Shown here: positions 1-64,000 of the stretch, piece after piece | Position numbering within the stretch: position 1 is the first letter of the stretch | Layout of the letters: each line of letters starts with the position of its first letter | Source of the DNA: Comamonas testosteroni TK102 | GTDB lineage: Bacteria; Pseudomonadota; Gammaproteobacteria; Burkholderiales; Burkholderiaceae_C | Direction of reading: 5' to 3' | Assembly (NCBI RefSeq): GCF_000739375.1 | Contig: NZ_CP006704.1 | Location: forward strand, 2,666,001-2,730,000 | DNA length: 64,000 nt | Notes under the pieces: model-generated | Told to the model about the DNA's origin: nothing | The model's database searches: none | The model's input: only the letters and a program-made list of their open reading frames with translations | Made by a program: the position numbers and the translations under genes

Positions 1-18
1 TCTGTCTACAATGTCCAC

Positions 19-588
19 ATGAACTCTAAAAAACAGTCTTTTGCCGCACTGCCTCCACATGAGCGAATCTTGGTAGCTGCCCATGATCTTTTTTATAGCG
101 AAGGAATCAGAGCGACGGGTGTTGACCGGATCATTGATCGGTCGTCGGTCAGCAAGGTTACGTTCTATAGGCAATATTCGAGCTAAGACGAGTTGATTCG
201 TGCTTATCTCGATTACCGACACCAAGGGTGGATGTCTTGGTTCAAGAGCAGCTTGGCGCAAGAGTCCCGTGACGGAGCGAGCCCGACTGAGGCGCTGCTT
301 CGTACTCTCAGTGGTTGGTTTAGTCAGACCCGCTTTCGAGGCTGCGCTTTCCTGAATGCTGCTGCAGAGCTGGGATCTACTGATCCCGGGATTCTGGAAG
401 TTGTGCGACAGCACAAAAAAGAGATGGCGTGCGTTGTGGATGAGCTGTTCGACCACCACGCTGTCTCTGTAGGCTAGTCGCTTTCGCTGCCCGTGGATGG
501 CGCTATCGTGCACGTACAGATGGGCCAGCCACTTGAGGAAGTGCTTGAAAACCTCAAAGTCGTCGTTGAAAGAATCGTCGTCAGGTAA
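19..588 (+). pseudogene. TetR-family regulator, two in-frame stops
   Basis: Reading from the ATG at 19 gives 190 codons, the usual length of a TetR regulator, but the frame holds a TAA at 184-186 and a TAG at 475-477. The N-terminal helix-turn-helix is recognisable (residues around TGVDRIIDRSSVSKVTFYRQY), and the first stop replaces the lysine normally found in the YxSKDEL motif directly after it. The C-terminal part continues past the second stop to a TAA at 586-588. Both lesions are substitutions rather than frameshifts. A product could restart at TTG 193 (94 residues), but it would have no DNA-binding domain. It probably once controlled the neighbouring oxidoreductase genes. Nonfunctional unless the stops are sequencing errors. 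Confidence 0.75.
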
Positions 589-651
589 GACCGCATGTGA
601 CCTCTGCAGCTAAGCTCGACATGAGCCTTGGGGCTCAAGTCAAAGGGTGGG

Positions 652-774
652 TCAGTTTGAGATGGAATTGGTGGATTGCGGTCTTATAGTGCTGGCAACG
701 CTTACTTTGAGTTCAAACCTCTGAGCAAGAGCTTTGCCGATACTGCCAGTGCCGATGATGGAGTAATGCATCAT
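652..774 (-). pseudogene. Fragment of an F420-type NADP oxidoreductase (paralogue of next gene)
   Basis: On the minus strand a short frame starts MHYSIIGTGSIGKALAQRF, which matches the start of the intact neighbour (MTYSIIGSGNVGTALARQF) and keeps the glycine-rich nucleotide-binding turn. It stays weakly alignable for about 20 more residues and then hits a stop, so only about 41 codons remain. The short stretch upstream of each start also shares an ATGCTTGCAGC-like segment, which points to an old tandem duplication of the unit that has decayed. No function is expected. Confidence 0.6.
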
Positions 775-821
775 GGAGGTATATCAGGTTCAGAGGAATG
801 CTTGCAGCTTGCGCCGCTGCT

Positions 822-1409
822 TTAGCCAAGCTTGACGAGGTTCTGAAGAATCAGCGGGCCGCCCATGCCAATCAGCATTCCACCTTCATTGACTTTGCCT
901 AGCGCGACAGGAGCGAAACCCAAATCGCCAACGAGCTTGGCTACCGAGGATTGGGCGCCCTCGTCGTTACTCGACACGAACATGACGCGGTGGCCTCCAT
1001 TCACAGCGGGGTCTTGAGCCAGAAGCTTTGCCGGCAGCTGATTTAGCGTCTTGACAACCTTAGCGCCGGGAAAAGCTGTTGCCACGACATCCGTCGAGGC
1101 ACGCCCGGCGAGTTCTTCCGGCGAGACTCCGTATGTGTTCATTGCATCAATGACGACCTTCCCTGCCCAGCTCGAGAGCGCGCGGGCGACTGTGGTGTGC
1201 GCGCGGAACGGAACGGCGAGGATGACAACCTCGGCCTTGAGCGCTTCCTGCAGCGTCAACGGAACGACCTTTTCGCCGAGTTCATTGGCAAGCTGCGCGA
1301 TGGAGTCCGGTCCACGAGTGTTGGCGATGCCAACAGTGATTCCGCTTCGGGCGAATTGACGAGCCAGGGCAGTGCCGACGTTGCCTGAGCCGATGATGGA
1401 GTAAGTCAT
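822..1409 (-). CDS. NADPH-dependent F420-reductase-like oxidoreductase
   Basis: A 195-residue protein of the 'NADP oxidoreductase, coenzyme F420-dependent' family. The N-terminus has a Rossmann nucleotide-binding turn (IGSGNVGTALA, residues about 5-15), and the AMNTYGVSP and MFVSSND segments are typical of the family. In bacteria lacking F420 such proteins probably use NAD(P)H with an unknown flavin or small substrate. I chose the ATG at 1409 because it begins exactly at the conserved MxYSIIG start and follows an AAGGAAA ribosome-binding site; the open frame extends further upstream without homology. It lies 46 bp after azoR on the same strand and probably shares its transcript, under the divergent LysR gene. 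Confidence 0.8.
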   Translation of the reverse strand: MTYSIIGSGNVGTALARQFARSGITVGIANTRGPDSIAQLANELGEKVVPLTLQEALKAEVVILAVPFRAHTTVARALSSWAGKVVIDAMNTYGVSPEELAGRASTDVVATAFPGAKVVKTLNQLPAKLLAQDPAVNGGHRVMFVSSNDEGAQSSVAKLVGDLGFAPVALGKVNEGGMLIGMGGPLILQNLVKLG

Positions 1410-1455
1410 GATGGTTTCCTTGAGAAGAATTGGGGTGTGATGCTTGCAGCCCGAC

Positions 1456-2064
1456 TCAGTCTGTAATGGCTGCGATGTTTTCCAGGGCACGGGATATAGC
1501 CACATCCTTTGCTTCGGGGCTGAACGCGATACCTTCGGCGCGTACTACCTTCACATCGGTCACGCCCAGGAAGCCCAACAAGCCGATGAGGTAGCTCTCT
1601 TGGTGTTCGAGCGCTGCAGCTGGACTGCCCGCGGAGTACACGCCACCTCGCGCAGATGCGATGAATGCTCTCTTACCTTTGAGAAGACCCTCGGGCCCAG
1701 TCGCGGTGTATTGGAAGGTCTTTCCGGCCACGGCGACTCGGTCAATCCAGGCCTTGAGCGGCGTCGGAATCGACAGGTTGTACATGGGGGCACCAATGAC
1801 GATGACATCAGCCGCGAAAAGCTCGTCCATGTAGGCGTTGCCCTTGACTAGGTCGGCGTTGATGGTGGCATCGTCGCTGGACGTACCCATTCGCGCGGCC
1901 ATGTGAGCGCCCGTGAGGTGCAGAGCGGGCTCTGCCGCCAAGTCACGGTAGGTGACCTCGACGTTCGGGTGAAGCTCCTTTTGGCGTGCAACGAATTGCG
2001 CGGTCAGGCGACGGCTGACGGACATGGCGCCGAGGGCGCTGGAATCGAGATGGAGAACTTGCAT
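1456..2064 (-). CDS. azoR: FMN-dependent NADH-azoreductase
   Basis: A 202-residue flavodoxin-fold azoreductase/quinone reductase (AzoR family, usual length about 200). The start MQVLHLDSSALGAMSVSRRLT carries the FMN phosphate-binding loop (SxxxxxSxSRxLT). The segment PMYNLSIPTPLKAWIDRV is the family's core FMN-binding signature, followed by RGGVYSAG. Members reduce azo dyes and quinones with NADH in the cytoplasm and protect against thiol and quinone stress. The start is the ATG at 2064, after AAAGG. It lies between the frameshifted yceI upstream and the F420-type gene downstream, a combination often driven by an adjacent divergent LysR regulator. Confidence 0.9.
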   Translation of the reverse strand: MQVLHLDSSALGAMSVSRRLTAQFVARQKELHPNVEVTYRDLAAEPALHLTGAHMAARMGTSSDDATINADLVKGNAYMDELFAADVIVIGAPMYNLSIPTPLKAWIDRVAVAGKTFQYTATGPEGLLKGKRAFIASARGGVYSAGSPAAALEHQESYLIGLLGFLGVTDVKVVRAEGIAFSPEAKDVAISRALENIAAITD

Positions 2065-2105
2065 AGTGAACCTTTGATGTGGTTGAAAGTTGAACGAAAG
2101 ACGGC

Positions 2106-2583
2106 TTACTGCTTGATGGCCTCGACTTGCACTGCAAGCTTCACACTGTCGGGGACACCGAGGTTGATGCCCCAGCCCATGCCCCATTGACTGGGCTGAA
2201 TCGTGGTTTCAAGGTCTGCCGCCGCAGACCTCGCGCTTGAGCATTGGGTTCACGTAGCAGTTGAAGTGGCTGGCCTTGAGCGAAACAGGGACGGTCTTGC
2301 CCAGCATGGTCAACTGACCTGCCACTTCCTTCACCTTGTCGCCGCTGAATCTGAAGTTGCTGGCAACAAACTTCGCTGTCGGGAAATTGGCGGTGTTGAA
2401 AAAGCTTTCGCTCTGCAGGTGCTTGTCGAAAGCGGCCGTGCCGGTATCGATGGAGCAGGTGTTGAGGGCCAGTTCGACCTTGCTAGCTACGTGGCTGTAG
2501 TCTCCTGTATCCCCAGACGCTGGTAGCGCCGCCATTTGACCGGCTACCACAATGTCATGTGAATCGAGATGGGTCCTTGTCAT
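2106..2583 (-). pseudogene. YceI-family protein, frameshifted
   Basis: YceI proteins are periplasmic lipocalin-like lipid or isoprenoid carriers of about 190 residues. The minus-strand frame from 2583 shows the family core (ASIDTGTAAFDKHLQSESFF, then GDKVKEVAGQLTMLGKTVPVSL) and stops early after NPMLKREVCG. Removing one G near 2220 lets the frame continue as ADLETTIQPSQWGMGWG and end at a TAA (2106-2108), which completes the family C-terminus. The lesion lies in the loop of an 8-bp inverted repeat (2212-2231). The N-terminus is also short: no signal peptide and no first beta-strands, so the gene seems to have lost its start as well. A sequencing error could explain the indel but not the missing N-terminus. 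Confidence 0.7.
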
Positions 2584-2670
2584 TTCATATCCTCTACAGC
2601 GATGTCTGCATTGGTATGAATGATGAAGATTACTAACCCACCTGAGAAGACGGTATATTGAGATTCGAAA

Positions 2671-2687
2671 TATCTGTTTTAGAGATA
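2671..2687. promoter_or_regulatory. LysR-type operator, TATCT-N7-AGATA
   Basis: A perfect 5-bp-arm palindrome containing a T-N11-A core lies in the intergenic region between the divergent yceI/azoR cluster and the LysR gene that starts at 2702. It sits directly in front of the AAGGAG ribosome-binding site (2690-2695), as expected for an autoregulatory site. Assignment to the adjacent regulator is inferred from position. Confidence 0.5.
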
Positions 2688-2701
2688 GAAGGAGCTCTCA
2701 A

Positions 2702-3604
2702 ATGCTTGATGGCGTATCCCTAGACCAGCTCAGAACCTTCATTGCCGCAGTGGATGAAGGTAGCTTTTCGGCAGCCGCCCGAAAACTCAATCGCGTCCAG
2801 TCAGCGGTGAGCGGCTGGGTCTCTGGGCTGGAAGACCAGATTGGTGTTGTGCTCTTTGACCGCACAGGTCGATTTCCGAAGCTGACGGCGGAAGGGGTAC
2901 TTCTGCTAGCAGACGCACGGACCATCGTGTCAGGGGTGGACAAGCTGAAGGCTCGCGCCAAGCTCATGGCGTCAGGCCTTGAGACCGAGCTGTCGGTGGT
3001 TATCGATGTGTTTTTTCCGACCACGCTTATCAGCGCAGCAGCGAAGGCGTTCGCAACCCAGTTTCCCCTAACACCGTTGCGACTGTTCGTTGAGGGGCTA
3101 GGGGCGGCGTACCAACCTGTGTTGGATGGTCGGTGTGGCCTGGGTATTCTTTCGGCCCTTCCAATTACATTCCCGGCGCTGGTCAGTGAGCGACTGGGCG
3201 AAGTTCCGCTTGTTTCGGTCGCAGCCGCTAAGCACCCGCTAGCGAGCTTTAGTGGAAGGATTCCAAAGCAAGAGTTGACGAATCACGTTCAACTCGTACT
3301 CACCGATAGGTCAGACCTCATGGCTGGGCGTGACTTCGGAGTGGTTTCGCCGTCGACCTGGCGGCTAGCGGACCTATCAACAAAGTATGCGTTCCTGAGG
3401 GATGGCGTCGGCTGGGGTGGCATGCCTCTTCACATGGTCGAGAGAGATATTGATGACGGCACACTGATTGTTCTGGACGTCGATGACATGCCACGAGGTG
3501 GCTTCATTTTGAACATGGGAGCCTATTACCAGCCTTCCAACCCGCCTGGCCCTGCTGGTAGGTGGTTCATTGATTACCTCAAGACCTCGCCAGTGGGGAT
3601 GTGA
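2702..3604 (+). CDS. LysR-family transcriptional regulator
   Basis: A 300-residue LysR regulator of standard length. The N-terminal winged helix-turn-helix is clear (LDQLRTFIAAVDEGSFSAAA, then QSAVSGWVSGLEDQIGVVLFDR), followed by a periplasmic-binding-like effector domain from about residue 90. It is divergent from yceI-azoR-F420 reductase, so it probably controls that cluster, which often responds to quinone or oxidative stress. The start ATG at 2702 follows AAGGAG at ideal spacing. The inducer is unknown. Confidence 0.88.
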   Translation: MLDGVSLDQLRTFIAAVDEGSFSAAARKLNRVQSAVSGWVSGLEDQIGVVLFDRTGRFPKLTAEGVLLLADARTIVSGVDKLKARAKLMASGLETELSVVIDVFFPTTLISAAAKAFATQFPLTPLRLFVEGLGAAYQPVLDGRCGLGILSALPITFPALVSERLGEVPLVSVAAAKHPLASFSGRIPKQELTNHVQLVLTDRSDLMAGRDFGVVSPSTWRLADLSTKYAFLRDGVGWGGMPLHMVERDIDDGTLIVLDVDDMPRGGFILNMGAYYQPSNPPGPAGRWFIDYLKTSPVGM

Positions 3605-3627
3605 ATGACTTGATAGATTGACGAGAT

Positions 3628-4623
3628 TGTACGGTCCCAGGAAGTCATGGTGCATTCCTTAGCCTGGAACAGGAGAAAGCACTATGGCAATCCGCCGGCA
3701 TGGCAGCGCCCGCACAACGCCGCGTATCCGCGCAGAACTCCAGCGAGCGACCGGCTCCCGTCGGTCCTTGGCCAAGCTCTACGGCAGCAACCCCAAGACC
3801 GTGGCCAAGTGGTGTGCACGCACCTCGGTGCTCGATGAGCCCATGGGTCCTCGGGACACAGCAAGCCAGCATCTTTCCCAGGAGCAAGAACACCTGGCGA
3901 TTGCATTGCGCAAGCAAGGGCATCTGTCGCTGGACGATCTCATGGGGCAGATCCTGGAGACAGCCGCCTTGCATCGATGCCCGCAGCGTCACGGAATCAG
4001 TCGACAGCCCGCAACGCAGTTGCCACGAAGGCACGGAAAGTTTGAAGAAACGACACTGGGCTTCGTGCACATCGACAGCGCCGAAATGAAGGTCTCCAGC
4101 GGCAAACAGCGCATGCTCGTCGCCATAGACCGCATCACAAAATTCACGCATGTCGCGTTCTTTGACAGGGCCACGAAAGCCAACGCAGCGCAGCTCCTTC
4201 GGCAGGTGCTTGTGGCCTTCCCGTACCGCATACATACCGTTCTGACGGACAACGGCATGGCCTTCACAGGGCAAGAACGCTTCAGAGGCGGCGTCACTGA
4301 CACATGCATCGGTCACATCTTTGAACGCATCTGCAAGTTCAATGGCGTCGAGAAACGACATACCAAGCCGTACCACCCTTGGACTAACGGCATGGTCGAA
4401 CGCATGAACCGGATCATCAAGGAATCTACGCTCAAGGCTTACGCGAACGAGGGACTGGAGCAGCGACGGGAGCATGTCCAGGCCTTCGCTCAAAGCTACA
4501 ACTTTGGCAAGCACTTGAAGGCGCTCAGGTGGAAGACACCATTTCGGGCGATTTGCGAGGCATGGGAAAAAGATCCAAGCCGCTTTAGACTTCATCCGCA
4601 CCATCTCACTGTGGGACTGAACA
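3628..4623 (+). mobile_element. IS481-family insertion sequence
   Basis: The ends are imperfect inverted repeats: TGTACGGTCCCA at 3628-3639 and, read inward from the right, TGTTCAGTCCCA (complement of 4612-4623), matching at 10 of 12 positions. That gives a 996-bp element around one transposase gene. No clear target duplication is seen (left flank ends in AGAT, right flank begins TCTT), which fits a later adjacent deletion. The right end lies inside an integrase gene whose remainder does not appear on the other side. The boundaries are my reading of the repeats and could shift by a few bases. Confidence 0.65.
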
Positions 4624-4655
4624 TCTTAGTGAAACGTCAGGATGGCGACCAATGA
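3684..4655 (+). CDS. IS481-family transposase
   Basis: A 323-residue DDE transposase. It has an N-terminal helix-turn-helix (RRSLAKLYGSNPKTVAKWC) and an rve integrase core, with aspartates in FVHIDSAEMK and VLTDNGMAF and the glutamate in NGMVERMNRIIKE. It catalyses cut-and-paste or copy-paste movement of the element. The natural C-terminus would fall near GLNI, where the inverted repeat begins; here the frame reads out of the element into the interrupted integrase gene and adds about nine foreign residues before the stop at 4655. All catalytic residues are present, so it may be active. Confidence 0.85.
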   Translation: MAIRRHGSARTTPRIRAELQRATGSRRSLAKLYGSNPKTVAKWCARTSVLDEPMGPRDTASQHLSQEQEHLAIALRKQGHLSLDDLMGQILETAALHRCPQRHGISRQPATQLPRRHGKFEETTLGFVHIDSAEMKVSSGKQRMLVAIDRITKFTHVAFFDRATKANAAQLLRQVLVAFPYRIHTVLTDNGMAFTGQERFRGGVTDTCIGHIFERICKFNGVEKRHTKPYHPWTNGMVERMNRIIKESTLKAYANEGLEQRREHVQAFAQSYNFGKHLKALRWKTPFRAICEAWEKDPSRFRLHPHHLTVGLNILVKRQDGDQ

Positions 4656-4833
4656 CGAGCTCTTTTGATCGCTTTCCGTATCGGTAATGCAGCACCCATG
4701 ATGCTTTGCCAATGCTCGCACTTGCCGCGGTCGGGATGAAGGTAAGGCCATCGTCGATTCCACGATCGACAGTTCCTTGTCTGATCCAAGCCCTAAGAGT
4801 CTTGTCGGAAACATTCCTTGTTGGTTCAACCAT
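4624..4833 (-). pseudogene. Tyrosine integrase, N-terminal fragment
   Basis: The minus-strand frame from the ATG at 4833 (preceded by GGAGAGAGAA) begins MVEPTRNVSDKTLRAWI and includes ASWVLHYRYGKRSKELVIGRHPDVSL. This is the arm-type DNA-binding domain (DUF4102-like) at the start of P4-type phage and island integrases, whose full length is about 400 residues. The frame runs into the right end of the IS481 element after about 70 residues; nothing on the left side of the element continues it. The catalytic domain is therefore lost. It marks a former genomic island at this site and is not related to the ICE further right. Confidence 0.7.
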
Positions 4834-5285
4834 TTCTCTCTCCAGAATTGCGAAAGCAATCTGGAAGCCAGGTCACTAGCTAGGTGTCATTGCATGCTAG
4901 ATGCGCTGTGAACGCGCTTCCGTGCTGATCGAGCAAGGTTTGACATGGCTTCCTGCCGGGTCAAAGGGAAGGATCGGTTGTAAGTACGATTCAGTGGAGT
5001 GAAAAAAATCCCCCGCGCATTCCCCCACACCATACGTGCGCCTGCCTGAAACCGCTTGCGACCAAATGGTGCAGATGTGCATCTGAAATCAAGAGCTTTG
5101 AAGTAAATGTGAGGCGCTATGCGCCTCCTTGACTTGCCCTTGAGCTTATGCCCATAAGGTAACAACAAAACATTCGTTGGGATTTGGGCAGGCCCTGCCC
5201 ACAATGACTGCCTTGTTATCAGATCAGGAGCACGCCGGGCTTTTTCCTTTGGCACGGCTGGCGCTCCGAGATTACAGGAGGCAGC
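4834..5285. other. Intergenic region without a gene
   Basis: About 450 bp without a credible coding frame. It contains a palindrome, GAGGCGC-TAT-GCGCCTC (5111-5127), of the same kind as those after sbp and cysA. It may still hold the former attachment site of the truncated integrase, but I found no tRNA end or duplicated core. The hydrolase promoter should lie in the last 100 bp. Confidence 0.4.
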
Positions 5286-5882
5286 ATGACATCCCCGTTT
5301 CGCATCGTGATCGTGCCAGGCTGGCGCAACTCCGGCCCCGGTCATTGGCAAAGCCTGTGGGCAGAGCAGCTGGAGGGAGCCGTGCGTGTACAGCAGCAGG
5401 ACTGGCTGGTGCCGCACCGCGATGCCTGGGTGGCGGAGCTGGAAAGAGTCTTGCTTTCCGATGAGCGTCCTGCCGTCATCGTGGCTCACAGCCTGGGCTG
5501 CATCACGACCGCGCATCTGGGCGAGGCTGCTGCAGCGCGCGTGCACGGAGCCTTGCTGGTGGCGCCGGCCGACCCCGAGCGCCGCGCCCAGTTGGCGGAC
5601 TTCGCTCCCGTGCCTTATGCGCCGCTGCCCTATCGCAGTGTGCTGGTGGCCAGCAGCAATGATCCGTTCTGCCCCATTCGCCGTGCGGGCGCCTATGCGA
5701 GGGCCTGGGGCAGCGAACTGGTGCGTTTGCAGAACGCCGGACATATCAATATCGAATCGGGCTTTGGCGCCTGGCCGCTCGGTCTGGCGCTGCTGCAGTC
5801 GCTGACAGAGCAGGGGGGCTGGAGCGCACAGACCCCGGCTTCAGGGCCAAGGTCTGAACCTGCAGCTGCACTTGCGGCCTGA
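5286..5882 (+). CDS. RBBP9/YdeN-type serine hydrolase
   Basis: A 198-residue alpha/beta hydrolase of the RBBP9/YdeN family. The start FRIVIVPGWRNSGPGHWQSLW carries the family signature (PGxxxSGPxHWQ). The nucleophile elbow is AHSLG (serine at about residue 62), the acid is likely in SSNDPF, and the histidine is in NAGHINIESGFG. Natural substrates are unknown. The start ATG follows GGAGG at good spacing. It lies 217 bp upstream of sbp on the same strand and may or may not be co-transcribed with the sulfate genes. Confidence 0.85.
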   Translation: MTSPFRIVIVPGWRNSGPGHWQSLWAEQLEGAVRVQQQDWLVPHRDAWVAELERVLLSDERPAVIVAHSLGCITTAHLGEAAAARVHGALLVAPADPERRAQLADFAPVPYAPLPYRSVLVASSNDPFCPIRRAGAYARAWGSELVRLQNAGHINIESGFGAWPLGLALLQSLTEQGGWSAQTPASGPRSEPAAALAA

Positions 5883-6099
5883 GCCAATAGGCTGCCAGCG
5901 CTTTCTATTTATCATTTTTGATAGCTGCATGTGCTTTCTGGTAAAGCGTTTGCGCTATTTCTACTTAAGCTTTGAGCGCTGCTTCATTCTTTATATTGAT
6001 TTTCGGAATAACAAAGAAAAATATATTCTTTTGAGTTTTAAGGAGTCGTTCGCACAATGTATACATCTATACACATTGCTCAAGAAAAGGCAGCGAACC
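5883..6099 (+). promoter_or_regulatory. AT-rich promoter region of the sulfate transport operon
   Basis: A markedly AT-rich stretch between the hydrolase and sbp. The sbp frame stays open through it, but the translation is hydrophobic and aromatic with no family match, so I do not treat it as coding. A segment starting TTTTTGATAGCTGC near 5918 resembles interspersed repeats common in Comamonadaceae intergenic DNA (recalled, not searched). GGAATAACAAAG-type sequence near 6003-6014 could be part of a CysB site, the usual activator of such operons; this is a guess from position. Confidence 0.4.
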
Positions 6100-7101
6100 A
6101 TGCATTCCGTGAAGCTCAAGACATTGTTGGCATCCATCGCACTGGCAGCAGCAGGCGCTGCCTCGGCGCAAACTCAGCTGCTCAATGTCTCCTATGACGT
6201 GGCGCGCGAGTTCTACAAGGATTACAACGCTGCCTTTATCGCCCATTACAAGAAGACCAAGGGCGTGGACATCAAGGTGGATCAGTCCCATGGCGGCTCC
6301 AGTGCCCAGGCGCGCGCCGTCAACGACGGTCTGGCTGCCGATGTGGTGACCTTCAACACGACCACCGATGTGGATTTCCTGGCCCAGAACGGCGTGGTCG
6401 CCAAGGACTGGAACAAGAAGTTCCCGCACGATGCATCGCCCACGACATCGACCATGCTGTTCCTGGTGCGCAACGGCAATCCCAAGAACATCAAGGACTG
6501 GTCCGATCTGGTGCGTCCCGACGTGAAGGTCGTGGTGGTCAACCCCAAGACAGGCGGCAATGGTCGCTACGCCTATCTGGCCGCCTGGGGCTCGGTGCGT
6601 GAAAAGGGCGGCACCGATGCGCAAGCGGCCGAATTCGTGCAGAAGCTCTACAAGAACGTGCCCGTGCTGGGCAAGGGCGGCCGCGATGCGACCAGCATCT
6701 TCTTGCAGCGCAACATCGGCGATGTGCTGATCACCTTCGAATCCGAAGTCGTGTCCGTGGACCGTGAGTTCGGCCAGGGCAAGGTCGACGCCGTCTACCC
6801 CTCGGTGAGCATCGTGGCCGAGAATCCTGTGGCCGTGGTCGAGCGCACTGTCGCCAAGAAGGGTACGACCCAGCTGGCCACCGACTATCTGCAATGGCTG
6901 TACTCCGACGAAGCCCAGGAAATCGCCGCCAAGCATGCGATCCGTCCTCGCTCCGAAGCGGTGCTCAAGAAGCACGCCGACCAGTTCAAGCCGATCAAGC
7001 AGTTCACCGTGGCCAAGTACTTCGGCTCCCTGACCGAAGCGCAGAAGGTGCACTTCAACGATGGCGGTCAGTTCGACAAGCTGTATACGCCCGGTAAGTA
7101 A
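6100..7101 (+). CDS. sbp: Sulfate ABC transporter, substrate-binding protein
   Basis: A 333-residue periplasmic sulfate/thiosulfate-binding protein. It starts with a clear signal peptide (MHSVKLKTLLASIALAAAGAASA, cleavage after the AxA). The mature part begins LLNVSYDVAREFYKDYN, a family signature, and contains the conserved segments DQSHGGSSAQARAV and NPKTGGNGRYAYLAAWG that line the anion site. It delivers sulfate to the CysTWA transporter encoded downstream. Start at ATG 6100, where the signal peptide begins; the frame extends upstream without homology. Intact and of normal length. Confidence 0.95.
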   Translation: MHSVKLKTLLASIALAAAGAASAQTQLLNVSYDVAREFYKDYNAAFIAHYKKTKGVDIKVDQSHGGSSAQARAVNDGLAADVVTFNTTTDVDFLAQNGVVAKDWNKKFPHDASPTTSTMLFLVRNGNPKNIKDWSDLVRPDVKVVVVNPKTGGNGRYAYLAAWGSVREKGGTDAQAAEFVQKLYKNVPVLGKGGRDATSIFLQRNIGDVLITFESEVVSVDREFGQGKVDAVYPSVSIVAENPVAVVERTVAKKGTTQLATDYLQWLYSDEAQEIAAKHAIRPRSEAVLKKHADQFKPIKQFTVAKYFGSLTEAQKVHFNDGGQFDKLYTPGK

Positions 7102-7105
7102 AGAC

Positions 7106-7215
7106 ATCCCCTGAGCGGCTATGCCGCTTCCCCTCTCTCGCTGCGCGGGAGGGGGGGCGACGCCCCAAGCGTAAGGGGCGGCCCTTGCTCGGCGTCCCTA
7201 TGGGGCGCCTACCTG
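7106..7215. repeat. Intergenic palindromic repeat (Comamonadaceae type)
   Basis: After sbp comes a GC-rich run of hairpins beginning CCCCTGAGCGGCTATGCCGC (7109-7128) and followed by CCCCTCTC and GGGAGGGGG-type complementary segments. A relative lies after cysA (10328 onward) and a short one at 5111-5127. Such elements are scattered in intergenic DNA of this family and may act as transcript-stabilising or attenuating structures; here it would lower expression of cysTWA relative to sbp. Confidence 0.55.
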
Positions 7216-7269
7216 CTCATAGGTCCGGCATGTTGGCTGCGATCACTTTTTCTACATCGCCTTTTGAAT

Positions 7270-8127
7270 ATGTCCTCTGCTGCTCTAGCCCCCCGCAAGG
7301 CGCGTAGTGCCAAGCGAGTGTTGCCCGGTTTCGGGCTGACGCTGGGCTACACCATTTTCTATCTGAGCATCATCGTGCTCATCCCGCTGGTGGCCTTGCT
7401 GTTCACCAGCTTTTCTCTGACCTGGGAGCAGTTCTGGTCTGCGGTTTCGGCACCCGCCGTGGTCGCTTCGTACGAGCTGTCCTTCACCATGTCCTTTATC
7501 GCGGCCTGCGTGAACGTGGTGTTCGGCATGCTGATCGCCTGGGTGCTGGTGCGCTACCAGTTCCCCGGCAAGAAGGTGGTGGATGCGCTGGTCGATCTGC
7601 CGTTTGCGCTGCCTACGGCCGTGGCCGGTATCTCGCTGTCGGCGCTGTATGCGGGCAATGGCTGGATCGGACAGTACTTCGAGTCGCTGGGCATTCAGAT
7701 GGCCTACAACCCCAAGGGCATCGCCATTGCACTGATTTTCATCGGCCTGCCTTTTGTGGTGCGTACCGTGCAGCCGGTGCTGGAAGACTTCGAGAAGGAG
7801 CTGGAAGAGGCGGCAACCAGCCTGGGTGCATCGCGCTGGCAGATCTTCTACAAAGTCATCCTGCCGCATATCGGCCCGGCGTTGCTGACCGGTTTCGCCA
7901 TGGCTTTTGCGCGCGCCGTGGGTGAGTATGGCTCTGTGATCTTCATTGCCGGCAACATCCCCATGGTTTCGGAAATCACTCCGCTGATCATCATGGCCAA
8001 GCTGGATCAACACGATGTGGCGGGTGCCACGGCTGTGGCCGTGGTGATGCTGCTGATCTCTTTTGTATTGCTGCTGCTGATCAACGCACTGCAGGCATGG
8101 CAGCGCAAGGCGCAGGGAGGCCGCTGA
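7270..8127 (+). CDS. cysT: Sulfate ABC transporter permease CysT
   Basis: A 285-residue inner-membrane permease. About six hydrophobic segments are visible, and the EAA loop that contacts the ATPase reads [25 protein letters not shown]. It pairs with CysW to form the sulfate channel energised by CysA. I place the start at ATG 7270; a TTG two codons upstream (7264) is open too. Its stop overlaps the cysW start (TGATG at 8125-8129), so the two are translationally coupled. Confidence 0.93.
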
Positions 8128-9167
8128 TGTCTTCGATTCACGCAGCCATTCAAGCGCTGTTCCCCAATCTGCTGCCCATCTGGGCGCACCTCATCACCAT
8201 CGTCGCCATTGCCCTGGTGGTGCTGGTTGCGCTGTACAGGATCACGGCCCCACCCAAGAGCGCCAGGCTTGAGAAGATGACCACCACCGAGCCGCGCTGG
8301 GTGCGCTGGGTTCTGACCACGGTGGCCCTGCTTTTCATGCTGGTCTTCCTGATCCTGCCGCTGCTGTCCGTTTTTGGCGAGGCGCTGCGCAAGGGCTGGG
8401 ATGTCTACATCACCTCGCTGGGCGAGCCCGATGCGATCTCGTCCATCAAGCTCACGCTGATCACGGCACTGATTGCCGTGCCTTTGAATCTGGTCTTCGG
8501 TGTGGCTGCCGCATGGTGTATTGCCAAGTATGAGTTCAAGGGCAAGGCCTTTTTGACGACCTTGATCGATCTGCCGTTCTCCATCTCGCCCGTGGTTGCG
8601 GGTCTGATGTACGTGCTGGTGTTTGGCGCCAATGGCTGGCTGGGCCCGTGGCTGGCCAAGCATGAGATCCAGATCATCTTTGCCGTGCCCGGCATTGTGC
8701 TGGCCACCGTGTTCGTGACCTTCCCCTTCATCGCCCGTGAACTGATCCCGCTGATGCAGGCCCAGGGCAGCGATGAGGAGCAGGCCGCCATCGTGCTCGG
8801 TGCCTCGGGTTGGCAGACCTTCTGGAATGTCACCTTGCCCAATATCAAATGGGGTCTGGTCTATGGCGTGATTCTGTGCAATGCCCGTGCCATGGGCGAA
8901 TTCGGCGCCGTGTCCGTGGTCTCCGGCCATATCCGGGGCCAGACCAACACCATGCCGCTGCATGTGGAAGTGCTGTATGCCGACTACCAGGCGGCTGCCG
9001 CTTTTGCCGTGGCATCGCTGCTGGCGCTGCTGGCGCTGGTGACGCTGGTGATCAAGTCCCTCGCCGAGTGGCGTGCCGAGCAGCAGGCCAAGGCTGCTGC
9101 CGAAGCGCCACCCGAGCGCCCAGGCCAGATCAGCCTCGCAACGAACAAAACCGCCAAGGCAGCCTGA
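8127..9167 (+). CDS. cysW: Sulfate ABC transporter permease CysW
   Basis: A 346-residue inner-membrane permease, second half of the sulfate channel. The EAA loop is [27 protein letters not shown]. It is longer than the usual CysW (about 290 residues): there is an extra N-terminal membrane segment ([22 protein letters not shown]) before the typical core and a polar alanine-rich tail. The start at ATG 8127 overlaps the cysT stop, which supports this long N-terminus. Confidence 0.92.
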
Positions 9168-9196
9168 GCTGCCCGGATCAGATCAAGAGATTCATC

Positions 9197-10324
9197 ATGA
9201 GTATCGAAATTCGTAATGTCAGCAAGCAGTTCGGCGATTTTCAGGCCCTGCGCGATGTGAGTCTGGATATCAAGTCGGGCGAGCTGATCGCCTTGCTCGG
9301 CCCCTCGGGCTGCGGCAAGACCACACTGCTGCGCATCATCGCGGGTCTGGAGACGGCCGATGTGGGCAGCATCCACTTCAGCGGCGAAGACACCACCGAT
9401 GTGCATGTGCGCGATCGCAACGTGGGCTTTGTGTTCCAGCACTATGCGCTGTTCCGCCACATGACCGTGTTCGAGAACGTGGCCTTCGGCCTGCGTGTCA
9501 AGCCGCGCAAGGAGCGCCCCAGCGAGGCCGTCATCAAGGAAAAGGTCATGAAGCTGCTCAAGCTGGTGCAGCTGGACTGGATTGCCGAGCGCTACCCATC
9601 GCAGCTCTCGGGTGGTCAGCGTCAGCGTATCGCGCTGGCCCGCGCCCTGGCCGTCGAGCCCAAGGTGCTGCTGCTTGACGAGCCCTTTGGTGCGCTGGAT
9701 GCCAAGGTGCGCAAGGAGCTGCGCCGCTGGCTGCGTCAGCTGCACGACGAGTTGCATGTGACCTCCATCTTCGTGACCCACGACCAGGAAGAGGCGCTGG
9801 AAGTGGCAGACCGCGTGGTGGTCATCAACCAGGGCAAGATCGAACAGGAGGGCACGCCTCAGCAGGTCTGGGACAACCCGGCCACCCCGTTTGTCTATGG
9901 CTTCCTGGGTGATGTGAACCTGTTCAAGGGTCGCGCCAGCGACGGCCGTGTCTATCTGGACGAAGGCATGCAGCTTGACAGCAGCGATGCGCGCGGTGCC
10001 CAGGACAGCCAGGCTTTTGCCTATGTGCGACCCCATGATCTGGAAGTGGAGCGCTATTCCCCTGGCCAGAATCTCGACGCCCAAGGCCGGCCCACAGGCA
10101 TCGTGGCCCAGCTTTCTCGCGCCATTGTGGTCGGCCCCATCGCAAGGCTGGAACTTATTCCCTCCGAGACCACACCAAACGCCAGCCATGCCGGTGAGGA
10201 CGGGTTGATTGAAGCCCAGATTCCCGCACAGCAGTTCAAGGACATGGGTCTGCGCGAAGGTGAAACCCTGGTGGTGACACCGCGCCGGGCCAAGGTGTTC
10301 CTGGATGAGGCGGCCGGGATTTGA
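9197..10324 (+). CDS. cysA: Sulfate ABC transporter ATP-binding protein CysA
   Basis: A 375-residue ATPase of the sulfate importer. Walker A is GPSGCGKTT (residues about 36-44), the Q-loop FVFQHYALF, the ABC signature [16 protein letters not shown], Walker [13 protein letters not shown], and the switch histidine lies in [15 protein letters not shown]-like regulatory domain fills the C-terminal third. The start ATG 9197 matches the family start [13 protein letters not shown]. It lies 29 bp after cysW and ends the operon; the palindromic repeat directly after it may serve as its 3' end. Confidence 0.95.
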
Positions 10325-10325
10325 C

Positions 10326-10400
10326 ACCCCCTGAGGCGCTATGCGCCTTCCCCCTCTCTTAGGGGGATGACAGAGTCGCCGCGAGGCGGCTCTGGCTTGC
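10326..10400. repeat. Intergenic palindromic repeat after cysA
   Basis: Contains AGGCGC-TAT-GCGCCT (10334-10348), then a C-run and G-run pair (CCCCCTCTCTTAGGGGGA) and GAGTCGCC/GGCGGCTC arms. It is the same family of palindromic element as at 7106 and 5111 and probably forms the 3' structure of the cys transcript. Confidence 0.55.
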
Positions 10401-10482
10401 AGTCTTCTGCGAAGGAGTCATGCAGGCATCAGAGGGCGTTATCCTTGGTGCTGGCATGATTTAGAAATTTCGCAGAAAGATA

Positions 10483-10986
10483 ATGATGCTTCAATGGTTT
10501 GAAACTGCGCCACGGCGCATCCTGGCGCTCATCAGCGTCGCCTGTGTGGCCATGCTGGCGTTTGGCCTTTACCTGCAGCATGTGGTGGGCCTGGAGCCTT
10601 GCCCCATGTGCATCGTGCAGCGTTATGCACTGATTTTGGTAGCAATCTTCACCGGCCTGGCAAGCGTTAGAGGGCAAAAAGGCTGGTGGATGAGTTTTGG
10701 TATTCTAGCCCTGTTGAGCAGCGGTTTCGGCGCGTTCGTGGCAGCACGCCAGAGCTGGCTGCAGTGGTATCCCCCCGAGTTTGCGACCTGCGGCCGTGAC
10801 TTCTATGGAATGATTGAGCACTACTCCTTCAGCCGCTCCATTCCCATGATCTTCCAGGGCTCGGGCGACTGCGCCGCCATTGACTGGACTTTGCTGGGCG
10901 GCTCCATTGCCAACTGGTCATTTGTCTGTTTTGTGGCGTTTTTCGTGATTTTGGCGGTGCTGTTGTTCAAGGGCGCGAAGCGCTAA
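10483..10986 (+). CDS. dsbB: Disulfide bond formation protein B
   Basis: A 167-residue inner-membrane quinone oxidoreductase that reoxidises DsbA. Four membrane segments are visible. The first periplasmic redox pair is CPMC (residues about 40-43), and the second pair of cysteines is in the large loop (FATCGRDFYG and GSGDCAAI). Length fits DsbB. Start at ATG 10483 or the directly following ATG 10486; the upstream sequence has only a weak AGAAAG ribosome-binding site. A strong terminator follows 25 bp after the stop, so it is probably a single-gene unit. Confidence 0.93.
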   Translation: MMLQWFETAPRRILALISVACVAMLAFGLYLQHVVGLEPCPMCIVQRYALILVAIFTGLASVRGQKGWWMSFGILALLSSGFGAFVAARQSWLQWYPPEFATCGRDFYGMIEHYSFSRSIPMIFQGSGDCAAIDWTLLGGSIANWSFVCFVAFFVILAVLLFKGAKR

Positions 10987-11011
10987 TCTTGTTGACGGCA
11001 ATGCCACAAAA

Positions 11012-11045
11012 AACCCCGGCAGGCGCAAGCTGCCGGGGTTTTTTG
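11012..11045 (+). terminator. Rho-independent terminator after dsbB
   Basis: A perfect 10-bp stem (AACCCCGGCA paired with TGCCGGGGTT) with a 9-nt loop, followed by TTTT. It is also A-rich on the left, so it can act for the convergent glutathione transferase gene. Confidence 0.9.
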
Positions 11046-11104
11046 ATGCTTGTCAAACGCGTGCCATCGCTGTCAGCCAAGCGTTCGCAGCCATGGCTGC
11101 GGCA

Positions 11105-11821
11105 TCAGAGGCTTTCCACGCTCTCGCCCACAAAGGTCGGCCCCTTGCCGCCCGGAACCCAGCCTGGATAGGTTTCCATGACTTCGGCAAACAGGGCCGA
11201 GTCAATCCAGCGCTGCAGCCAGTGCTGCAGATGAGGCCAGGGCTGCTCGTTCCACTGCGCTTCGTCGATACGCGCGTACTGCCTTACAAAGGGGCGTAGT
11301 GCCATATCGGCCAGGCTGGGGTTCAGGCCGAACAGATAGCCGGTCTCCTCGAGCTGATCGTTCAGGGCCGCCAGCCAGGTCAGCGCATCGGCCTGGGCCT
11401 GGTTCACGGCTTCGGCGTCATGGCGCTCGGGGTATTTGCAGCGGTCAAGAGCCTGTTTGAAGAAGCCGTCATTGCGCTCGATCAGAGCCAGCATGTCTTC
11501 CAGGCTGCCATGCGTGGGTTGCAGCCAGCCGTCGGGGTCGTTGCCGCGCAGCGCATGCAGCATCACCTCGAGGCTCTGATCGATGACTTTTCCATCCTGG
11601 AGCACCAGCACGGGCACCGTGCCCTTGGGCGACGCGTCGAGCAGCGCCTGCGGCTTGTTGCGCAGATTGATTTCACGCAGTTCGCAAGCCAGGCCCGCGT
11701 GGGCCAGCGCCAGACGGGCGCGTATGGCATAGGGGCAGCGGCGGAAGGAGTACAGGACGGGCAGGGTGGCGGCGGCAGTCAAGGCAGGTGTCTGATGAAA
11801 TGAATAAAACCAAAGCGCCAT
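11105..11821 (-). CDS. Glutathione S-transferase family protein
   Basis: A 238-residue protein with an N-terminal thioredoxin-like domain (LPVLYSFRRCPYAIRARLAL, with a CPYA active-site motif) and the cis-proline in GTVPVLVLQDG, then SQLE-like glutathione contact residues (DQSLEVM) and an all-helical C-terminal domain. The CPYA cysteine suggests a cysteine-type transferase or glutathione-dependent reductase rather than a serine or tyrosine type. Convergent with dsbB; substrate unknown. The start at 11821 gives about 18 residues before the domain, so a start slightly downstream is possible. Confidence 0.85.
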   Translation of the reverse strand: MALWFYSFHQTPALTAAATLPVLYSFRRCPYAIRARLALAHAGLACELREINLRNKPQALLDASPKGTVPVLVLQDGKVIDQSLEVMLHALRGNDPDGWLQPTHGSLEDMLALIERNDGFFKQALDRCKYPERHDAEAVNQAQADALTWLAALNDQLEETGYLFGLNPSLADMALRPFVRQYARIDEAQWNEQPWPHLQHWLQRWIDSALFAEVMETYPGWVPGGKGPTFVGESVESL

Positions 11822-11960
11822 GGCGCTTGCTGGGCGTGTACTTTACCCGTTGCCCTGAAGCCATGCAGACCTGTGCGGCTTGGCGGCTGCTGAGGACTCA
11901 TGGATTGATAGCATGAAACGCTTGGTAGGAAACGGTTTTGTCCATTGAAGAGCGCTGGTT

Positions 11961-12824
11961 TCAGTCGGTTTGCAGCTGGGTCATCAGCCATTGTCTGAAG
12001 GTCTGCAAGGCGGAGCTGGCCTGGCGTGACTTGAGATAGGTCAGCCAGTAGGCGCCGGTATCGACCTCGTGGGCAAAAGGGCGCACCAGCCGACCTTGCT
12101 GCAGCATGTGCTCGAACATGCGCGCGGGCAGCAAGGCAATGCCTGCGCCCTGGGCGGCGGCCTCGGCCAGCGTCAGCGAGGAGTCGAACATGGCTCCGCG
12201 TGCCAGCGGCGCAGTCTGGTCCAGGCCGGCAAACCAGCCTTCCCATTCCTGGGTGCGATAGGAGCGCAGCAGGGTTTGCCGGGCCAGGTCGGCAGGCTCG
12301 CGCAGCTGCTGTGCCAGCATGGGGGTGCACATGGGAGAGAGCGGAGCCCGCAGCAGCATCTGCGCGTGCGTGCCATGCCAGGCACCGTCGCCAAAGCGCA
12401 CGGCGGCGTCCAGTCCTTCGCCAGCCAGATCGACGCGATTGTTATTGGTCAGCAGCCGGAGGTCTATATAGGGATGCAACTGCTGGAACTGGCTTAGCCT
12501 GGGAATCAGCCAGCCGATGGCAAAAGTGCCGACCACGCCCACGCTCAGGATTTCGCGTGGCCGCGGTTCCGCCACCTGCTGCAGCGATTGTTCTATGCGC
12601 TCAAAGCTTTGCGCCACCACGGGCCACAAGGCCTGGCCTTCGTCGGTCAGGGCCAGACCGCGGGGCAGGCGGCGAAACAGCGGCTTGCCCAGGCGTTCCT
12701 CTAGATTGCGGATATGTTGGCTGACGGCAGCCTGCGTCACATGCAGCTCCTGTGCGGCGCGGGTCAGGCTTAGATGGCGTGCCGCCGCATCAAACATGCG
12801 CAAGGCGTTCAGTGGAAGCTGCAT
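11961..12824 (-). CDS. LysR-family regulator, AmpR/GcvA-like
   Basis: A 287-residue LysR regulator. The N-terminus LPLNALRMFDAAARHLSLTRAAQELHVT is characteristic of the GcvA/AmpR branch, followed by QAAVSQHIRNLEERLGKPLFRR. It is divergent from a class A beta-lactamase across a 113-bp intergenic region, the classic arrangement for an AmpR-type activator that induces the lactamase in response to cell-wall fragments. The control relation is inferred from layout. The start ATG 12824 gives the family-typical N-terminus. Confidence 0.88.
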   Translation of the reverse strand: MQLPLNALRMFDAAARHLSLTRAAQELHVTQAAVSQHIRNLEERLGKPLFRRLPRGLALTDEGQALWPVVAQSFERIEQSLQQVAEPRPREILSVGVVGTFAIGWLIPRLSQFQQLHPYIDLRLLTNNNRVDLAGEGLDAAVRFGDGAWHGTHAQMLLRAPLSPMCTPMLAQQLREPADLARQTLLRSYRTQEWEGWFAGLDQTAPLARGAMFDSSLTLAEAAAQGAGIALLPARMFEHMLQQGRLVRPFAHEVDTGAYWLTYLKSRQASSALQTFRQWLMTQLQTD

Positions 12825-12937
12825 GGGACGATAGAGGTAAAAGTTTTTCTAATGGATGGCGTCAATTATTACTGCTGGTTCACCTGAATACAGCGCGATA
12901 TGCTTCAAACCATCACAGTTAACTACAAGAGGATCTT
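12825..12937. promoter_or_regulatory. Shared divergent promoter region, LysR gene and beta-lactamase
   Basis: 113 bp between the divergent starts, with AT-rich patches (GTTTTTCTAATGG, AATTATTACTGC) that could hold both promoters. AGAGGATCTT before the lactamase ATG is its ribosome-binding site. LysR binding is expected here but I could not settle on one operator. Confidence 0.45.
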
Positions 12938-13843
12938 ATGCAACGACGCAGCATGCTGACAACAGGACTGGCCTTGGGTCTGGGGGCCTGGGGACTGAGC
13001 GGCTGTGCTTTTATCTCCAAGCAGCAAGCTGCGGCGGCGAGAACATTGAGCGACGAGCTGGCGGCGCTGGAAATTCAGTCTCAGGGCCGGTTCGGCCTGT
13101 ATGTGGTCGATACCGTCAGCGGCGCCGAGGCAGGCTGGCGCGGCGACGAGCGCTTTCCCATGTGCAGCACCTTCAAGACCTTGCTGGCCGCCCGTGTGCT
13201 CTATTTGGCGCAAAGAAGCGAGATTCGTTTGTGGCGCAAGCTCTATTACTCTCCAGCCGAGGTCGTTGCATGGTCGCCGATATCCGAAAAGCGGGCGGGA
13301 GCCAATGGGGGCATGACGGTGCAGGAGCTGTGCGAAGCGATGGTGGTTGTCAGCGACAACACGGCGGCCAATGTGATGCTGGAAGCCAGCGGCGGGCCGG
13401 CAGCGCTGACGCAATGGCTGCGCGAAATGGGTGACGGCACCACCAGGCTGGACCGCAACGAACCTTCGCTGAACACTGCGCTGCCCGGCGATGAGCGCGA
13501 CACCACGACGCCACGGGCCATGGTGCAAAGTCTGCAGAAGCTGTTGCTGGGCGATGTGCTGGAAGGCTATGCCCGTGCACTGCTGCAGCAATGGCTGGCG
13601 GACAGCCGTACCGGCGACAAGCGCGTGCGTTCCGGCATGCCGGGCGACTGGAAGGTGGGCGGCAAGACTGGCAGCGGCGAGAGGGGCACGGCCTGCGACA
13701 CGCTCATCGTCTGGCCTACCGCGCAATCTGCGCCGCTGCTGGTAACGGCCTATCTGACCGGCAGCCCGCTTGATGGGGCAGGGCGTGAAGCCGTGCTGGC
13801 CAGGGCTGGCGAAGCGATCAAGCGCTGGTATTACGCGATCTGA
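12938..13843 (+). CDS. Class A beta-lactamase
   Basis: A 301-residue serine beta-lactamase. All class A landmarks are present in order: CSTFK (catalytic serine and lysine), SDN, the omega-loop glutamate in RNEPSLN, and KTGSG. The N-terminus has a lipobox-like LSGC after a hydrophobic stretch, so it may be a membrane-anchored lipoprotein instead of freely periplasmic; a twin arginine (QRRSM) near the start is also visible. Cysteines lie just before the catalytic serine and in GTACDT after the KTG motif; whether they pair cannot be told. Probably induced by the divergent LysR protein. Substrate profile is not predictable from sequence alone. Confidence 0.92.
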   Translation: MQRRSMLTTGLALGLGAWGLSGCAFISKQQAAAARTLSDELAALEIQSQGRFGLYVVDTVSGAEAGWRGDERFPMCSTFKTLLAARVLYLAQRSEIRLWRKLYYSPAEVVAWSPISEKRAGANGGMTVQELCEAMVVVSDNTAANVMLEASGGPAALTQWLREMGDGTTRLDRNEPSLNTALPGDERDTTTPRAMVQSLQKLLLGDVLEGYARALLQQWLADSRTGDKRVRSGMPGDWKVGGKTGSGERGTACDTLIVWPTAQSAPLLVTAYLTGSPLDGAGREAVLARAGEAIKRWYYAI

Positions 13844-13924
13844 TCAGCGATGGAGCCGCAGGTTCACAGCTTGTCGCGACACTGGTTCTGCATTGATGCG
13901 ACGAGGCCTTGATATTTGTCATTC

Positions 13925-13943
13925 AATGAGATTGATTCTCATT
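13925..13943 (+). promoter_or_regulatory. Fur box upstream of fecI
   Basis: AATGAGA-TTGAT-TCTCATT is a perfect palindrome with 7-bp arms, very close to the Fur consensus. It lies about 100 bp before the proposed fecI start, so the fecI-fecR genes should be repressed by Fur when iron is plentiful. Its position rules out the longest open frame (from 13916) as the true sigma-factor start. Confidence 0.85.
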
Positions 13944-14041
13944 TTCTGATAGAGTCTGCGCTTTCCCGCTCCGTCGCTGCATGCTTTGCGGCTGATCCCA
14001 GAGCCTGGGCGGCATGCCTCGCAAGAGGTCGAGGTGTACCC

Positions 14042-14509
14042 GTGGTTGCGCACTATTACGCAGAACTCGTCAGTTTCTTTGCCCGCTCGCTCAATAGCCG
14101 GGATGCGGCCGCGGATGTGGTTCAGGAAAGCTATGCCCGCGTATTTGCCATGCAGTCGCAAGATCTTGCAATACGGGACTTGCGGGCACTGCTGTTTCGC
14201 ACCGGCAAGAACATCGTGATCGACGATGCGCGCCGCCGCACTGCCGAAGCCCGCATGCTGCAGACCCTGGCCGTGGTGGCTGCAGATGAAGCACCCTCGC
14301 CCGAGCGTCAGGCGCAAGGGCGGCAGCAGCTGGTCTTGCTGTCTCGCCGTTTGCAAGCCATGCCGCGCAAGCGCCGCGAGGTGTTTGTGCTGGTGCGCAT
14401 CTATGGCTTCAGCCATGCCGAAGCCGCAGCACATATGAATATCAGCGAAGCTGCCATCGAAAAGCATGTGGTGCGCGCAGTGTGCGATTGCATGGGGCTG
14501 ACCTCATGA
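14042..14509 (+). CDS. fecI: FecI-type ECF sigma factor
   Basis: An ECF-family RNA polymerase sigma factor. Region 2 is visible (DAADVVQESYARVFAM) and so is region 4 with its helix-turn-helix (MPRKRREVFVLVRIYGFSHAEAAAHMNISEAAIEKHV). I chose GTG 14042, giving 155 residues and starting just before HYYAELVSFF, because GAGGT precedes it and the frame upstream overlaps the Fur box; FecI proteins are about 160-170 residues. It directs transcription of the downstream TonB receptor gene under control of FecR. Its stop overlaps the fecR start. Confidence 0.9.
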   Translation: MVAHYYAELVSFFARSLNSRDAAADVVQESYARVFAMQSQDLAIRDLRALLFRTGKNIVIDDARRRTAEARMLQTLAVVAADEAPSPERQAQGRQQLVLLSRRLQAMPRKRREVFVLVRIYGFSHAEAAAHMNISEAAIEKHVVRAVCDCMGLTS

Positions 14510-15501
14510 GTGCCGACGCTTTCTTCGGCAAGCCGGATCGCAAGCGCCTGGAGCACGCCTTGTTGCTGATTGCGCGCCAGCATGGCGCAAGTCCTGATGT
14601 GGCGAAGGCCGCAACGGAGGCGCTGGCGCGCTGGAGTGCCAGGGAACCTGCGAACGAACAGGCGGCGCAGGCGGCCATGGCAGGCTGGGCTGCGACACAA
14701 GGCAGTGCCTTGCAGGGCGAGATGCCTTTGCCCGGGACTCATTCGGCGCGTGTGCAGCAGACCCGTCGTCGTGCGCTGTCCGTGCTGGGGGTAGCTGGTG
14801 TGGCGGGCCTGGCCGGCATGCTTGGCCGCTGGCATTGGCTGCAGCCAACGGAGCAGATGGCGCTGCATACAGGCCATGGTCAGCACCTGAGCCGCCATCT
14901 TCCTGACGGCAGCCAGCTTGATCTGGCGCCAGGCACCGACGCATCGGTGCTGCTGTATCGCCAGCGTCGCGAGGTTCATCTCCAGCAGGGCGAAATCCGG
15001 CTCAACGTAGCCCATGACGCAGAGCGTCCCCTCGAGGTGCACACGGCCCTGGGCCGCGTACGTGTGCTGGGCACGGTTTTCTCCGTGGCGCTGCGGCCTG
15101 CCGGCCTGCAGGTCAGCGTTGCTCAGGGGCGTGTGGCAGTGTGGAAGCAGGGCGCCATGGCCGATCGGCCCCCCGACGCGCTCCTGACCGCAGGCCAGGG
15201 CTTGCGCCTGGATGCAGGCGGCCGGCTTGCCCCTTACTCCCTGAACGCGGCGGATGTGGGCGCCTGGAGTGAAGGCTGGCTGGTGTTTGACCATACACCA
15301 CTGCCCGAGGTCGTGGCGCGCTGGAATGACTACCTGACCCAGCCGCTGGTGCTGGACGATGCAGTTTCTCTGCAAGCCCTGCGATTGACCGGCAGCTTCA
15401 AGCTGCGCGAGCCTGCCACCTTCATCGCCAGCCTGCCGCGTTCCCTGCCCGTGCGGGTGCAGTCGCTGCCCGATGGCAGAGTCGCCATCCGACGGCGCTG
15501 A
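14506..15501 (+). CDS. fecR: FecR-family anti-sigma/sigma regulator
   Basis: A 331-residue inner-membrane regulator. The N-terminal cytoplasmic part has the DUF4880-like start (AFFGKPDRKRLEHALLLIA...ALARW), one membrane segment follows (ALSVLGVAGVAGLAGMLG, about residues 90-107), and the periplasmic FecR domain contains the conserved HLPDGSQLDLAPGTDASV and VHTALGRVRVLGTVFSV motifs. It senses the ligand-loaded receptor through the STN domain and activates the sigma factor. ATGA overlap with fecI (14506-14509) indicates translational coupling. Confidence 0.93.
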   Translation: MSADAFFGKPDRKRLEHALLLIARQHGASPDVAKAATEALARWSAREPANEQAAQAAMAGWAATQGSALQGEMPLPGTHSARVQQTRRRALSVLGVAGVAGLAGMLGRWHWLQPTEQMALHTGHGQHLSRHLPDGSQLDLAPGTDASVLLYRQRREVHLQQGEIRLNVAHDAERPLEVHTALGRVRVLGTVFSVALRPAGLQVSVAQGRVAVWKQGAMADRPPDALLTAGQGLRLDAGGRLAPYSLNAADVGAWSEGWLVFDHTPLPEVVARWNDYLTQPLVLDDAVSLQALRLTGSFKLREPATFIASLPRSLPVRVQSLPDGRVAIRRR

Positions 15502-15601
15502 CGGCAGGCCTGTCCGGCTGAAAATTTTTTGTCCGGTACAAGCCGTTTCATGCGTCTTCACTGTGAAAGCACTTAGACAAGCAATTCACAGGATGCATTT
15601 G

Positions 15602-18124
15602 ATGAAAAGAAATCACTCTCATTTTTCTTCTGGACAAGGGGAGGGGATGGCTGCGGGTTCGCATTGCGGCAGTCTGCGCAGCGTGGCTCTGGCCAGTGCC
15701 ATGGCTTGTCTGGCCTGGTCAGGTCTGGCTGTGTTGCCGACGGCTCATGCCCAGAGCGCCAGCAGCCATACGGCCATGTCCACCTCGCACAGCCTGAGTG
15801 TGCCTGCCCAGCCCCTGGGACAGGCATTGAATGCATTGGCCCGCACCTGGGGGGTGTCGATTTCGGTCGACGCAGCCTTGGTGGAAGGCCGTACGGCGCC
15901 GGTGCTGCAAGGCGTTCAGACCTTGAACGAGGCGTTGGCAAAGGCGCTGACTGGGAGCGGGCTGGAAGCGGTCCCTGTCGGGGCGGCCATCACCGTGCGT
16001 CGCCACAGCAGCCAGACCGGCATGCTGGGCGAGGTGACGGTGACGGCCCAGGCTGAACGCGAAGCCACAGAGGGCAGTGGTTCGTATGCCGCCTCATATG
16101 TGTCCCTGGGCAAAGGGCAGGACATCCGGGAGACTCCACAGTCGATCTCGGTGGTGACGCGTCAGCGCATCGAAGATCAGGCCATGAGCAATGTGGGCGA
16201 AGTGATGCAGCAGACCACCGGCGTGACGGTGGACTATGGCGGTGCGGGTGGACTGGGTGGTGCGGCCACCAGGTTTCTGTCGCGAGGCTTCGAGATCAGC
16301 AATGTGCAGATCGACGGTGCCAGTGTGGACGCGTTCAGCCAGCAGCTGTTCGACCCCAATCTGGCCATGTATGACAGTGTGCAGGTGGTGCGCGGCGCCA
16401 ATGGCCTGTTCAGCGGCAATGGGGAGCCCGGCGGTGCCATCAATCTGGTGCGCAAGCGTCCTACGGCGCAAAAGCAGATTCTGGGCTCGGTGGGCGTCGG
16501 CAGCTGGAATCGCAAACAGGCCGAGCTGGATGTTGCGGGTCCGTTGAATGAAGCAGGGAGCCTGCGTGGTCGTGCCGTGCTCGCGCATTCGGACAAGAAC
16601 TTTTTCTATCGCGGAGCGGATTCGCAAAACAGCCTGCTCTACGGCATTCTGGAAGCCGATGTGACCAGCTCCACGCGTGTGAGCCTGGGAGCCAGCTACG
16701 ACAAGCTCAAGGCCACTCCCTGGCGCGAAGGCCTGCCCCGTGCTGCCAATGGCGACGATCTGAAGCTGTCCCGCAAAACCGCGCTGATGGCGGGTTGGAG
16801 CCACTACGACAAGAGCGCCAAGGAGATTTTTGCGCAGCTCGACCAGCAACTGGCGGGGGACTGGAAGCTCAAGGCTCAAGTCAATTATCAGAAGGTGGAC
16901 AGCGATTCACGGCTGGCCAGTCTCAGTGGAGCCGTTGACCCTGCAACAGGTCTTGGCGCCAACTGGACCGGCTTTTCCAACGACTTTCGTTCGGAGAAAA
17001 AAAGCCTGGATGTGCATGCCAGCGGCCCGTTCTCGTTGTTCGGCCGCAAGCACCGGTTGCTGCTCGGTGCGGACTGGAGCAAGGTGCGTGACGATCAGGA
17101 CACTTACTACTCAGAGATGGACACGCCGCTTTCGCTGACCAATGTCTATGAGTTCGATCCTGGCCGGATTCCCTTTGCGGTGCGCGAACGCATGACGCGC
17201 AGCTATCCCGGCTACGGTGCCACGCAAAAAGGCTTCTATGGTCGTGCCAATCTGAGCCTGACGGATCAGCTCACCGCCATAGTCGGAGGGCGTTATGCCA
17301 GCTACTCCTACGACACGCCGTATATCAACTACAACGCCGACGGCAGTGTCCGGGCCAGCGGCCGCGAATACTACAGCGAAAGCGGCATCTTCACCCCCTA
17401 TGCGGGCCTGGTCTACGACCTGGGCAAGCAGTGGACAGCCTACGGCAGTGTGACCGAGATCCACAAGTCGCAGGCCAATATGCTGGCAGGCCCTGTACCG
17501 GGGGCGGCGCTGGATCCGATCAAGGGCCGAAGTTTCGAGCTGGGCGTGAAGGGAGAGCTCGGCGAGGGCAAGCTCAATACTGCGTTTGCCCTCTACCGGA
17601 TAGAGCGCAAGGGCCAGGCGGTGCGTGATCCGCGCTATCCGGAAGCCGATATCGGCAACCTGGGCCTGAGCTGCTGCTATGTGGCCCAGGGCAAGATCAT
17701 CAGCCAGGGCCTGGACATGGAAGTCACCGGCCAGCTGGCGCAAGGCTGGCAGTTGTTTGCCGGCTATACATACAACCACAATCGCAACAAGACCGACCCG
17801 TCGCAGCTGGTCTATAGCTCCATCACGCCCAAGCACCTGTTCAAGCTCTGGAGCAGCTATCAGCTGCAGGGCCAGCACTCGCCCTGGACCGTTGGCGGCG
17901 GCGTGACGCTGCAAAGCGCCACCTATGTCAGCGGCACGGCCAACAGCTACAACCCGGCATCGGGCCAGTACGATGGCGATGCCGTTCCCTTCCGCTTCAC
18001 TCAGGCCGGCTACGCCGTCTGGGGGGCCAGCGTGCAATACCGCATCAATCGCAACTGGTCGGCGGCACTCAATGTGCACAATCTGTTCGATAGTTTTGTC
18101 AAGCAGAATTTTCAAGCGACCTGA
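15602..18124 (+). CDS. TonB-dependent siderophore receptor with signalling domain, C-terminus truncated
   Basis: An outer-membrane transducer of about 840 residues. It has a signal peptide (ending in HAQ), an STN signalling domain (SVPAQPLGQALNALARTWGVSIS...), a TonB plug (RETPQSISVVTRQRIEDQ) and a 22-strand barrel. The STN domain fits control by the FecI-FecR pair just upstream. The end is unusual: homologues continue about 25-30 residues past NLFD with a final strand ending in an aromatic residue, but this one ends FDSFVKQNFQAT. The last strand and terminal phenylalanine used in barrel assembly are missing, so the protein may not insert properly. Start at ATG 15602; ATG 15593 in frame is an alternative. 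Confidence 0.88.
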   Translation: MKRNHSHFSSGQGEGMAAGSHCGSLRSVALASAMACLAWSGLAVLPTAHAQSASSHTAMSTSHSLSVPAQPLGQALNALARTWGVSISVDAALVEGRTAPVLQGVQTLNEALAKALTGSGLEAVPVGAAITVRRHSSQTGMLGEVTVTAQAEREATEGSGSYAASYVSLGKGQDIRETPQSISVVTRQRIEDQAMSNVGEVMQQTTGVTVDYGGAGGLGGAATRFLSRGFEISNVQIDGASVDAFSQQLFDPNLAMYDSVQVVRGANGLFSGNGEPGGAINLVRKRPTAQKQILGSVGVGSWNRKQAELDVAGPLNEAGSLRGRAVLAHSDKNFFYRGADSQNSLLYGILEADVTSSTRVSLGASYDKLKATPWREGLPRAANGDDLKLSRKTALMAGWSHYDKSAKEIFAQLDQQLAGDWKLKAQVNYQKVDSDSRLASLSGAVDPATGLGANWTGFSNDFRSEKKSLDVHASGPFSLFGRKHRLLLGADWSKVRDDQDTYYSEMDTPLSLTNVYEFDPGRIPFAVRERMTRSYPGYGATQKGFYGRANLSLTDQLTAIVGGRYASYSYDTPYINYNADGSVRASGREYYSESGIFTPYAGLVYDLGKQWTAYGSVTEIHKSQANMLAGPVPGAALDPIKGRSFELGVKGELGEGKLNTAFALYRIERKGQAVRDPRYPEADIGNLGLSCCYVAQGKIISQGLDMEVTGQLAQGWQLFAGYTYNHNRNKTDPSQLVYSSITPKHLFKLWSSYQLQGQHSPWTVGGGVTLQSATYVSGTANSYNPASGQYDGDAVPFRFTQAGYAVWGASVQYRINRNWSAALNVHNLFDSFVKQNFQAT

Positions 18125-18626
18125 TCGCCGGAAAGCCAGTCTCCATGCGGGTTTAGCGCCCGAGCCTCGCTGCCAAAGATGCCCTGCCTGTCTGGTCTAG
18201 GAGCCAGATAAGAGCCAAGGGAAAGAACGTCATCAGATAAGCATGGCGTGTTCCAGCGCAGCAGCTTCCCCAATTCTTTGCTTCCCCTTGATGCCAATGC
18301 TGACGTCCCGGCGTGCCGCCGTCGGGTTCGCGGGCTGCGCCCCGCGCTTCGTGCCGAATCGCGGCCATCCGGCTTTGACCCCTGACGCCTTCGGCCCTGG
18401 CGGGCCTGCGCGCTCCGCTTGCACAAAGGCGAGTGTGTGCATTGGGCGTGGGCGGGTGTAGGCGGTCTTGCTGTCCCCTTCACCGTATCACGGCGTTCTC
18501 GCCGTCAAGGGCTGCGCGTGCTTGCACGCTTGCGGCCTGGCGGCCGTCCTTGACCCCTGACTGCTTGCGCTGCGCCGTGCTCTCCACGGTTCCGGGCAAT
18601 TCCGCCCGAGCAACCGGAGCACGATC
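18125..18626. other. Junction region between backbone and ICE, no gene
   Basis: About 500 bp without a credible gene. The left part follows the truncated TonB receptor; the right part is ICE leader DNA, including a shared 17-mer (18406-18422) and the 148-bp repeat that leads into radC. An integrase gene would be expected near an ICE end but none is seen. The exact element boundary is not recognisable. Confidence 0.45.
18461..18608 (+). repeat. 148-bp leader repeat, copy 1 (upstream of radC)
   Basis: Nearly identical to 19248-19395, which precedes the next gene. Both copies start GGCGGTCTTGCTGTCCCC, include an ACGGCG/CGCCGT hairpin, a GCGTGC-NN-GCACGC palindrome and GGCC-rich arms, and end at GGGCAATTCCGCCCG about 18 bp before a start codon. 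The centre of the palindrome is TT here and AA in copy 2. It is probably a duplicated 5' leader or promoter module of the ICE. Confidence 0.75.
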
Positions 18627-19136
18627 ATGTCGCAACTGTCCTTTTCCTCGTTCGATTCCTCGCTGATGGTGCGTGACGCACAGGGCCGCTACCTGCTGGC
18701 GACTGCCGAGCAGATTCTGGAGGCCGCGCGCCAGGCCATCGAGCGCAAGATGCAACGCGGTACGTCGTTCACGTCGCCGGCGGCGGTCAAGGAGTACCTG
18801 CGCGCCAAGCTGGCCGGCTTCGAGCATGAGGTGTTCGCGGTGCTGTTCATGGACACGCAACATCGGCTGATCGAATACGCCGAAATGTTCCGCGGCACCA
18901 TCGACGGCGCATCGGTGTATCCGCGCGAGCTGGTCAAGGAGGCGCTGCGGCTCAACGCGGCGGCGGTCATCATTTCGCACAACCATCCGAGCGGCAATCC
19001 CGAGCCGAGCGGTGCCGACCGGGCGCTGACCCAGCGGCTCAAGGAGGCGCTGGGGCTGGTGGACGTGCGCGTGCTGGATCACGTCATCGTGGCGGGCACC
19101 GACACCACATCGTTTGCCGAACGTGGCCTGATCTGA
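18627..19136 (+). CDS. radC: RadC-family JAB1/MPN metalloprotease-like protein of the ICE
   Basis: A 169-residue protein consisting mainly of the RadC JAB/MPN+ domain. The metal-binding motif HNHPSGNPEPSGAD is complete (HxHP...SxxD), with the upstream glutamate in IEYAEMFRGT. Short RadC proteins like this are carried by many Tn4371-like ICEs; despite the name, no role in recombination repair is proven. A UUCG terminator follows directly. Start ATG 18627 lies 19 bp after the leader repeat. Confidence 0.92.
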   Translation: MSQLSFSSFDSSLMVRDAQGRYLLATAEQILEAARQAIERKMQRGTSFTSPAAVKEYLRAKLAGFEHEVFAVLFMDTQHRLIEYAEMFRGTIDGASVYPRELVKEALRLNAAAVIISHNHPSGNPEPSGADRALTQRLKEALGLVDVRVLDHVIVAGTDTTSFAERGLI

Positions 19137-19138
19137 CG

Positions 19139-19159
19139 AAGGGGCTTCGGCCCCTTTTT
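19139..19159 (+). terminator. Rho-independent terminator after radC
   Basis: AAGGGGC-TTCG-GCCCCTT followed by T's: a 7-bp stem closed by a stable UUCG tetraloop, two bases after the radC stop. Confidence 0.88.
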
Positions 19160-19247
19160 GCTGCGCCCGGCGCGGGCTGGGCGAAAACGCTGCCTCGAAA
19201 ATCCGAGACAGCGTTTCGGAAATTCATGGGCCTGCATGGAGGTATGG

Positions 19248-19395
19248 GGCGGTCTTGCTGTCCCCTTCACCGTATCACGGCGTTCTCGCCGTCAAGGGCT
19301 GCGCGTGCAAGCACGCTTGCGGCCTGGCGGCCGTCCTCGACCCCTGACTGCTTGCGCTGCGCCGTGCTGGCGACGGTTCCGGGCAATTCCGCCCG
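19248..19395 (+). repeat. 148-bp leader repeat, copy 2
   Basis: Second copy of the module at 18461-18608, ending 18 bp before the next start codon. It differs at only a few positions, including the centre of the GCGTGC palindrome (AA instead of TT, equivalent to flipping it). Confidence 0.75.
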
Positions 19396-19413
19396 TGAAA
19401 CTGGAGAATCGTC

Positions 19414-19797
19414 ATGAACGACAAATCGCACGTTTCCCTCGAACAACACGTTTGCCTGGTCTGCGGCGCTCGCTTCGACACCGGCGCGATCCTGCTGGAC
19501 AAGCGCCTGCGCGCAAGCATGGAGCGCCACACGGCGACAGGCTGGGGCTTGTGCCCTGAACACCAGAAGCTGTCCGACGATGGCTTTGTCGCGCTGGTCG
19601 AATGCGACCCGCAGCGCAGCGGCTCGCAGGCCAGCGGCCGCATGAAGCCCGAACAGGCATACCGCACGGGCCGCCTGGCGCACCTGAAACGCGAGGTGTT
19701 CGCCGATGTGTTCAACGTGCCGATCGAGGACAAGCAGCCATGCGTGTTCGTTGAACCCGGCGTGATTGAGCAGTTGCAAGCGATGACTGCGCACTGA
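19414..19797 (+). CDS. ICE protein of unknown function with zinc-ribbon-like cysteines
   Basis: 127 residues, function not known to me beyond its regular presence next to radC in Tn4371-like ICEs. The N-terminal part has CLVCGARFDTGAILLDKRLR and then GLCPEHQKL, a CxxC...CxxH arrangement that could bind one zinc ion. The C-terminal half is a plain alpha/beta-like sequence with LKREVFADVFNVPIED. Start ATG 19414 follows CTGGAGAATCGTC. It shares its 148-bp leader with radC, so the two may be co-regulated. Confidence 0.75.
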   Translation: MNDKSHVSLEQHVCLVCGARFDTGAILLDKRLRASMERHTATGWGLCPEHQKLSDDGFVALVECDPQRSGSQASGRMKPEQAYRTGRLAHLKREVFADVFNVPIEDKQPCVFVEPGVIEQLQAMTAH

Positions 19798-20558
19798 TCG
19801 CACGGCGACCATCCGGCGCGTTGTCCTTCGGGGCGACGCGCCTTTTTTTCTGCTGCGCCCGGTGCCGATGCCTTCGCGCCTACGGCGCTGCGCGCTTCGC
19901 TTGCACTCCAGGGGAAGGCCATGCGGCCATCCCCGCCGCGCTGCGCTTGGCGCCCCTCGATACCGCCGCCCCGGCTGCGCCGGCGCGGCAACCCTTGCGC
20001 ACCAGCGGCATTTCATCCTGGGCATCCAGCCCATGCTGTCCATCGTTGATGGCATGAGCGTCCCCGGCCAAGAAACATGGCCGGTCGCGCTGTCGTGCTT
20101 CGCATCGGGCCTCGCTGCGCGAGTCTCGCCCCTGGCGGGCTTCCATCGTTCCCTCGCTCCGCTCGGCTGACGCCTTCGGCCCGGATTCCTCGATCCGTGC
20201 CTGCGCGCTTCGCTTGCGTGCGGTTCGGCACACAGGGACGGCCGTTGCCATGTCCAGCCGTCTCCCCTGACTTCATCACCTTGTCCGCGACCGTAGCCCG
20301 CTCCCGTGTGCCGTCAAGGCGCGCAGGGCCGTGTCCTCGGCTGCGCCTGCGGGCCGCACCAACCCCGCGCTTGTTTCCTTGACGGCCCCCGTCCGCGCGC
20401 TCCTTTGGCCGCGGGCGATGAACTCAGGAAAGACGGTGGCAACAGGGCCAACCGGGTTCTTCGTGCCAACCGCACAGAACAGCCGAAAGGCTGGGCTCCG
20501 AATCTAGGAATTCGGTGTGCGGCTTGAACAGCAAACCCTTTTCGTTAGGAGAAAGACC
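19798..20558. other. Long ICE leader region without a gene
   Basis: About 760 bp of GC-rich DNA; open frames here have unnatural arginine/proline-rich translations. It contains two of four copies of the 17-mer CTGCGCGCTYCGCTTGC (19888-19904 and 20201-20217), each with a GCCTTCG shortly upstream. TTAGGAGAAAG before 20559 is the ribosome-binding site of the ParB-like gene. Possibly a regulatory leader or non-coding RNA region. Confidence 0.45.
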
Positions 20559-22583
20559 ATGAGCGCCGTTCTGAAAACCGAAATCCATGCCATCGAAACC
20601 GCCGTGCCGCTGGAAGTGGCCGACCCGACCAAGAACCTGATTTTGGTTCCGCTGTCGCGTCTGGTGTCGCGTCCTGCTGGCCCCAACGTGCGCAAGACCC
20701 CGCGCATGTCCATCCCCGAACTGGCCGCATCTATCCAGCGTGTCGGCCTGCTGCAAAACCTCATCGTCATTGCTGCCGCCGATGGCGAGCATTACGAAGT
20801 CGTGGCCGGTGGCCGCAGGCTGGCCGCGTTGAAGCTGCTGGCGAAGAAGCGCCGCATCAGCAAGGAATGGGAAGTGCCTTGCCTGCTGGTGGCCGATGGC
20901 ACCGCCCGCACGGCCAGCCTCACCGAGAACGTGCAGCGCGAAGCCATGCACCCCGCCGACCAGTTCGAGGCATTCGCCGCGCTGGTGGCCGAAGGCCGAC
21001 CCATCGAGGACATAGCGGCAGATTTCAGCGTGTCCCCGCTGGTGTTGCAGCGCCGCTTGAAGCTGGCGAACGTGTCACCCCGCCTGCTGGCCGAGTACCG
21101 CGCCGAAGCCGTGACGCTCGATCAGTTGATGGCCCTTGCCATCACCGACGACCACGCCGCGCAGGAAACCGCGTTCTACGACGCGCCGACGTGGCAGCGC
21201 AACCCCTCGCAATTGCGCGACCGCCTCACCGAGCGCGAGATTGACGCATACCGGCATCCGCTGGTGCGTTTCGTGGGGCTGGACACCTACGAAGCCGCAG
21301 GCGGCGGCATCCGCCGCGACCTGTTCGCGGAAAGTGATGCGGGCGTGTATCTGACCGATGCCACGCTGCTGGAACGGCTGGCGCAAGACAAGCTGGCGGG
21401 CATCGCTGCCGAGGTGAAGGCCGAAGGCTGGGCGCGGGTGGATGCCACCCCCGCCGTGACCCACGCCGACCTGCACGCCTTCCAGCGTGCGCCGAGGGAA
21501 CGCCGCGAACCGAACAAGCGCGAAGCGCAGCGCATCGAGAAGCTGCAAACCAAGATGCACGAACTGGCCGCCGCCGTGGATGACGCGCTGGATGCCGAGG
21601 ACGAGGAAAAGGCCGATGCCTTGCAGGAAGAAGGCGAAGCCGTGGGCCAACAATTGCAGGCGCTGGAAGATGGATTGAAGGACTACAGCGCGACCGCGAA
21701 GGCCGCAGCCGGTGCCATCGTCACCATCGACCGCAGCGGCGAAGCCGTGATTCATCGCGGGCTGATGCGCGAAGCCGAAGCCAAGGCGCTGCGCACGCTG
21801 GAACGCTTGCGGCAGGGTTTCGGCAGCGAAAGCGAAGCCGGGAACGACGACGAAGGCGAGGACGGAGACAGCGAAGGGCAGCCCAAGACCGCCGCCATGT
21901 CCGACAAGCTGGCGCAGCGGTTGAGCGCCCATCGCACCGCCGCGCTGCAAATCGAAGTCGCCCGGCATCCGCAAGTGTCGCTGGCCGCGCTGGTGCATGG
22001 CATGGTGCAGACCGTCTTGCAGGGCAGCCACTACGGCCACGACTTGCCGCTGGGCGTAAGCCTGAAAGTGCAAGACCGGCTGGAAGGCATCGCCCCGGAC
22101 ATACCGGATTCGCCCGCCGCCTTGGCGTTGCGCGAGTTGCAGCAGGTAGCAGGCGAAGGCTTGCCGGAGGACAGCGCCGAACTGTTCGCCGTGCTGCTGG
22201 CGAAGTCGCAAGATGAACTGGTGCGCCTGCTGGCGGTATGCGTGGCCGTCACGGTGGACGTGGTGACACCCCGCACCACGCAGCAGCAACCGGGCGCGGA
22301 ACTGGCGCAGGCCGTGGGGCTGGACATGGCAGCATGGTGGAAGCCCACCAATGAGGGTTATTTCCGGCATGTGCCGAAGGCCGCGATTCTGGAAGCCGTG
22401 GAGCAGTACGCCCCGGCGCACGTCACACGGCTGGCGGATGGCACCGGCTGGATGCCTGCCATCTTCAAGACCGAAGGCACCGACGACACCACGGCGCAGG
22501 ATGCGCCGCAGGCCGTGACGGATGACGAACCGGAAGCCACCGACAACGACGACGAGCAGCAGGTCCACGCGCTTGCCGCCTGA
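20559..22583 (+). CDS. Large ParB-like partition/nuclease-domain protein
   Basis: A 674-residue protein with an N-terminal ParB/Srx domain (LVPLSRLVSRPAGPNVRK... then ELAASIQRVGLLQNLIV, VVAGGRRLAALKLL and the SLTENVQREAMHPADQFEAF helix), followed by a helix-turn-helix-like KorB region (RPIEDIAADFSVSPLVLQRRLKLANVS). The remainder is long and partly acidic, with a coiled region near KREAQRIEKLQTKMHELAAAVDDALDAEDEEKADAL. The GGRR motif is the CTP-binding box of ParB proteins. Such large ParB-like proteins are standard in Tn4371-like ICEs and may aid maintenance of the excised circle. It is distant from parA (30392), so the pairing is uncertain. Confidence 0.88.
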   Translation: MSAVLKTEIHAIETAVPLEVADPTKNLILVPLSRLVSRPAGPNVRKTPRMSIPELAASIQRVGLLQNLIVIAAADGEHYEVVAGGRRLAALKLLAKKRRISKEWEVPCLLVADGTARTASLTENVQREAMHPADQFEAFAALVAEGRPIEDIAADFSVSPLVLQRRLKLANVSPRLLAEYRAEAVTLDQLMALAITDDHAAQETAFYDAPTWQRNPSQLRDRLTEREIDAYRHPLVRFVGLDTYEAAGGGIRRDLFAESDAGVYLTDATLLERLAQDKLAGIAAEVKAEGWARVDATPAVTHADLHAFQRAPRERREPNKREAQRIEKLQTKMHELAAAVDDALDAEDEEKADALQEEGEAVGQQLQALEDGLKDYSATAKAAAGAIVTIDRSGEAVIHRGLMREAEAKALRTLERLRQGFGSESEAGNDDEGEDGDSEGQPKTAAMSDKLAQRLSAHRTAALQIEVARHPQVSLAALVHGMVQTVLQGSHYGHDLPLGVSLKVQDRLEGIAPDIPDSPAALALRELQQVAGEGLPEDSAELFAVLLAKSQDELVRLLAVCVAVTVDVVTPRTTQQQPGAELAQAVGLDMAAWWKPTNEGYFRHVPKAAILEAVEQYAPAHVTRLADGTGWMPAIFKTEGTDDTTAQDAPQAVTDDEPEATDNDDEQQVHALAA

Positions 22584-23394
22584 TCTTCACCACCACCGGG
22601 CGCCCCGGTTCCGGCCGGGGCGCTTTGCTGTTCCATCAGCATCAGCCCCAGGCCGTACCGCCCTGGTGCCGATGGTCAAAATCCGGGCGCGGCGGTGGCC
22701 GCACCCGGTTTCAAGGCCCGAAGCCAGAACGCCCCTTCGCCGCCTTCGGGCAGGCTGCGAAGGGGCGGCGCACAAGTGGCCTTGTGCGCGGGAAACCCTC
22801 GAAGCCCATAGGTGCGTCGGCGCACAGCGCCGACGACATTCCGAACGCGCCCCGCCGCAATAGGCGGGGCTTGTGGGGCTACGCCCCGGCTTGCTGCCGC
22901 AGGTTGCGCGAAAGTGTGCCGTCCTCGACGCTGGAAGTTCGTCGCCTGTACGTCACGAAGGACGGTTCACCGACACGCCGCCCGGCCCTGCAATGGAGCT
23001 TCCAGGCCACGCCTCACGCAAGAGGCCGCCTGCTACGTCAGGGGCGCTTGCGCCCTTGTCGCCGGGTGTTGTCCTTGCCCGTGTCAGGGCGCAGGCCGGT
23101 GAAGCCGTTACGCGGGGATGCCGAGTCGGCCATGTCTCCATTCGGGAGTGGGCGGCCAGTACGTCCTTGTGTTGTTGTGAATCCTGGCGGTGGCTGGGCT
23201 TCATGGCCGCAACCTTCCAGCGAAAACAATTTCCCCTGCGCTGCGCGCATTCCTCGCGGGACAAATTCTTTTCGCTTTCAGGTTCTCCACGTTGTTGCGA
23301 CCGCTGCGCGGTGCGGCCAGCCCATCCCCCGCCGGGCGGATCACAACAAGGACGCACTGGCGCGACCTTGTTCAACCCGAAAGGAGAAATCATC
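22584..23394. other. Structured non-coding region with three perfect hairpins
   Basis: About 800 bp without a credible gene. Within 140 bp lie three perfect inverted repeats: GCCCCTTCGC/GCGAAGGGGC (22731-22740 with 22757-22766), GTCGGCG/CGCCGAC (22816-22822 with 22828-22834) and GCCCCGCC/GGCGGGGC (22849-22856 with 22863-22870). None is followed by a T-run. The region could be a leader RNA, a non-coding RNA or a replication/transfer site. AAGGAGAAAT just before 23395 is the ribosome-binding site of the next gene. Confidence 0.5.
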
Positions 23395-23709
23395 ATGGCA
23401 AACATCGGCACCTTCACCGCAGAGAAAGACGGCTTCACCGGCCAGCTCCGCACCCTGACCCTCAACGTCAAGGTCAAGCTCGTTCCCAACGATAAGGGCG
23501 AGAACGAAAGCGCCCCGGACTTCCGCCTGCAAGCGGCCGGCCACGACTTCGGCGCGGCGTGGAAGAAAACCAGCGAGGCCGGGCGGGATTACCTGTCGGT
23601 GGCCATCGACGATCCTTCATTCCCGGCGACGGTCTATGCCCGTCTGATCGAAGGCGAGAACGGCACACATGACCTGATCTGGTCGCGCAGCAAGCCCAAG
23701 GCAGCCTGA
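23395..23709 (+). CDS. DUF736 family protein
   Basis: A 104-residue protein matching DUF736 over its full length (start [21 protein letters not shown], end SRSKPKAA, with the central DFRL...[19 protein letters not shown] segment). The function is unknown; the family is nearly confined to ICEs and plasmids of proteobacteria. Start ATG 23395 after AAGGAGAAATCATC. Confidence 0.9.
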
Positions 23710-25101
<1,392 letters not shown>

Positions 25102-25145
25102 CTTTCTAGATGGTGGCGGTGTCCCTATGTCCTGGCGCCTGGGCT

Positions 25146-26375
25146 TCAGATACCCATCGCCATGACCCAGCCCGCGAGCCCGGCCAGCAGCACCACGAGC
25201 GCTGGCGGCACACGTCCCACCGTCAGCAGCCCGAACGAGAGCAGTGCCAGCCCGAAATCCGCCTTGCCGTGGATAGCGCTCGTCCACACCGGGTCGTACA
25301 GCGCGGACACCAGGATGCCGACCACGCCGGCATTGATGCCCGCCATGGCCGTCTGGATGCCCGCGCGGTGGCGCAGTCCTTCCCAGAACGGCAGCGCACC
25401 GACCAGCACGAAGAAGGCCGGCAGGAAGATGGTGCCCAGCAGTGCCAGACCACCGATCCAGCCATGCAGCGGCCCCTGTGCGACGGCGCCGAGATAGGCC
25501 GAGAACGTGAACAGCGGCCCCGGCACGGCCTGCGCCGCACCGTAGCCGGCTAGGAAGTCGGCGTTGCTCACGATGCCGCTGGGCACCACGGCGGCTTGCA
25601 GCAGCGGCAGCACGACGTGCCCGCCACCAAAGACCAGTGCGCCGGAGCGGTACACGCCTTCTAGCAGCGCGATCGTGGATGAGCCCGTGGCTGCCGCCCA
25701 TAGGGGTAGCCCGACGAGCGGTGCGGCGAACAGCAGCAGTGCCACGATGCCCAGCTTGCGCGAGACGGGGTAACTGTGGGCTCGGCCGCCGCCGGGTTGC
25801 GCGATCTTCAATGTCCACCAGCCCAACAGTCCTGTCATTGCAATGGCGGCAAGCTGGCCTGCAGCCGAGGGCAGGATCATGGTCAGCAGCGCCGCCAGAA
25901 TGGCTAGGGCAGCACGCGGCCGATCCGGGCACAGTGACTTGGCCATTCCCCAGACAGCTTGCGCCACGATGGCCACGGCTACCACCTTGAGCCCATGCAC
26001 CCAGCCCGACTGGGCCAGCCCCTGGTACTCCGCGATGCCGAAGGCGAACAGGATCAGCGCAATCGCCGACGGCAAGGTGAATCCCGCCCAGGCCGCCAGC
26101 AGGCCCAGCCAGCCCGCGCGGCCCAGCCCCAGCGCCATGCCTACCTGGCTGCTGGCTGGGCCCGGCAGGAATTGGCACAGGGCGACCAGATCGGAGTAGC
26201 TGCGGTCATCCAGCCAGTGGCGGCGCTCGACAAACTCCGAGCGGAAATAGCCCAGGTGCGCGATCGGCCCGCCGAAGGAGGTCAGCCCCAGCTTGAGGAA
26301 GGCGCCAAAGACTTCGACGGGTGAGCCGCGCGCGGCTGCGGCCTCATGCTGCAAGGTGTTGGTGGAATCTGTCAT
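25146..26375 (-). CDS. chrA: Chromate transporter ChrA
   Basis: A 409-residue membrane protein of the CHR family with two homologous halves, each holding a ChrT motif: FGGPIAHLGYFR near residue 34 and FGGGHVVLPLLQ in the second half. GYGAAQAVPGPLFTFSAYLG and LCQFLPGPASSQVGMALG are also typical. It exports chromate and gives chromate tolerance. The upstream PadR gene overlaps its start by 4 bp (26372-26375), so they form one operon on the minus strand, opposite to the ICE backbone. Confidence 0.95.
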   Translation of the reverse strand: MTDSTNTLQHEAAAARGSPVEVFGAFLKLGLTSFGGPIAHLGYFRSEFVERRHWLDDRSYSDLVALCQFLPGPASSQVGMALGLGRAGWLGLLAAWAGFTLPSAIALILFAFGIAEYQGLAQSGWVHGLKVVAVAIVAQAVWGMAKSLCPDRPRAALAILAALLTMILPSAAGQLAAIAMTGLLGWWTLKIAQPGGGRAHSYPVSRKLGIVALLLFAAPLVGLPLWAAATGSSTIALLEGVYRSGALVFGGGHVVLPLLQAAVVPSGIVSNADFLAGYGAAQAVPGPLFTFSAYLGAVAQGPLHGWIGGLALLGTIFLPAFFVLVGALPFWEGLRHRAGIQTAMAGINAGVVGILVSALYDPVWTSAIHGKADFGLALLSFGLLTVGRVPPALVVLLAGLAGWVMAMGI

Positions 26376-26701
26376 TTGTGCATTGCCTCCCCGGTGAACT
26401 CCCAGATGCGTTCCTTGGCCAGCGCCAAGCCTTCCATGCCCTTGGGCGTGATCGTGTAGAGCTTGCGCACGGTGCGCCCTTCACGCTCCTGGCGGGAGAC
26501 GAGGTAGCCGTCGCGCTCCATCTTGTGCAGCATCGGGTACAGCGTTCCTGGGGAGAGGCGATAGCCGTGGTGGGCCAGTTCGTCGATCATCCACTGCCCA
26601 TAGATCTCCTGCTCGGCCGCGTGGTGCAGCACGTGCAGGCGGATCAGCCCCGACAGCAGGTCGTGGTGCTCCATGGCGCGGGGTGTTGGTTTTTCTTTCA
26701 T
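26372..26701 (-). CDS. PadR-family regulator of chrA
   Basis: A 109-residue PadR repressor: winged helix (QWMIDELAHHGYRLSPGTLYPMLHKMERDGYLVSRQEREG) and a short C-terminal dimerisation helix. PadR proteins next to chrA are known from several proteobacterial chromate loci. A perfect palindrome overlaps its own start codon (26700-26729), which suggests autorepression of the padR-chrA operon. Confidence 0.9.
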   Translation of the reverse strand: MKEKPTPRAMEHHDLLSGLIRLHVLHHAAEQEIYGQWMIDELAHHGYRLSPGTLYPMLHKMERDGYLVSRQEREGRTVRKLYTITPKGMEGLALAKERIWEFTGEAMHK

Positions 26702-26729
26702 ATCGAATAACGATAACGAAATTCGATAT
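26700..26729. promoter_or_regulatory. PadR operator, ATATCGAAT-N12-ATTCGATAT
   Basis: A perfect inverted repeat with 9-bp arms and a 12-bp AT-rich spacer that itself contains CGATAACG. It overlaps the PadR start codon and would block transcription or initiation when bound. The assignment to the PadR protein is inferred from position. Confidence 0.75.
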
Positions 26730-26808
26730 TATCACGATGCGCTGTCTTGACTTTTAAGACAGGTGCTCACGCCTTCGCGCCTAGCGGCGCTGCGCGCTCC
26801 GCTTGCGG

Positions 26809-27099
26809 CTATGGCTCGGATGCCGCGACCTGGCTTTCCGTTGCAGCCATCAGCACCGCCGTACTGCAATCGAGTGCGCGCGCGATCTTGAAGATGATTG
26901 CGAGCGTGGGCATGTGTTCGCCACGCTCGACCTTACCCATGTGCGAACGCTCGATGCCAGCCTGGTACGCCAGCGATTCCTGCGCAATCCCCCGTTCCAT
27001 CCGTAGCGCGCGCACCGCCGCGCCGAAGGCTTGCGCCAGTTCGGCATCGAAGGTGGTAACGCCGGCCGGTCGGCCTAGCTGAACGGATCGCTTCTGCAT
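26809..27099 (-). CDS. XRE-family helix-turn-helix regulator
   Basis: A 96-residue protein with one cro/CI-type helix-turn-helix (AVRALRMERGIAQESLAYQAGIERSHMGKVERGEHMPTLAIIFKIARAL). Start at ATG 27099; a TTG 27 bp upstream is also open. It is transcribed opposite to the ICE backbone and divergent from the DUF2958 gene, a common position for a switch that controls ICE core genes. Its last part overlaps a 17-mer repeat region downstream (26790-26806). Confidence 0.85.
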   Translation of the reverse strand: MQKRSVQLGRPAGVTTFDAELAQAFGAAVRALRMERGIAQESLAYQAGIERSHMGKVERGEHMPTLAIIFKIARALDCSTAVLMAATESQVAASEP

Positions 27100-27395
27100 A
27101 GACAGAAGCGTCGAATCGAAGGACAATTAAAACCACGTTATCTTTAACTCATTGACGAAAAAACGCTGTTCCGTGCTTTTACGGAAATCCGTATCTACGG
27201 GTTCCGACAGAACCGGGGAATCGCATCCGTGTCTTTCCGGCTTCCTACAATTCCGCTTCTGCGCTTGCGTGCTTCTACGGATGCGATGGCTTGCGCATCC
27301 GTGCTTCCCCACGAAAGCACGAAGACGGTTCGGCGGTTCCGTGCTTCGACGCAGAAGCGCATCCGCGCATCCTCGGTTTCGTGGAGGTTCCTGCC
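27100..27395. promoter_or_regulatory. Divergent regulatory region with repeated CGTGCTTC motifs
   Basis: About 300 bp between the XRE gene and DUF2958. A short motif, CGTGCTTYNACG, recurs on the + strand at 27172, 27268, 27300 (one extra base) and 27340, and GCATCCGNG-type boxes lie between. It could be a multi-site operator for the XRE protein or an accessory origin element. GTGGAGGTTCC precedes the DUF2958 start. Confidence 0.45.
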
Positions 27396-27746
27396 ATGAC
27401 CTTGCCACTTGTCACCACCGACGAACGCGCCCGGCTGCTGGCCCACGGCGCGGCGCTTGCCGCTGGCCAGCGCCTCGACCCGCTGCCCGTGGTGCGGCTG
27501 TTCACCCCGGACGCGCATGTGACCTGGCTGCTGGTGTCGCTCGACCCTGCGGATGGCGATACCGCCTATGGCCTGATCGACCTCGGCATCGGCATGCCTG
27601 CGCTAGGGACGGTCAAGCTCTCCGACCTGGCCGGCATCGCCGGCCCGCGCAAGCTGCCGGTGCGACGGGATCGCTATTTCCAGGCGCTGCGCCCGCTGTC
27701 GGAGTACGTCCGGCTGGCGCAGGAGAACGGCGCGATCACGGACTGA
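27396..27746 (+). CDS. DUF2958 family protein
   Basis: A 116-residue protein matching DUF2958 (LVTTDERARLLAHG, then DPLPVVRLFTPDAHVTWLLVSLDPADGDTAYGLIDLGIGMPALGTV and FQALRPLSEYV). Function unknown; a standard small gene of Tn4371-like ICEs upstream of the rep-par-tra block. Start ATG 27396. Confidence 0.88.
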   Translation: MTLPLVTTDERARLLAHGAALAAGQRLDPLPVVRLFTPDAHVTWLLVSLDPADGDTAYGLIDLGIGMPALGTVKLSDLAGIAGPRKLPVRRDRYFQALRPLSEYVRLAQENGAITD

Positions 27747-28089
27747 TGAAGGCCAGCGCAGCCCGGCCAGCCGGGGCGCATTGTGACTATTTCAGTCTTA
27801 CCCAAGACCTGCACGGTCTGGATCGGCATCTTTGCACCGAAGCGGTGCGACCCTGCTGCAAACAGTCATGATCTTTTGCGCGGTCTGCGCCACGGTATCC
27901 GGTGCCGCGCACCATTTCCGGGTGGCGCAGCCGTCGCATTCAGACGATTTCCGCAACGCGCAGGAGCCAAACGGTCTTGACACCGATAGTTACAGCTTAA
28001 CCGTTTTTGATGATGACCTGATGGCATTTCGATAGCTCCCGCATCGCGGAAATCGTGGCGACGCACCCCGAACACTGGGAGGTTTCGCC
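27747..28089. other. Intergenic region before the DUF2285-rep-par block
   Basis: About 340 bp, less GC-rich than its flanks. A TTGACA box at 27977-27982 could be the -35 element of the promoter that drives the downstream genes, but no good -10 box follows at standard spacing. No gene seen. Confidence 0.4.
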
Positions 28090-28857
28090 ATGACTGATCG
28101 CAGCGCCGAACACTGGTATCCGACAGCGGCTTATCTCTATGTCCTGCACCTTGATGGCCCTGCGCTGGCCTGGGAATACTTACGCCGAAATCCCGGCTAT
28201 CGGCTCGACTGGCTACGCCGTCGTCGCCGGCCGGACGCAGCGCAGGAGTGGGGCCTGCGCCTGCTGGAAGATCCGGCCCTGGATGCGCGTGACGCGCATC
28301 CGGCCTGGTTCCCCGATCACGATGCCGTGGTGCAGCTCTACCCCGATGCCGACCCGCCGCCCAAAGCTCATGCCTTCGAGTTCTGGCGTGTCCCTGGCCG
28401 CAAGCAACTGATCCACGACGGCAAGCGCCTGGTGCTGGTGTCGCACTGGCCCGGCTGCTGCCTGCGGCTCGCGCTTGCGCCGAGCCTGGAAGACGGCATG
28501 GCCTACCTCTACGCCACCCGCGCCTGCGCCACGCCCTGCGCGCGCTATCGCACGCTTGCGGCCGAGCTGGACGCCTTGGCCGTGGCAACGGTTGCCGCGC
28601 CTGCGGCGGCGGCCCGTTCCCGGCCCACGACAGCCGCGGTGCTGGAGCTGCACACCTTGCAGGCGCTCGACGCGACCCTGGCGGGCGCGTCCTTGCGCGA
28701 AGTCGCCGAAGGGTTGTTTGGCGCGGATGCGGTCGCGGCCGATTGGCACAAGGACAGCGCCTTGCGTGCCCGCGTGCGGCGGCTGGTACGCCGTGGCGAG
28801 GCGCTGATGCGCGGCGGCTATCGCCGCCTGGCGCAGCTTCCGCCGCCGTTGCAGTAG
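28090..28857 (+). CDS. DUF2285 family protein
   Basis: A 255-residue ICE protein. The N-terminal part (DRSAEHWYPTAAYLYVLHLDGPALAWEYLRRNPGYRLDWLRR) is a DUF6499-like domain and the C-terminal part is DUF2285 with LHTLQALDATLAGASLREVAEGLFG and an RVRRLVRRGEALMRGGYRRLA helix, possibly DNA-binding. The exact role is unknown; it is found just before the HTH and repA genes in related elements. Start ATG 28090 after GGGAGGTTTCGCC. Confidence 0.88.
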   Translation: MTDRSAEHWYPTAAYLYVLHLDGPALAWEYLRRNPGYRLDWLRRRRRPDAAQEWGLRLLEDPALDARDAHPAWFPDHDAVVQLYPDADPPPKAHAFEFWRVPGRKQLIHDGKRLVLVSHWPGCCLRLALAPSLEDGMAYLYATRACATPCARYRTLAAELDALAVATVAAPAAAARSRPTTAAVLELHTLQALDATLAGASLREVAEGLFGADAVAADWHKDSALRARVRRLVRRGEALMRGGYRRLAQLPPPLQ

Positions 28858-28969
28858 GGGGGGACGTTTCGCGTCCCCCGCAGATCGTCCCTTAGCAAGC
28901 AGCCTCGCTTTCTCGAAAGTGCCTCTATCCGGCCGCGTGGTGTGGCCGGGCTTGATGGAGGTACATCCC

Positions 28970-29254
28970 ATGCGACCCGCTCCCTTGCGGCCTGCCGCCG
29001 CTGCTGTCGCTGCGCCTGCGCAGCCCCAACGCTACCTGACCAACGACGAAGCCGCCGAATACCTGCGCCTGTCGCCGCGCACGCTGGAGAAACAGCGCGT
29101 GATCGGCGGCGGCCCGAAGTTCCGCAAGTTCGGCCGCCGCGTCATGTACGCGGTGTCCGACCTCGACGCCTGGGCCGACCAGCGCAGCTACGAAGCGACT
29201 TCCGACCCGGAATACGCCGAACGCCACGCGGGCGATTATCGTGATGGTCGCTGA
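28970..29254 (+). CDS. Small excisionase/AlpA-like helix-turn-helix protein
   Basis: A 94-residue protein whose core (YLTNDEAAEYLRLSPRTLEKQRVIGGGPKFRKFGRRVMYAVSDLDAWAD) is the helix-turn-helix_17 domain of excisionase-type proteins. Such proteins act as excision factors or transcription activators. Start ATG 28970 after TGGAGGTACATCCC. It overlaps nothing but lies 26 bp before repA and is likely co-transcribed. Confidence 0.9.
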   Translation: MRPAPLRPAAAAVAAPAQPQRYLTNDEAAEYLRLSPRTLEKQRVIGGGPKFRKFGRRVMYAVSDLDAWADQRSYEATSDPEYAERHAGDYRDGR

Positions 29255-29280
29255 TCGCTGGCGCGTGGGTGGCCGTCGCC

Positions 29281-30126
29281 ATGTCCAGCCCGCCAGGGCA
29301 AGCCTTGCCGCAGCGCGAACAGCTCGAGCTGTTCCGCGCTCTGCCGGGCGACATGGCACCCCGCGACAGCCAGGACTTGATGGCCTTTCCGTTCTTCTCG
29401 CTGGCGAAGTCGCGGCGTACCGCGCCGATCGACTTCCGCGCCGGCGGCATCACCATTCGCGTGGAGGGTACGCAGGAGCACGGCATCGCAACGATATGGG
29501 ATGCCGACCTGCTGATTTGGGCCGCCTCGCAGATCGTGGAGGCGCGCGACGCGGGCTTGCGCCCGTCGCGCTGGATATGCGCCACGCCCTACGAAATCCT
29601 GCGATTCATCGGGCGCGGCACGTCCTTGAACGACTACCTGCGGCTGAAAGCCGCGCTCGACCGGCTGCAATCGACCACGGTGGCCACGTCCATCCGCGAA
29701 ACCACGGGAAGGCGACTGCATCGTTTCTCGTGGATCAACGAGTGGAAGGAACTGGCCGATGCCAGCGGCGTGCCGCTGGGCATCGAACTGATCCTGCCGG
29801 ACTGGTTCTATGCGGGCGTGCTCGACGCCGCCTTGGTGCTGACCATCGACCCGGCGTATTTCCGCTTGAAGGGCGGCATCGAACGCTGGCTGTACCGCCT
29901 GGTGCGCAAGCACGGCGGCAAGCAGCCGGACGGCTGGCAATTCGACTTCCGGCACCTGCACCGCAAATCGGGCAGCGCGGCGCGCTTCTCCGATTTCGCC
30001 TACGACCTGCGCGCCCTGGTGGCGCGGCAGTCGTTGCCCGGCTACGTCCTGGGCATCGAGCGGATGCCGGACGACGGAACGGAGCTGCTGACGTTCCGGC
30101 CCGTGCTGCACACGGCACGGGGATAA
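29281..30126 (+). CDS. repA: Replication initiator protein RepA
   Basis: A 281-residue RPA-type replication initiator: SLAKSRRTAPIDFRAGGITIRVEGT, IWDADLLIWAASQIVEA and the winged-helix segments RWICATPYEILRFIGRGTSLNDYLRLKAALDRLQST and IERWLYRLVRKHGGKQ are typical. In ICEs it supports replication of the excised circle. Three direct repeats lie 26 bp after its stop and look like iterons. ATG 29281 chosen; a GTG 12 bp upstream is in frame. Confidence 0.9.
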   Translation: MSSPPGQALPQREQLELFRALPGDMAPRDSQDLMAFPFFSLAKSRRTAPIDFRAGGITIRVEGTQEHGIATIWDADLLIWAASQIVEARDAGLRPSRWICATPYEILRFIGRGTSLNDYLRLKAALDRLQSTTVATSIRETTGRRLHRFSWINEWKELADASGVPLGIELILPDWFYAGVLDAALVLTIDPAYFRLKGGIERWLYRLVRKHGGKQPDGWQFDFRHLHRKSGSAARFSDFAYDLRALVARQSLPGYVLGIERMPDDGTELLTFRPVLHTARG

Positions 30127-30151
30127 CTGCGGGAAAACTTGTGAATAGCCT

Positions 30152-30215
30152 CGTGCTATCAGGAGTACCGGGTATCGTGCTATCAGGAGTACGCCTATCG
30201 TGCTATCAGGAGTAC
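30152..30215 (+). repeat. Three iterons, candidate origin of replication
   Basis: Three identical 17-bp direct repeats CGTGCTATCAGGAGTAC at 30152, 30176 and 30199, that is at 24- and 23-bp spacing, about two helical turns. They lie between repA and parA. The spacing and position fit RepA-binding iterons of a theta-type origin; an AT-richer stretch follows at 30264-30300. Confidence 0.8.
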
Positions 30216-30391
30216 GAAAACGCCGGAAAGCCAATAACGGCGCGGGTTTGCGGCCCCTCTAACTTACCTAACAAGAAATACATAACTTTTAGTAGAAGCG
30301 CGCCGTTTCGGTGGACAACCACCCAACGGCACGGCGAACCGCGTTTTGCACGGCAGGCAAAGCCCGGCTTTCCAGCAGGGAGGGCCGCGCC

Positions 30392-31030
30392 ATGATCCTC
30401 GCTCTGCTCAACCAGAAAGGCGGTGTCGGCAAGACGACGCTCGCCACGCACATCGCGGGTGAACTGGCGCTTCGCGGCCAGCATGTCGTCCTGCTCGATG
30501 CTGACCCGCAGGGTTCCTCGCTGGACTGGACGCAGCGCAGAAGCCAGCAAGGCTTGCCACGGCTGTTCAGCGCCGTGGGCCTCGCCCGCGAAACGCTGCA
30601 TCAGGAAGCGCCGGAGCTGGCCCGCCGCGCCGATCATGTCGTCATCGACGGGCCGCCGCGCATCGCCGCCCTGGCGCGCTCCGCGCTGCTGGCGGCCGAG
30701 CGCGTGCTGATCCCGGTGCAGCCCAGCCCCTACGACCTTTGGGCCAGCTCGGAAATGGTTTCGCTGATCCGCGAGGCGCAGGTGTTCCGGCCTGCGCTGC
30801 GCGCGGCCTTCGTCATCAACCGGCGCGTCAGCGCCACCATCATCGGCCGCGAGGCGCGGCAATCGCTGGCCGAACAGCCGCTGCCCGCGCTGCGTTCGGA
30901 GGTGCATCAGCGCATCGTCTTCGCCGACAGCGTGGCCGCTGGCCGGCTCGCACGCGAGACAGCGCCCGACAGTGCCGCTGCCCGCGAAATCACCGCCCTG
31001 GTGGACGAACTGCTGCGGTGGCCGACATGA
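30392..31030 (+). CDS. parA: ParA partition ATPase
   Basis: A 212-residue ParA/MinD-like ATPase. The deviant Walker A is KGGVGKTT (with the signature lysine, residues about 9-16), the A' motif VVLLDADPQGSSLDW, and Walker B HVVIDGPP. It segregates the replicating ICE circle. It ends in an ATGA overlap with the next gene (31027-31030), which is likely its partner. Start ATG 30392 after AGGGAGGG. Confidence 0.93.
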   Translation: MILALLNQKGGVGKTTLATHIAGELALRGQHVVLLDADPQGSSLDWTQRRSQQGLPRLFSAVGLARETLHQEAPELARRADHVVIDGPPRIAALARSALLAAERVLIPVQPSPYDLWASSEMVSLIREAQVFRPALRAAFVINRRVSATIIGREARQSLAEQPLPALRSEVHQRIVFADSVAAGRLARETAPDSAAAREITALVDELLRWPT

Positions 31031-31311
31031 CAGCGAAGCAGCCACCCAACAGCAAACGCACGGGCAAGCGCGTCGGCATCGGCGCACGTCCGCCCGCGAA
31101 TCCGCACGCCGAGGCGTGGATTCGCCAGGGCGATGCTGATGCGCTGGGCAAAGGCGACCTCTACACCGCGCGCCTGACCCTCGACATTACGCCCGCCATG
31201 CGGGCGCGCATCAAGGTGTCGGCCTTCACGCAAGGCGTGACCGTGGCCGACTTGCTGCGAGGCCTGCTGGAGCGGGAGTTTCCCGAGCACCGCAGGGAGA
31301 ACACACCATGA
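31027..31311 (+). CDS. Small partition partner / ribbon-helix-helix-like protein
   Basis: 94 residues, translationally coupled to parA. The N-terminus is basic and disordered (KQPPNSKRTGKRVGIG), and the C-terminal half (YTARLTLDITPAMRARIKVSAFTQGVTVADLLRGLLEREF) has the pattern of a ribbon-helix-helix DNA-binding domain. By position and size it is the probable DNA-binding partner of ParA, but this is inference. It overlaps the DUF2840 start by 4 bp. Confidence 0.8.
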   Translation: MTAKQPPNSKRTGKRVGIGARPPANPHAEAWIRQGDADALGKGDLYTARLTLDITPAMRARIKVSAFTQGVTVADLLRGLLEREFPEHRRENTP

Positions 31312-31853
31312 CCGCATCCGCTTTGCCTGCCGCGAACGCGGCACCGGCTGCGCCGTTGCCTGCGCTTTCGGCACTCGCCGGACAGGCCGGCAACGTGCCG
31401 CTGACGCGCGTTTCGCTGGCCTACCTCGAACATCGCTTCAAGCTCTACCTGCGCTTCGGCGAACCGGTGCGCACGCTCCAGCTCGACCGCTGGCGGCGCT
31501 GCGCGGTGTTCCTGCCGGGCGCGATGCTCTGCCGCATCCGCTGGCAGGCCAACGACTACGGCACGATCCGCTGGCAGCTCATGGTGATGCAGGCTTGCAC
31601 ACCGCTGGACGCCGCACAGCGCATCCCCGGTGTGCAGCCGGGCGCGCGCCTGCTACTGCACGCCGGAGGCGATGCCAACGTGCGCGCCGTGCTGGAGCGC
31701 ATCGACGGCATCGAGGCGCTGGGCATCGCCGCCATCGACGTGTCGCCCGCGTACTGGCGCACGCTGGGCAACCGTCTTGCGGCTCGCCTTGCGCTGCCCG
31801 AATACACCGCCGAGCGGCATACCGCCTGGCTGGCCGGGAAGGTGCTGCCATGA
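31308..31853 (+). CDS. DUF2840 family protein
   Basis: A 181-residue protein of DUF2840 (VSLAYLEHRFKLYLRFGEPVRTLQLDRWRRCAVFLPGAMLCRIRWQANDYGTIRWQLMVMQA). Function unknown; always between the par genes and traF in Tn4371-like ICEs. Both ends overlap neighbours by 4 bp, so the block parA to traF is one tightly coupled operon. Confidence 0.88.
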   Translation: MTASALPAANAAPAAPLPALSALAGQAGNVPLTRVSLAYLEHRFKLYLRFGEPVRTLQLDRWRRCAVFLPGAMLCRIRWQANDYGTIRWQLMVMQACTPLDAAQRIPGVQPGARLLLHAGGDANVRAVLERIDGIEALGIAAIDVSPAYWRTLGNRLAARLALPEYTAERHTAWLAGKVLP

Positions 31854-32449
31854 CGGCCCCGACCACCACGGCCAACGCGCCCGCCGTACCGCCGCGTCCT
31901 CGCTCACGCCTGCGCGCTCGCATCGTGCTGGCGACACTGGCCGCCATCGGCTTCGCTGCGCTGGCCTGGGCGGCCTTCGTGTCGCCGCTGCCGCGTCTGA
32001 CCTACAACCCGTCCGACAGCGTGGCGGTCGGCTGGTATCGCATCGACCCGTTCGACCCGCGCACCGCCTCGCTGCCACGTCCTTTGTCCGTGGACAGCAT
32101 CGTGCTGGTGCCGCTTCCGGCCACGGCCGCCGCGCTCGCTGCGCAGCGCGGCTACCTGCCGGTGCGCGTGCCGCTGCTCAAACGTGTGGGCGCGGTCGCG
32201 CCACAACACGTCTGCATCGTCGCCGGTCAGGTACGCATCGACGGCGTGCCTTCGGCCGCCGTGCTGCCCGCCGACCGGCTGGGCCGGGCGCTGCCGTCCT
32301 TGCAGCTTTGCCGCCGCCTTGAACCGGGCGAACTGTTCCTGTTGAGCGTGACGAATCCGGCATCGTTCGACAGCCGCTATTTCGGCCCGGTCAGCGCATC
32401 CGCTGTGATCGGCGTTGCGCACCCGGTCTGGCTGGAGACACGCCCGTGA
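31850..32449 (+). CDS. traF: TraF, conjugative transfer signal peptidase
   Basis: A 199-residue S26-type signal peptidase. One N-terminal membrane anchor (IVLATLAAIGFAALAWAAFV) is followed by the catalytic serine in YNPSDSVAVGWYRI and the lysine in LLKRVGAVAPQHVCI. In IncP-type systems TraF cleaves and circularises the TrbC pilin, which is encoded at 56433. Starts by ATGA overlap with DUF2840. Confidence 0.9.
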   Translation: MTAPTTTANAPAVPPRPRSRLRARIVLATLAAIGFAALAWAAFVSPLPRLTYNPSDSVAVGWYRIDPFDPRTASLPRPLSVDSIVLVPLPATAAALAAQRGYLPVRVPLLKRVGAVAPQHVCIVAGQVRIDGVPSAAVLPADRLGRALPSLQLCRRLEPGELFLLSVTNPASFDSRYFGPVSASAVIGVAHPVWLETRP

Positions 32450-32913
32450 TGGTCGCCGATTCGCTGCGCTCCGGCGTGCCATCGGGCATGTCGTTCTCGC
32501 TGCTGTTGCCGTGTCGTCGCGCCTGCCGTGCCGGTGCCAATCCTGCGAATTGGGCACCGCACGTCGCGCTGCCTTCGGCGCGGCCGTCCAACGTGCAGGC
32601 GTCTTGCCTCGAACGCGCCCGACCTGCGGCCTTCATCGCGTCGATTCGCGCGTTCGCCGGCGCGCTGGCTGCTCACGCAGCAGCGCCGCCGGGCCGACGG
32701 TGCCTGGAGCGACAGCGGAAGGCAAAGGCGGAAGGCAAGACAAAAGGACGCGGCACCGGGCCGCGTCGAAAGCCTGTCTGCACATGGGGGTGGCGCGGCA
32801 CGGAGCGGCTTCGCCGCCGTGCCGCGTGGGGCGCGAGGCCCGCGCCAATGCAGGCATGCCCGCGTGCTTCGCACGACCGGGCACGCCAGAGCTTGCAGGG
32901 AGAACGGCGATGA
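32449..32913 (+). CDS. Hypothetical basic protein between traF and relaxase
   Basis: A frame of 154 codons rich in arginine, alanine and proline, overlapping traF at its start and the relaxase at its end by the 4-bp pattern seen across this operon. That layout supports it, but the composition is that of a shadow frame in GC-rich DNA and I recognise no domain. It may be a real small ICE gene or an artefact. Confidence 0.35.
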   Translation: MVADSLRSGVPSGMSFSLLLPCRRACRAGANPANWAPHVALPSARPSNVQASCLERARPAAFIASIRAFAGALAAHAAAPPGRRCLERQRKAKAEGKTKGRGTGPRRKPVCTWGWRGTERLRRRAAWGARPAPMQACPRASHDRARQSLQGERR

Positions 32914-34892
32914 CTGACCGCCGCGATGACGATTTCCGCGTGCGCCCCAGCGCCCCGAAGAACCGGGGCAAGGGCCAGGGGCAGAGCTTCGTTTCCAAGG
33001 TGCTCAAGCAGGCCGGCAAAGCCAGCAGCGGCAAGTCGGCGGTGCGCCGTCCTGGGGCGGCAGGCACCGGCCAGCGGCCCGGCTCGCGCCTGGGACGCGG
33101 CCATACGGCGGCGCGCTTCGCCGGGGCGAAGCTAACGCCCATGTCGCGGCGCGTGACCATCAAGACGCTGCTGGTCAATCACCAGCGGGCCAGTCCGCAA
33201 TCGCTCGCCAAGCACCTGCGCTATGTTGAGCGCGACGGCGCGGGCCGCGATGGCGAACCGGGCCGGGCCTACGGGCCGCAGGCTGATGAAGCCGACCTGG
33301 ACGGCTTCAAGGAACGCTGCGCCGACGACCGGCACCATTTCCGCTTCATCGTTTCCCCGGAAGACGGCGTGGAACTGGACGACCTGCGCGGCTACACCCG
33401 GCATTTGATGAACCGCATGGAAGCCGACCTGGGCACGCGGCTGGATTGGGTGGCGGTCGATCACTGGAACACCGACAACCCGCACACCCACCTGATCGTG
33501 CGCGGGCGCGATGACACCGGCAAAGACCTCATCATCGCGGGCGACTACATCGCCCACGGTTTCCGCCATCGGGCTGCCGAACTGGCAACGGAATGGCTGG
33601 GGCCGCGTACCGAACTGGAGATCCAGCAGACCTTGGGGCGCGAGGTGGAGCAGGAGCGATGGACGAGTCTGGATCGCACCTTGCAACGCGAGGCCGGCGA
33701 GGATGGCCGGGTGCATGTCGAACGGTTCAACGAACCCCGCTTGCAGCGCCAACGCCTGCTGCTGATCGGCCGCCTGCAACGCTTGCAGCGCCTGGGCCTG
33801 GCCGACGAAGTGCAGCCCGGCACCTGGGCCGTCCATGCCGATGCCGAGAAGACCTTGCGCGCCCTGGGCGAACGCGGCGACATCATCCGCACCATGCAGC
33901 GGGCCATGAGCGGCCAGCCGCGCGAACTGGCGGTGTTCGAGCCGGGCGACGATGGCCGTACCGTCATCGGCCGCGTCGCCGCGAAGGGGCTGGCCGAAGA
34001 GTTGCACGACCGGGGCTATCTGGTCATCGACGGCACGGATGGCAAGGCGCACTACGTCACGCTGAACGCCCGCGACGAGTTGGCGAACTATCCCAAGGGC
34101 GCGGTGGTGGAAGTGAAGGGTTCGGCCGACGTGCGCGCCGCCGATAAGAACATCGTCGCGCTGGCGAGCGATGGCCTGTACCGCACCGATCATCACCTGG
34201 CCATCGAACAGGGCCGGGCCAAGCCCGGACGTGACCCGCAGGAGGTTGTCGCCGCCCATGTCCGGCGGCTGGAAGCCTTGCGCCGAGCCGGCATCGTGGA
34301 GCGCGTGGCCGAAGGGCTATGGAAGGTGCCGGACGAACTGGCCGAGCGTGGCCGCCAGTACGACGCGCAGCGGCTGGGCGGCATTGCCGTGGAACTGAAA
34401 TCGCACTTGCCCATCGAGCGGCAGGCCCGCGTCATCGGCGCAACCTGGCTTGACCAGCAATTGATCGGCGGCGGCCGAGGGCTGGGCGACCTGGGCTTTG
34501 GCGGCGATGCGAAGCAGGCCATGCAGCAGCGCGCCGACTTCCTGGCCGAACAGGGACTGGCGGAGCGGCGCGGTCAGCGCGTGATCCTGGCGCGCAACCT
34601 GCTGGGCACGCTGCGCAACCGGGAACTGGCGCAGGCCGCGAAGGACATTGCCGCTGATACCGGCCTGGAGCATCGCCCCGTGGCCGACGGGCAGCGTGTG
34701 GCCGGCATCTACCGGCGCTCCGTCATGCTTGCCAGCGGACGCTACGCAATGCTTGATGACGGCATGGGATTCAGTCTGGTGCCGTGGCGGCCGGTGATCG
34801 AACAGCGGCTGGGGCAGCAGATTGCCGCGACGGTGCGCGGCGGTGGCGTGTCATGGGAAATTGGGCGGCAACGAGAGTCGTCAATCAATTGA
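32910..34892 (+). CDS. Relaxase (VirD2/TraI-like, DUF3363)
   Basis: A 660-residue conjugative relaxase. After a basic N-terminus come the relaxase motifs: a likely catalytic region near YVERD (about 105), HHFRFIVSPEDG (residues 142-153) and the metal-binding histidine triad HWNTDNPHTHLIVRG (H185, H192, H194). The C-terminal half is DUF3363, a region of helix-rich repeats with Q-R-x-x-L-L patterns. It nicks oriT and stays covalently attached to the transferred strand. Start ATG 32910 after GGGAGAACGGC. The last residues are followed by a degenerate second copy of the C-terminal region, which suggests this end was rebuilt by recombination. Confidence 0.93.
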   Translation: MTDRRDDDFRVRPSAPKNRGKGQGQSFVSKVLKQAGKASSGKSAVRRPGAAGTGQRPGSRLGRGHTAARFAGAKLTPMSRRVTIKTLLVNHQRASPQSLAKHLRYVERDGAGRDGEPGRAYGPQADEADLDGFKERCADDRHHFRFIVSPEDGVELDDLRGYTRHLMNRMEADLGTRLDWVAVDHWNTDNPHTHLIVRGRDDTGKDLIIAGDYIAHGFRHRAAELATEWLGPRTELEIQQTLGREVEQERWTSLDRTLQREAGEDGRVHVERFNEPRLQRQRLLLIGRLQRLQRLGLADEVQPGTWAVHADAEKTLRALGERGDIIRTMQRAMSGQPRELAVFEPGDDGRTVIGRVAAKGLAEELHDRGYLVIDGTDGKAHYVTLNARDELANYPKGAVVEVKGSADVRAADKNIVALASDGLYRTDHHLAIEQGRAKPGRDPQEVVAAHVRRLEALRRAGIVERVAEGLWKVPDELAERGRQYDAQRLGGIAVELKSHLPIERQARVIGATWLDQQLIGGGRGLGDLGFGGDAKQAMQQRADFLAEQGLAERRGQRVILARNLLGTLRNRELAQAAKDIAADTGLEHRPVADGQRVAGIYRRSVMLASGRYAMLDDGMGFSLVPWRPVIEQRLGQQIAATVRGGGVSWEIGRQRESSIN

Positions 34893-34962
34893 ACGGCTAC
34901 GGATGCGCTGGGCTAGTAGTGCGTTCCGTGGTGGTTCAGGTACAACTTTTTCAGGTAAGTAC

Positions 34963-35407
34963 CTGGCCGAGCGTAGCCGCCAGTACGACGTCCAACGCCT
35001 GGGTGGCGTAGCGATGTAACTGAAATTGCACCGACCCATCGAGTTGCAGGCCAGTGTCACCGGCGCCACCTAGCTTGACCAGCAACTAATCGGCGGTGGC
35101 CGCGGATTGGGCGACCTAGCTCTGGTGGTGACGCCAAGGCAGGCTATGCAGCCGCCCGCCGACTTCCTTAAAGAACAGGGGCAGGCCGCCAAGGACATTG
35201 CCACTGAAGCCGGCTTGGAGCAACCCCCAATAGCCGACGGGCAGCGTGTAGCGGGCATCTACCATCACAGCGCCAAGCTCGCCAGCCGGCGCTGCGCGAT
35301 GCTCAACGATGACAGGGGAGTTTAGCCTGGTGCCGTGGAAGCCGATGATCGAGCAGCGCTTGGGGCAGCAACTCGCCGCGACGGTGCGCCCTGGAAGGGT
35401 GTCATGG
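34963..35407 (+). pseudogene. Degenerate second copy of the relaxase C-terminus
   Basis: Just after the relaxase lies a diverged repeat of its C-terminal 150 codons. Recognisable pieces are LAERSRQYDVQRLGG, LDQQLIGGGRGLGDL, EQGQAAKDIATEAGLEQ and IADGQRVAGIYH, matching LAERGRQYDAQRLGG, LDQQLIGGGRGLGDL and so on. It has several in-frame stops and lacks about 27 codons between EQG and AAKDI. It ends near GTGTCATGG at 35407. It is probably the remnant of another related ICE's relaxase, and cargo 2 begins directly after it. Confidence 0.8.
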
Positions 35408-35566
35408 CATGTCAAATTGCAGCGTGGCGTCTCAATTTTATATAAGAAATGATGCCTTAGCCCCACTTTGAATCGTCTTTCTGTAGCAGATATCAAGCAT
35501 CGCGAGATGCTTAGGTCTTCGGCATCAATCTCAAAAATCTTATTAACGCTACATGAATGCCCCCAG

Positions 35567-36370
35567 TTACAGCGTCCAGTTAATCACAAACTGAGGAACT
35601 CTTTCGGTATTGGCGCTATTACCAAATTTATTCTTCCAGTATTGATATTCGATTCCCATGTATACACTGTCGGGCTTTCCCCAGAAGTTTCCAACGTCCA
35701 ATTTCAGCTGAATCTGCGTCAGGACTTGCTGGCTACAGCTTCCATGAGCCCCAATGATATCCATGTAACCATCAAAGACGAATCGAAAGTCCCCCATGCG
35801 AATGGGAGCGCTCCAATACGGCGTGATCTGATATGTGGTTGAGTTCCTACCGCACAACTTGCCTCCACCGAAGCCACTGTATGTTCCGACATCTCTAAAG
35901 GCAGCAATGTCGACGTTGAAGTAAGAGAACTTCGGCACGTCGAGTTCAACTCCGAGTCCATACGTAAGCACTTTCGGATTCGAACCAAAAGCGCTGTTTT
36001 TGCTACCGAAGTTGTAGCCCGCGTTAAGATTGGCATCCTTGATGAAGCCAAATGAAAAATCTTTTTTCAAGGCCTTGGAAAGACTGAGGTATACACTCCC
36101 CTCGCTATACAACTCACTATACCCGGCGTCTTTGCTGTCTGATTTTGCCATCGAAAGAAAGTAGTAGGAGCGACCCCAGCCAAATCCACTTACGTTCTCG
36201 AATTGCAATATATCTTTTGAAAACTTCGGGCCGCCTGTAGATCCGTTGTCGTTATAGCTGCTGCCTCGGCGATACTCAAAATTACTTGTGCTCCAGTCGG
36301 CAGACATTGCTGACGTGGCCGACATGGCAACCGCCATTCCAACAGTTCCTACTAACGAATTGAACTTCAT
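35567..36370 (-). CDS. Tsx/OmpK-like nucleoside-specific outer-membrane channel
   Basis: A 267-residue outer-membrane protein. It has a signal peptide (ending SAMSA), then ADWSTSNFEYRRGSSYN, and ends in NWTL in an aromatic-rich barrel of about 12 strands. The pattern matches the nucleoside-specific channel-forming Tsx family (also annotated OmpK). Tsx transports nucleosides and deoxynucleosides across the outer membrane, and this fits the NCS2 permease and BMP-type binding protein in the same island. Family assignment comes from its start and aromatic pattern and is not beyond doubt. Start ATG 36370 after TGGAGG. Less GC-rich than the ICE backbone. Confidence 0.75.
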   Translation of the reverse strand: MKFNSLVGTVGMAVAMSATSAMSADWSTSNFEYRRGSSYNDNGSTGGPKFSKDILQFENVSGFGWGRSYYFLSMAKSDSKDAGYSELYSEGSVYLSLSKALKKDFSFGFIKDANLNAGYNFGSKNSAFGSNPKVLTYGLGVELDVPKFSYFNVDIAAFRDVGTYSGFGGGKLCGRNSTTYQITPYWSAPIRMGDFRFVFDGYMDIIGAHGSCSQQVLTQIQLKLDVGNFWGKPDSVYMGIEYQYWKNKFGNSANTERVPQFVINWTL

Positions 36371-37220
36371 TTGACCTCCAGGGTGGGTGATTCTTGATTG
36401 AACTCCTCGCAGAGTCCAAGCTTTGGTAGAGAGTTGATTTGGAGCGCGCCCTGGAAGGACTGTATTTCTCACCTCCTCGAAGTGGATAGATAAGTAGCCT
36501 CAAACCTCCGGTGAAAATATGGAACGCACCACTGGCGTGCCATTTCTTTCACCCCTCCCTGTTGTGGTGCAGGAGCAAGCGAATTTGCTGGTTTTTGGTG
36601 CGCAAGCATCAATGAACGCTTGAACTTCAGATCTGTCGCTTAGGATTTTTTAAGTTCACAATTGCGACTGACGAAAATTGAGTGGGGTCAGTAGAAACAT
36701 CTCCGTCACTTCGGAGAAGGCGCGCACCAGTTGCGAACAAACCAATGGCTGGTTCGACGCTAAGCCGGGCCTAACCTACTAATGCTTGATGGGCTCGCGT
36801 GAGCAGATGCTTGCTGCAGTGGCATCGCTGATGGGTGTGGCCCATGCCCACTAGACTGCCGGGAGAAGGCGCGTGCACGACATACGCCGCTGTAACCGTT
36901 GATCTTGTTGGAACGAAGATCATGCAAGGTTGCGGGCGTTCGGGGGGAGGCGGACGGGCGCGAGAACGGCGGTTACAGCGACAAGCTAGAACTACGGCGG
37001 CAAAGGGAACTCTGCCATAAAACGACACCGCGCCAGCGATGAACAGGATCACACACGGAACCGCCTTCCGTTCCAAATCTGGAACATGATGTTCCCGCCG
37101 GACGCTCCTCAATCCGGCCTCCCACGCCTATATTTACATCATGTTATGCAACAAGGGCCCATCCCTGCTTGCCAAGGCGAGGTTCGGGCAAGTGTGAAAT
37201 TCCTTTGACCGGTGTTTGAA
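36371..37220. other. Intergenic region, tsx promoter and first oxygenase promoter
   Basis: About 850 bp without a credible gene, between divergent tsx and the first oxygenase. A TGGAACGC half-site of the island's operator lies at 36521, about 150 bp upstream of tsx, and a full operator cluster lies at 37056-37095. An AT-rich stretch with CTATATTTACATCATG near 37128 may hold the promoter. Confidence 0.5.
37070..37095. promoter_or_regulatory. Island operator A: GTTCCA-N4-TGGAAC plus overlapping palindrome
   Basis: GTTCCAAATCTGGAAC (37070-37085) is a perfect palindrome with a T-N11-A core, the LysR-box form. It overlaps a second, GGAAC-ATGAT-GTTCC (37081-37095), and GGAACC and TTCCG half-sites lie just upstream (37058, 37066). 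It lies about 130 bp before the first oxygenase gene. The same palindrome recurs at 46339. Confidence 0.75.
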
Positions 37221-38182
37221 ATGATCATCTATAGCCCCCCGCTGCAGCCAAGTTTGTTCCCGTTATCGACCTGGCCGACACCTTTTCCAATAATGCTGAA
37301 GCCAAGCGTGCTGTTGCGTGGGAAATTCACAAGGCCTGTCGAGACATAGGTTTCTTCTATATCAAGAACCACGGCATCCCTGAAGGCATGCTTCAAGCAC
37401 AAATTGAATGTGCACGTCGTTTCTTCAGCCTTCCCCAGAGCGAGAAGGATGAAATTGCGTTGAGCCACTCGCCAACAATGCGCGGATATGAGCCCATGGC
37501 TTTGCAGACTCTGGACGAAGGATCGAAGCCAGACATCAAGGAAGGCTTCTATGCCAGCGTCGATAGCAGCCAGTCCTATGTAACCAATGGTGCGTATGAC
37601 AGCCTCAATCAATGGCCAAAAAGCTATCCGGAGATGCGGGTGCAAGTAGAGGCGTATATTCAGGCGATGACCGGCTTGGGCAAGCATCTGCTGGGCATGT
37701 TGGCTCTTTCGCTGGAGCTGCCTGAAAACTACTTCGCTGAAGGAGTTGAACGGCCAATGATCACTAACCGGTTGCTGCACTATCCGCCGCAGCCCCGCGT
37801 TGGCGATGGCAACCAGATCGGTGCAGGAGCCCATACCGACTGGGGCATGATCACCATGCTCCTGCAGGATGACGTCGGTGGCCTAGAGGTGCGCAATGCG
37901 GACGGCGAATGGATTCGTGCGCCCCATATCCCTAACACCTTCATCATCAACCTGGGCGACATGGTGCCGGTGCTCACCCGCGGGATCTATCGCTCCAACA
38001 TGCACCGCGTCCTCAACCTCAATCCCGAGCTGCACCGTTATTCGGTTCCAACGTTCTTCGATCCCAATTTTTTCTACCGCATCACACCTCCAGACGGGTT
38101 GCCTGCTGACGAATCCTTGCCCGCAGCCTCTCGTACCGTGGGCGAGCACATGGCCGCCATGATGGAAAAAACATACGCGTGA
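37221..38182 (+). pseudogene. 2-oxoglutarate/Fe(II) oxygenase, copy 1, frameshifted at the start
   Basis: An isopenicillin-N-synthase-like oxygenase, about 320 residues when intact. ATG 37221 reads MIIYSP as in copy 2 (MIIYTP) but then leaves the frame: the C-tract at 37235-37240 has six C's, while seven would restore the frame to AAAKFVPVIDLADTF. Without that base, translation can only start at ATG 37388 and the product loses about 55 N-terminal residues. The rest is intact and keeps HTD, the distal H in SNMHRV, and RYSVP for 2-oxoglutarate. It may be a true frameshift, a phase-variable tract or a sequencing error. A 287-bp part (37778-38064) is nearly identical to copy 2 (48580-49563). Confidence 0.75.
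37778..38064 (+). repeat. 287-bp inverted repeat, left copy
   Basis: Identical to the complement of 48719-49005 except for one base (CTG here, CGG there; leucine versus arginine). It codes for the active-site core of both oxygenases (HYPPQPRVGD to PTFFDP). Outside this tract the genes are clearly diverged, apart from a 65-bp block with one mismatch (37640-37704 versus 49079-49143). This is the mark of recent gene conversion or recombination. Confidence 0.9.
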
Positions 38183-38246
38183 TATTGGGCCCCCGGCCAG
38201 CTACGGACACTTTTCGCAATATCGCCTAAAACAGTGAGACTTCATC

Positions 38247-39218
38247 ATGGAAACATTGCCAATCATTGATATCAGCCCGCTCTATCAGAATGACCGGGCA
38301 GCCTGGAAAAGGGTTGCAGATCAGATCGACGAAGCGTGCTGCACTTGGGGATTTTTCTACATTAAGGGCCACCCCATCGCTGAATCGCGCATCGAGGAAT
38401 TGTTGGCCGCCGGCCAGAGTTTCTTCAAGCTGCCCTTGGAGGAGAAGCTCAAGATTGATATCACCAAGAGCGTCAGCCATACAGGGTACGGCGCTATTGC
38501 TGCCGAGCAGTTGGATCCGAGCCAGCCGGGCGATCACAAGGAAACCTTTGACATGAGTTTCCACCTGCCGGCTGATCATCCGGACGTTGTGGCCGGTAAG
38601 CCGTTGCGTGGCCCCAACCGCCATCCCGACCTACCGGGCTGGCAGGAATTATGGGAGCAGCACTATCAGGATATGCACGATCTGGGCCTCACGCTCTTGA
38701 AAGCCATTGCGATTGCGCTTGGCACGGACGAGGATTTTTTTGCGAAGCGGTTTGCCGAGCCCATCAGCGCCTTGCGCATGATTCACTATCCGCCACGAGA
38801 AGGCGCTGCCAACGCAAGCAAAGGTGCGGGCGAGCATACCGACTATGGGTGCGTCACATTGCTCTACCAGGATCCGGTCGGCGGTCTGCAAGTGCGCAAT
38901 CTGGAAGGTGAGTGGCTGGATGCGCCGTTCATTCCTGGGACATTCGTCGTCAACATCGGCGACATGATGGCCCGTTGGAGCAACGATCGCTACAAATCCA
39001 CTCCTCATCGGGTAGTCAGCCCGGAGGGCAAGGATCGCTATTCCATTCCGTTCTTCGCCGAGCCCAACCCGAACACTGTTATTGATTGCCTGCCTGGCTG
39101 TTTTGACGAGAGCAATCCGCTCAAGTACGAAACCACGACGTGCATCGACTACATGCTCTGGCGTTTTTCCGAAACCTATTCGCATCGCGGTACGGACGAG
39201 CAGACAACGGCTGCCTGA
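38247..39218 (+). CDS. 2-oxoglutarate/Fe(II)-dependent oxygenase (isopenicillin-N-synthase family)
   Basis: A 323-residue oxygenase with an N-terminal DIOX_N domain (LPIIDISPLYQ... WGFFYIKGHPI) and a 2OG-FeII_Oxy core. Iron ligands H197-T-D199 and H254 are intact, and R264-Y-S266 should bind 2-oxoglutarate. Unlike the other two oxygenases, it is about 30-35 percent identical at a glance, so it is a separate paralogue. Such enzymes hydroxylate or demethylate small organic compounds; the substrate is unknown. It lies 64 bp after copy 1 and 100 bp before frmA on the same strand, so its product may release formaldehyde. Start ATG 38247. Confidence 0.88.
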   Translation: METLPIIDISPLYQNDRAAWKRVADQIDEACCTWGFFYIKGHPIAESRIEELLAAGQSFFKLPLEEKLKIDITKSVSHTGYGAIAAEQLDPSQPGDHKETFDMSFHLPADHPDVVAGKPLRGPNRHPDLPGWQELWEQHYQDMHDLGLTLLKAIAIALGTDEDFFAKRFAEPISALRMIHYPPREGAANASKGAGEHTDYGCVTLLYQDPVGGLQVRNLEGEWLDAPFIPGTFVVNIGDMMARWSNDRYKSTPHRVVSPEGKDRYSIPFFAEPNPNTVIDCLPGCFDESNPLKYETTTCIDYMLWRFSETYSHRGTDEQTTAA

Positions 39219-39278
39219 ATCGCCATAGGCGTTGCGAGATAAGGATCTCGTCCGCACCTATTCGATGTAAATCCGCAA

Positions 39279-39298
39279 CGCACGGTAACGACCGTGCG
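39279..39298. promoter_or_regulatory. Perfect palindrome upstream of frmA
   Basis: CGCACGGT-AACG-ACCGTGCG, 8-bp arms with a 4-base loop, 22 bp before the frmA start. It may be an operator for an unknown formaldehyde or glutathione-responsive regulator or an RNA hairpin near the ribosome-binding site. No FrmR gene is visible. Confidence 0.6.
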
Positions 39299-39307
39299 CA
39301 TATCTAG

Positions 39308-40429
<1,122 letters not shown>

Positions 40430-40439
40430 GCCCACGGCG

Positions 40440-41270
40440 ATGGAACGGATCGAACAACACGCCAGCTTCGGCGGCCGGCAGGAAGTGTGGAAGCACGCTT
40501 CGGCAACGCTGGGTGGCGAAGCGAAGTTCGGCATCTATCTGCCCGAAGCCGCGCTGCGCGGTGAGGCGCGCCCGGTGCTCTACTGGCTCTCGGGCCTGAC
40601 TTGCACCGAGCAGAATTTCATCACCAAGGCCGGTGCGCAGGAGCATGCCGCACGGCATGGCTTGATCGTCGTTTCGCCCGACACCAGTCCGCGCGGCACC
40701 GATGTCGCGGACGATGCCGCCTACGACCTGGGCCAGGGTGCGGGCTTCTACGTCAACGCCACGCAGCAGCCCTGGGCCGCGCATTACCGCATGCAGGATT
40801 ACATCGCCGAGGAGTTGCCCGCCTTGGTCGAAAAGGAATTCCCCGCCAGCGATGCGCGTGGCATCTTCGGCCATTCGATGGGCGGCCACGGTGCACTGGT
40901 GACGGCGCTGCGCCATCCTGGGCGGTATCGCAGCGTTTCGGCGTTCTCGCCCATCGTGGCGCCCTCGCAAGTGCCTTGGGGCGAAAAAGCCCTGGGCGCC
41001 TACCTGGGGGCAGGCCGGGCCGCATGGAAGGAGTGGGACGCCGTGGAATTGATTGGGGCCGCGCAGGAGCGTCTGCCGCTGCTTGTGGATCAAGGCGAGG
41101 CCGACGAGTTCCTCGCGGGCCAGCTACGGCCGGAATTGCTGCAAGCGGCCTGCGAGGCCGTGGGCCATCCGCTCACGCTGAATCTGCGGCCGGGTTACGA
41201 CCACAGCTATTACTTCATCGCCAGCTTTCTGGCGAATCATTTCGCGCATCATGCGGCCCGGTTGGCATGA
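40440..41270 (+). CDS. frmB: S-formylglutathione hydrolase
   Basis: A 276-residue esterase-D-like alpha/beta hydrolase. The nucleophile elbow is GHSMGGHGAL, the start motif LYWLSGLTCTEQNFITKAGAQ, and the histidine is in GYDHSYYFI. It hydrolyses S-formylglutathione to formate and glutathione, completing formaldehyde detoxification begun by FrmA, which ends 10 bp upstream. Intact, normal length. Confidence 0.95.
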   Translation: MERIEQHASFGGRQEVWKHASATLGGEAKFGIYLPEAALRGEARPVLYWLSGLTCTEQNFITKAGAQEHAARHGLIVVSPDTSPRGTDVADDAAYDLGQGAGFYVNATQQPWAAHYRMQDYIAEELPALVEKEFPASDARGIFGHSMGGHGALVTALRHPGRYRSVSAFSPIVAPSQVPWGEKALGAYLGAGRAAWKEWDAVELIGAAQERLPLLVDQGEADEFLAGQLRPELLQAACEAVGHPLTLNLRPGYDHSYYFIASFLANHFAHHAARLA

Positions 41271-41364
41271 CCGTGGCTGCCTGTAAGGAGTGGGGGCGGC
41301 ACGATGCACCGTCCGGCTCATCGGCCATCCCCGATTCTCAATTGAAACCTGAAAGGTGACTCTC

Positions 41365-41763
41365 ATGGCTAATCCCGTTATCTCCGGCAACGACGTTTTC
41401 TCGCACGTATTCATCGGTGCTGCCGACGTCGCACAATCCACCGCTTTCTACGACGCCGCCCTGGGCGCGCTCGGCATCAAGAACCTCGGGCCGTTCGGCA
41501 GCGGCTGGGTTCTGTATGGTCGTGACAAGCCCGCGTTCATCATCGCTCGCCCCGGCAATGGCGAGGCGCCTTCGAGCAATGGCGCAACCATCGGCTTCGC
41601 AGCGGCCAGCCCGGCCGAGGTCGATGCGTTCCATGCCGCGGGCCTGGCCGCCGGCGGCGCCGACGAAGGCAAGCCCGGCCCGCGCGGCCACCTGCCCGGT
41701 GCTTATGCCGCCTATCTGCGCGATCCGGCGGGCAACAAGGTCACGGCCTACGCTTTCGTCTAA
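41365..41763 (+). CDS. VOC-family (glyoxalase-like) protein
   Basis: A 132-residue single-domain vicinal oxygen chelate protein (DVFSHVFIGAADVAQSTAFYDAALGALG, then the C-terminal AAYLRDPAGNKVTAYAFV). It is a regular companion of frmA-frmB in related bacteria, and might act on a glutathione adduct, but its reaction is unknown. Start ATG 41365 after GAAAGGTGAC; an upstream GTG at 41356 is in frame. Confidence 0.88.
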   Translation: MANPVISGNDVFSHVFIGAADVAQSTAFYDAALGALGIKNLGPFGSGWVLYGRDKPAFIIARPGNGEAPSSNGATIGFAAASPAEVDAFHAAGLAAGGADEGKPGPRGHLPGAYAAYLRDPAGNKVTAYAFV

Positions 41764-42146
41764 GTAGCAGGCAGCCGCCGTCGGCAACCGTCCGCAACGC
41801 AATCGCCATGCAGATCGCCCCCGACTGCATGGCCTCGCTGTTGCTGGCCATCGGCAGGCTTTGCAGCCTTTGTCTGCTCGATCATCGAGAGCGGCACGCA
41901 GCGGTCAACCGACCAGCGCACGCCGAGTCCTTCGCGACAAGGGGCTGGAGCCCTATGACGCTGTCTCAGTCCTGCTCTGATGGATATTCTTGCCACGCTC
42001 ACGCGGCCAAGGCGAAGGGAGCTTACCGGGAGGCAAAGCCTATCGTCCTGGCTCAACACGCGATAAGAGCGTGCCCGATCTCTCCACCAAGATGATGAGA
42101 TCGGGGACGAGGAAGAAACGCTGCGGAAATGAGGGATTGCCAGCTT
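41764..42146. other. Convergent intergenic region with a hairpin
   Basis: About 380 bp without a gene. CCCGATCTC/GAGATCGGG (42074-42082 with 42097-42105) forms a perfect 9-bp stem between the convergent VOC and reductase genes and may serve as terminator, although no T-run follows. Possibly the scar where the formaldehyde module was inserted. Confidence 0.45.
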
Positions 42147-43142
42147 CTAAAGGTCGAGTACCAGTCGCGGTGAGTGACTGCGTGAGCAGCACAGCGCGAT
42201 CTTGGGTTGGGCTACGGATTTCTCGGCGTCGCTTTGCACGCTGTCGCGATGGTCGGGTTCCCCGGCAGTCACCGGCGTAAGGCACGCGCCGCAAATGCCC
42301 ATTTCGCAAGAGAGCGGTACGTCAATGCCCGCATCCAGCAGCACCGAAGCAATGCTGCGTTCAACAGGAATGCAGAACACCTGCCCGGAGGAACCGATCT
42401 CAACCTCAAAGGGAACTTCGTGCATCAAGAGGCCGGCTGTAGCTTCTCCGCCTGCGACCATCGGCGCGAACGCCTCCTGGTGAATCTGCTCGGTACTCCA
42501 GCCCTGGACGCTGGTTCGCTGCCGTACTTCGGCCATGAATCCCTGCGGGCCACATACATAGATGTGTGTTTGCCGATCCGGTGTGTGCAGGCACCCAGGC
42601 AGGCCCGCCCGTAAGCTGTCACCCTCAGCGCTGCAATGCAGGTAGACAGTGCCATGGCGAAAACCGTGGCTCAGGTGACGACTGAAAGCAACTTCGTGGC
42701 GATGGCGAACATAGTAGTGAAGTTCGAAGGACTGGCCTTCGGCATCCAGCGCCAAGGCCATGCTCAACAGCGGGGTGATTCCGATGCCGCCGGCCAACAG
42801 CACGGCAGGGGCGTGAGGCCGGAGCGCGAACAGATTTCGCGGCGCGCTAATCGTCAATGATTGCCCGACCCGCAGTTGCTCGTGCACATAGGCCGATCCG
42901 CCACGTGAGGAGGCCTCACGGCGGATGCACAGCAGATAGTGGTCAAGCTGCAGCGGGCTGCTTGCGATTGAATACTGACGGACAAGGTTATTAGGAAAAT
43001 GCAGGTCAACGTGGGTACCGGCCTCGAACGGCGGCAGATTTGAACCCGTCTCGGTCGGCACCAAATGTACGGCCAGATTGCCATGGCCTTGCGCGCTCAA
43101 GGCTTCGACGACTACATGAATTGTTGGAGCATCATTGGCCAT
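42147..43142 (-). CDS. Rieske oxygenase reductase (phthalate dioxygenase reductase type)
   Basis: A 331-residue electron-transfer protein. Domains in order: flavin-binding barrel (VRQYSIASSP, arginine-x-tyrosine-serine motif), NAD-binding domain (VLLAGGIGITPLLSMALAL and VCGPQGFMAEV), and a C-terminal plant-type [2Fe-2S] domain (CEMGICGACLTPV ... LCC, cysteines CxxxxCxxC plus a distal C). This order is typical of VanB and phthalate dioxygenase reductase. It passes electrons from NADH to the Rieske oxygenase encoded 38 bp upstream. Start ATG 43142. Confidence 0.9.
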   Translation of the reverse strand: MANDAPTIHVVVEALSAQGHGNLAVHLVPTETGSNLPPFEAGTHVDLHFPNNLVRQYSIASSPLQLDHYLLCIRREASSRGGSAYVHEQLRVGQSLTISAPRNLFALRPHAPAVLLAGGIGITPLLSMALALDAEGQSFELHYYVRHRHEVAFSRHLSHGFRHGTVYLHCSAEGDSLRAGLPGCLHTPDRQTHIYVCGPQGFMAEVRQRTSVQGWSTEQIHQEAFAPMVAGGEATAGLLMHEVPFEVEIGSSGQVFCIPVERSIASVLLDAGIDVPLSCEMGICGACLTPVTAGEPDHRDSVQSDAEKSVAQPKIALCCSRSHSPRLVLDL

Positions 43143-43179
43143 GCAAGACCTCGAAAAGAGTGGGTGGAAGCTGCTTGCC

Positions 43180-44244
43180 TCAAACAAGAAAGAACTCGCC
43201 AAGGCCCATCCGCTTAAGCCCGCGCCGATATGCGATGGAGCTTCGATCCGCAGGTATGTGTGCCTCCAGGGTCAGATCCAGTGGGAGGCGTTCGGGCTTT
43301 TGAGCTTCGACCATTGCACGATCCTCTTCAAAGACGCGCAAGTTGAATGCCTTGATATCCTCGGCCGGAATATGCTTGTTGACATTGCGAATGATCGGCA
43401 CAAAAAGCTTCGTCTTGCGTGCCGAAACGGGTGACGCCGCATTCATGATGGTTTGAACTTTTCCGCCAGGGAAATGAATAGTGAGCGTGGCAGTGAATGG
43501 CAGATGAACCTCGAAATGCCGTAACCAAACAAAGCCTTCCGGGTCTTCGAAGCCTGAACCTTTGGCGTAGTTGGACATGCTGCTGAAATAGTCAGCTATG
43601 AAACCCGTCGGGGTTTCACTGGTCTGGTAGTCGGGCACTTGCTGGTTGTTTGGATCGGCAAAGGTTTCCGTATGAACCCAAGCAAAGTGCGCCACGTCGA
43701 TGAAGCCCTCTATCTGCCGGCCGGCGAAGCCAGCGATATCGAAAGATGGGCAAACCACCTGCACAAAGTCCGGGTCATCCCAGTGCGGTAGCGAAGGAAT
43801 GTCCGGGGCGCCCGATCCGTCTTCAGCCATCAAGCATGTCCAGATCAATCCGTAGCGCTCGATAGCCGGATAACTGTGCAGATTCAGCTTGGCAGGGGCA
43901 GCTTGGTGAGGACTGGCGGGAATGCGATTGCATCTTCCCTCAGTACCAAAGCGAAGGCCGTGATACGGACAAACCAGCCCTTCGCCATCGTGCATGCCCA
44001 TGCTCAGAGGAACACCCCGGTGCGGACAAACGTCTCGCGCCACGACAACGTTGCCGTGAACGCGATAGGCCACCAGTGCCTCATCCAGCAGAGTGGCTCG
44101 GTATGGGGCCTCTCCGATTTCTTCAGCAAGCGCGATGGGATACCAGTGACGTGCCAGCAGACGCCAATCCTCTGGTTCAAACGTGCAGCCGAGAGGCAAT
44201 GCAATGGCTTTCTTGCTGAGTTGGGGAGGGGCTGTGACATTCAT
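43180..44244 (-). CDS. Rieske non-heme iron oxygenase, demethylase-like
   Basis: A 354-residue alpha subunit. The Rieske [2Fe-2S] ligands are C73-x-H75 and C92-x2-H95 (CPHRG...CPYHG); the mononuclear iron site reads D183-x2-H186-x4-H191 (IDVAHFAWVH). It has no beta-subunit partner, which fits the three-helix, single-component family of O- and N-demethylases (VanA, NdmA-like and similar). The stretch after the histidines (ETFADPNN, then VFEEDRAMVEAQ near the end) resembles N-demethylase NdmA from memory. With FrmA-FrmB next door, a formaldehyde-releasing demethylation is likely, but substrate is unknown. Start ATG 44244, with an in-frame ATG at 44262 as alternative. Confidence 0.88.
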   Translation of the reverse strand: MNVTAPPQLSKKAIALPLGCTFEPEDWRLLARHWYPIALAEEIGEAPYRATLLDEALVAYRVHGNVVVARDVCPHRGVPLSMGMHDGEGLVCPYHGLRFGTEGRCNRIPASPHQAAPAKLNLHSYPAIERYGLIWTCLMAEDGSGAPDIPSLPHWDDPDFVQVVCPSFDIAGFAGRQIEGFIDVAHFAWVHTETFADPNNQQVPDYQTSETPTGFIADYFSSMSNYAKGSGFEDPEGFVWLRHFEVHLPFTATLTIHFPGGKVQTIMNAASPVSARKTKLFVPIIRNVNKHIPAEDIKAFNLRVFEEDRAMVEAQKPERLPLDLTLEAHIPADRSSIAYRRGLKRMGLGEFFLV

Positions 44245-44343
44245 CGTGCGTTGCTCTCTCATGGAAGGTCTTTGATGAGGGCAATTTTGGGTGTTGATGG
44301 TGTATCAGTCCATCGCAGATAATCACACCCTCCGTACTAAAAA

Positions 44344-45306
44344 ATGCAACACATGCTGGAGGCCCGTGTGCTCACGTTCTCACGCTTTACTCGCTACTTC
44401 ATGGAAGTGGCTCGTCTTGGTAGCTTGCGTCGCGCTGCCGAGGTGCTACACGTCTCCGCATCGGCCATCGATCGTCAGATCCTTCTGGCAGAGCAGAAGT
44501 ACGAAACGGCCTTGTTTGAGCGCTTGCCCAGTGGTATGCGATTGACAGCCGCCGGCGAACTACTGCTGGCCGATCTGCGACGCTGGCACCGGGAGTACGG
44601 GCGCACGCTGGAACGTTTTGACGAACTAAGCGGGCTACGACGGGGGCAGGTGCATCTGGCCTGCATAAATGCGTTGGCAACAGGCGTATTGCCAGCCACG
44701 TTGACGCGCATGGGGCAAGAGCATCCAGGCATCGCAGTGGACGTTCAGGTGCTGGGTAATGCCCAGATTCCACTGTTAGTGGGGGCTGGAGAAATTGACT
44801 TCGGCCTTGTGATGGATCCGCCACCGACGACTCAGTTACAGATGCAGGTGATGCGCAGCATCCCGATAGGCATTGCCATGCCCGCCGGGCACGCATTGGC
44901 TGGACATGAGCAGTTGCTGCTTGGACAGACGCTGGATTGGCGACACATCGTGCCAACGGAATCATTGCTTGTTGGCGATCGCGTAAAAGCCTTGTATGCG
45001 CGACATGTAGACGCGATACGCTATGCGATTCGTTGCAACAACGTAGAGATGATGCGCGCCCTGGTGCTCAGTGGAGCCGGTATTGCGGTGATGAGCTGGC
45101 TGGACGTGTTCCGCGATGTGCAAGAGGGGCGCTTGGCCTTTGTGCCGCTGTCGCAGCGCCAAGCCAAGCCGCTGAGTCTGTGCCTATGTGTTGCACCACA
45201 GCGCCAACTATCACGCGCCGCTCAATGGGCAATGGAAAAGATACGAGAGGATCTGAAGGCGTTGAGCCTGTCAAAAGAACAGCCCGACCTGCACGTTGGA
45301 GACTAG
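44344..45306 (+). CDS. LysR-family regulator, divergent from the Rieske oxygenase
   Basis: A 320-residue LysR regulator. Its N-terminal helix-turn-helix (FTRYFMEVARLGSLRRAAEVLHVSASAIDRQILLAEQKYETALFER) is the variant with an A-I-D-R recognition helix, seen in regulators of amine and purine catabolic genes, from memory. It lies 100 bp from the oxygenase start on the opposite strand, so it probably controls it. Start at ATG 44344. It overlaps the convergent LysR gene by 4 bp at the stop. Confidence 0.85.
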   Translation: MQHMLEARVLTFSRFTRYFMEVARLGSLRRAAEVLHVSASAIDRQILLAEQKYETALFERLPSGMRLTAAGELLLADLRRWHREYGRTLERFDELSGLRRGQVHLACINALATGVLPATLTRMGQEHPGIAVDVQVLGNAQIPLLVGAGEIDFGLVMDPPPTTQLQMQVMRSIPIGIAMPAGHALAGHEQLLLGQTLDWRHIVPTESLLVGDRVKALYARHVDAIRYAIRCNNVEMMRALVLSGAGIAVMSWLDVFRDVQEGRLAFVPLSQRQAKPLSLCLCVAPQRQLSRAAQWAMEKIREDLKALSLSKEQPDLHVGD

Positions 45307-46256
45307 CTTTTTCTGGTGCGGGGCAGTGTGGACGCAGTGTAGTTGTTTAGACGGTCGAGATCCGACATGCTTTCGGTTAGCAAATTCAAGAACGCACGTA
45401 ACTTCTTCGAGCCGTAGCGGTTTCGCTGGTATACGCAGTAGATTTTCTTTTTCTCTGGCCTCCAGTCGGGAAGTATGGCCACGAGTCCTCCGCTTTTCAC
45501 CTCTGGCTGCACAAAGAAGTCGGGTAGCAAGGCGATACCCAAGCCATTCAAACAAAAAGTCTTCATTAGCCAATAGTCGTTGGTTCGAACCGCTATGCGC
45601 GAAATATACTTCTGCGACGTTTCTCTGGAGTGAAGCATGACTCGCTCTGAAAATTCAGATTGCCTCAACACAATCGAATCATGCGCCGTGAGTTCCTTCG
45701 GCGTCACTGGTAGTCCATGACTCGCCACATATTGAGGGCTGGCATACAGTCCGAATGAAAGCTGCCCCACTGGCTTTGCTATGACATCGGGAACATTCGG
45801 TGCCGCGGCGCAGACGTAGCAATCCACTTCATCAAGCTTGGGGGAATCCGCTCTTTCTGCTACATCCAATTCGCAAAGTATGGTGGGATGCCCTTCCAGA
45901 AACAGCTTGACTACGTGGCACACGAATGTCGTCGTGAATTGATTGTCGGAAAGCACCTTCAGGCGACCCTGCCCTCCCTGTACCAATTCTTGAACTTCAT
46001 GGCGCGCAGCCGCCCATCGCCCGCTCAAGTCTGCAAGCAATGCCTCACAATGCGAGTAGAGCGCCAGCCCCGCTTCTGTCGGCACAATCTTTCGAGCAGA
46101 TCGGATGAGGAGTTGTACGCCCAGCTCGTCTTCCAGGCGCTGAAGTGACCGGCTCAGAGTAGCCTTCGCAACGCCAGTCTGAGCTTCTGCTTTGGTGAGG
46201 CTACCTGCTCTCACGATGGAGGCGAAGGCTTCGACAAGTTTGAGTTCGATATTCAT
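45303..46256 (-). CDS. LysR-family regulator with upstream palindromes
   Basis: A 317-residue LysR regulator with a standard helix-turn-helix (KLVEAFASIVRAGSLTKAEAQTGVAKATLSRSLQRLEDELGVQLLIRSARKIVPTEAG region). Its promoter holds the island operator GTTCCA-N4-TGGAAC at 46339 and a second palindrome at 46375. Presence in the promoter of a regulator and two other transcription units makes it the best candidate for the master regulator of cargo 2, but this is inferred. Start ATG 46256. Confidence 0.85.
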   Translation of the reverse strand: MNIELKLVEAFASIVRAGSLTKAEAQTGVAKATLSRSLQRLEDELGVQLLIRSARKIVPTEAGLALYSHCEALLADLSGRWAAARHEVQELVQGGQGRLKVLSDNQFTTTFVCHVVKLFLEGHPTILCELDVAERADSPKLDEVDCYVCAAAPNVPDVIAKPVGQLSFGLYASPQYVASHGLPVTPKELTAHDSIVLRQSEFSERVMLHSRETSQKYISRIAVRTNDYWLMKTFCLNGLGIALLPDFFVQPEVKSGGLVAILPDWRPEKKKIYCVYQRNRYGSKKLRAFLNLLTESMSDLDRLNNYTASTLPRTRKS

Positions 46257-46337
46257 CCGGTGCGACCTAGGCTGTACCGCTCATGCAGCTACAAGTGCTC
46301 GTGGGAACACATATTGAACCTAGTATGCGCCCACAAT

Positions 46338-46393
46338 CGTTCCAAAAGTGGAACGGTGCGTCGCGTAGAGAGATGGTTCCGGAATGTGGAACC
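46338..46393. promoter_or_regulatory. Island operator B: two palindromes upstream of the LysR gene
   Basis: CGTTCCA-AAAG-TGGAACG (46338-46355, 7-bp arms, T-N11-A core) and GGTTCC-N7-GGAACC (46375-46393, 6-bp arms) lie 80 and 120 bp upstream of the start of the LysR gene on the minus strand. The first is the same palindrome as operator A. Confidence 0.75.
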
Positions 46394-46727
46394 AGCCGCA
46401 AATGGATGGGCCGCGGTGATGGGCGAGGTACGCTTGAAGGTTAACGACCGCGTTACGACCACCCCCTAAGGCCTGAACGTCTATTCGCCTGTTGCAACGC
46501 GCGTCGCTCGAACCTAGTCCATGCAGGTGCGGCCCCGCATGCTCTACGCCGCCGCCGCTCTGGTGCGGATGGTAGTTGCAGCCTGAAGGGGTTCGGTCAT
46601 GGGAGATGATCGATCGTGGGAGGCTCCGGCGTGGTCAAATAATCGGAGCCAGGATTCTCCCTGACCGCGCTGCAACATGCTGTGATCACCGAAAGCATCC
46701 CTGCGATGAAAGGCTACTGATCTCGAC
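46394..46727. other. Intergenic region after the BMP-type gene
   Basis: About 330 bp without a recognised gene between the 3' end of the BMP-type gene (minus strand) and the LysR promoter. A short frame at 46544-46765 has no family features and overlaps the coding end of the binding protein, so it is not called. Confidence 0.4.
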
Positions 46728-47801
46728 TCACTTACCTGGTGACTTGCCTTCAACGCCCTTGACATAGATGTTCATGGCTTCCAAAAATGCATCTGCCGCA
46801 TCCTTGTCGCGAGCTACCATTTCCTTTCCTGCTTGGTCGAGAATCGGGCCTTTCCAGACTGAGAACGCGCCACTCTTGAGGCCGCTCTTCACTTCAATCA
46901 GCCGAGCCTTCGTTGACGCCGGTACATCCTGAGCAATCCCAACAAGGTCGATGGAGTCCTGCTTGACGCCCCAAAGGCTTGCACCCGTTTTCCATGAGCC
47001 ATCCAACACCTGCTGGATCGCGTGGGTGTAGTAGGGAGTCCAGTTGATGATTGCCGAACCCAGCACTGCCTTCGGAGCATAGGCGGCCATATCGGAATAC
47101 ACCCCAAACGCACGTTTGCCGCGTTGCTCCGCAGCTTGTGGCACTGCTGCAGATGCCGTGTTTTGCATGAGGACGTCCGCACCTGAGTTGATCAAGGAAT
47201 TCGCCGCGTCAGTTTCCTTGGGGGGATTGAACCACTCATTGATCCACACGACTTTAGTCGTGATCTTTGGGTTCACCGACTGAGCACCCAACGTGAAACT
47301 GTTGATATTTCTGATCACCTCAGGAACCGGTACTGCACCAACGAACCCGAGAATGTTCGACTTCGTCATACTCCCGGCAACAATACCAGCGAGGTAGTAG
47401 CCCTCGTAGATTCGACTGTTGACCACACGCATGTTCGGTGAAGTCTTGTAGCCCGAGACGTGCTCGAACTTGACGGCGCTGTGTTCGCCGGAAAGATTCA
47501 GCATTGGGCCCATATAGCCAAAGCTGGTTCCGACGAGCACGTTGGCGCCCTGGGAAATCAGATCGCGCATGACGCGCTCCGAGTCGGCACCATCAGCGAC
47601 TGTCTCAACGTACATGGTCTTGATCTTGTTGCCAAACTTGGCTTGAACTTCCCGCCGTGCCTTTTCGTGTGCAAAGTTCCAGCCACCATCACCGATGGGA
47701 GCACTGTAGACGAAAGCAACTTTGAGCGGATCGGCGGCAGATGCCGTCATAGTCGTGACCGAGAGGATAGCTGCCATCATGATGAACCGGATCAGCGACA
47801 T
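46728..47801 (-). CDS. BMP-family (PnrA-like) periplasmic binding protein
   Basis: A 357-residue periplasmic substrate-binding protein of the BMP/PnrA family, whose known members bind purine nucleosides or related bases. Signal peptide at the start (ending ASA), then PLKVAFVYSAPIGDGGWNFAHEKARRE and GTSFGYMGPMLNLS, NILGFVGAVPVPEVIRNINSF, QQVLDGSW. No ABC permease or ATPase gene lies nearby in this window, so its transporter partner is either elsewhere or absent. Start ATG 47801. It may be transcribed as a single gene, from a promoter in the 315-bp gap at 47802-48116. Confidence 0.88.
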   Translation of the reverse strand: MSLIRFIMMAAILSVTTMTASAADPLKVAFVYSAPIGDGGWNFAHEKARREVQAKFGNKIKTMYVETVADGADSERVMRDLISQGANVLVGTSFGYMGPMLNLSGEHSAVKFEHVSGYKTSPNMRVVNSRIYEGYYLAGIVAGSMTKSNILGFVGAVPVPEVIRNINSFTLGAQSVNPKITTKVVWINEWFNPPKETDAANSLINSGADVLMQNTASAAVPQAAEQRGKRAFGVYSDMAAYAPKAVLGSAIINWTPYYTHAIQQVLDGSWKTGASLWGVKQDSIDLVGIAQDVPASTKARLIEVKSGLKSGAFSVWKGPILDQAGKEMVARDKDAADAFLEAMNIYVKGVEGKSPGK

Positions 47802-48116
47802 GGTGATTCCTTGTGTGGGTTGAAGATGACGCCGCGCGTCGTGGTCGTCCTCGACTCAAGCTCGATTTTTGAAGGGTAACTAGAGAGCAATACGCTTCGA
47901 CGAAATTTGGTGCGGAGCCTGCCATTTTCTTAGCCTCAAACACCCAATCGAATATTCTTATAAATACTGGGAGAATCCCTTTGACCAGTATTTTTTGTGA
48001 AGGACTTTGAGGGGAAACTAGGAATTCCACTGCCGAAGCATCGAGTTGGAGCTGAAGATGTTGAGACTGAATTTCTCTCTCCACCCAGCACCCAACTCTC
48101 TGTTCTTTCAGTTGGT
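47802..48116. other. Intergenic region upstream of the BMP-type gene
   Basis: About 315 bp, AT-richer in the middle (TATTCTTATAAATACTGG), where the promoter of the binding-protein gene may lie. I see no copy of the island operator here. No gene. Confidence 0.45.
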
Positions 48117-48563
48117 TTATTCGAATGAAATGGCGGGGGGTTGAATGCCTTCTGGCAATGCCGATGACGTTATTCTTACTACGTTATTCTCAGGGTCACA
48201 AAAAACGATCTGCCAATGGCCATAGTATGTGGCGAACGGAGCCTTTACGACACGCCCACCCCATTCCGTGATTTTACGAAACGCACCGTCTACGAGTTCA
48301 GGCTTCTCCACCATAAAGGTGATCATTGTGTTAATCGGGAAGTCTGTCTTCTCAGGCTTAATCCTGTCCGCCAATGACAAGAGATCGTAAGCCATCCAGC
48401 CATTGAAGCCGAGCTGCACGCCTGCGCCCGTCAATACCCGATAGATCGGCGAGGAAGCCTCCTTGATTTCGTCCCAACCTAGGAGGTGTTTGTAGAAGTC
48501 CAATTGCCGATCAATGTCCCGGCAGAATATATTGAACATAGGTTGACATACGAGTTCTTTCAT
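48117..48563 (-). CDS. VOC-family protein downstream of oxygenase copy 2
   Basis: A 148-residue vicinal oxygen chelate protein (MKELVCQPMFNIFCRDIDRQLDFYKHLLGWDEI, later YGHWQIVFCDPENNVVRITS, the latter a typical metal-ligand end). It differs from the VOC protein beside frmA. Start ATG 48563 after TGGAGAATGCACA, 17 bp after the oxygenase stop, so the two form an operon. The longer open frame upstream is only the overlap with the oxygenase on another frame. Reaction unknown. Confidence 0.85.
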   Translation of the reverse strand: MKELVCQPMFNIFCRDIDRQLDFYKHLLGWDEIKEASSPIYRVLTGAGVQLGFNGWMAYDLLSLADRIKPEKTDFPINTMITFMVEKPELVDGAFRKITEWGGRVVKAPFATYYGHWQIVFCDPENNVVRITSSALPEGIQPPAISFE

Positions 48564-48579
48564 TGTGCATTCTCCATTT

Positions 48580-49563
48580 TTAAGCAGTTTTTGCTGCGGG
48601 GTCACCATAGGTTTTTGCATACATTTTGGCGATGTGTTCTCCAACGGTACGCTCTTCTTGTGAAAATTCCTGTGCGCCCTCGAAATGCGCCAATGGCTTG
48701 ATCCTGTAGTGATAGCTCGGATCGAAGAACGTTGGAACCGAATAACGGTGCCGCTCGGGATTGAGGTTGAGGACGCGGTGCATGTTGGAGCGATAGATCC
48801 CGCGGGTGAGCACCGGCACCATGTCGCCCAGGTTGATGATGAAGGTGTTAGGGATATGGGGCGCACGAATCCATTCGCCGTCCGCATTGCGCACCTCTAG
48901 GCCACCGACGTCATCCTGCAGGAGCATGGTGATCATGCCCCAGTCGGTATGGGCTCCTGCACCGATCTGGTTGCCATCGCCAACGCGGGGCTGCGGCGGA
49001 TAGTGGAGAAGGCGAGTCGTAATCATCGGATTGTCGAGACCATCCGAAAAATAGCCCTCTGGCAATTCAAGCGACAGGGCCAACATGCCCAGCAGATGCT
49101 TGCCCAAGCCGGTCATCGCCTGAATATACGCCTCCACTTGCACGCGTATCTCTGGATTGCTATTGGGCCATTGATTGAGGCTGTTGAATTCCCCATTTGT
49201 GGTGTAGGCCTGCAGTCCATCTATACCGGCCATGAACCCTTCTTTGAAGTCTGGCCTCGAACCGTCATCCAATGCTTGAATTGCCATTGGCTCGTAACCG
49301 CGCATTGACGGCGAGTGCGCCACATTCAACTTGATCTTATCTTCCTGAGGCAGCGAAAAGAATTGCCGGGCACATTCAAGTTGCGCCTGAATCATGCCTT
49401 CAGGGATGCCGTGATTCTTGATATAAAAGAAACCAGTTTCTCGACAGGCCTTGTGAATTTCCCACGCCACCGCCTTCTTGTCGGCGATATCTTCGGAAAA
49501 GCTACCCGTCAAGTCGATCGCAGGAATAAATTTTGCCGCTGAGGCGGGGGTGTAAATAATCAT
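48580..49563 (-). CDS. 2-oxoglutarate/Fe(II) oxygenase, copy 2 (intact)
   Basis: An isopenicillin-N-synthase-like oxygenase, 327 residues from MIIYTPASAAKF. DIOX_N domain first (WEIHKACRETGFFYIKNHGIPEGM), then the 2OG-FeII core with iron ligands H205-T-D207 and H262, and R273-Y-S275 for 2-oxoglutarate. It is about three quarters identical to copy 1 at 37221-38182 and shares a nearly identical 287-bp segment with it. I chose ATG 49563 because copy 1 starts at the equivalent place; ATG 49575, four codons earlier, is also possible. It lies in an operon with the VOC gene. Substrate unknown. Confidence 0.88.
   Translation of the reverse strand: MIIYTPASAAKFIPAIDLTGSFSEDIADKKAVAWEIHKACRETGFFYIKNHGIPEGMIQAQLECARQFFSLPQEDKIKLNVAHSPSMRGYEPMAIQALDDGSRPDFKEGFMAGIDGLQAYTTNGEFNSLNQWPNSNPEIRVQVEAYIQAMTGLGKHLLGMLALSLELPEGYFSDGLDNPMITTRLLHYPPQPRVGDGNQIGAGAHTDWGMITMLLQDDVGGLEVRNADGEWIRAPHIPNTFIINLGDMVPVLTRGIYRSNMHRVLNLNPERHRYSVPTFFDPSYHYRIKPLAHFEGAQEFSQEERTVGEHIAKMYAKTYGDPAAKTA
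48719..49005 (-). repeat. 287-bp inverted repeat, right copy
   Basis: The partner of 37778-38064, in opposite orientation and with one mismatch. Homologous recombination between them would invert the 10.7 kb in between (the formaldehyde module, Rieske oxygenase and both LysR genes) and exchange the halves of the two oxygenases. Confidence 0.9.
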
Positions 49564-49681
49564 TGATGCAAGCATCCATATTTAGTTGATCTTCAAATGC
49601 AAGGCACGAAGGCTTCGCTTGGAAGATTGCTAATCTATGGCGTTGCGACTCATCACGTAAGGCGTCTAAAGGAAACGATAC

Positions 49682-49841
49682 GTTCCTGTTCTGAAACGAC
49701 CCGAGCGGCTTGTCTCCTTAGGTAGACGCGTGCCCCAAGCAAGCATGGGGGTGGTGGCCCCCTGCGATGCCGCGCTACCGTGGGGGCTTACGCATGTCAT
49801 GGACTGATCCGCGCGCACACAACCATTTCAAAAATGGAACG
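49682..49841. promoter_or_regulatory. Island operators C and D in the oxygenase/permease intergenic region
   Basis: GTTCCT-GTTC-TGAAAC (49682-49697) and ATTTCA-AAAA-TGGAAC (49825-49840) are imperfect versions of the island palindrome; the second matches operator B at 14 of 17 positions and also forms CCATTT-CAA-AAATGG. One lies near each of the two divergent genes, oxygenase copy 2 and the permease, in a 435-bp gap (49576-50010) that has no gene. Confidence 0.55.
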
Positions 49842-50010
49842 CAGCGTTTCTGCTGATGACTTCCTCAGCGCCAAGTCACCGAATATCCTCAAAATTTTAA
49901 TTTACACGACACCAAGCTACTTTGAGGTGCTGTCCTAATCTGTTGGGGCATCAAAGGCAGCGCATACGGTGGCCAGAAGATTAAGAAGCACCTACAGACT
50001 TGAGGAATAA

Positions 50011-51354
50011 ATGAAGAGTATCCATATCGAGAAGAAAATGAACGCTCCAACACTGCTGCTGCTTGGCGCGCAGCATGTCATGGTGATGTACGCTGGCGCT
50101 ATCGCCATCCCGCTTGTTCTTGGCGCGGCCCTCGGACTTCCAAAAGATCAAATTGCGTTTCTTATTAGTGCCGACCTGTTCGCCTGCGGGATTGCCACTT
50201 TGATTCAATGCATAGGCTTCAAAGGCGTTGGCATCAGGCTTCCTGTAATGATGGGGGTAACTTTTACGGCCATTGGCCCCATGATTGCAATCGGCAGCGA
50301 TCCGCAAGCGGGGTTGCCTGGCGTTTTTGGAGCGACAATCGCGGCAGGCATTTTTGGCGTACTGGTTGCCCCATTGGTTGGGAAGATGCTGAGGTTCTTC
50401 CCTCCTGTCGTAACAGGAACAGAAATCTTGGCAGTTGGGCTTTCTCTAATGGGAGTTGCGGCTGCTTGGTCAGCAGGTGGATATGGCAACCCGGACTTCG
50501 GTAGCCCGTTATATCTTTCGATCGCAGGCTTGGTTCTCATATCTGTTTTGGCCTTGGTGAGGTTTACCACTGGCTTTCTCAACAACATTGCAATTCTGCT
50601 GGGGTTGATCGGCGGATTCATTGTCTCTAGCGCAGTAGGTCTTGTGTCGTTGAATGAGCTAAGCGATGCACCCTTGTTTGGCTTGATTCTTCCTTTTCAT
50701 TTTGGGCTGCCGAAATTTAGCTTCTGGGCCATTGCGGCGATGTGCATTGTCATGCTGGTGACGTTTATAGAGTCAACTGGAATGTTCCTTGCCTTGGGCG
50801 AGATCGTGGATAAGCCAGTCAGCGAAAAGGATCTCGTTCGAGGATTTCGCGCCGATGGGGCGGGCACGGTAATTGGCGGAATATTCAATACTTTCCCGTA
50901 TACCTCATATGCACAAAATGTAGGCCTAGTGAGTGTGACCGGGGTAAAGAGTCGTTGGGTATGTGTAGTGGCAGGAGTTATCCTGATGGTTCTTGGGCTT
51001 TCTCCCAAGATGGCTGTTCTAGTCGCATCGATTCCTCCTTTTGTATTGGGTGGAGTGGGGATCGTAATGTTTGGCATGGTTGCCGCAACTGGAATTAAAG
51101 TTCTGGCGCGAGTCAATCTGAAGAATGTTTATAACTTATATGTCATTGCCATTAGCATAGGCTTGGGCATGATTCCTGTCGTGATGCCGAAGTTCTTCTC
51201 CAAACTTCCTCATGAACTGGCCCCCATCTTAGAGAGTCCAATTCTGCTAACCGCAATCAGTGCTATTCTGCTGAACCTTTTTTTCAATGGATTGGGTGAT
51301 GATAATTCCGCTCGAATCGAATTGATGGAGGTTGCAAAAGATTCTGAGCCATGA
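50011..51354 (+). CDS. NCS2-family xanthine/uracil-type permease
   Basis: A 447-residue inner-membrane permease with about 12-14 membrane segments. The first segment has the NAT/NCS2 QH motif (GAQHVMVMYAG), and the signature QNVGLVSVTG is intact (Q-N-x-G-x4-T-G). NCS2 proteins import purines such as xanthine and uric acid or uracil; the longer first-segment motif suggests the purine branch, but specificity is not certain. It lies divergent from oxygenase copy 2 and has island operator C 170 bp upstream. Start ATG 50011 after GAGGAAT; ATG 50038 is an alternative. Confidence 0.92.
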   Translation: MKSIHIEKKMNAPTLLLLGAQHVMVMYAGAIAIPLVLGAALGLPKDQIAFLISADLFACGIATLIQCIGFKGVGIRLPVMMGVTFTAIGPMIAIGSDPQAGLPGVFGATIAAGIFGVLVAPLVGKMLRFFPPVVTGTEILAVGLSLMGVAAAWSAGGYGNPDFGSPLYLSIAGLVLISVLALVRFTTGFLNNIAILLGLIGGFIVSSAVGLVSLNELSDAPLFGLILPFHFGLPKFSFWAIAAMCIVMLVTFIESTGMFLALGEIVDKPVSEKDLVRGFRADGAGTVIGGIFNTFPYTSYAQNVGLVSVTGVKSRWVCVVAGVILMVLGLSPKMAVLVASIPPFVLGGVGIVMFGMVAATGIKVLARVNLKNVYNLYVIAISIGLGMIPVVMPKFFSKLPHELAPILESPILLTAISAILLNLFFNGLGDDNSARIELMEVAKDSEP

Positions 51355-51463
51355 TTGATGCGCTTGGATAATGGAATCTACCTCGTGATTGATTTCTTCC
51401 AAACAAAGCACAGGGACAACAGGCGCCTGCTGAGTTTTTCCTAGTTCTGAGGGGTATTCTTCG

Positions 51464-52408
51464 GTGGAATTGAGACACTTGCGTTGTTTCCAGGCAGTAG
51501 CGGAAGAACTTCACTTCGCCCGCGCGGCTGAGAAGTTGCACATTGAGCAATCGCCGCTGTCCCGCACAATTAAGGAACTAGAGGAAGACCTAGGCGAACA
51601 GTTGTTCGTCCGCACCAGTCGCAGCACGCGATTGACGCGGGCGGGTAAGCTATTTCTGGAGCATGTGCCGCGCGTGTTCACCGCCTTGCAGCAGGCCCGA
51701 GACAGCGTGAAGGCAGCAGCTAATGGTTTCCACGGCCAACTACGCATAGCGCTATCTGATGGCATCACGCCCTCGCGCTTGCCGGCCTTGCTCGCGCTTT
51801 GCCGACAGGAGGAACCGGAGGTTGACATTCGACTATTCCAAGTACCGCTGGCGCAGCAGATCAAGGGGCTGCAAGATGACCTGTACGACGTAGGCTTTGC
51901 GCAGTCGGATGAAGTGGGTGAAGGCATTGCTGTCGAAGCGGTGTGGAGTGATCCGCTGATGGTGGCCGTACCGGCGCGGCATCATCTGCTTAAGCACAAG
52001 CGCATCCCATTGGACGAGGTGCTGCAATTCCCGCTGGTGCTATCTGACCCACAGGTGTGCGAGGGACATGCGAAGCAGGTTGAACGTGTGCTGCGCCGTT
52101 CCGAACGCGAACCTTTGATTGCCGAGCGTGTTGCCTCGTTCGAGTTGATGATGGTGGTGGTATCGGCTGGCTTCGCCCTGGGACTGGCTGGAGGGCCGCA
52201 CATCGCAGCAAGCCGGGAGCCTGGCGTGGTGGCCCGGCCTTTGGCTGGACGCTCTTCCATGCTGACGACCTACCTGCTGCGGTGCGAAGGCGAGGTTTCC
52301 GAAGTGCTGTCGAGATTTATCGAGCGGGTACAAGCAATCGACTTACCGGAAGGCACAAGGGCCCCGCCACCACCTGAACCCGACCCACAGGAGGAAATCG
52401 AGTTATGA
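51464..52408 (+). CDS. traR: TraR, LysR-family regulator of ICE transfer genes
   Basis: A 314-residue LysR regulator (MELRHLRCFQAVAEELHFARAAEKLHIEQSPLSRTIKELEEDLGEQLF...). In Tn4371-like ICEs a LysR gene at this place, before traG, is called traR and is thought to control transfer. The start is GTG 51464 after GAGGGG. It overlaps the exclusion lipoprotein gene by 4 bp, and a strong terminator follows that gene. Marks the return to ICE backbone after cargo 2. Confidence 0.88.
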   Translation: MELRHLRCFQAVAEELHFARAAEKLHIEQSPLSRTIKELEEDLGEQLFVRTSRSTRLTRAGKLFLEHVPRVFTALQQARDSVKAAANGFHGQLRIALSDGITPSRLPALLALCRQEEPEVDIRLFQVPLAQQIKGLQDDLYDVGFAQSDEVGEGIAVEAVWSDPLMVAVPARHHLLKHKRIPLDEVLQFPLVLSDPQVCEGHAKQVERVLRRSEREPLIAERVASFELMMVVVSAGFALGLAGGPHIAASREPGVVARPLAGRSSMLTTYLLRCEGEVSEVLSRFIERVQAIDLPEGTRAPPPPEPDPQEEIEL

Positions 52409-52668
52409 AGCGAATGATGCCTTTGCTGCTGGTCGCGGTGCTCACCGCTTGCGGCCCAACGGAAGCCCCTCAACAGGCCAACGTGCCGACCGTGGACGAA
52501 CTAGCCGCCGATGCGGCGCGGTTGAAGGAACTACGCCAGCAATGCAAGACCGACCGCGCAACACTTGATGACGTGTTGTGCAACCGTGTTGCCGAGGCCA
52601 CGCGCAAACGGTTCTACGGCGATGGAAAGACACCCTACACACCATCAGAAACACCACCGAGGTTCTGA
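52405..52668 (+). CDS. EexN-like entry-exclusion lipoprotein, first copy
   Basis: An 87-residue lipoprotein: MKRMMPLLLVAVLTACGP has a lipobox (LTAC) and the mature part carries AARLKELRQQCKTDRATLDDVLCNRVAEATRKRFYG. It is related to the TrbK-like protein at 60296, with the same LKxLRxQC...DR...C...RRF pattern. Entry exclusion prevents transfer into cells that already hold the element. Coupled to traR by overlap and followed by a terminator, so it is expressed separately from trbK. Confidence 0.82.
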   Translation: MKRMMPLLLVAVLTACGPTEAPQQANVPTVDELAADAARLKELRQQCKTDRATLDDVLCNRVAEATRKRFYGDGKTPYTPSETPPRF

Positions 52669-52708
52669 TTGCCAGTCCTTCGCAAGAAAGTCTGCTTTTT
52701 TTGCTAAC

Positions 52709-52741
52709 ACGCCGCAGCGCGCCCGCGCCTGCGGCGTTTTT
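52709..52741 (+). terminator. Rho-independent terminator before traG
   Basis: ACGCCGCAG paired with CTGCGGCGT (9-bp perfect stem, 11-nt loop) followed by TTTTTA. It separates the traR-exclusion unit from the traG-trb operon. Confidence 0.85.
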
Positions 52742-52898
52742 ATTGGTTTCTATACAGCCTGAAGCGATGCTTTTTTCATCAACTATCTTCCGATAACAGT
52801 CTTTGACCGGCACCGACCCGGCACTGATCCTCGCGCTATCCGGCACGTCCTTGTGCCGTTCTTGAACGAGGAAAGCGCAGGAATATCGGAGGCCAGTC

Positions 52899-54902
52899 AT
52901 GCAAGCTCAGGGCGTGCTGTTTGGGCAGATCGCCGCCGTTTTCGGCATCGTGATCGCCGGCGTATGGAGTGCAACACAATGGACAGCCGCCGCCCTGGGC
53001 TATCAACTACGCCTTGGCTCGCCGTGGTTTGATTTCTTCGGAACGCCGATCTATCACCCCTGGCGGCTGTTCGAGTGGTGGTTCTTCTTCGATGCCTATG
53101 CGCCGCATGTCTTCGACATAGGCGGGGCCATCGCGGGCAGCAGCGGCCTGGTGGCCGTGGTGGTCGCCATCGCCATGTCTGTCTGGCGCTCGCGGCAATC
53201 GCGCATGGTCACGACCTACGGCTCGGCGCGCTGGGCCGATACCGCCGACATTCGCAAAGCCGGGCTGACGCAGCCCACCGGCATCTTCCTCGGCAAGTAC
53301 CGCAACGAGTACCTGCGCCATGAAGGCCCGGAACACGTACTGACCTTCGCGCCCACGCGCTCGGGCAAGGGCGTCGGCCTAGTCGTTCCCACGCTGCTTT
53401 CGTGGCCCGCATCCGCCGTCATTCACGACATTAAAGGCGAGAACTGGCAGATCACCGCCGGCTGGCGCTCTCGCTTCTCGCATTGCCTGCTGTTCAACCC
53501 GACGGATGCGAAATCGGCGGCCTACAACCCGCTGCTGGAAGTGCGGCGCGGCGCGCATGAAGTGCGCGACGTACAGAACATCGCGGACATTCTGGTCGAT
53601 CCCGAAGGCGCGCTGGAGAAGCGCAACCATTGGGAAAAGACCTCGCACGCGCTGCTGGTCGGGGCCATTCTGCATGTGCTCTATGCGGGCGAGGACAAGA
53701 CGCTGCGCGGTGTCGCCAATTTCCTGTCCGATCCGGCCAGCCCCTTCGAGCTGACCTTGCACCGGATGATGACGACGAAGCACCTGGGCGATGTGCCGCA
53801 CCCTGTTGTCGCGTCCGCTGCGCGTGAAGTCCTGAACAAATCGGATAACGAACGCTCGGGCGTGTTGAGCACCGCCATGTCGTTCCTCGGTCTGTACCGC
53901 GATCCCACGGTGGCAGAAGTCACTTCGCGCTGCGACTGGCGCATCGCTGACCTGATCGCATCCGAGCATCCCGTCTCGCTGTATCTGGTGGTGCCGCCTT
54001 CGGACATTTCACGGACGAAGCCGCTCATTCGCCTGATCCTCAACCAGATCGGTCGGCGGCTCACCGAATCGCTCGACGGCAGCGACGGCATCGAGCGCCG
54101 CCACAAGCTGCTGCTGATGCTCGATGAGTTCCCGGCGCTGGGGCGGCTCGACTTCTTCGAGACAGCCTTGGCCTTCATGGCGGGCTACGGCATCCGCAGC
54201 TTCCTCATCGCGCAGTCACTCAACCAGATCGACAAAGCCTACGGCCAGAACCATTCGATTCTGGATAACTGCCACGTCCGCGTGACGTTCGCCACCAACG
54301 ACGAACGCACGGCCAAACGGATCTCCGAGACGCTCGGCACCGCGACCGAACTGCGCGCGCAGCGCAACTACGCGGGTCACAGGCTTGCGCCGTGGCTGGG
54401 GCACCTGATGGTGTCGCGCCAGGAAACCGCGCGTCCGCTGTTGACGCCCGGCGAAGTCATGCAGCTACCGCCCGACGAATCGGTGGTCATGGTGTCCAGC
54501 GTCGCGCCGATCAAAGCCAAGAAGCTGCGCTACTACGCGGACAGCAATTTCAAGCGGCGCGTGCTGCCGCCGCCCGCGCTCGCGGCCGGGCAATACGCCG
54601 ACGCGCCGCCTGCGCGCCCTGACGACTGGAGCGGCCTGGCGATTCCAGCCGTGCCAACGGCCCCGGCTGCGGGCCCGTCCAGCGATGACGCAGGCACCGC
54701 CGATGACGGCGGCCCGCGCCGCCAGCCGGAGCTATCCGAAGTCACCGAATACAGCCCCGAACCACAGCCCGCCGGCAACGACCTGGCGCTGCTCGATGAC
54801 GACGACGACCTGCCGCTGCCGCTTCCCGGCCAGCTCGACCCGGCCATGCAGCGCACGGCCCGGCTGGCTTCCCTCGACCCGAACGACGGAATCGACCTAT
54901 GA
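52899..54902 (+). CDS. traG: TraG/VirD4 coupling protein
   Basis: A 667-residue type IV coupling ATPase. Two N-terminal membrane segments are followed by Walker A APTRSGKGVG (151-160), Walker B LLMLDEFPALG (405-415) and the typical SQSLNQIDKAYG region (here AQSLNQIDKAYG). The C-terminal tail is acidic and proline-rich. It recruits the relaxase-DNA complex to the mating channel. It overlaps the next gene by 4 bp and starts the transfer operon. Confidence 0.95.
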   Translation: MQAQGVLFGQIAAVFGIVIAGVWSATQWTAAALGYQLRLGSPWFDFFGTPIYHPWRLFEWWFFFDAYAPHVFDIGGAIAGSSGLVAVVVAIAMSVWRSRQSRMVTTYGSARWADTADIRKAGLTQPTGIFLGKYRNEYLRHEGPEHVLTFAPTRSGKGVGLVVPTLLSWPASAVIHDIKGENWQITAGWRSRFSHCLLFNPTDAKSAAYNPLLEVRRGAHEVRDVQNIADILVDPEGALEKRNHWEKTSHALLVGAILHVLYAGEDKTLRGVANFLSDPASPFELTLHRMMTTKHLGDVPHPVVASAAREVLNKSDNERSGVLSTAMSFLGLYRDPTVAEVTSRCDWRIADLIASEHPVSLYLVVPPSDISRTKPLIRLILNQIGRRLTESLDGSDGIERRHKLLLMLDEFPALGRLDFFETALAFMAGYGIRSFLIAQSLNQIDKAYGQNHSILDNCHVRVTFATNDERTAKRISETLGTATELRAQRNYAGHRLAPWLGHLMVSRQETARPLLTPGEVMQLPPDESVVMVSSVAPIKAKKLRYYADSNFKRRVLPPPALAAGQYADAPPARPDDWSGLAIPAVPTAPAAGPSSDDAGTADDGGPRRQPELSEVTEYSPEPQPAGNDLALLDDDDDLPLPLPGQLDPAMQRTARLASLDPNDGIDL

Positions 54903-55363
54903 GCCAATACCGCCTCAATCTGTTCATCCAGCCCGAGCACGCCAAGCGCCTCGAAGAACTGGCCGCCAAGAAAGGCGTGTCCAAGTCGTCCATCGTCGCG
55001 GCGGCGCTCGCATCGTGGCTGTCGCCCGATGCCGGCGACCAGCGCGAGGCGGCCATCGCCAAGCGGCTCGATCGCCTGTCGCGCCAGGCCGAGCGCATGG
55101 AGCGCGACCAGAACATCCAGATCGAAACGCTGGCGCTGTTCATCCGCTACTTCCTGACGGTCAGCACGCCAGTTCCCGAAGCCCATCAGGACGCGGCGCG
55201 CGCCCAGGGCAAGGCGCGCTTCGAGCAATTCGTGGAGCAGCTTGGACGCCATCTGCTGCGTGGCCGAAGCCTGGTGCGCGATGTGGTGGAAGAACTGCAC
55301 CCTGACCCGGTGCGGATGGATGACGCGGCGGCGCTGGCCGAAGCGCAGGAGCGTGCCTCATGA
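54899..55363 (+). CDS. CopG-like ribbon-helix-helix protein in the trb operon
   Basis: A 154-residue protein with an N-terminal ribbon-helix-helix (YRLNLFIQPEHAKRLEELAAKKGVSKSSIVAAALASWL) and a helical C-terminal half (ERMERDQNIQIETLALFIRYFLT). It may regulate the operon or support the relaxosome. Present at this position in related ICEs; coupled by overlaps to traG and trbB. Confidence 0.85.
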   Translation: MSQYRLNLFIQPEHAKRLEELAAKKGVSKSSIVAAALASWLSPDAGDQREAAIAKRLDRLSRQAERMERDQNIQIETLALFIRYFLTVSTPVPEAHQDAARAQGKARFEQFVEQLGRHLLRGRSLVRDVVEELHPDPVRMDDAAALAEAQERAS

Positions 55364-56436
55364 GCGCCGTTCCGCAGACCCCACCCGAACGCTCATCCAC
55401 AGCAGCTTCGCTGGATCGCAGAATCCAAATGCTGCGCACGGCTATGGGGCCGGTCATCGCCACCGCGCTGGCCGACCCGGACGTGGTGGAAATCATGCTC
55501 AACCCCGACCGCACCCTATGGGTGGATCGCTTGTCGTCGGGCCGTGCGCCACTCGGGATGGAGCTACCCGAGGCCGATGGCGAACGCATCATCCGGCTGG
55601 TGGCCGCGCACGTCGGCGCGGAGGTGCATCGCGGGCGGCCGCTGCTGACCGCCGAGCTTCCCGAAACCGGCGAGCGGTTCGAGGGCATCCTGCCCCCGGC
55701 CGCGCCTGGCCCGGCCTTCGCGCTGCGCAAGCGCGCCGTGAGCATCATCGGCCTGGATCGCTATGTGGCCGACGGCATCCTGACCACCGGGCAGGCCGAG
55801 TTCCTTCGCCGCGCCGTGCGTGATCGCCAGAACATCCTAATCGCCGGGGCCACCAGCAGCGGCAAGACCACGCTCGCCAATGCCTTGCTTGCGGAAATCG
55901 CCGCCACCGGCGACCGCGTGCTGGTGCTCGAAGACACCATCGAACTGCAATGCGCCGCCCGCGACCATGTGCCGCTGCGCACCCGCGCCGGTGTCGTGTC
56001 CATGACCGAACTGGTACGCGCCACGATGCGCCTGCGCCCCGACCGCGTGGTCGTCGGCGAGGTGCGTGGTGGCGAAGCCCTGGACTTGGTGAAGGTGTGG
56101 GGCACCGGCCATCCCGGCGGCATCGCCACCATCCACGCCGGTTCCGCGCTGGGCGCGCTGCTGCGCCTCGAACAGTTGATTCTCGAAGTGGCGGTGAACC
56201 CGCCGCGTGCGCTGATCGCCGAGGCGGTCAATGTCGTCATCCACATCGACGGGCGCGGCCACAAGCGCCGCGTCAAGAACATTGCTCGCGTCGTCGGTTT
56301 CGATGGCGCGGGCTATCGCCTGGCGAATGCACTGGAGGCGCTGGAAACGCCGTTTCCCGAGCTGACGCCGGTTCCTCTCGCAGCCGATACCGCTGCGCCT
56401 TTCCCGTCCCCTGACCAACCTGGAGAACTGCCATGA
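55360..56436 (+). CDS. trbB: TrbB, mating-pair ATPase (VirB11-like)
   Basis: A 358-residue secretion ATPase. Walker A is GATSSGKTTLANAL, with the aspartate and histidine boxes in LVLEDTIELQCAA and GHPGGIATIHAGSA, and VVGEVRGGEALDLV as Walker B region. It powers pilus assembly and substrate transfer on the cytoplasmic side of the inner membrane. Overlaps its neighbours by 4 bp on both sides. Confidence 0.95.
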   Translation: MSAVPQTPPERSSTAASLDRRIQMLRTAMGPVIATALADPDVVEIMLNPDRTLWVDRLSSGRAPLGMELPEADGERIIRLVAAHVGAEVHRGRPLLTAELPETGERFEGILPPAAPGPAFALRKRAVSIIGLDRYVADGILTTGQAEFLRRAVRDRQNILIAGATSSGKTTLANALLAEIAATGDRVLVLEDTIELQCAARDHVPLRTRAGVVSMTELVRATMRLRPDRVVVGEVRGGEALDLVKVWGTGHPGGIATIHAGSALGALLRLEQLILEVAVNPPRALIAEAVNVVIHIDGRGHKRRVKNIARVVGFDGAGYRLANALEALETPFPELTPVPLAADTAAPFPSPDQPGELP

Positions 56437-56819
56437 CGCACGCCCATGCTTTCCGTCTTTCCGTAAATTCGCTTTCCCACCTGTCCAGCCTCGCGCGGCT
56501 GCGCAGCCTGGCCCGCCCGGCGGGGCAAGGGCTGCTGCTGGCCGCGCTGCTGCTGTTCCTGGCCGGTACGGCGCAGGCCGCCGGTTCTTCGATGCCGTGG
56601 GAAGGCCCGCTGCAATCCATTCTGGAGTCGATCCAGGGGCCGGTCGCGCGCATCGTCGCCGTCATCATCATCATCGCCACGGGCCTGGCGCTGGCCTTCG
56701 GCGACACGTCGGGCGGCTTCCGCAAGCTGATCCAGATCGTCTTTGGCCTGTCCATCGCGTTCGCCGCATCCTCGTTCTTCCTGTCGTTCTTCAGCTTCTC
56801 CGGCGGGGCGGTCGTATGA
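56433..56819 (+). CDS. trbC: TrbC, major pilin (VirB2-like)
   Basis: A 128-residue prepilin: long signal sequence (ending GTAQAAGSS), two membrane segments (PVARIVAVIIIIATGLALAFG, then LIQIVFGLSIAFAASSFFLSFFSFSGG). In IncP-type systems the TraF peptidase, encoded at 31850, removes ends and joins the pilin into a ring. Coupled to trbB and trbD. Confidence 0.93.
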   Translation: MTHAHAFRLSVNSLSHLSSLARLRSLARPAGQGLLLAALLLFLAGTAQAAGSSMPWEGPLQSILESIQGPVARIVAVIIIIATGLALAFGDTSGGFRKLIQIVFGLSIAFAASSFFLSFFSFSGGAVV

Positions 56820-57088
56820 GTGGGCCGGACAGCTTCGCGGCCGGCTTCGAGGTGCCGCTGCATCGCTCGCTGACCGAACCGCTCTTGATGGGCGGCGCCC
56901 CGCGCACCGTGGCGATTGCCAACGGCACGCTGGCCGCCGCCGTCGGGCTGGGCCTGCAACTCTGGATTCCCGGCGTCGTGCTCTGGATCGTCGGCCATTC
57001 GCTGGCCGTGTGGGGCGCGCGCGTCGATCCGCAGTTCATGCAGGTCTTCGCCCGGCACATCAAGCACAAGCCGCTGCTGGACGTGTGA
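56816..57088 (+). CDS. trbD: TrbD, inner-membrane mating-pair protein (VirB3-like)
   Basis: A 90-residue protein with one long hydrophobic segment (TLAAAVGLGLQLWIPGVVLWIVGHSLAVWG) and VPLHRSLTEPLLMGGAPR at the start, as in VirB3/TrbD. Start ATG 56816, overlapping trbC by 4 bp; trbE follows 10 bp after the stop. Confidence 0.92.
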   Translation: MSGPDSFAAGFEVPLHRSLTEPLLMGGAPRTVAIANGTLAAAVGLGLQLWIPGVVLWIVGHSLAVWGARVDPQFMQVFARHIKHKPLLDV

Positions 57089-57098
57089 GGGGGATGCC

Positions 57099-59549
57099 AT
57101 GCTGAACCTTGCCGAATACCGCCAGCGGCCCGCGCTGCTGGCCGACTGGCTGCCCTGGGCCGGACTGATCGCGCCGGGCGTGGTACTGAACAAGGATGGT
57201 TCGTTCCAGCGCACGGCGCGCTTTCGTGGGCCGGATCTGGACAGCGCGACACAGGGCGAGCTGATCGCCACCACGGCGCGGCTGAACAACGCGCTGCGCC
57301 GGCTGGGTTCGGGCTGGGCCTTGTTCATCGAAGCCGAGCGCCGGCCGGCGGCGGACTACCCGTACTCGGAATTTCCCGAGCCGTTGTCGTGGCTGGTGGA
57401 CGAGGAACGCCGCGCCGCCTTCGAGGAATCGGGCCACCACTACGAGAGCAGCTATCACCTGACGCTGGCCTACCTGCCGCCGGAGGAATCCCGCGCCCGT
57501 GCGGCCAAGCTGCTCTACGAGCACGCGCCGGGCGATGGCGTGGACTGGCGCGGTCGGCTCGATGCCTTCATCGCCGAAACCGACCGCGTGTTCGACCTGC
57601 TCGATGGCGTGATGCCGGAAATCGCCTGGCTCGATGACGCGCAGACGCTGACCTACCTGCACGCCACGGTGTCCACACGGCGCTACCGCGTGGGCGTGCC
57701 CGAGGTGCCTTTCCACCTAGACGCGCTGCTGGCCGATTCCGCCCTGGTCGGTGGTCTGGCGCCCATGCTGGGCGACCAGCATCTGCGCGTGGTGTCGGTG
57801 CGGGGCTTCCCGACCTCGACCTGGCCGGGCCTGCTGGATGACCTCAACCGCCTGGGCTTTGCCTATCGCTGGAGCACCCGGTTCCTCTGCCTCGACAAAG
57901 CCGAGGCGGAAAAGGAGCTGGGCCGCCTGCGTCGCCAATGGTTTGCCAAGCGCAAGAACGTCATCGCGCTGCTGCGCGAAACGATCTTCCAGCAGGAATC
58001 GCCGCTGGTGGACACGGATGCCAGCAACAAGGCGGCCGACGCGGACGCCGCCTTGCAGGAGCTGGGCAGCGATCAAGTCGCCTTCGGCTACCTCACCGCC
58101 ACGGTGACGGTACTCGATGCCGACCCGACCGTGGCCGACGAGAAGCTGCGCATGGTGGAGCGCGTGATTCAGGGCCGGGGCTTCGTCACCATCCCCGAAA
58201 CGCTCAACGCCGTGGATGCCTGGCTGTCCTCGCTCCCCGGCAATGCTTACGCCAACGTGCGCCAGCCCATCGTCTCGACGCTGAATCTGGCGCACATGAT
58301 GCCGGTGTCGGCGGTATGGGCCGGGCCGGAGAAGAACGAACACCTCGACGGCCCCCCGCTGATCGTGACACGCACCGACGGCGCCACGCCGTTCCGGCTG
58401 GTGACGCATATCGGCGACGTGGGGCACACGATGATCGTCGGCCCGACCGGCATGGGCAAGTCGGTCTTGGTCGCCATGATGGCCATGCAGTTCCGTCGCT
58501 ATCGCGGCTCGCGCGTCTTCGTCTTTGACGTAGGGCGATCCATACGCGCCGCGACCCTGGGCCTGGGTGGCGAGCACTACGATCTCAGTGCTGATGGCGA
58601 GATTGCCTTTCAGCCGCTCGCCCGCATCGACCGCGAAGGCTACCGCACCTGGGCCGCCGAATGGATCGAAGGGCGCTTGCTGCACGAAGGCGTGACCGTC
58701 GGCCCCGACGAGAAGGCCGCCATCTGGTCGGCGCTCGGCAGCCTGGCCGGTGCCCCCGTGGAGCAGCGCACGCTGACCGGCCTGTCCGTCTTGCTGCAAT
58801 CGAACGTGATGCGCCAGGCGCTCGCGCCCTATGTGCTCGGCGGCGCTCACGGCAAGTTGCTGGATGCCGACCATGACCGGTTGGGTAGCGCGGATGTGCA
58901 GTGCTTCGAGATGGAAGAACTCATGCACAGCAAGGCCGCCGTGCTGGCCGTTCTGAACTACCTCTTTGCCCGCCTGGAAGAACGATTCGATGGCTCACCC
59001 ACGATGCTTTTTCTCGGGGAGGCGTGGGTCTTTCTAGACGACCCCATATTCGCGGCCCGGCTTCGGCAATGGCTCAAGACCTTGCGGAAAAAGCAGGTTT
59101 CCGTCGTCTTCGATACGCAGTCGCTCGCCGACGTCAAAGAGTCATCCATCGCACCAGCAGTCATCGAAAGCTGCGCGAGCAGGATCTTTCTCCCTAACCC
59201 GCAGGCCACCGAGCCACAGATTCGCACGATCTACGAGGGCTTCGGCCTCAACAGCCGGCAAATCGAGATCGTCGCCACCGCGCAGCCCAAGCAGGACTAC
59301 TACTACCAATCGCGCCTGGGAAACCGCCTGTTCGACCTCGACCTGGGGCCGGCCGCGCTCACCTTTGCCGGCGCATCCACACCCCAAGACCAACGCGACA
59401 TCGACCGCGTGCTGACGCAGGCCGGCGCTCCCGGCTTCGCCGGCGCGTGGCTGCGCCATCGCGGCCTTGATTGGGCCGCCGACCTGCTGCCGTCCTCGCC
59501 GGCGGCGGCTTCTTTCCTTTCCCAACCACGACAGGAGAATCTGCCATGA
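57099..59549 (+). CDS. trbE: TrbE, mating-pair ATPase (VirB4-like)
   Basis: An 816-residue ATPase, largest of the trb genes. CagE/TrbE N-terminal domain, then Walker A GPTGMGKSVLV (near residue 450) and MLFLGEAWVFLDDP as Walker B. It energises channel assembly at the inner membrane. Start ATG 57099. It overlaps trbJ by 4 bp. Note the acidic Walker-B residue is followed by alanine rather than a second acid. Confidence 0.95.
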   Translation: MLNLAEYRQRPALLADWLPWAGLIAPGVVLNKDGSFQRTARFRGPDLDSATQGELIATTARLNNALRRLGSGWALFIEAERRPAADYPYSEFPEPLSWLVDEERRAAFEESGHHYESSYHLTLAYLPPEESRARAAKLLYEHAPGDGVDWRGRLDAFIAETDRVFDLLDGVMPEIAWLDDAQTLTYLHATVSTRRYRVGVPEVPFHLDALLADSALVGGLAPMLGDQHLRVVSVRGFPTSTWPGLLDDLNRLGFAYRWSTRFLCLDKAEAEKELGRLRRQWFAKRKNVIALLRETIFQQESPLVDTDASNKAADADAALQELGSDQVAFGYLTATVTVLDADPTVADEKLRMVERVIQGRGFVTIPETLNAVDAWLSSLPGNAYANVRQPIVSTLNLAHMMPVSAVWAGPEKNEHLDGPPLIVTRTDGATPFRLVTHIGDVGHTMIVGPTGMGKSVLVAMMAMQFRRYRGSRVFVFDVGRSIRAATLGLGGEHYDLSADGEIAFQPLARIDREGYRTWAAEWIEGRLLHEGVTVGPDEKAAIWSALGSLAGAPVEQRTLTGLSVLLQSNVMRQALAPYVLGGAHGKLLDADHDRLGSADVQCFEMEELMHSKAAVLAVLNYLFARLEERFDGSPTMLFLGEAWVFLDDPIFAARLRQWLKTLRKKQVSVVFDTQSLADVKESSIAPAVIESCASRIFLPNPQATEPQIRTIYEGFGLNSRQIEIVATAQPKQDYYYQSRLGNRLFDLDLGPAALTFAGASTPQDQRDIDRVLTQAGAPGFAGAWLRHRGLDWAADLLPSSPAAASFLSQPRQENLP

Positions 59550-60283
59550 AGACCCGTGTGCTTTCCGTTTCGCTCGCCGCCGCGCTGGCCGGCTCGCTGA
59601 TGCTCGCCCAGCCGGCGGCGGCACTCACCTTCGTTGATCCCGTCAACCTGGTGCAGAACACGCTGACTGCCATCCGCACGCTGGAGCAGATCAACAACCA
59701 GATCAACCAGCTCCAGAATGAAGCGCAGATGCTGATGAACCAGGCGCGCAACCTGGCGAATCTCGACTTCAACATCGTCAACCGCCTGCGCTCGACGCTC
59801 GCCACGACCGAACGCCTTATTGCCGAGGCGCAGGGACTGGCCTACGACGTGCAGAACATGGATCGGGAATTTGCCCGGCTGTACCCGGAGCAGTACGCGG
59901 CCACCGTCAGCGGCGACCAGATGCTGCGCGATGCCCGCGAGCGGTGGAAAAACACGCTCGACGGCCTGCACACCGCGATGCGGATGCAGGCGCAGGTATC
60001 GCAGAACCTGGCGCAAGACGAAAGCGCGCTGGCCGATCTGGTCAGCCAGAGCCAGTCCGCCACCGGCGCGCTGCAAGCGATGCAGGCGACGAACCAGCTT
60101 CTCGCCTTGCAGGCCAAGCAGTCCATCCAGGCGCAGCAGCTCCAGATCACGCAAGACCGTGCGGCCTCGCTGGAACTGGCGCGGCAGGCCGCGGCGACCG
60201 AGCGCGCCCGCGAAGTGCGGCGGCGCTTCCTCGGCACCGGCACGCCGTACACGCCGCAGTCCGTCAACTTCTACAACAACTGA
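59546..60283 (+). CDS. trbJ: TrbJ, periplasmic mating-pair protein (VirB5-like)
   Basis: A 245-residue secreted protein: signal peptide ending QPAAA, then LTFVDPVNLVQNTLTAIRTLEQINNQINQLQNEAQMLMNQARNLANL, a long helical coiled region typical of VirB5/TrbJ. Likely a minor pilus component at the tip. Start ATG 59546 after CAGGAGAATCTGCC. Confidence 0.93.
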   Translation: MKTRVLSVSLAAALAGSLMLAQPAAALTFVDPVNLVQNTLTAIRTLEQINNQINQLQNEAQMLMNQARNLANLDFNIVNRLRSTLATTERLIAEAQGLAYDVQNMDREFARLYPEQYAATVSGDQMLRDARERWKNTLDGLHTAMRMQAQVSQNLAQDESALADLVSQSQSATGALQAMQATNQLLALQAKQSIQAQQLQITQDRAASLELARQAAATERAREVRRRFLGTGTPYTPQSVNFYNN

Positions 60284-60295
60284 CAGGGGGCGGCC

Positions 60296-60622
60296 ATGCG
60301 ATGCGTTCCTGTCCTGCTGGCCGTGCTGCTGGCCGCGTGTGGCCAGCAGCCGGCCGAAGACCTGGCCGCGACCTTGGCCGCCGATCCCGTGCGGCTCAAG
60401 GCGCTGCGCGCCCAATGCGCGGCCGACCGGCAAGCCGCAGGCGAAGACACCTGCCGCGCCGCCGCCGAAGCCTTCCGGCGGCGGTTCTTCGCCGGCCAGA
60501 CCGGGCCGGACGAATATCGGACGCTGGCCGAACTGCCGCCGATCCCGGCGAGCTTCGACACGCCCACCGACGACACGCCGGAAGGCGATGCGCCGCTCGC
60601 CCCTGCGGAGGACACGCCATGA
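60296..60622 (+). CDS. trbK: TrbK, entry-exclusion lipoprotein (second copy)
   Basis: A 108-residue lipoprotein with lipobox LLAAC and the core DPVRLKALRAQCAADRQAAGEDTCRAAAEAFRRRFF. It sits in the standard place between trbJ and trbL. It is homologous to the 87-residue lipoprotein at 52405 but has an extra acidic, proline-rich tail. Coupled to trbL by overlap. Confidence 0.9.
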   Translation: MRCVPVLLAVLLAACGQQPAEDLAATLAADPVRLKALRAQCAADRQAAGEDTCRAAAEAFRRRFFAGQTGPDEYRTLAELPPIPASFDTPTDDTPEGDAPLAPAEDTP

Positions 60623-61983
60623 ACGACGTGACCATCATCGACAGATTCCTCGATATCTTCTCGCGCTACATCGACTCGGGTTTCGGGCTGCTGCAAGGCG
60701 AAGTGGCGTTCCTGACGGCCACGCTGATCGTCATCGACATGACCATCGCCGGCCTGTATTGGGCCATGAGCCACGCCACCGGCCAGGGCGAGGACGTGAT
60801 TGCCAAGCTGCTGCGCAAGGTGCTCTACGTCGGTGCCTTCGCCTACATCATCAACAACTTCAATTGGCTGTCGGGCATCGTGTTCCGGTCGTTCGCCGGC
60901 CTGGGCCTGACGGCCACCGGCTCGACCTTGAGCATGGAGAACTTTCTCCAGCCGGGGCGGCTGGCGAAGACCGGCATCGACGCTGGCGCTCCGATCCTCG
61001 ACCAGATTGGGGACATGGCCGGCTTCCCCGAAGTGTTCGTGAATCTCGACCCCATCGTGGTGCTGTTCATCGCTTGGCTGGTGGTGATCCTCTGCTTCTT
61101 CGTGCTGGCGGTACAGCTTTTCATCACGCTGATCGAGTTCAAGCTGACCACGCTTGCCGGCTTCGTCTTGATCCCTTTTGCGCTCTGGAACAAGACCTCG
61201 TTCCTCGCGGAAAAGGTGCTCGGCAATGTGGTTTCGTCAGGCATCAAGGTCTTGGTGCTGGCGGTCATCGTCGGCATCGGCTCGGGCCTGTTCGCGGAGT
61301 TCCAGACCGTGCCGGACGAACCCTCCATCAACCATGCCCTGGTGGTGATGCTGGCCTCGCTCGCGCTGTTGGCGCTCGGCATCTTCGGCCCCGGCATCGC
61401 CACGGGCCTCGTGTCCGGTGCGCCGCAGCTTGGGGCGGGCGCGATGGCCGGCGCGGCCGTCGGCGCGGTCGGCACGGGCGTTGCCATCGGTGCCGCCGCG
61501 ACTGGCGTGGGCGGTGCAGTCATGGCTGGCGCACGCATGGCCCCGGCCGCCGCCAAGCTGGCCGGTAGCGGCGCACGCGCCGCAACGTCGGCGGCCAGCA
61601 GCGCCAAGTCCGCATTCCAGGCCGGTTCCGCCGCTGCGGGCGGCGGGGCCAAGGGCGCGGCCGCTGGCCTTGGCAACGTCGCCAAGACCGGCGCACAGGC
61701 GGCAAGCCGCCGCGCTGCATCGGGCGCTTCCGCTGCCGGGCAGAAGGTGGCCGACTCCTTCCGTGCTGGCTGGAACGGCGCGGATGCCGGCGCTGCCGGT
61801 TCCGGCCAGGCCGCTGCGGGTGAAGGCGCGGACAGCGCGCCGAAGCAGGAGCAACCCGCCTGGGCCAAGCGGATGCACCGCCGCCAGCAGATCACCCATG
61901 CCGCGACCACCGCCGCCCACACGCTGCGCGGTGGCGACGGCGGCGGTTCCGGGCAAGGCCCGAGCCTGCGCCCCGATGAATGA
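60619..61983 (+). CDS. trbL: TrbL, polytopic mating-pair protein (VirB6-like)
   Basis: A 454-residue inner-membrane protein: about six membrane segments in the first 270 residues (including VAFLTATLIVIDMTIAGLYWAM and LFITLIEFKLTTLAGFVLIPFALW), then a very alanine/glycine-rich cytoplasmic or periplasmic tail. The family role is DNA-channel formation. Start ATG 60619. trbF follows 30 bp after the stop. Confidence 0.93.
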   Translation: MNDVTIIDRFLDIFSRYIDSGFGLLQGEVAFLTATLIVIDMTIAGLYWAMSHATGQGEDVIAKLLRKVLYVGAFAYIINNFNWLSGIVFRSFAGLGLTATGSTLSMENFLQPGRLAKTGIDAGAPILDQIGDMAGFPEVFVNLDPIVVLFIAWLVVILCFFVLAVQLFITLIEFKLTTLAGFVLIPFALWNKTSFLAEKVLGNVVSSGIKVLVLAVIVGIGSGLFAEFQTVPDEPSINHALVVMLASLALLALGIFGPGIATGLVSGAPQLGAGAMAGAAVGAVGTGVAIGAAATGVGGAVMAGARMAPAAAKLAGSGARAATSAASSAKSAFQAGSAAAGGGAKGAAAGLGNVAKTGAQAASRRAASGASAAGQKVADSFRAGWNGADAGAAGSGQAAAGEGADSAPKQEQPAWAKRMHRRQQITHAATTAAHTLRGGDGGGSGQGPSLRPDE

Positions 61984-62013
61984 CTCGATACCTGACCACC
62001 AAGGAGAATTCCT

Positions 62014-62718
62014 ATGCGATTCAAGCGACCGCAGGTGCGCTACGCCGATACGCCGCAGCCTGCCACCCCGTACCAATCCGCCGCGCAGGTATGGGACGAC
62101 CGCATCGGCTCGGCCCGCGTGCAGGCCAAGAACTGGCGATTCATGGCCTTTGGCTGCCTGACGCTCGCGCTGCTGATGGCCGGTGGCCTGGTGTGGCGCT
62201 CGGCGCAATCCATCGTCACGCCCTATGTCATCGAAGTCGATCAGTCGGGGCAGGTGCGCGCCGTCGGCGAAGCCGCCACGCCGTACCGGCCCGCCGATGC
62301 GCAGATCGCGCACCACCTGGCGCGCTTCGTGACGCTGGTGCGCTCGCTGTCCATCGACCCCATCGTGGTGCGGCAGAACTGGCTGGATGCCTACGACTAC
62401 ACCACCGACAAGGGCGCGGCGGTGCTCAACGACTACGCCAGCAAGAACGATCCGTTCGCCCGCATCGGCAAGGAGTCGGTGACGGTGCAGATCACCAGCG
62501 TTGTCCGCGCCAGCGACACGTCTTTCAACGTGCGCTGGACGGAACAGCGGTTCGTCAACGGTGCCGCCGCTGGCACCGAGCGGTGGAACGCCGTGCTTTC
62601 CACTGTCCTGCAAACCCCGCGCACCGAACAGCGCCTGCGCAAGAACCCGCTGGGTATCTACGTCAATGGCCTGTCGTGGAGCCGCGAACTGGATTCTTCC
62701 GAAGGAGCCAAGCCATGA
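62014..62718 (+). CDS. trbF: TrbF, mating-pair protein (VirB8-like)
   Basis: A 234-residue inner-membrane protein with one N-terminal membrane segment (FMAFGCLTLALLMAGGLVWRS) and a VirB8-fold periplasmic domain (RPADAQIAHHLARFVTLVRSLSIDPIVVRQNWLDAYDY... ). It serves as a scaffold of the channel. Start ATG 62014 after AAGGAGAATTCCT. Overlaps trbG by 4 bp. Confidence 0.93.
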   Translation: MRFKRPQVRYADTPQPATPYQSAAQVWDDRIGSARVQAKNWRFMAFGCLTLALLMAGGLVWRSAQSIVTPYVIEVDQSGQVRAVGEAATPYRPADAQIAHHLARFVTLVRSLSIDPIVVRQNWLDAYDYTTDKGAAVLNDYASKNDPFARIGKESVTVQITSVVRASDTSFNVRWTEQRFVNGAAAGTERWNAVLSTVLQTPRTEQRLRKNPLGIYVNGLSWSRELDSSEGAKP

Positions 62719-63719
62719 ATGCACTTTTCCGTAAATCCGTTTTGCCGTTGATCCTGCTGGCCTCGACTGTTCTGTTCTCGGGCTGCGCCTCGCAGGGCAA
62801 GCCGCCGCCGTCCATCTCGCTCGATGAGCCGGTGCAGGCGCTACCGCTGCCGGAACCGCCCGCGCCGGTGGAAGTGGTCGCCGTGCCTGAACCCTTGGCG
62901 CTGCCTGCGCAGTTGAAGCCGCTGCCAGGAACGGATGAATCCAAGCCCGTGCCGGAACCGGCCGACGAAACCGTGCGTGTCTCGCGTGCGAATGCCGAGG
63001 CGCGCATTGCGCCGACCCGCGAGGGCTACGTCAATGCGATTCAGGTGTGGCCCTTCACCGATGGCGCGCTCTACCAAGTCTATGCCGCGCCGGGGCGCGT
63101 GACCGTGGTTTCGCTCCAGCCTGGCGAGGAACTGGTGACGGTGGCCGCAGGCGATACCGTGCGCTGGATCGTCGGCGACACGTCCAGCGGCAGCGGCGAC
63201 GCGCTGCGCGTCAATGTGCTGGTCAAGCCGATCCGCTCGGGCCTCAAAACAAACTTGGTCATCACCACCAGCCGCCGGACGTACCTGCTGGAGCTGACCT
63301 CGACGGAAAAGGCATGGATGGCGTCGGTGTCCTGGGACTACCCGAAAGACCGGATGCTGGCCTTGCAGCGCCAGTCGCAGGCGGCCAGCGCCGCCGCGCC
63401 AGTCGATACCGGCTTGTCGCTGGAGAAGATCCGCTTCCGCTACGCGGTCAGCGGCAGCAATCCGCCGTGGAAGCCGCTGCGCGCCTTCGATGACGGCGAG
63501 AAGGTCTACATCCAGTTCCCCGCGGGCATCGCCCAGGGGGAGCTGCCGCCGCTGTTCGTGATCGGCGCGCAGGGTGACGGGCAACTGGTGAACTACCGCT
63601 TCCGTTTGCCGTACTACATCGTGGATCGGCTGTTCGGCGCGGCCGAACTGCGCCTGGGCGGTGATGGTGGTGACGTGGTACGCATCGAGCGCACCGATGG
63701 CGTGGCGCGGAGGAACTGA
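62715..63719 (+). CDS. trbG: TrbG, outer-membrane channel protein (VirB9-like)
   Basis: A 334-residue protein: signal peptide with lipobox-like FSGC, a proline-rich N-terminal part, and a VirB9/CagX domain (YVNAIQVWPFTDGALYQVYAAPGRVTVVSLQPGEEL, NLVITTSRRTYLLELTST, RFRYAVSG, KVYIQFPAGIAQGELPPLFVIG). It forms the outer-membrane core complex with TrbI. Start ATG 62715. Confidence 0.93.
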   Translation: MNALFRKSVLPLILLASTVLFSGCASQGKPPPSISLDEPVQALPLPEPPAPVEVVAVPEPLALPAQLKPLPGTDESKPVPEPADETVRVSRANAEARIAPTREGYVNAIQVWPFTDGALYQVYAAPGRVTVVSLQPGEELVTVAAGDTVRWIVGDTSSGSGDALRVNVLVKPIRSGLKTNLVITTSRRTYLLELTSTEKAWMASVSWDYPKDRMLALQRQSQAASAAAPVDTGLSLEKIRFRYAVSGSNPPWKPLRAFDDGEKVYIQFPAGIAQGELPPLFVIGAQGDGQLVNYRFRLPYYIVDRLFGAAELRLGGDGGDVVRIERTDGVARRN

Positions 63720-63721
63720 CC

Positions 63722-64000
63722 ATGAGCCAGGACGACACTCCCGACCTCGCCACGCCGAAGGCTGGCAAGGTAGCGCCCGAGGCGGTGGCGCTGCGCGCCC
63801 AGCCGCGCCCGGTCACGCGCTTGAACCGGCGCGTGCTGGCCATCCTTGCCGGCGGCCTGTCGCTCGCCGTGCTCGCGGCGCTGATGTGGTCGTTACAACC
63901 ACAGCGACGCGGGGCCAATGAGCAGGCCGAGCTTTACAACGTGGATCGCGTCTCCAAGTCTGAAGGGCTGGACGCGCTGCCGGCGGACTACTCTAAGCTG
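63722..64000 (+). CDS. trbI: TrbI, core channel protein (VirB10-like), cut by the window end
   Basis: The first 93 residues of TrbI: a cytoplasmic start (MSQDDTPDLATPKAGKVAPEAVALRAQPRP), one membrane segment (VLAILAGGLSLAVLAALMWSL), and the beginning of the proline-rich periplasmic region. The rest, about 350 more residues, lies beyond the window. Start ATG 63722, 2 bp after the trbG stop. Confidence 0.9.
   Translation, partial: MSQDDTPDLATPKAGKVAPEAVALRAQPRPVTRLNRRVLAILAGGLSLAVLAALMWSLQPQRRGANEQAELYNVDRVSKSEGLDALPADYSKL

Follow-up and report, generated by a model that had tools for sequence, protein, structure and literature searches.

The 64,000-nucleotide stretch of DNA analysed here (the window; positions 2,666,001 to 2,730,000 of contig NZ_CP006704.1) derives from Comamonas testosteroni TK102, whose 6.06 Mb genome is a single contig, and contains two isopenicillin N synthase-like 2OG-Fe(II) oxygenase genes, A and B, which are the only close copies of their kind in that genome. 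Gene B (48580..49575, − strand) is the intact paralogue of 331 aa in the ORF list, with the Pfam domains DIOX_N and 2OG-FeII_Oxy. Gene A (37221..38182, + strand) was delimited by the ORF list, Pfam matches and a frame check; its body carries both domains, with DIOX_N incomplete. The ATG of gene A at 37221 does not share the reading frame of the body: it opens a frame of 42 codons that ends with a stop at 37347, and the first ATG, GTG or TTG in the body frame is the ATG at 37388. Besides the two domains, both genes encode the HxD...H and RxS motifs by which this family is recognized.

Between and beside the two oxygenases lies a set of metabolic genes. Gene C (38247..39218, +) encodes a third 2OG-Fe(II) oxygenase, which is 37–38% alike to A and B in amino acids and unconverted, and is followed by a formaldehyde module of S-(hydroxymethyl)glutathione dehydrogenase and S-formylglutathione hydrolase (39320..41270, +; above curated cut-offs). 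Further on, a reductase and a Rieske oxygenase (42147..44262, −) were found, the solved relatives of the oxygenase including SxtDIOX, SxtT, NdmA and NdmB, together with two LysR regulators (44344-45306, +, and 45303-46256, −; ORF list and profile match). Profile matches also assigned a BMP/PnrA-like substrate-binding protein (46728..47801, −) downstream of B and a xanthine-type NCS2 permease (50011..51354, +) divergent from B. This cargo is flanked by a match to an RlxS-like relaxase (32415-34892; 660 bits, below the cut-off of 850) and by another LysR gene (51464-52408), which precedes TraG and is read the same way; with the matches to TraG, TrbB, TrbE and TrbG, the order relaxase, cargo, LysR, TraG, trb is present.

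Comparison of the two genes bore out what an earlier note on this DNA had described from the letters, namely two 287-bp tracts in inverted orientation that differ by one base, a 65-bp block with one mismatch, and otherwise diverged oxygenase genes. The tract in A (37778..38064, +) and the reverse complement of that in B (48719..49005, −) are equal at 286 of 287 bases, the sole mismatch being at 38031 (partner 48752), and the second block (37640..37704, +, versus 49079..49143, −) agrees at 64 of 65 bases and at 20 of 21 third codon positions. Outside the blocks the genes are 50–72% alike: the 73 bp between both blocks (37705..37777, +) match at 43 positions, with 4 of 25 third positions equal; 37244-37639, on the same ungapped diagonal, is 71.5% identical over 396 positions; and 38065-38179, 3′ of the tract and also on this diagonal, is identical at only 58 of 115. 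A repeat finder reported a 619-bp inverted repeat (37466-38084/48699-49317, 86% complementary) that contains both blocks and whose arms are 10.6 kb apart, as well as a second one of 213 bp (37235-37447/49336-49548, 75%). The tract encodes the active-site core, as the note had stated: the HTD, H and RxS motifs, which we take to provide the iron and 2-oxoglutarate contacts, all fall within it. A third block, probably older, was observed at 37316..37390 (+) and, on the same diagonal, 49393..49467 (−); 70 of its 75 bases are identical, as are 21 of 25 third positions.

The sharp block of identity in otherwise diverged genes includes the silent sites. Inside the 287-bp tract, 95 of 95 third codon positions are equal; in the stretch preceding it 4 of 25 are, and in the one following it 12 of 39, so selection at the protein level is no explanation. 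A reading without exchange, in which purifying selection acts on the active-site core, gains some sense from the motifs in the tract; it is refuted by these silent sites (16–53% third-position identity in the neighbouring stretches) and retains practically no probability. It also sits poorly with 18 paralogue pairs from eight other loci, which, though more diverged, nowhere exceed 68% over 99 bp and none of which appeared converted (the comparison covered matches longer than 500 bp). These controls are weak, as Acinetobacter modules resembling one another make up five of the eight loci and the protein likeness within the pairs is only 37–43%. When the codons of the A/B alignment were shuffled, none of 10,000 replicates reached 287 bp with one mismatch allowed (longest run, 99), and for the third block none of 5,000 shuffles, performed after removal of the 65-bp block, reached the observed agreement.

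An assembly or polishing artefact, in which one tract was copied over the other, is likewise highly improbable. Repeats are a known weak point of assemblies, and the records P0034 and P0041 stop in or near the tract; against this, the genome is a single contig, reads from genes 28% or more apart would not be expected to cross-map, and the same core recurs in independent records of both gene types. The protein core of the tract is identical to that of B in the B-type records P0001-P0008 and in the A-type record P0039 (94/94 each), the letters of P0039 differing from those of gene A in the window. Because P0005 and P0006, which are named P. aeruginosa, share this core, it is no artefact of the assembly of this genome.

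We therefore consider it very probable, from sequence comparison, that the identical core arose by non-crossover, i.e. non-reciprocal, gene conversion, whichever the direction, the competing directions being variants within this reading. Each gene keeps its own type at both ends, A-like in A and B-like in B, so the flanks have remained unexchanged. A further copy in this genome was ruled out as exchange partner, A and B being the only close ones. The earlier note had called the conversion recent; conversion is borne out by the silent sites and the shuffles, and recency holds only relative to the divergence of A and B, since the same protein core in other records places the event before the split of several lineages.

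The same note had further proposed that recombination between the tracts could flip the intervening segment and shuffle the two oxygenases. Its geometry stands: the near-identical 287-bp tracts are inverted with their frames in register and, judging from coordinates and frames, a crossover in the tract would join the out-of-frame start of A to the C-terminal part of B, and the intact start of B to the C-terminal part of A. For a flip that has taken place, or that operates as a system, there is no support, as the ends of A and B are unrecombined and the obligatory partner product, a protein with an A-like N-terminal and a B-like C-terminal part (A-N/B-C), was found in 0 of the 133 homologues listed, which came from two protein searches (best 120 of 1538 and best 120 of 1653 hits). 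Inversion is geometrically possible, and unsupported here. An invertible module, with reciprocal recombination, both orientations coexisting, hybrid oxygenases and a broken start moving between the genes, thus seems very unlikely to us, even though the opposite hybrids (B-N/A-C) P0010 and P0011 do occur in the protein database and inversions made up 5 of 59 recombinants at inverted identical cassettes in Salmonella, and up to a quarter for tuf, in the available text of PMC8262849. P0010 (35 member sequences, 1 contig) changes over between 37598 and 37625, outside the tract. P0011 changes over between 37766 and 38066, and is A-like at four informative sites and then unrelated. P0009 and P0041 switch at exact A/B runs of 56 bp (also 33 bp for P0009), as short-word assemblers could produce. 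Among the listed homologues, the database hybrids run in one direction only, and they may be assembly chimeras; we rejected P0009, P0010, P0011 and P0041 as proof of inversion. Gene A lies beside C and gene B beside the BMP gene, which gives no sign of a flip, the relatives being too distant for this to be decisive, and the genes scanned between the tracts are metabolic, LysR or without match. It is equally far-fetched, in our estimation, that the locus serves as a flip-and-repair device, in which recombination at the inverted tracts or short matches would place an intact-start B-N/A-C gene, as in P0010, before the operon of A, C and the formaldehyde genes, the broken gene being retained as a reservoir of core and C-terminal variants from which hybrids of new substrate range could be made.

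Within gene conversion, the direction was assessed by trees of 28 homologues, built without P0009 and P0010, which are hybrids, and P0039, which is partial. In the tree of the sequence outside the tract, A falls together with P0022, P0026, P0028, P0029, P0031 and P0032 (support 86) and B with P0012-P0019 (support 97), whereas in the tree of the tract both A and B join P0031/P0032 (98), and the whole A group at 54. In the best tree B thus leaves its own clade inside the tract (98), and seven residues in the tract are exclusive to the group of A versus one to that of B. These results lean towards conversion from A into B, with B as the likelier, though unproven, recipient. Conversion from B into A has a distinctly smaller but appreciable chance: despite the tree support for A-clade members and the exclusive residues, the tree test does not reject an origin of the tract in the B clade (delta lnL 16.2, p-AU 0.119; 13.3 and 0.217 after two taxa were added), and the mean tract identity is 0.846 to the group of B versus 0.819 to that of A. 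Four tract sites separate the groups by their majority residues (75% threshold), and there both genes agree with B's group twice and with A's once; at the two such sites in the 65-bp block, B's group has one match and A's none.

Base composition complicates the choice of donor. Third-position G+C is 71/94 (0.76) in the tract of both genes and 116/198 (0.59, p 0.006) and 111/198 (0.56, p 0.001) in the rest of A and B, respectively, so the tract looks unlike either gene, and as a pointer to the donor this measure fits neither A nor B. In nine relatives, which we picked from 32 loci, the difference between this core and the remainder of the gene is −0.05 to +0.12. The excess hints at a third donor or at GC-biased conversion, a process that can produce G+C-enriched tracts. 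A third relative, richer in G+C, as the source of the core in both genes, whether by two events or by one plus conversion between A and B, would also agree with the tract being nearest P0031/P0032 while the best tree outside it has A nearest P0022/P0026/P0029. We regard such a donor as rather improbable, somewhat more so than conversion from B into A: GC-biased conversion would yield the same composition, A with P0031/P0032 outside the tract is not rejected (p-AU 0.232), nor are A and B with P0022/P0026/P0029 inside it (p-AU 0.378), and no such donor gene was found.

The course of events would then be as follows. A and B would be old paralogues, inverted and 10.6 kb apart on an integrative element, in which ordinary homologous recombination, presumably RecA-type repair, copied part of one gene over the other without crossover, A into B being the moderately favoured direction; the 287-bp core of the active-site centre would thereby have become shared and the N- and C-terminal parts have stayed distinct. 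Smaller or older conversions would have left the 65-bp block and the block at 37316-37390. The single mismatch, a CTG (Leu) codon in A and CGG (Arg) in B at 38031 (+), probably reflects a later mutation in A. Arg or Lys occupies this position in 108 of the 130 listed homologues with a residue there, and Leu in one listed homologue, the hybrid P0009. The same process would only rarely flip the segment, as a by-product and not as a switch. The locus thus appears as a catabolic enzyme pair whose catalytic centre was homogenised and whose ends were kept distinct, and it cautions that assemblies of this element may yield false hybrid oxygenases; if the flip were true, it would mean natural domain shuffling by inversion in a catabolic ICE.

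Searches for a second genome with both genes found none in 61 relatives, 399 family and 398 phylum genomes (counts include the own genome), nor did DNA and protein searches of plasmids yield a second such record, and viral contigs gave no match. A set with one representative genome per species, from which the records nearest the window were possibly left out, gave 32 loci (best 76%) and no genome with both genes, and the best long DNA match outside the own genome was 71%; as no readable DNA of another genome carries both genes, age and spread of the conversion rest on protein records. Among the entries listed by a literature search without full texts, nothing was found on conversion or inversion in such cargo or on such 2OG oxygenases in methylxanthine breakdown.

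By its predicted gene content, the cargo looks like an N-demethylation module of the methylxanthine type, carried by an ICE similar to Tn4371. With the Tn4371-family ICEs, as far as the available text of PMC11448139 describes them, it shares the arrangement of cargo, LysR gene, TraG and trb genes in one direction; the cargo differs here, and the putative membership of this family is a likeness of gene order. The ndmABCDE, frmA and frmB genes of P. putida CBB5 (available portion of PMC4408171) have in common the NdmA/NdmB-related Rieske oxygenase, the reductase and the formaldehyde dehydrogenase and hydrolase, to which the cargo here, by its predicted genes, adds three 2OG-Fe(II) oxygenases, the BMP binding protein, a Tsx-like channel and the NCS2 permease. 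Plasmid p1 of Paraburkholderia caffeinilytica CF1 also encodes a 2OG oxygenase (69% to B), BMP, NCS2 permease, LysR, Rieske-type and formaldehyde genes, but in another order and with a single match to B in the whole record, so no conversion partner exists there.

The mechanism itself is ordinary in bacteria, and the A/B pair is an informative example of it. Its closest counterpart is Salmonella tufA/tufB (PMC5485169, PMC8262849), which, in the accessible parts of these reports, are likewise inverted paralogues on one replicon with converted blocks of hundreds of bp and occasional inversion as a by-product. The tuf genes, which lie 762 kb apart, convert with a walk that averages about 500 nt (PMC5485169), and for one set of the inverted identical cassettes the mean rate of repair was 2.6e-6 per cell per generation (PMC8262849). 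Unlike the tuf genes, which are nearly identical throughout, A and B are 50–72% alike outside the blocks, lie 10.6 kb apart on a mobile element, and keep their ends different.

Genes A (37221–38182, plus strand) and B (48580–49575, minus strand), both encoding isopenicillin N synthase-like 2OG-Fe(II) oxygenases, were the only close copies of this kind in the whole genome (6.06 Mb, a single contig), of which the window covers positions 2,666,001–2,730,000. The two shared tracts described in an earlier note, 37778–38064 with 48719–49005 and 37640–37704 with 49079–49143, proved exact, being identical at 286 of 287 and 64 of 65 positions in inverted orientation, and both sit within a longer, weaker inverted repeat. 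When third codon positions were compared, A and B were equal at 95/95 in the longer tract versus 70/132 upstream (37244–37639), 4/25 in the 73 bp between the two blocks and 12/39 downstream of the tract, and 10,000 trials of codon shuffling gave a longest run of 99 versus the observed 287 (one mismatch allowed). Thus, the tract identity exceeds what chance or selection would produce. A third block, 37316–37390, was identical at 70/75 bases overall and 21/25 at third positions, and so exchange between A and B probably happened more than once.

Trees of 28 homologues based on the sequence outside the tract placed A with an A-like group of protein records (P0022, P0026, P0028, P0029, P0031 and P0032; support 86) and B with a B-like group (P0012–P0019; support 97). 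The tree on the tract alone joined both genes to P0031 and P0032 of the A-like group (98), the whole A-like group receiving only 54. Residues confined to one group favoured the A-like group by 7 to 1 in the tract of both genes; the A-like to B-like counts were 17 to 6 for gene A and 9 to 17 for gene B in the N part, and 18 to 4 and 1 to 16, respectively, in the C part. Other results weigh against an A-side origin: a tree constrained to put the tract in the B-like group could not be rejected (p-AU 0.119; 0.217 once two taxa were added), the mean tract identity was 0.846 to the B-like versus 0.819 to the A-like group, and at four tract sites with differing group majority residues both genes were B-like at two and A-like at one. 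On balance, these sequence comparisons lean modestly towards a conversion that ran from A into B.

The same 94-residue core, identical to that of B, was present in all eight complete unrecombined B-type records (P0001–P0008, of which P0001 may equal B of the TK102 genome itself) and in the A-type record P0039; according to their source, P0005 and P0006 come from Pseudomonas aeruginosa and the partial record P0034 from Sphingomonas. This distribution, P. aeruginosa included, indicates that the conversion is older than the spread of the A- and B-type genes, and the same core in other records rules out an artefact of the TK102 assembly as its origin. The sole tract mismatch, at 38031, alters a residue (Leu in A, Arg in B); among the matches listed, this column holds Arg or Lys in 108 of the 130 homologues with a residue there and Leu in one, the hybrid P0009. 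Since Arg also occurs in the A-type P0039, the mismatch is most simply explained by a mutation that A acquired later.

The ATG of A at 37221 does not share the frame of the gene body, its reading stopping at 37347 after 42 codons, and the first start codon in the body frame lies at 37388. Because P0039 likewise starts late (228 aa), a broken start may be common to both. Among the best 120 of 1653 matches, gene A itself was represented by no full-length record, only by the hybrid P0010. P0035, a B-type record from a contig of 1.57 Mb, starts mid-gene (205 aa), which suggests a broken or misassembled B elsewhere.

Third-position G+C was 71/94 (0.76) in the tract of each gene, versus 116/198 (0.59) in the remainder of A and 111/198 (0.56) in that of B (Fisher p 0.006 and 0.001, respectively); in nine relatives hand-picked from 32 loci, the same core differed from the remainder by −0.05 to +0.12. 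This excess in the shared sequence (within 37640–38064 and 48719–49143) sets it apart from most of the nine relatives. Either a third, more G+C-rich donor of the tract or GC-biased conversion would explain the elevated G+C, and the trees do not separate the two, A's place within the A-like group being fixed neither in nor out of the tract.

The earlier note had further proposed that recombination between the tracts could flip the intervening segment. The geometry would permit this, with the reading frames in register, but its occurrence was not borne out: on either side of the tract each gene still resembles its own group, and their present arrangement is the non-crossover state. Inversion yields both hybrid products, so it counts against a flip that a hybrid joining the N part of A to the C part of B was absent from the 133 homologues that came from the best 120 of 1538 matches in one search and the best 120 of 1653 in another. 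Of these homologues, 15 are close to A or B, exceeding 95% in the tract or 93% in the N part. Among the 15, the records mixing the two genes were P0010, which joins the N part of B to the C part of A; P0011, of the same type but continuing into unrelated sequence; P0009, a B carrying an A patch; and P0041, a fragment switching from B to A. P0009 and P0041 switch at a 56-bp exact A/B run (37649–37704), and P0009 also at a 33-bp run (38032–38064); we infer that both could be products of short-word assemblers. The switch in P0010 falls outside the tract, somewhere from 37598 to 37625 (site 37619 is non-discriminating, A's residue occurring also in other B records), and this record is the best lead for a real exchange. 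The observation on A and B is sound and its mechanism ordinary, namely gene conversion between inverted paralogues, and a flip of the segment is possible, unproven and probably rare. For inverted identical cassettes in Salmonella, PMC8262849 gives a mean recombination rate, in one set, of 2.6e-6 per cell per generation, inversions making up 5 of 59 recombinants; by analogy with these rates, a flip would be expected here as a rare by-product, and a switch is not implied.

Between and around A and B lie genes for a third 2OG oxygenase, formaldehyde dehydrogenase, S-formylglutathione hydrolase, a reductase, a Rieske oxygenase (SxtDIOX, SxtT, NdmA and NdmB being among its relatives of known structure), a BMP binding protein, a Tsx-like channel, LysR regulators and a xanthine-type permease. 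Plasmid p1 of Paraburkholderia caffeinilytica CF1 has most of these gene kinds, and the natural reading of the cargo is a putative methylxanthine-type N-demethylation module. A parallel module with Rieske and BMP genes was seen at Acinetobacter loci L035–L040, five of the six also having three 2OG oxygenases, Tsx-like and NCS2 genes (the L039 locus is cut short), and the B protein had matches in 39 Acinetobacter plasmid records. Elsewhere in the window, outside the segment between A and B, an IS110-family (RNA-guided) transposase gene occupies 24100–25101.

Direct repeats of 155, 147 and 87 bp (78–82%), about 550–625 bp apart, were observed at the 3′ end of the relaxase gene (34338–35407), as if this gene end had been duplicated. 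The TraG gene at 52899–54902 is one of six in the genome; the other five are 89–92% alike in protein, and each adjoins a LysR gene whose DNA is 68–73% alike to that of the LysR gene preceding this TraG, so the chromosome probably carries six related elements. The cargo is flanked by an RlxS-like relaxase and by the LysR gene that precedes TraG, the arrangement that PMC11448139 describes for Tn4371-family ICEs. Within 50011–52408, the permease and this LysR gene both point towards the transfer genes, and expression of the purine module may be coupled to transfer, by analogy with what PMC11448139 proposes for traR.
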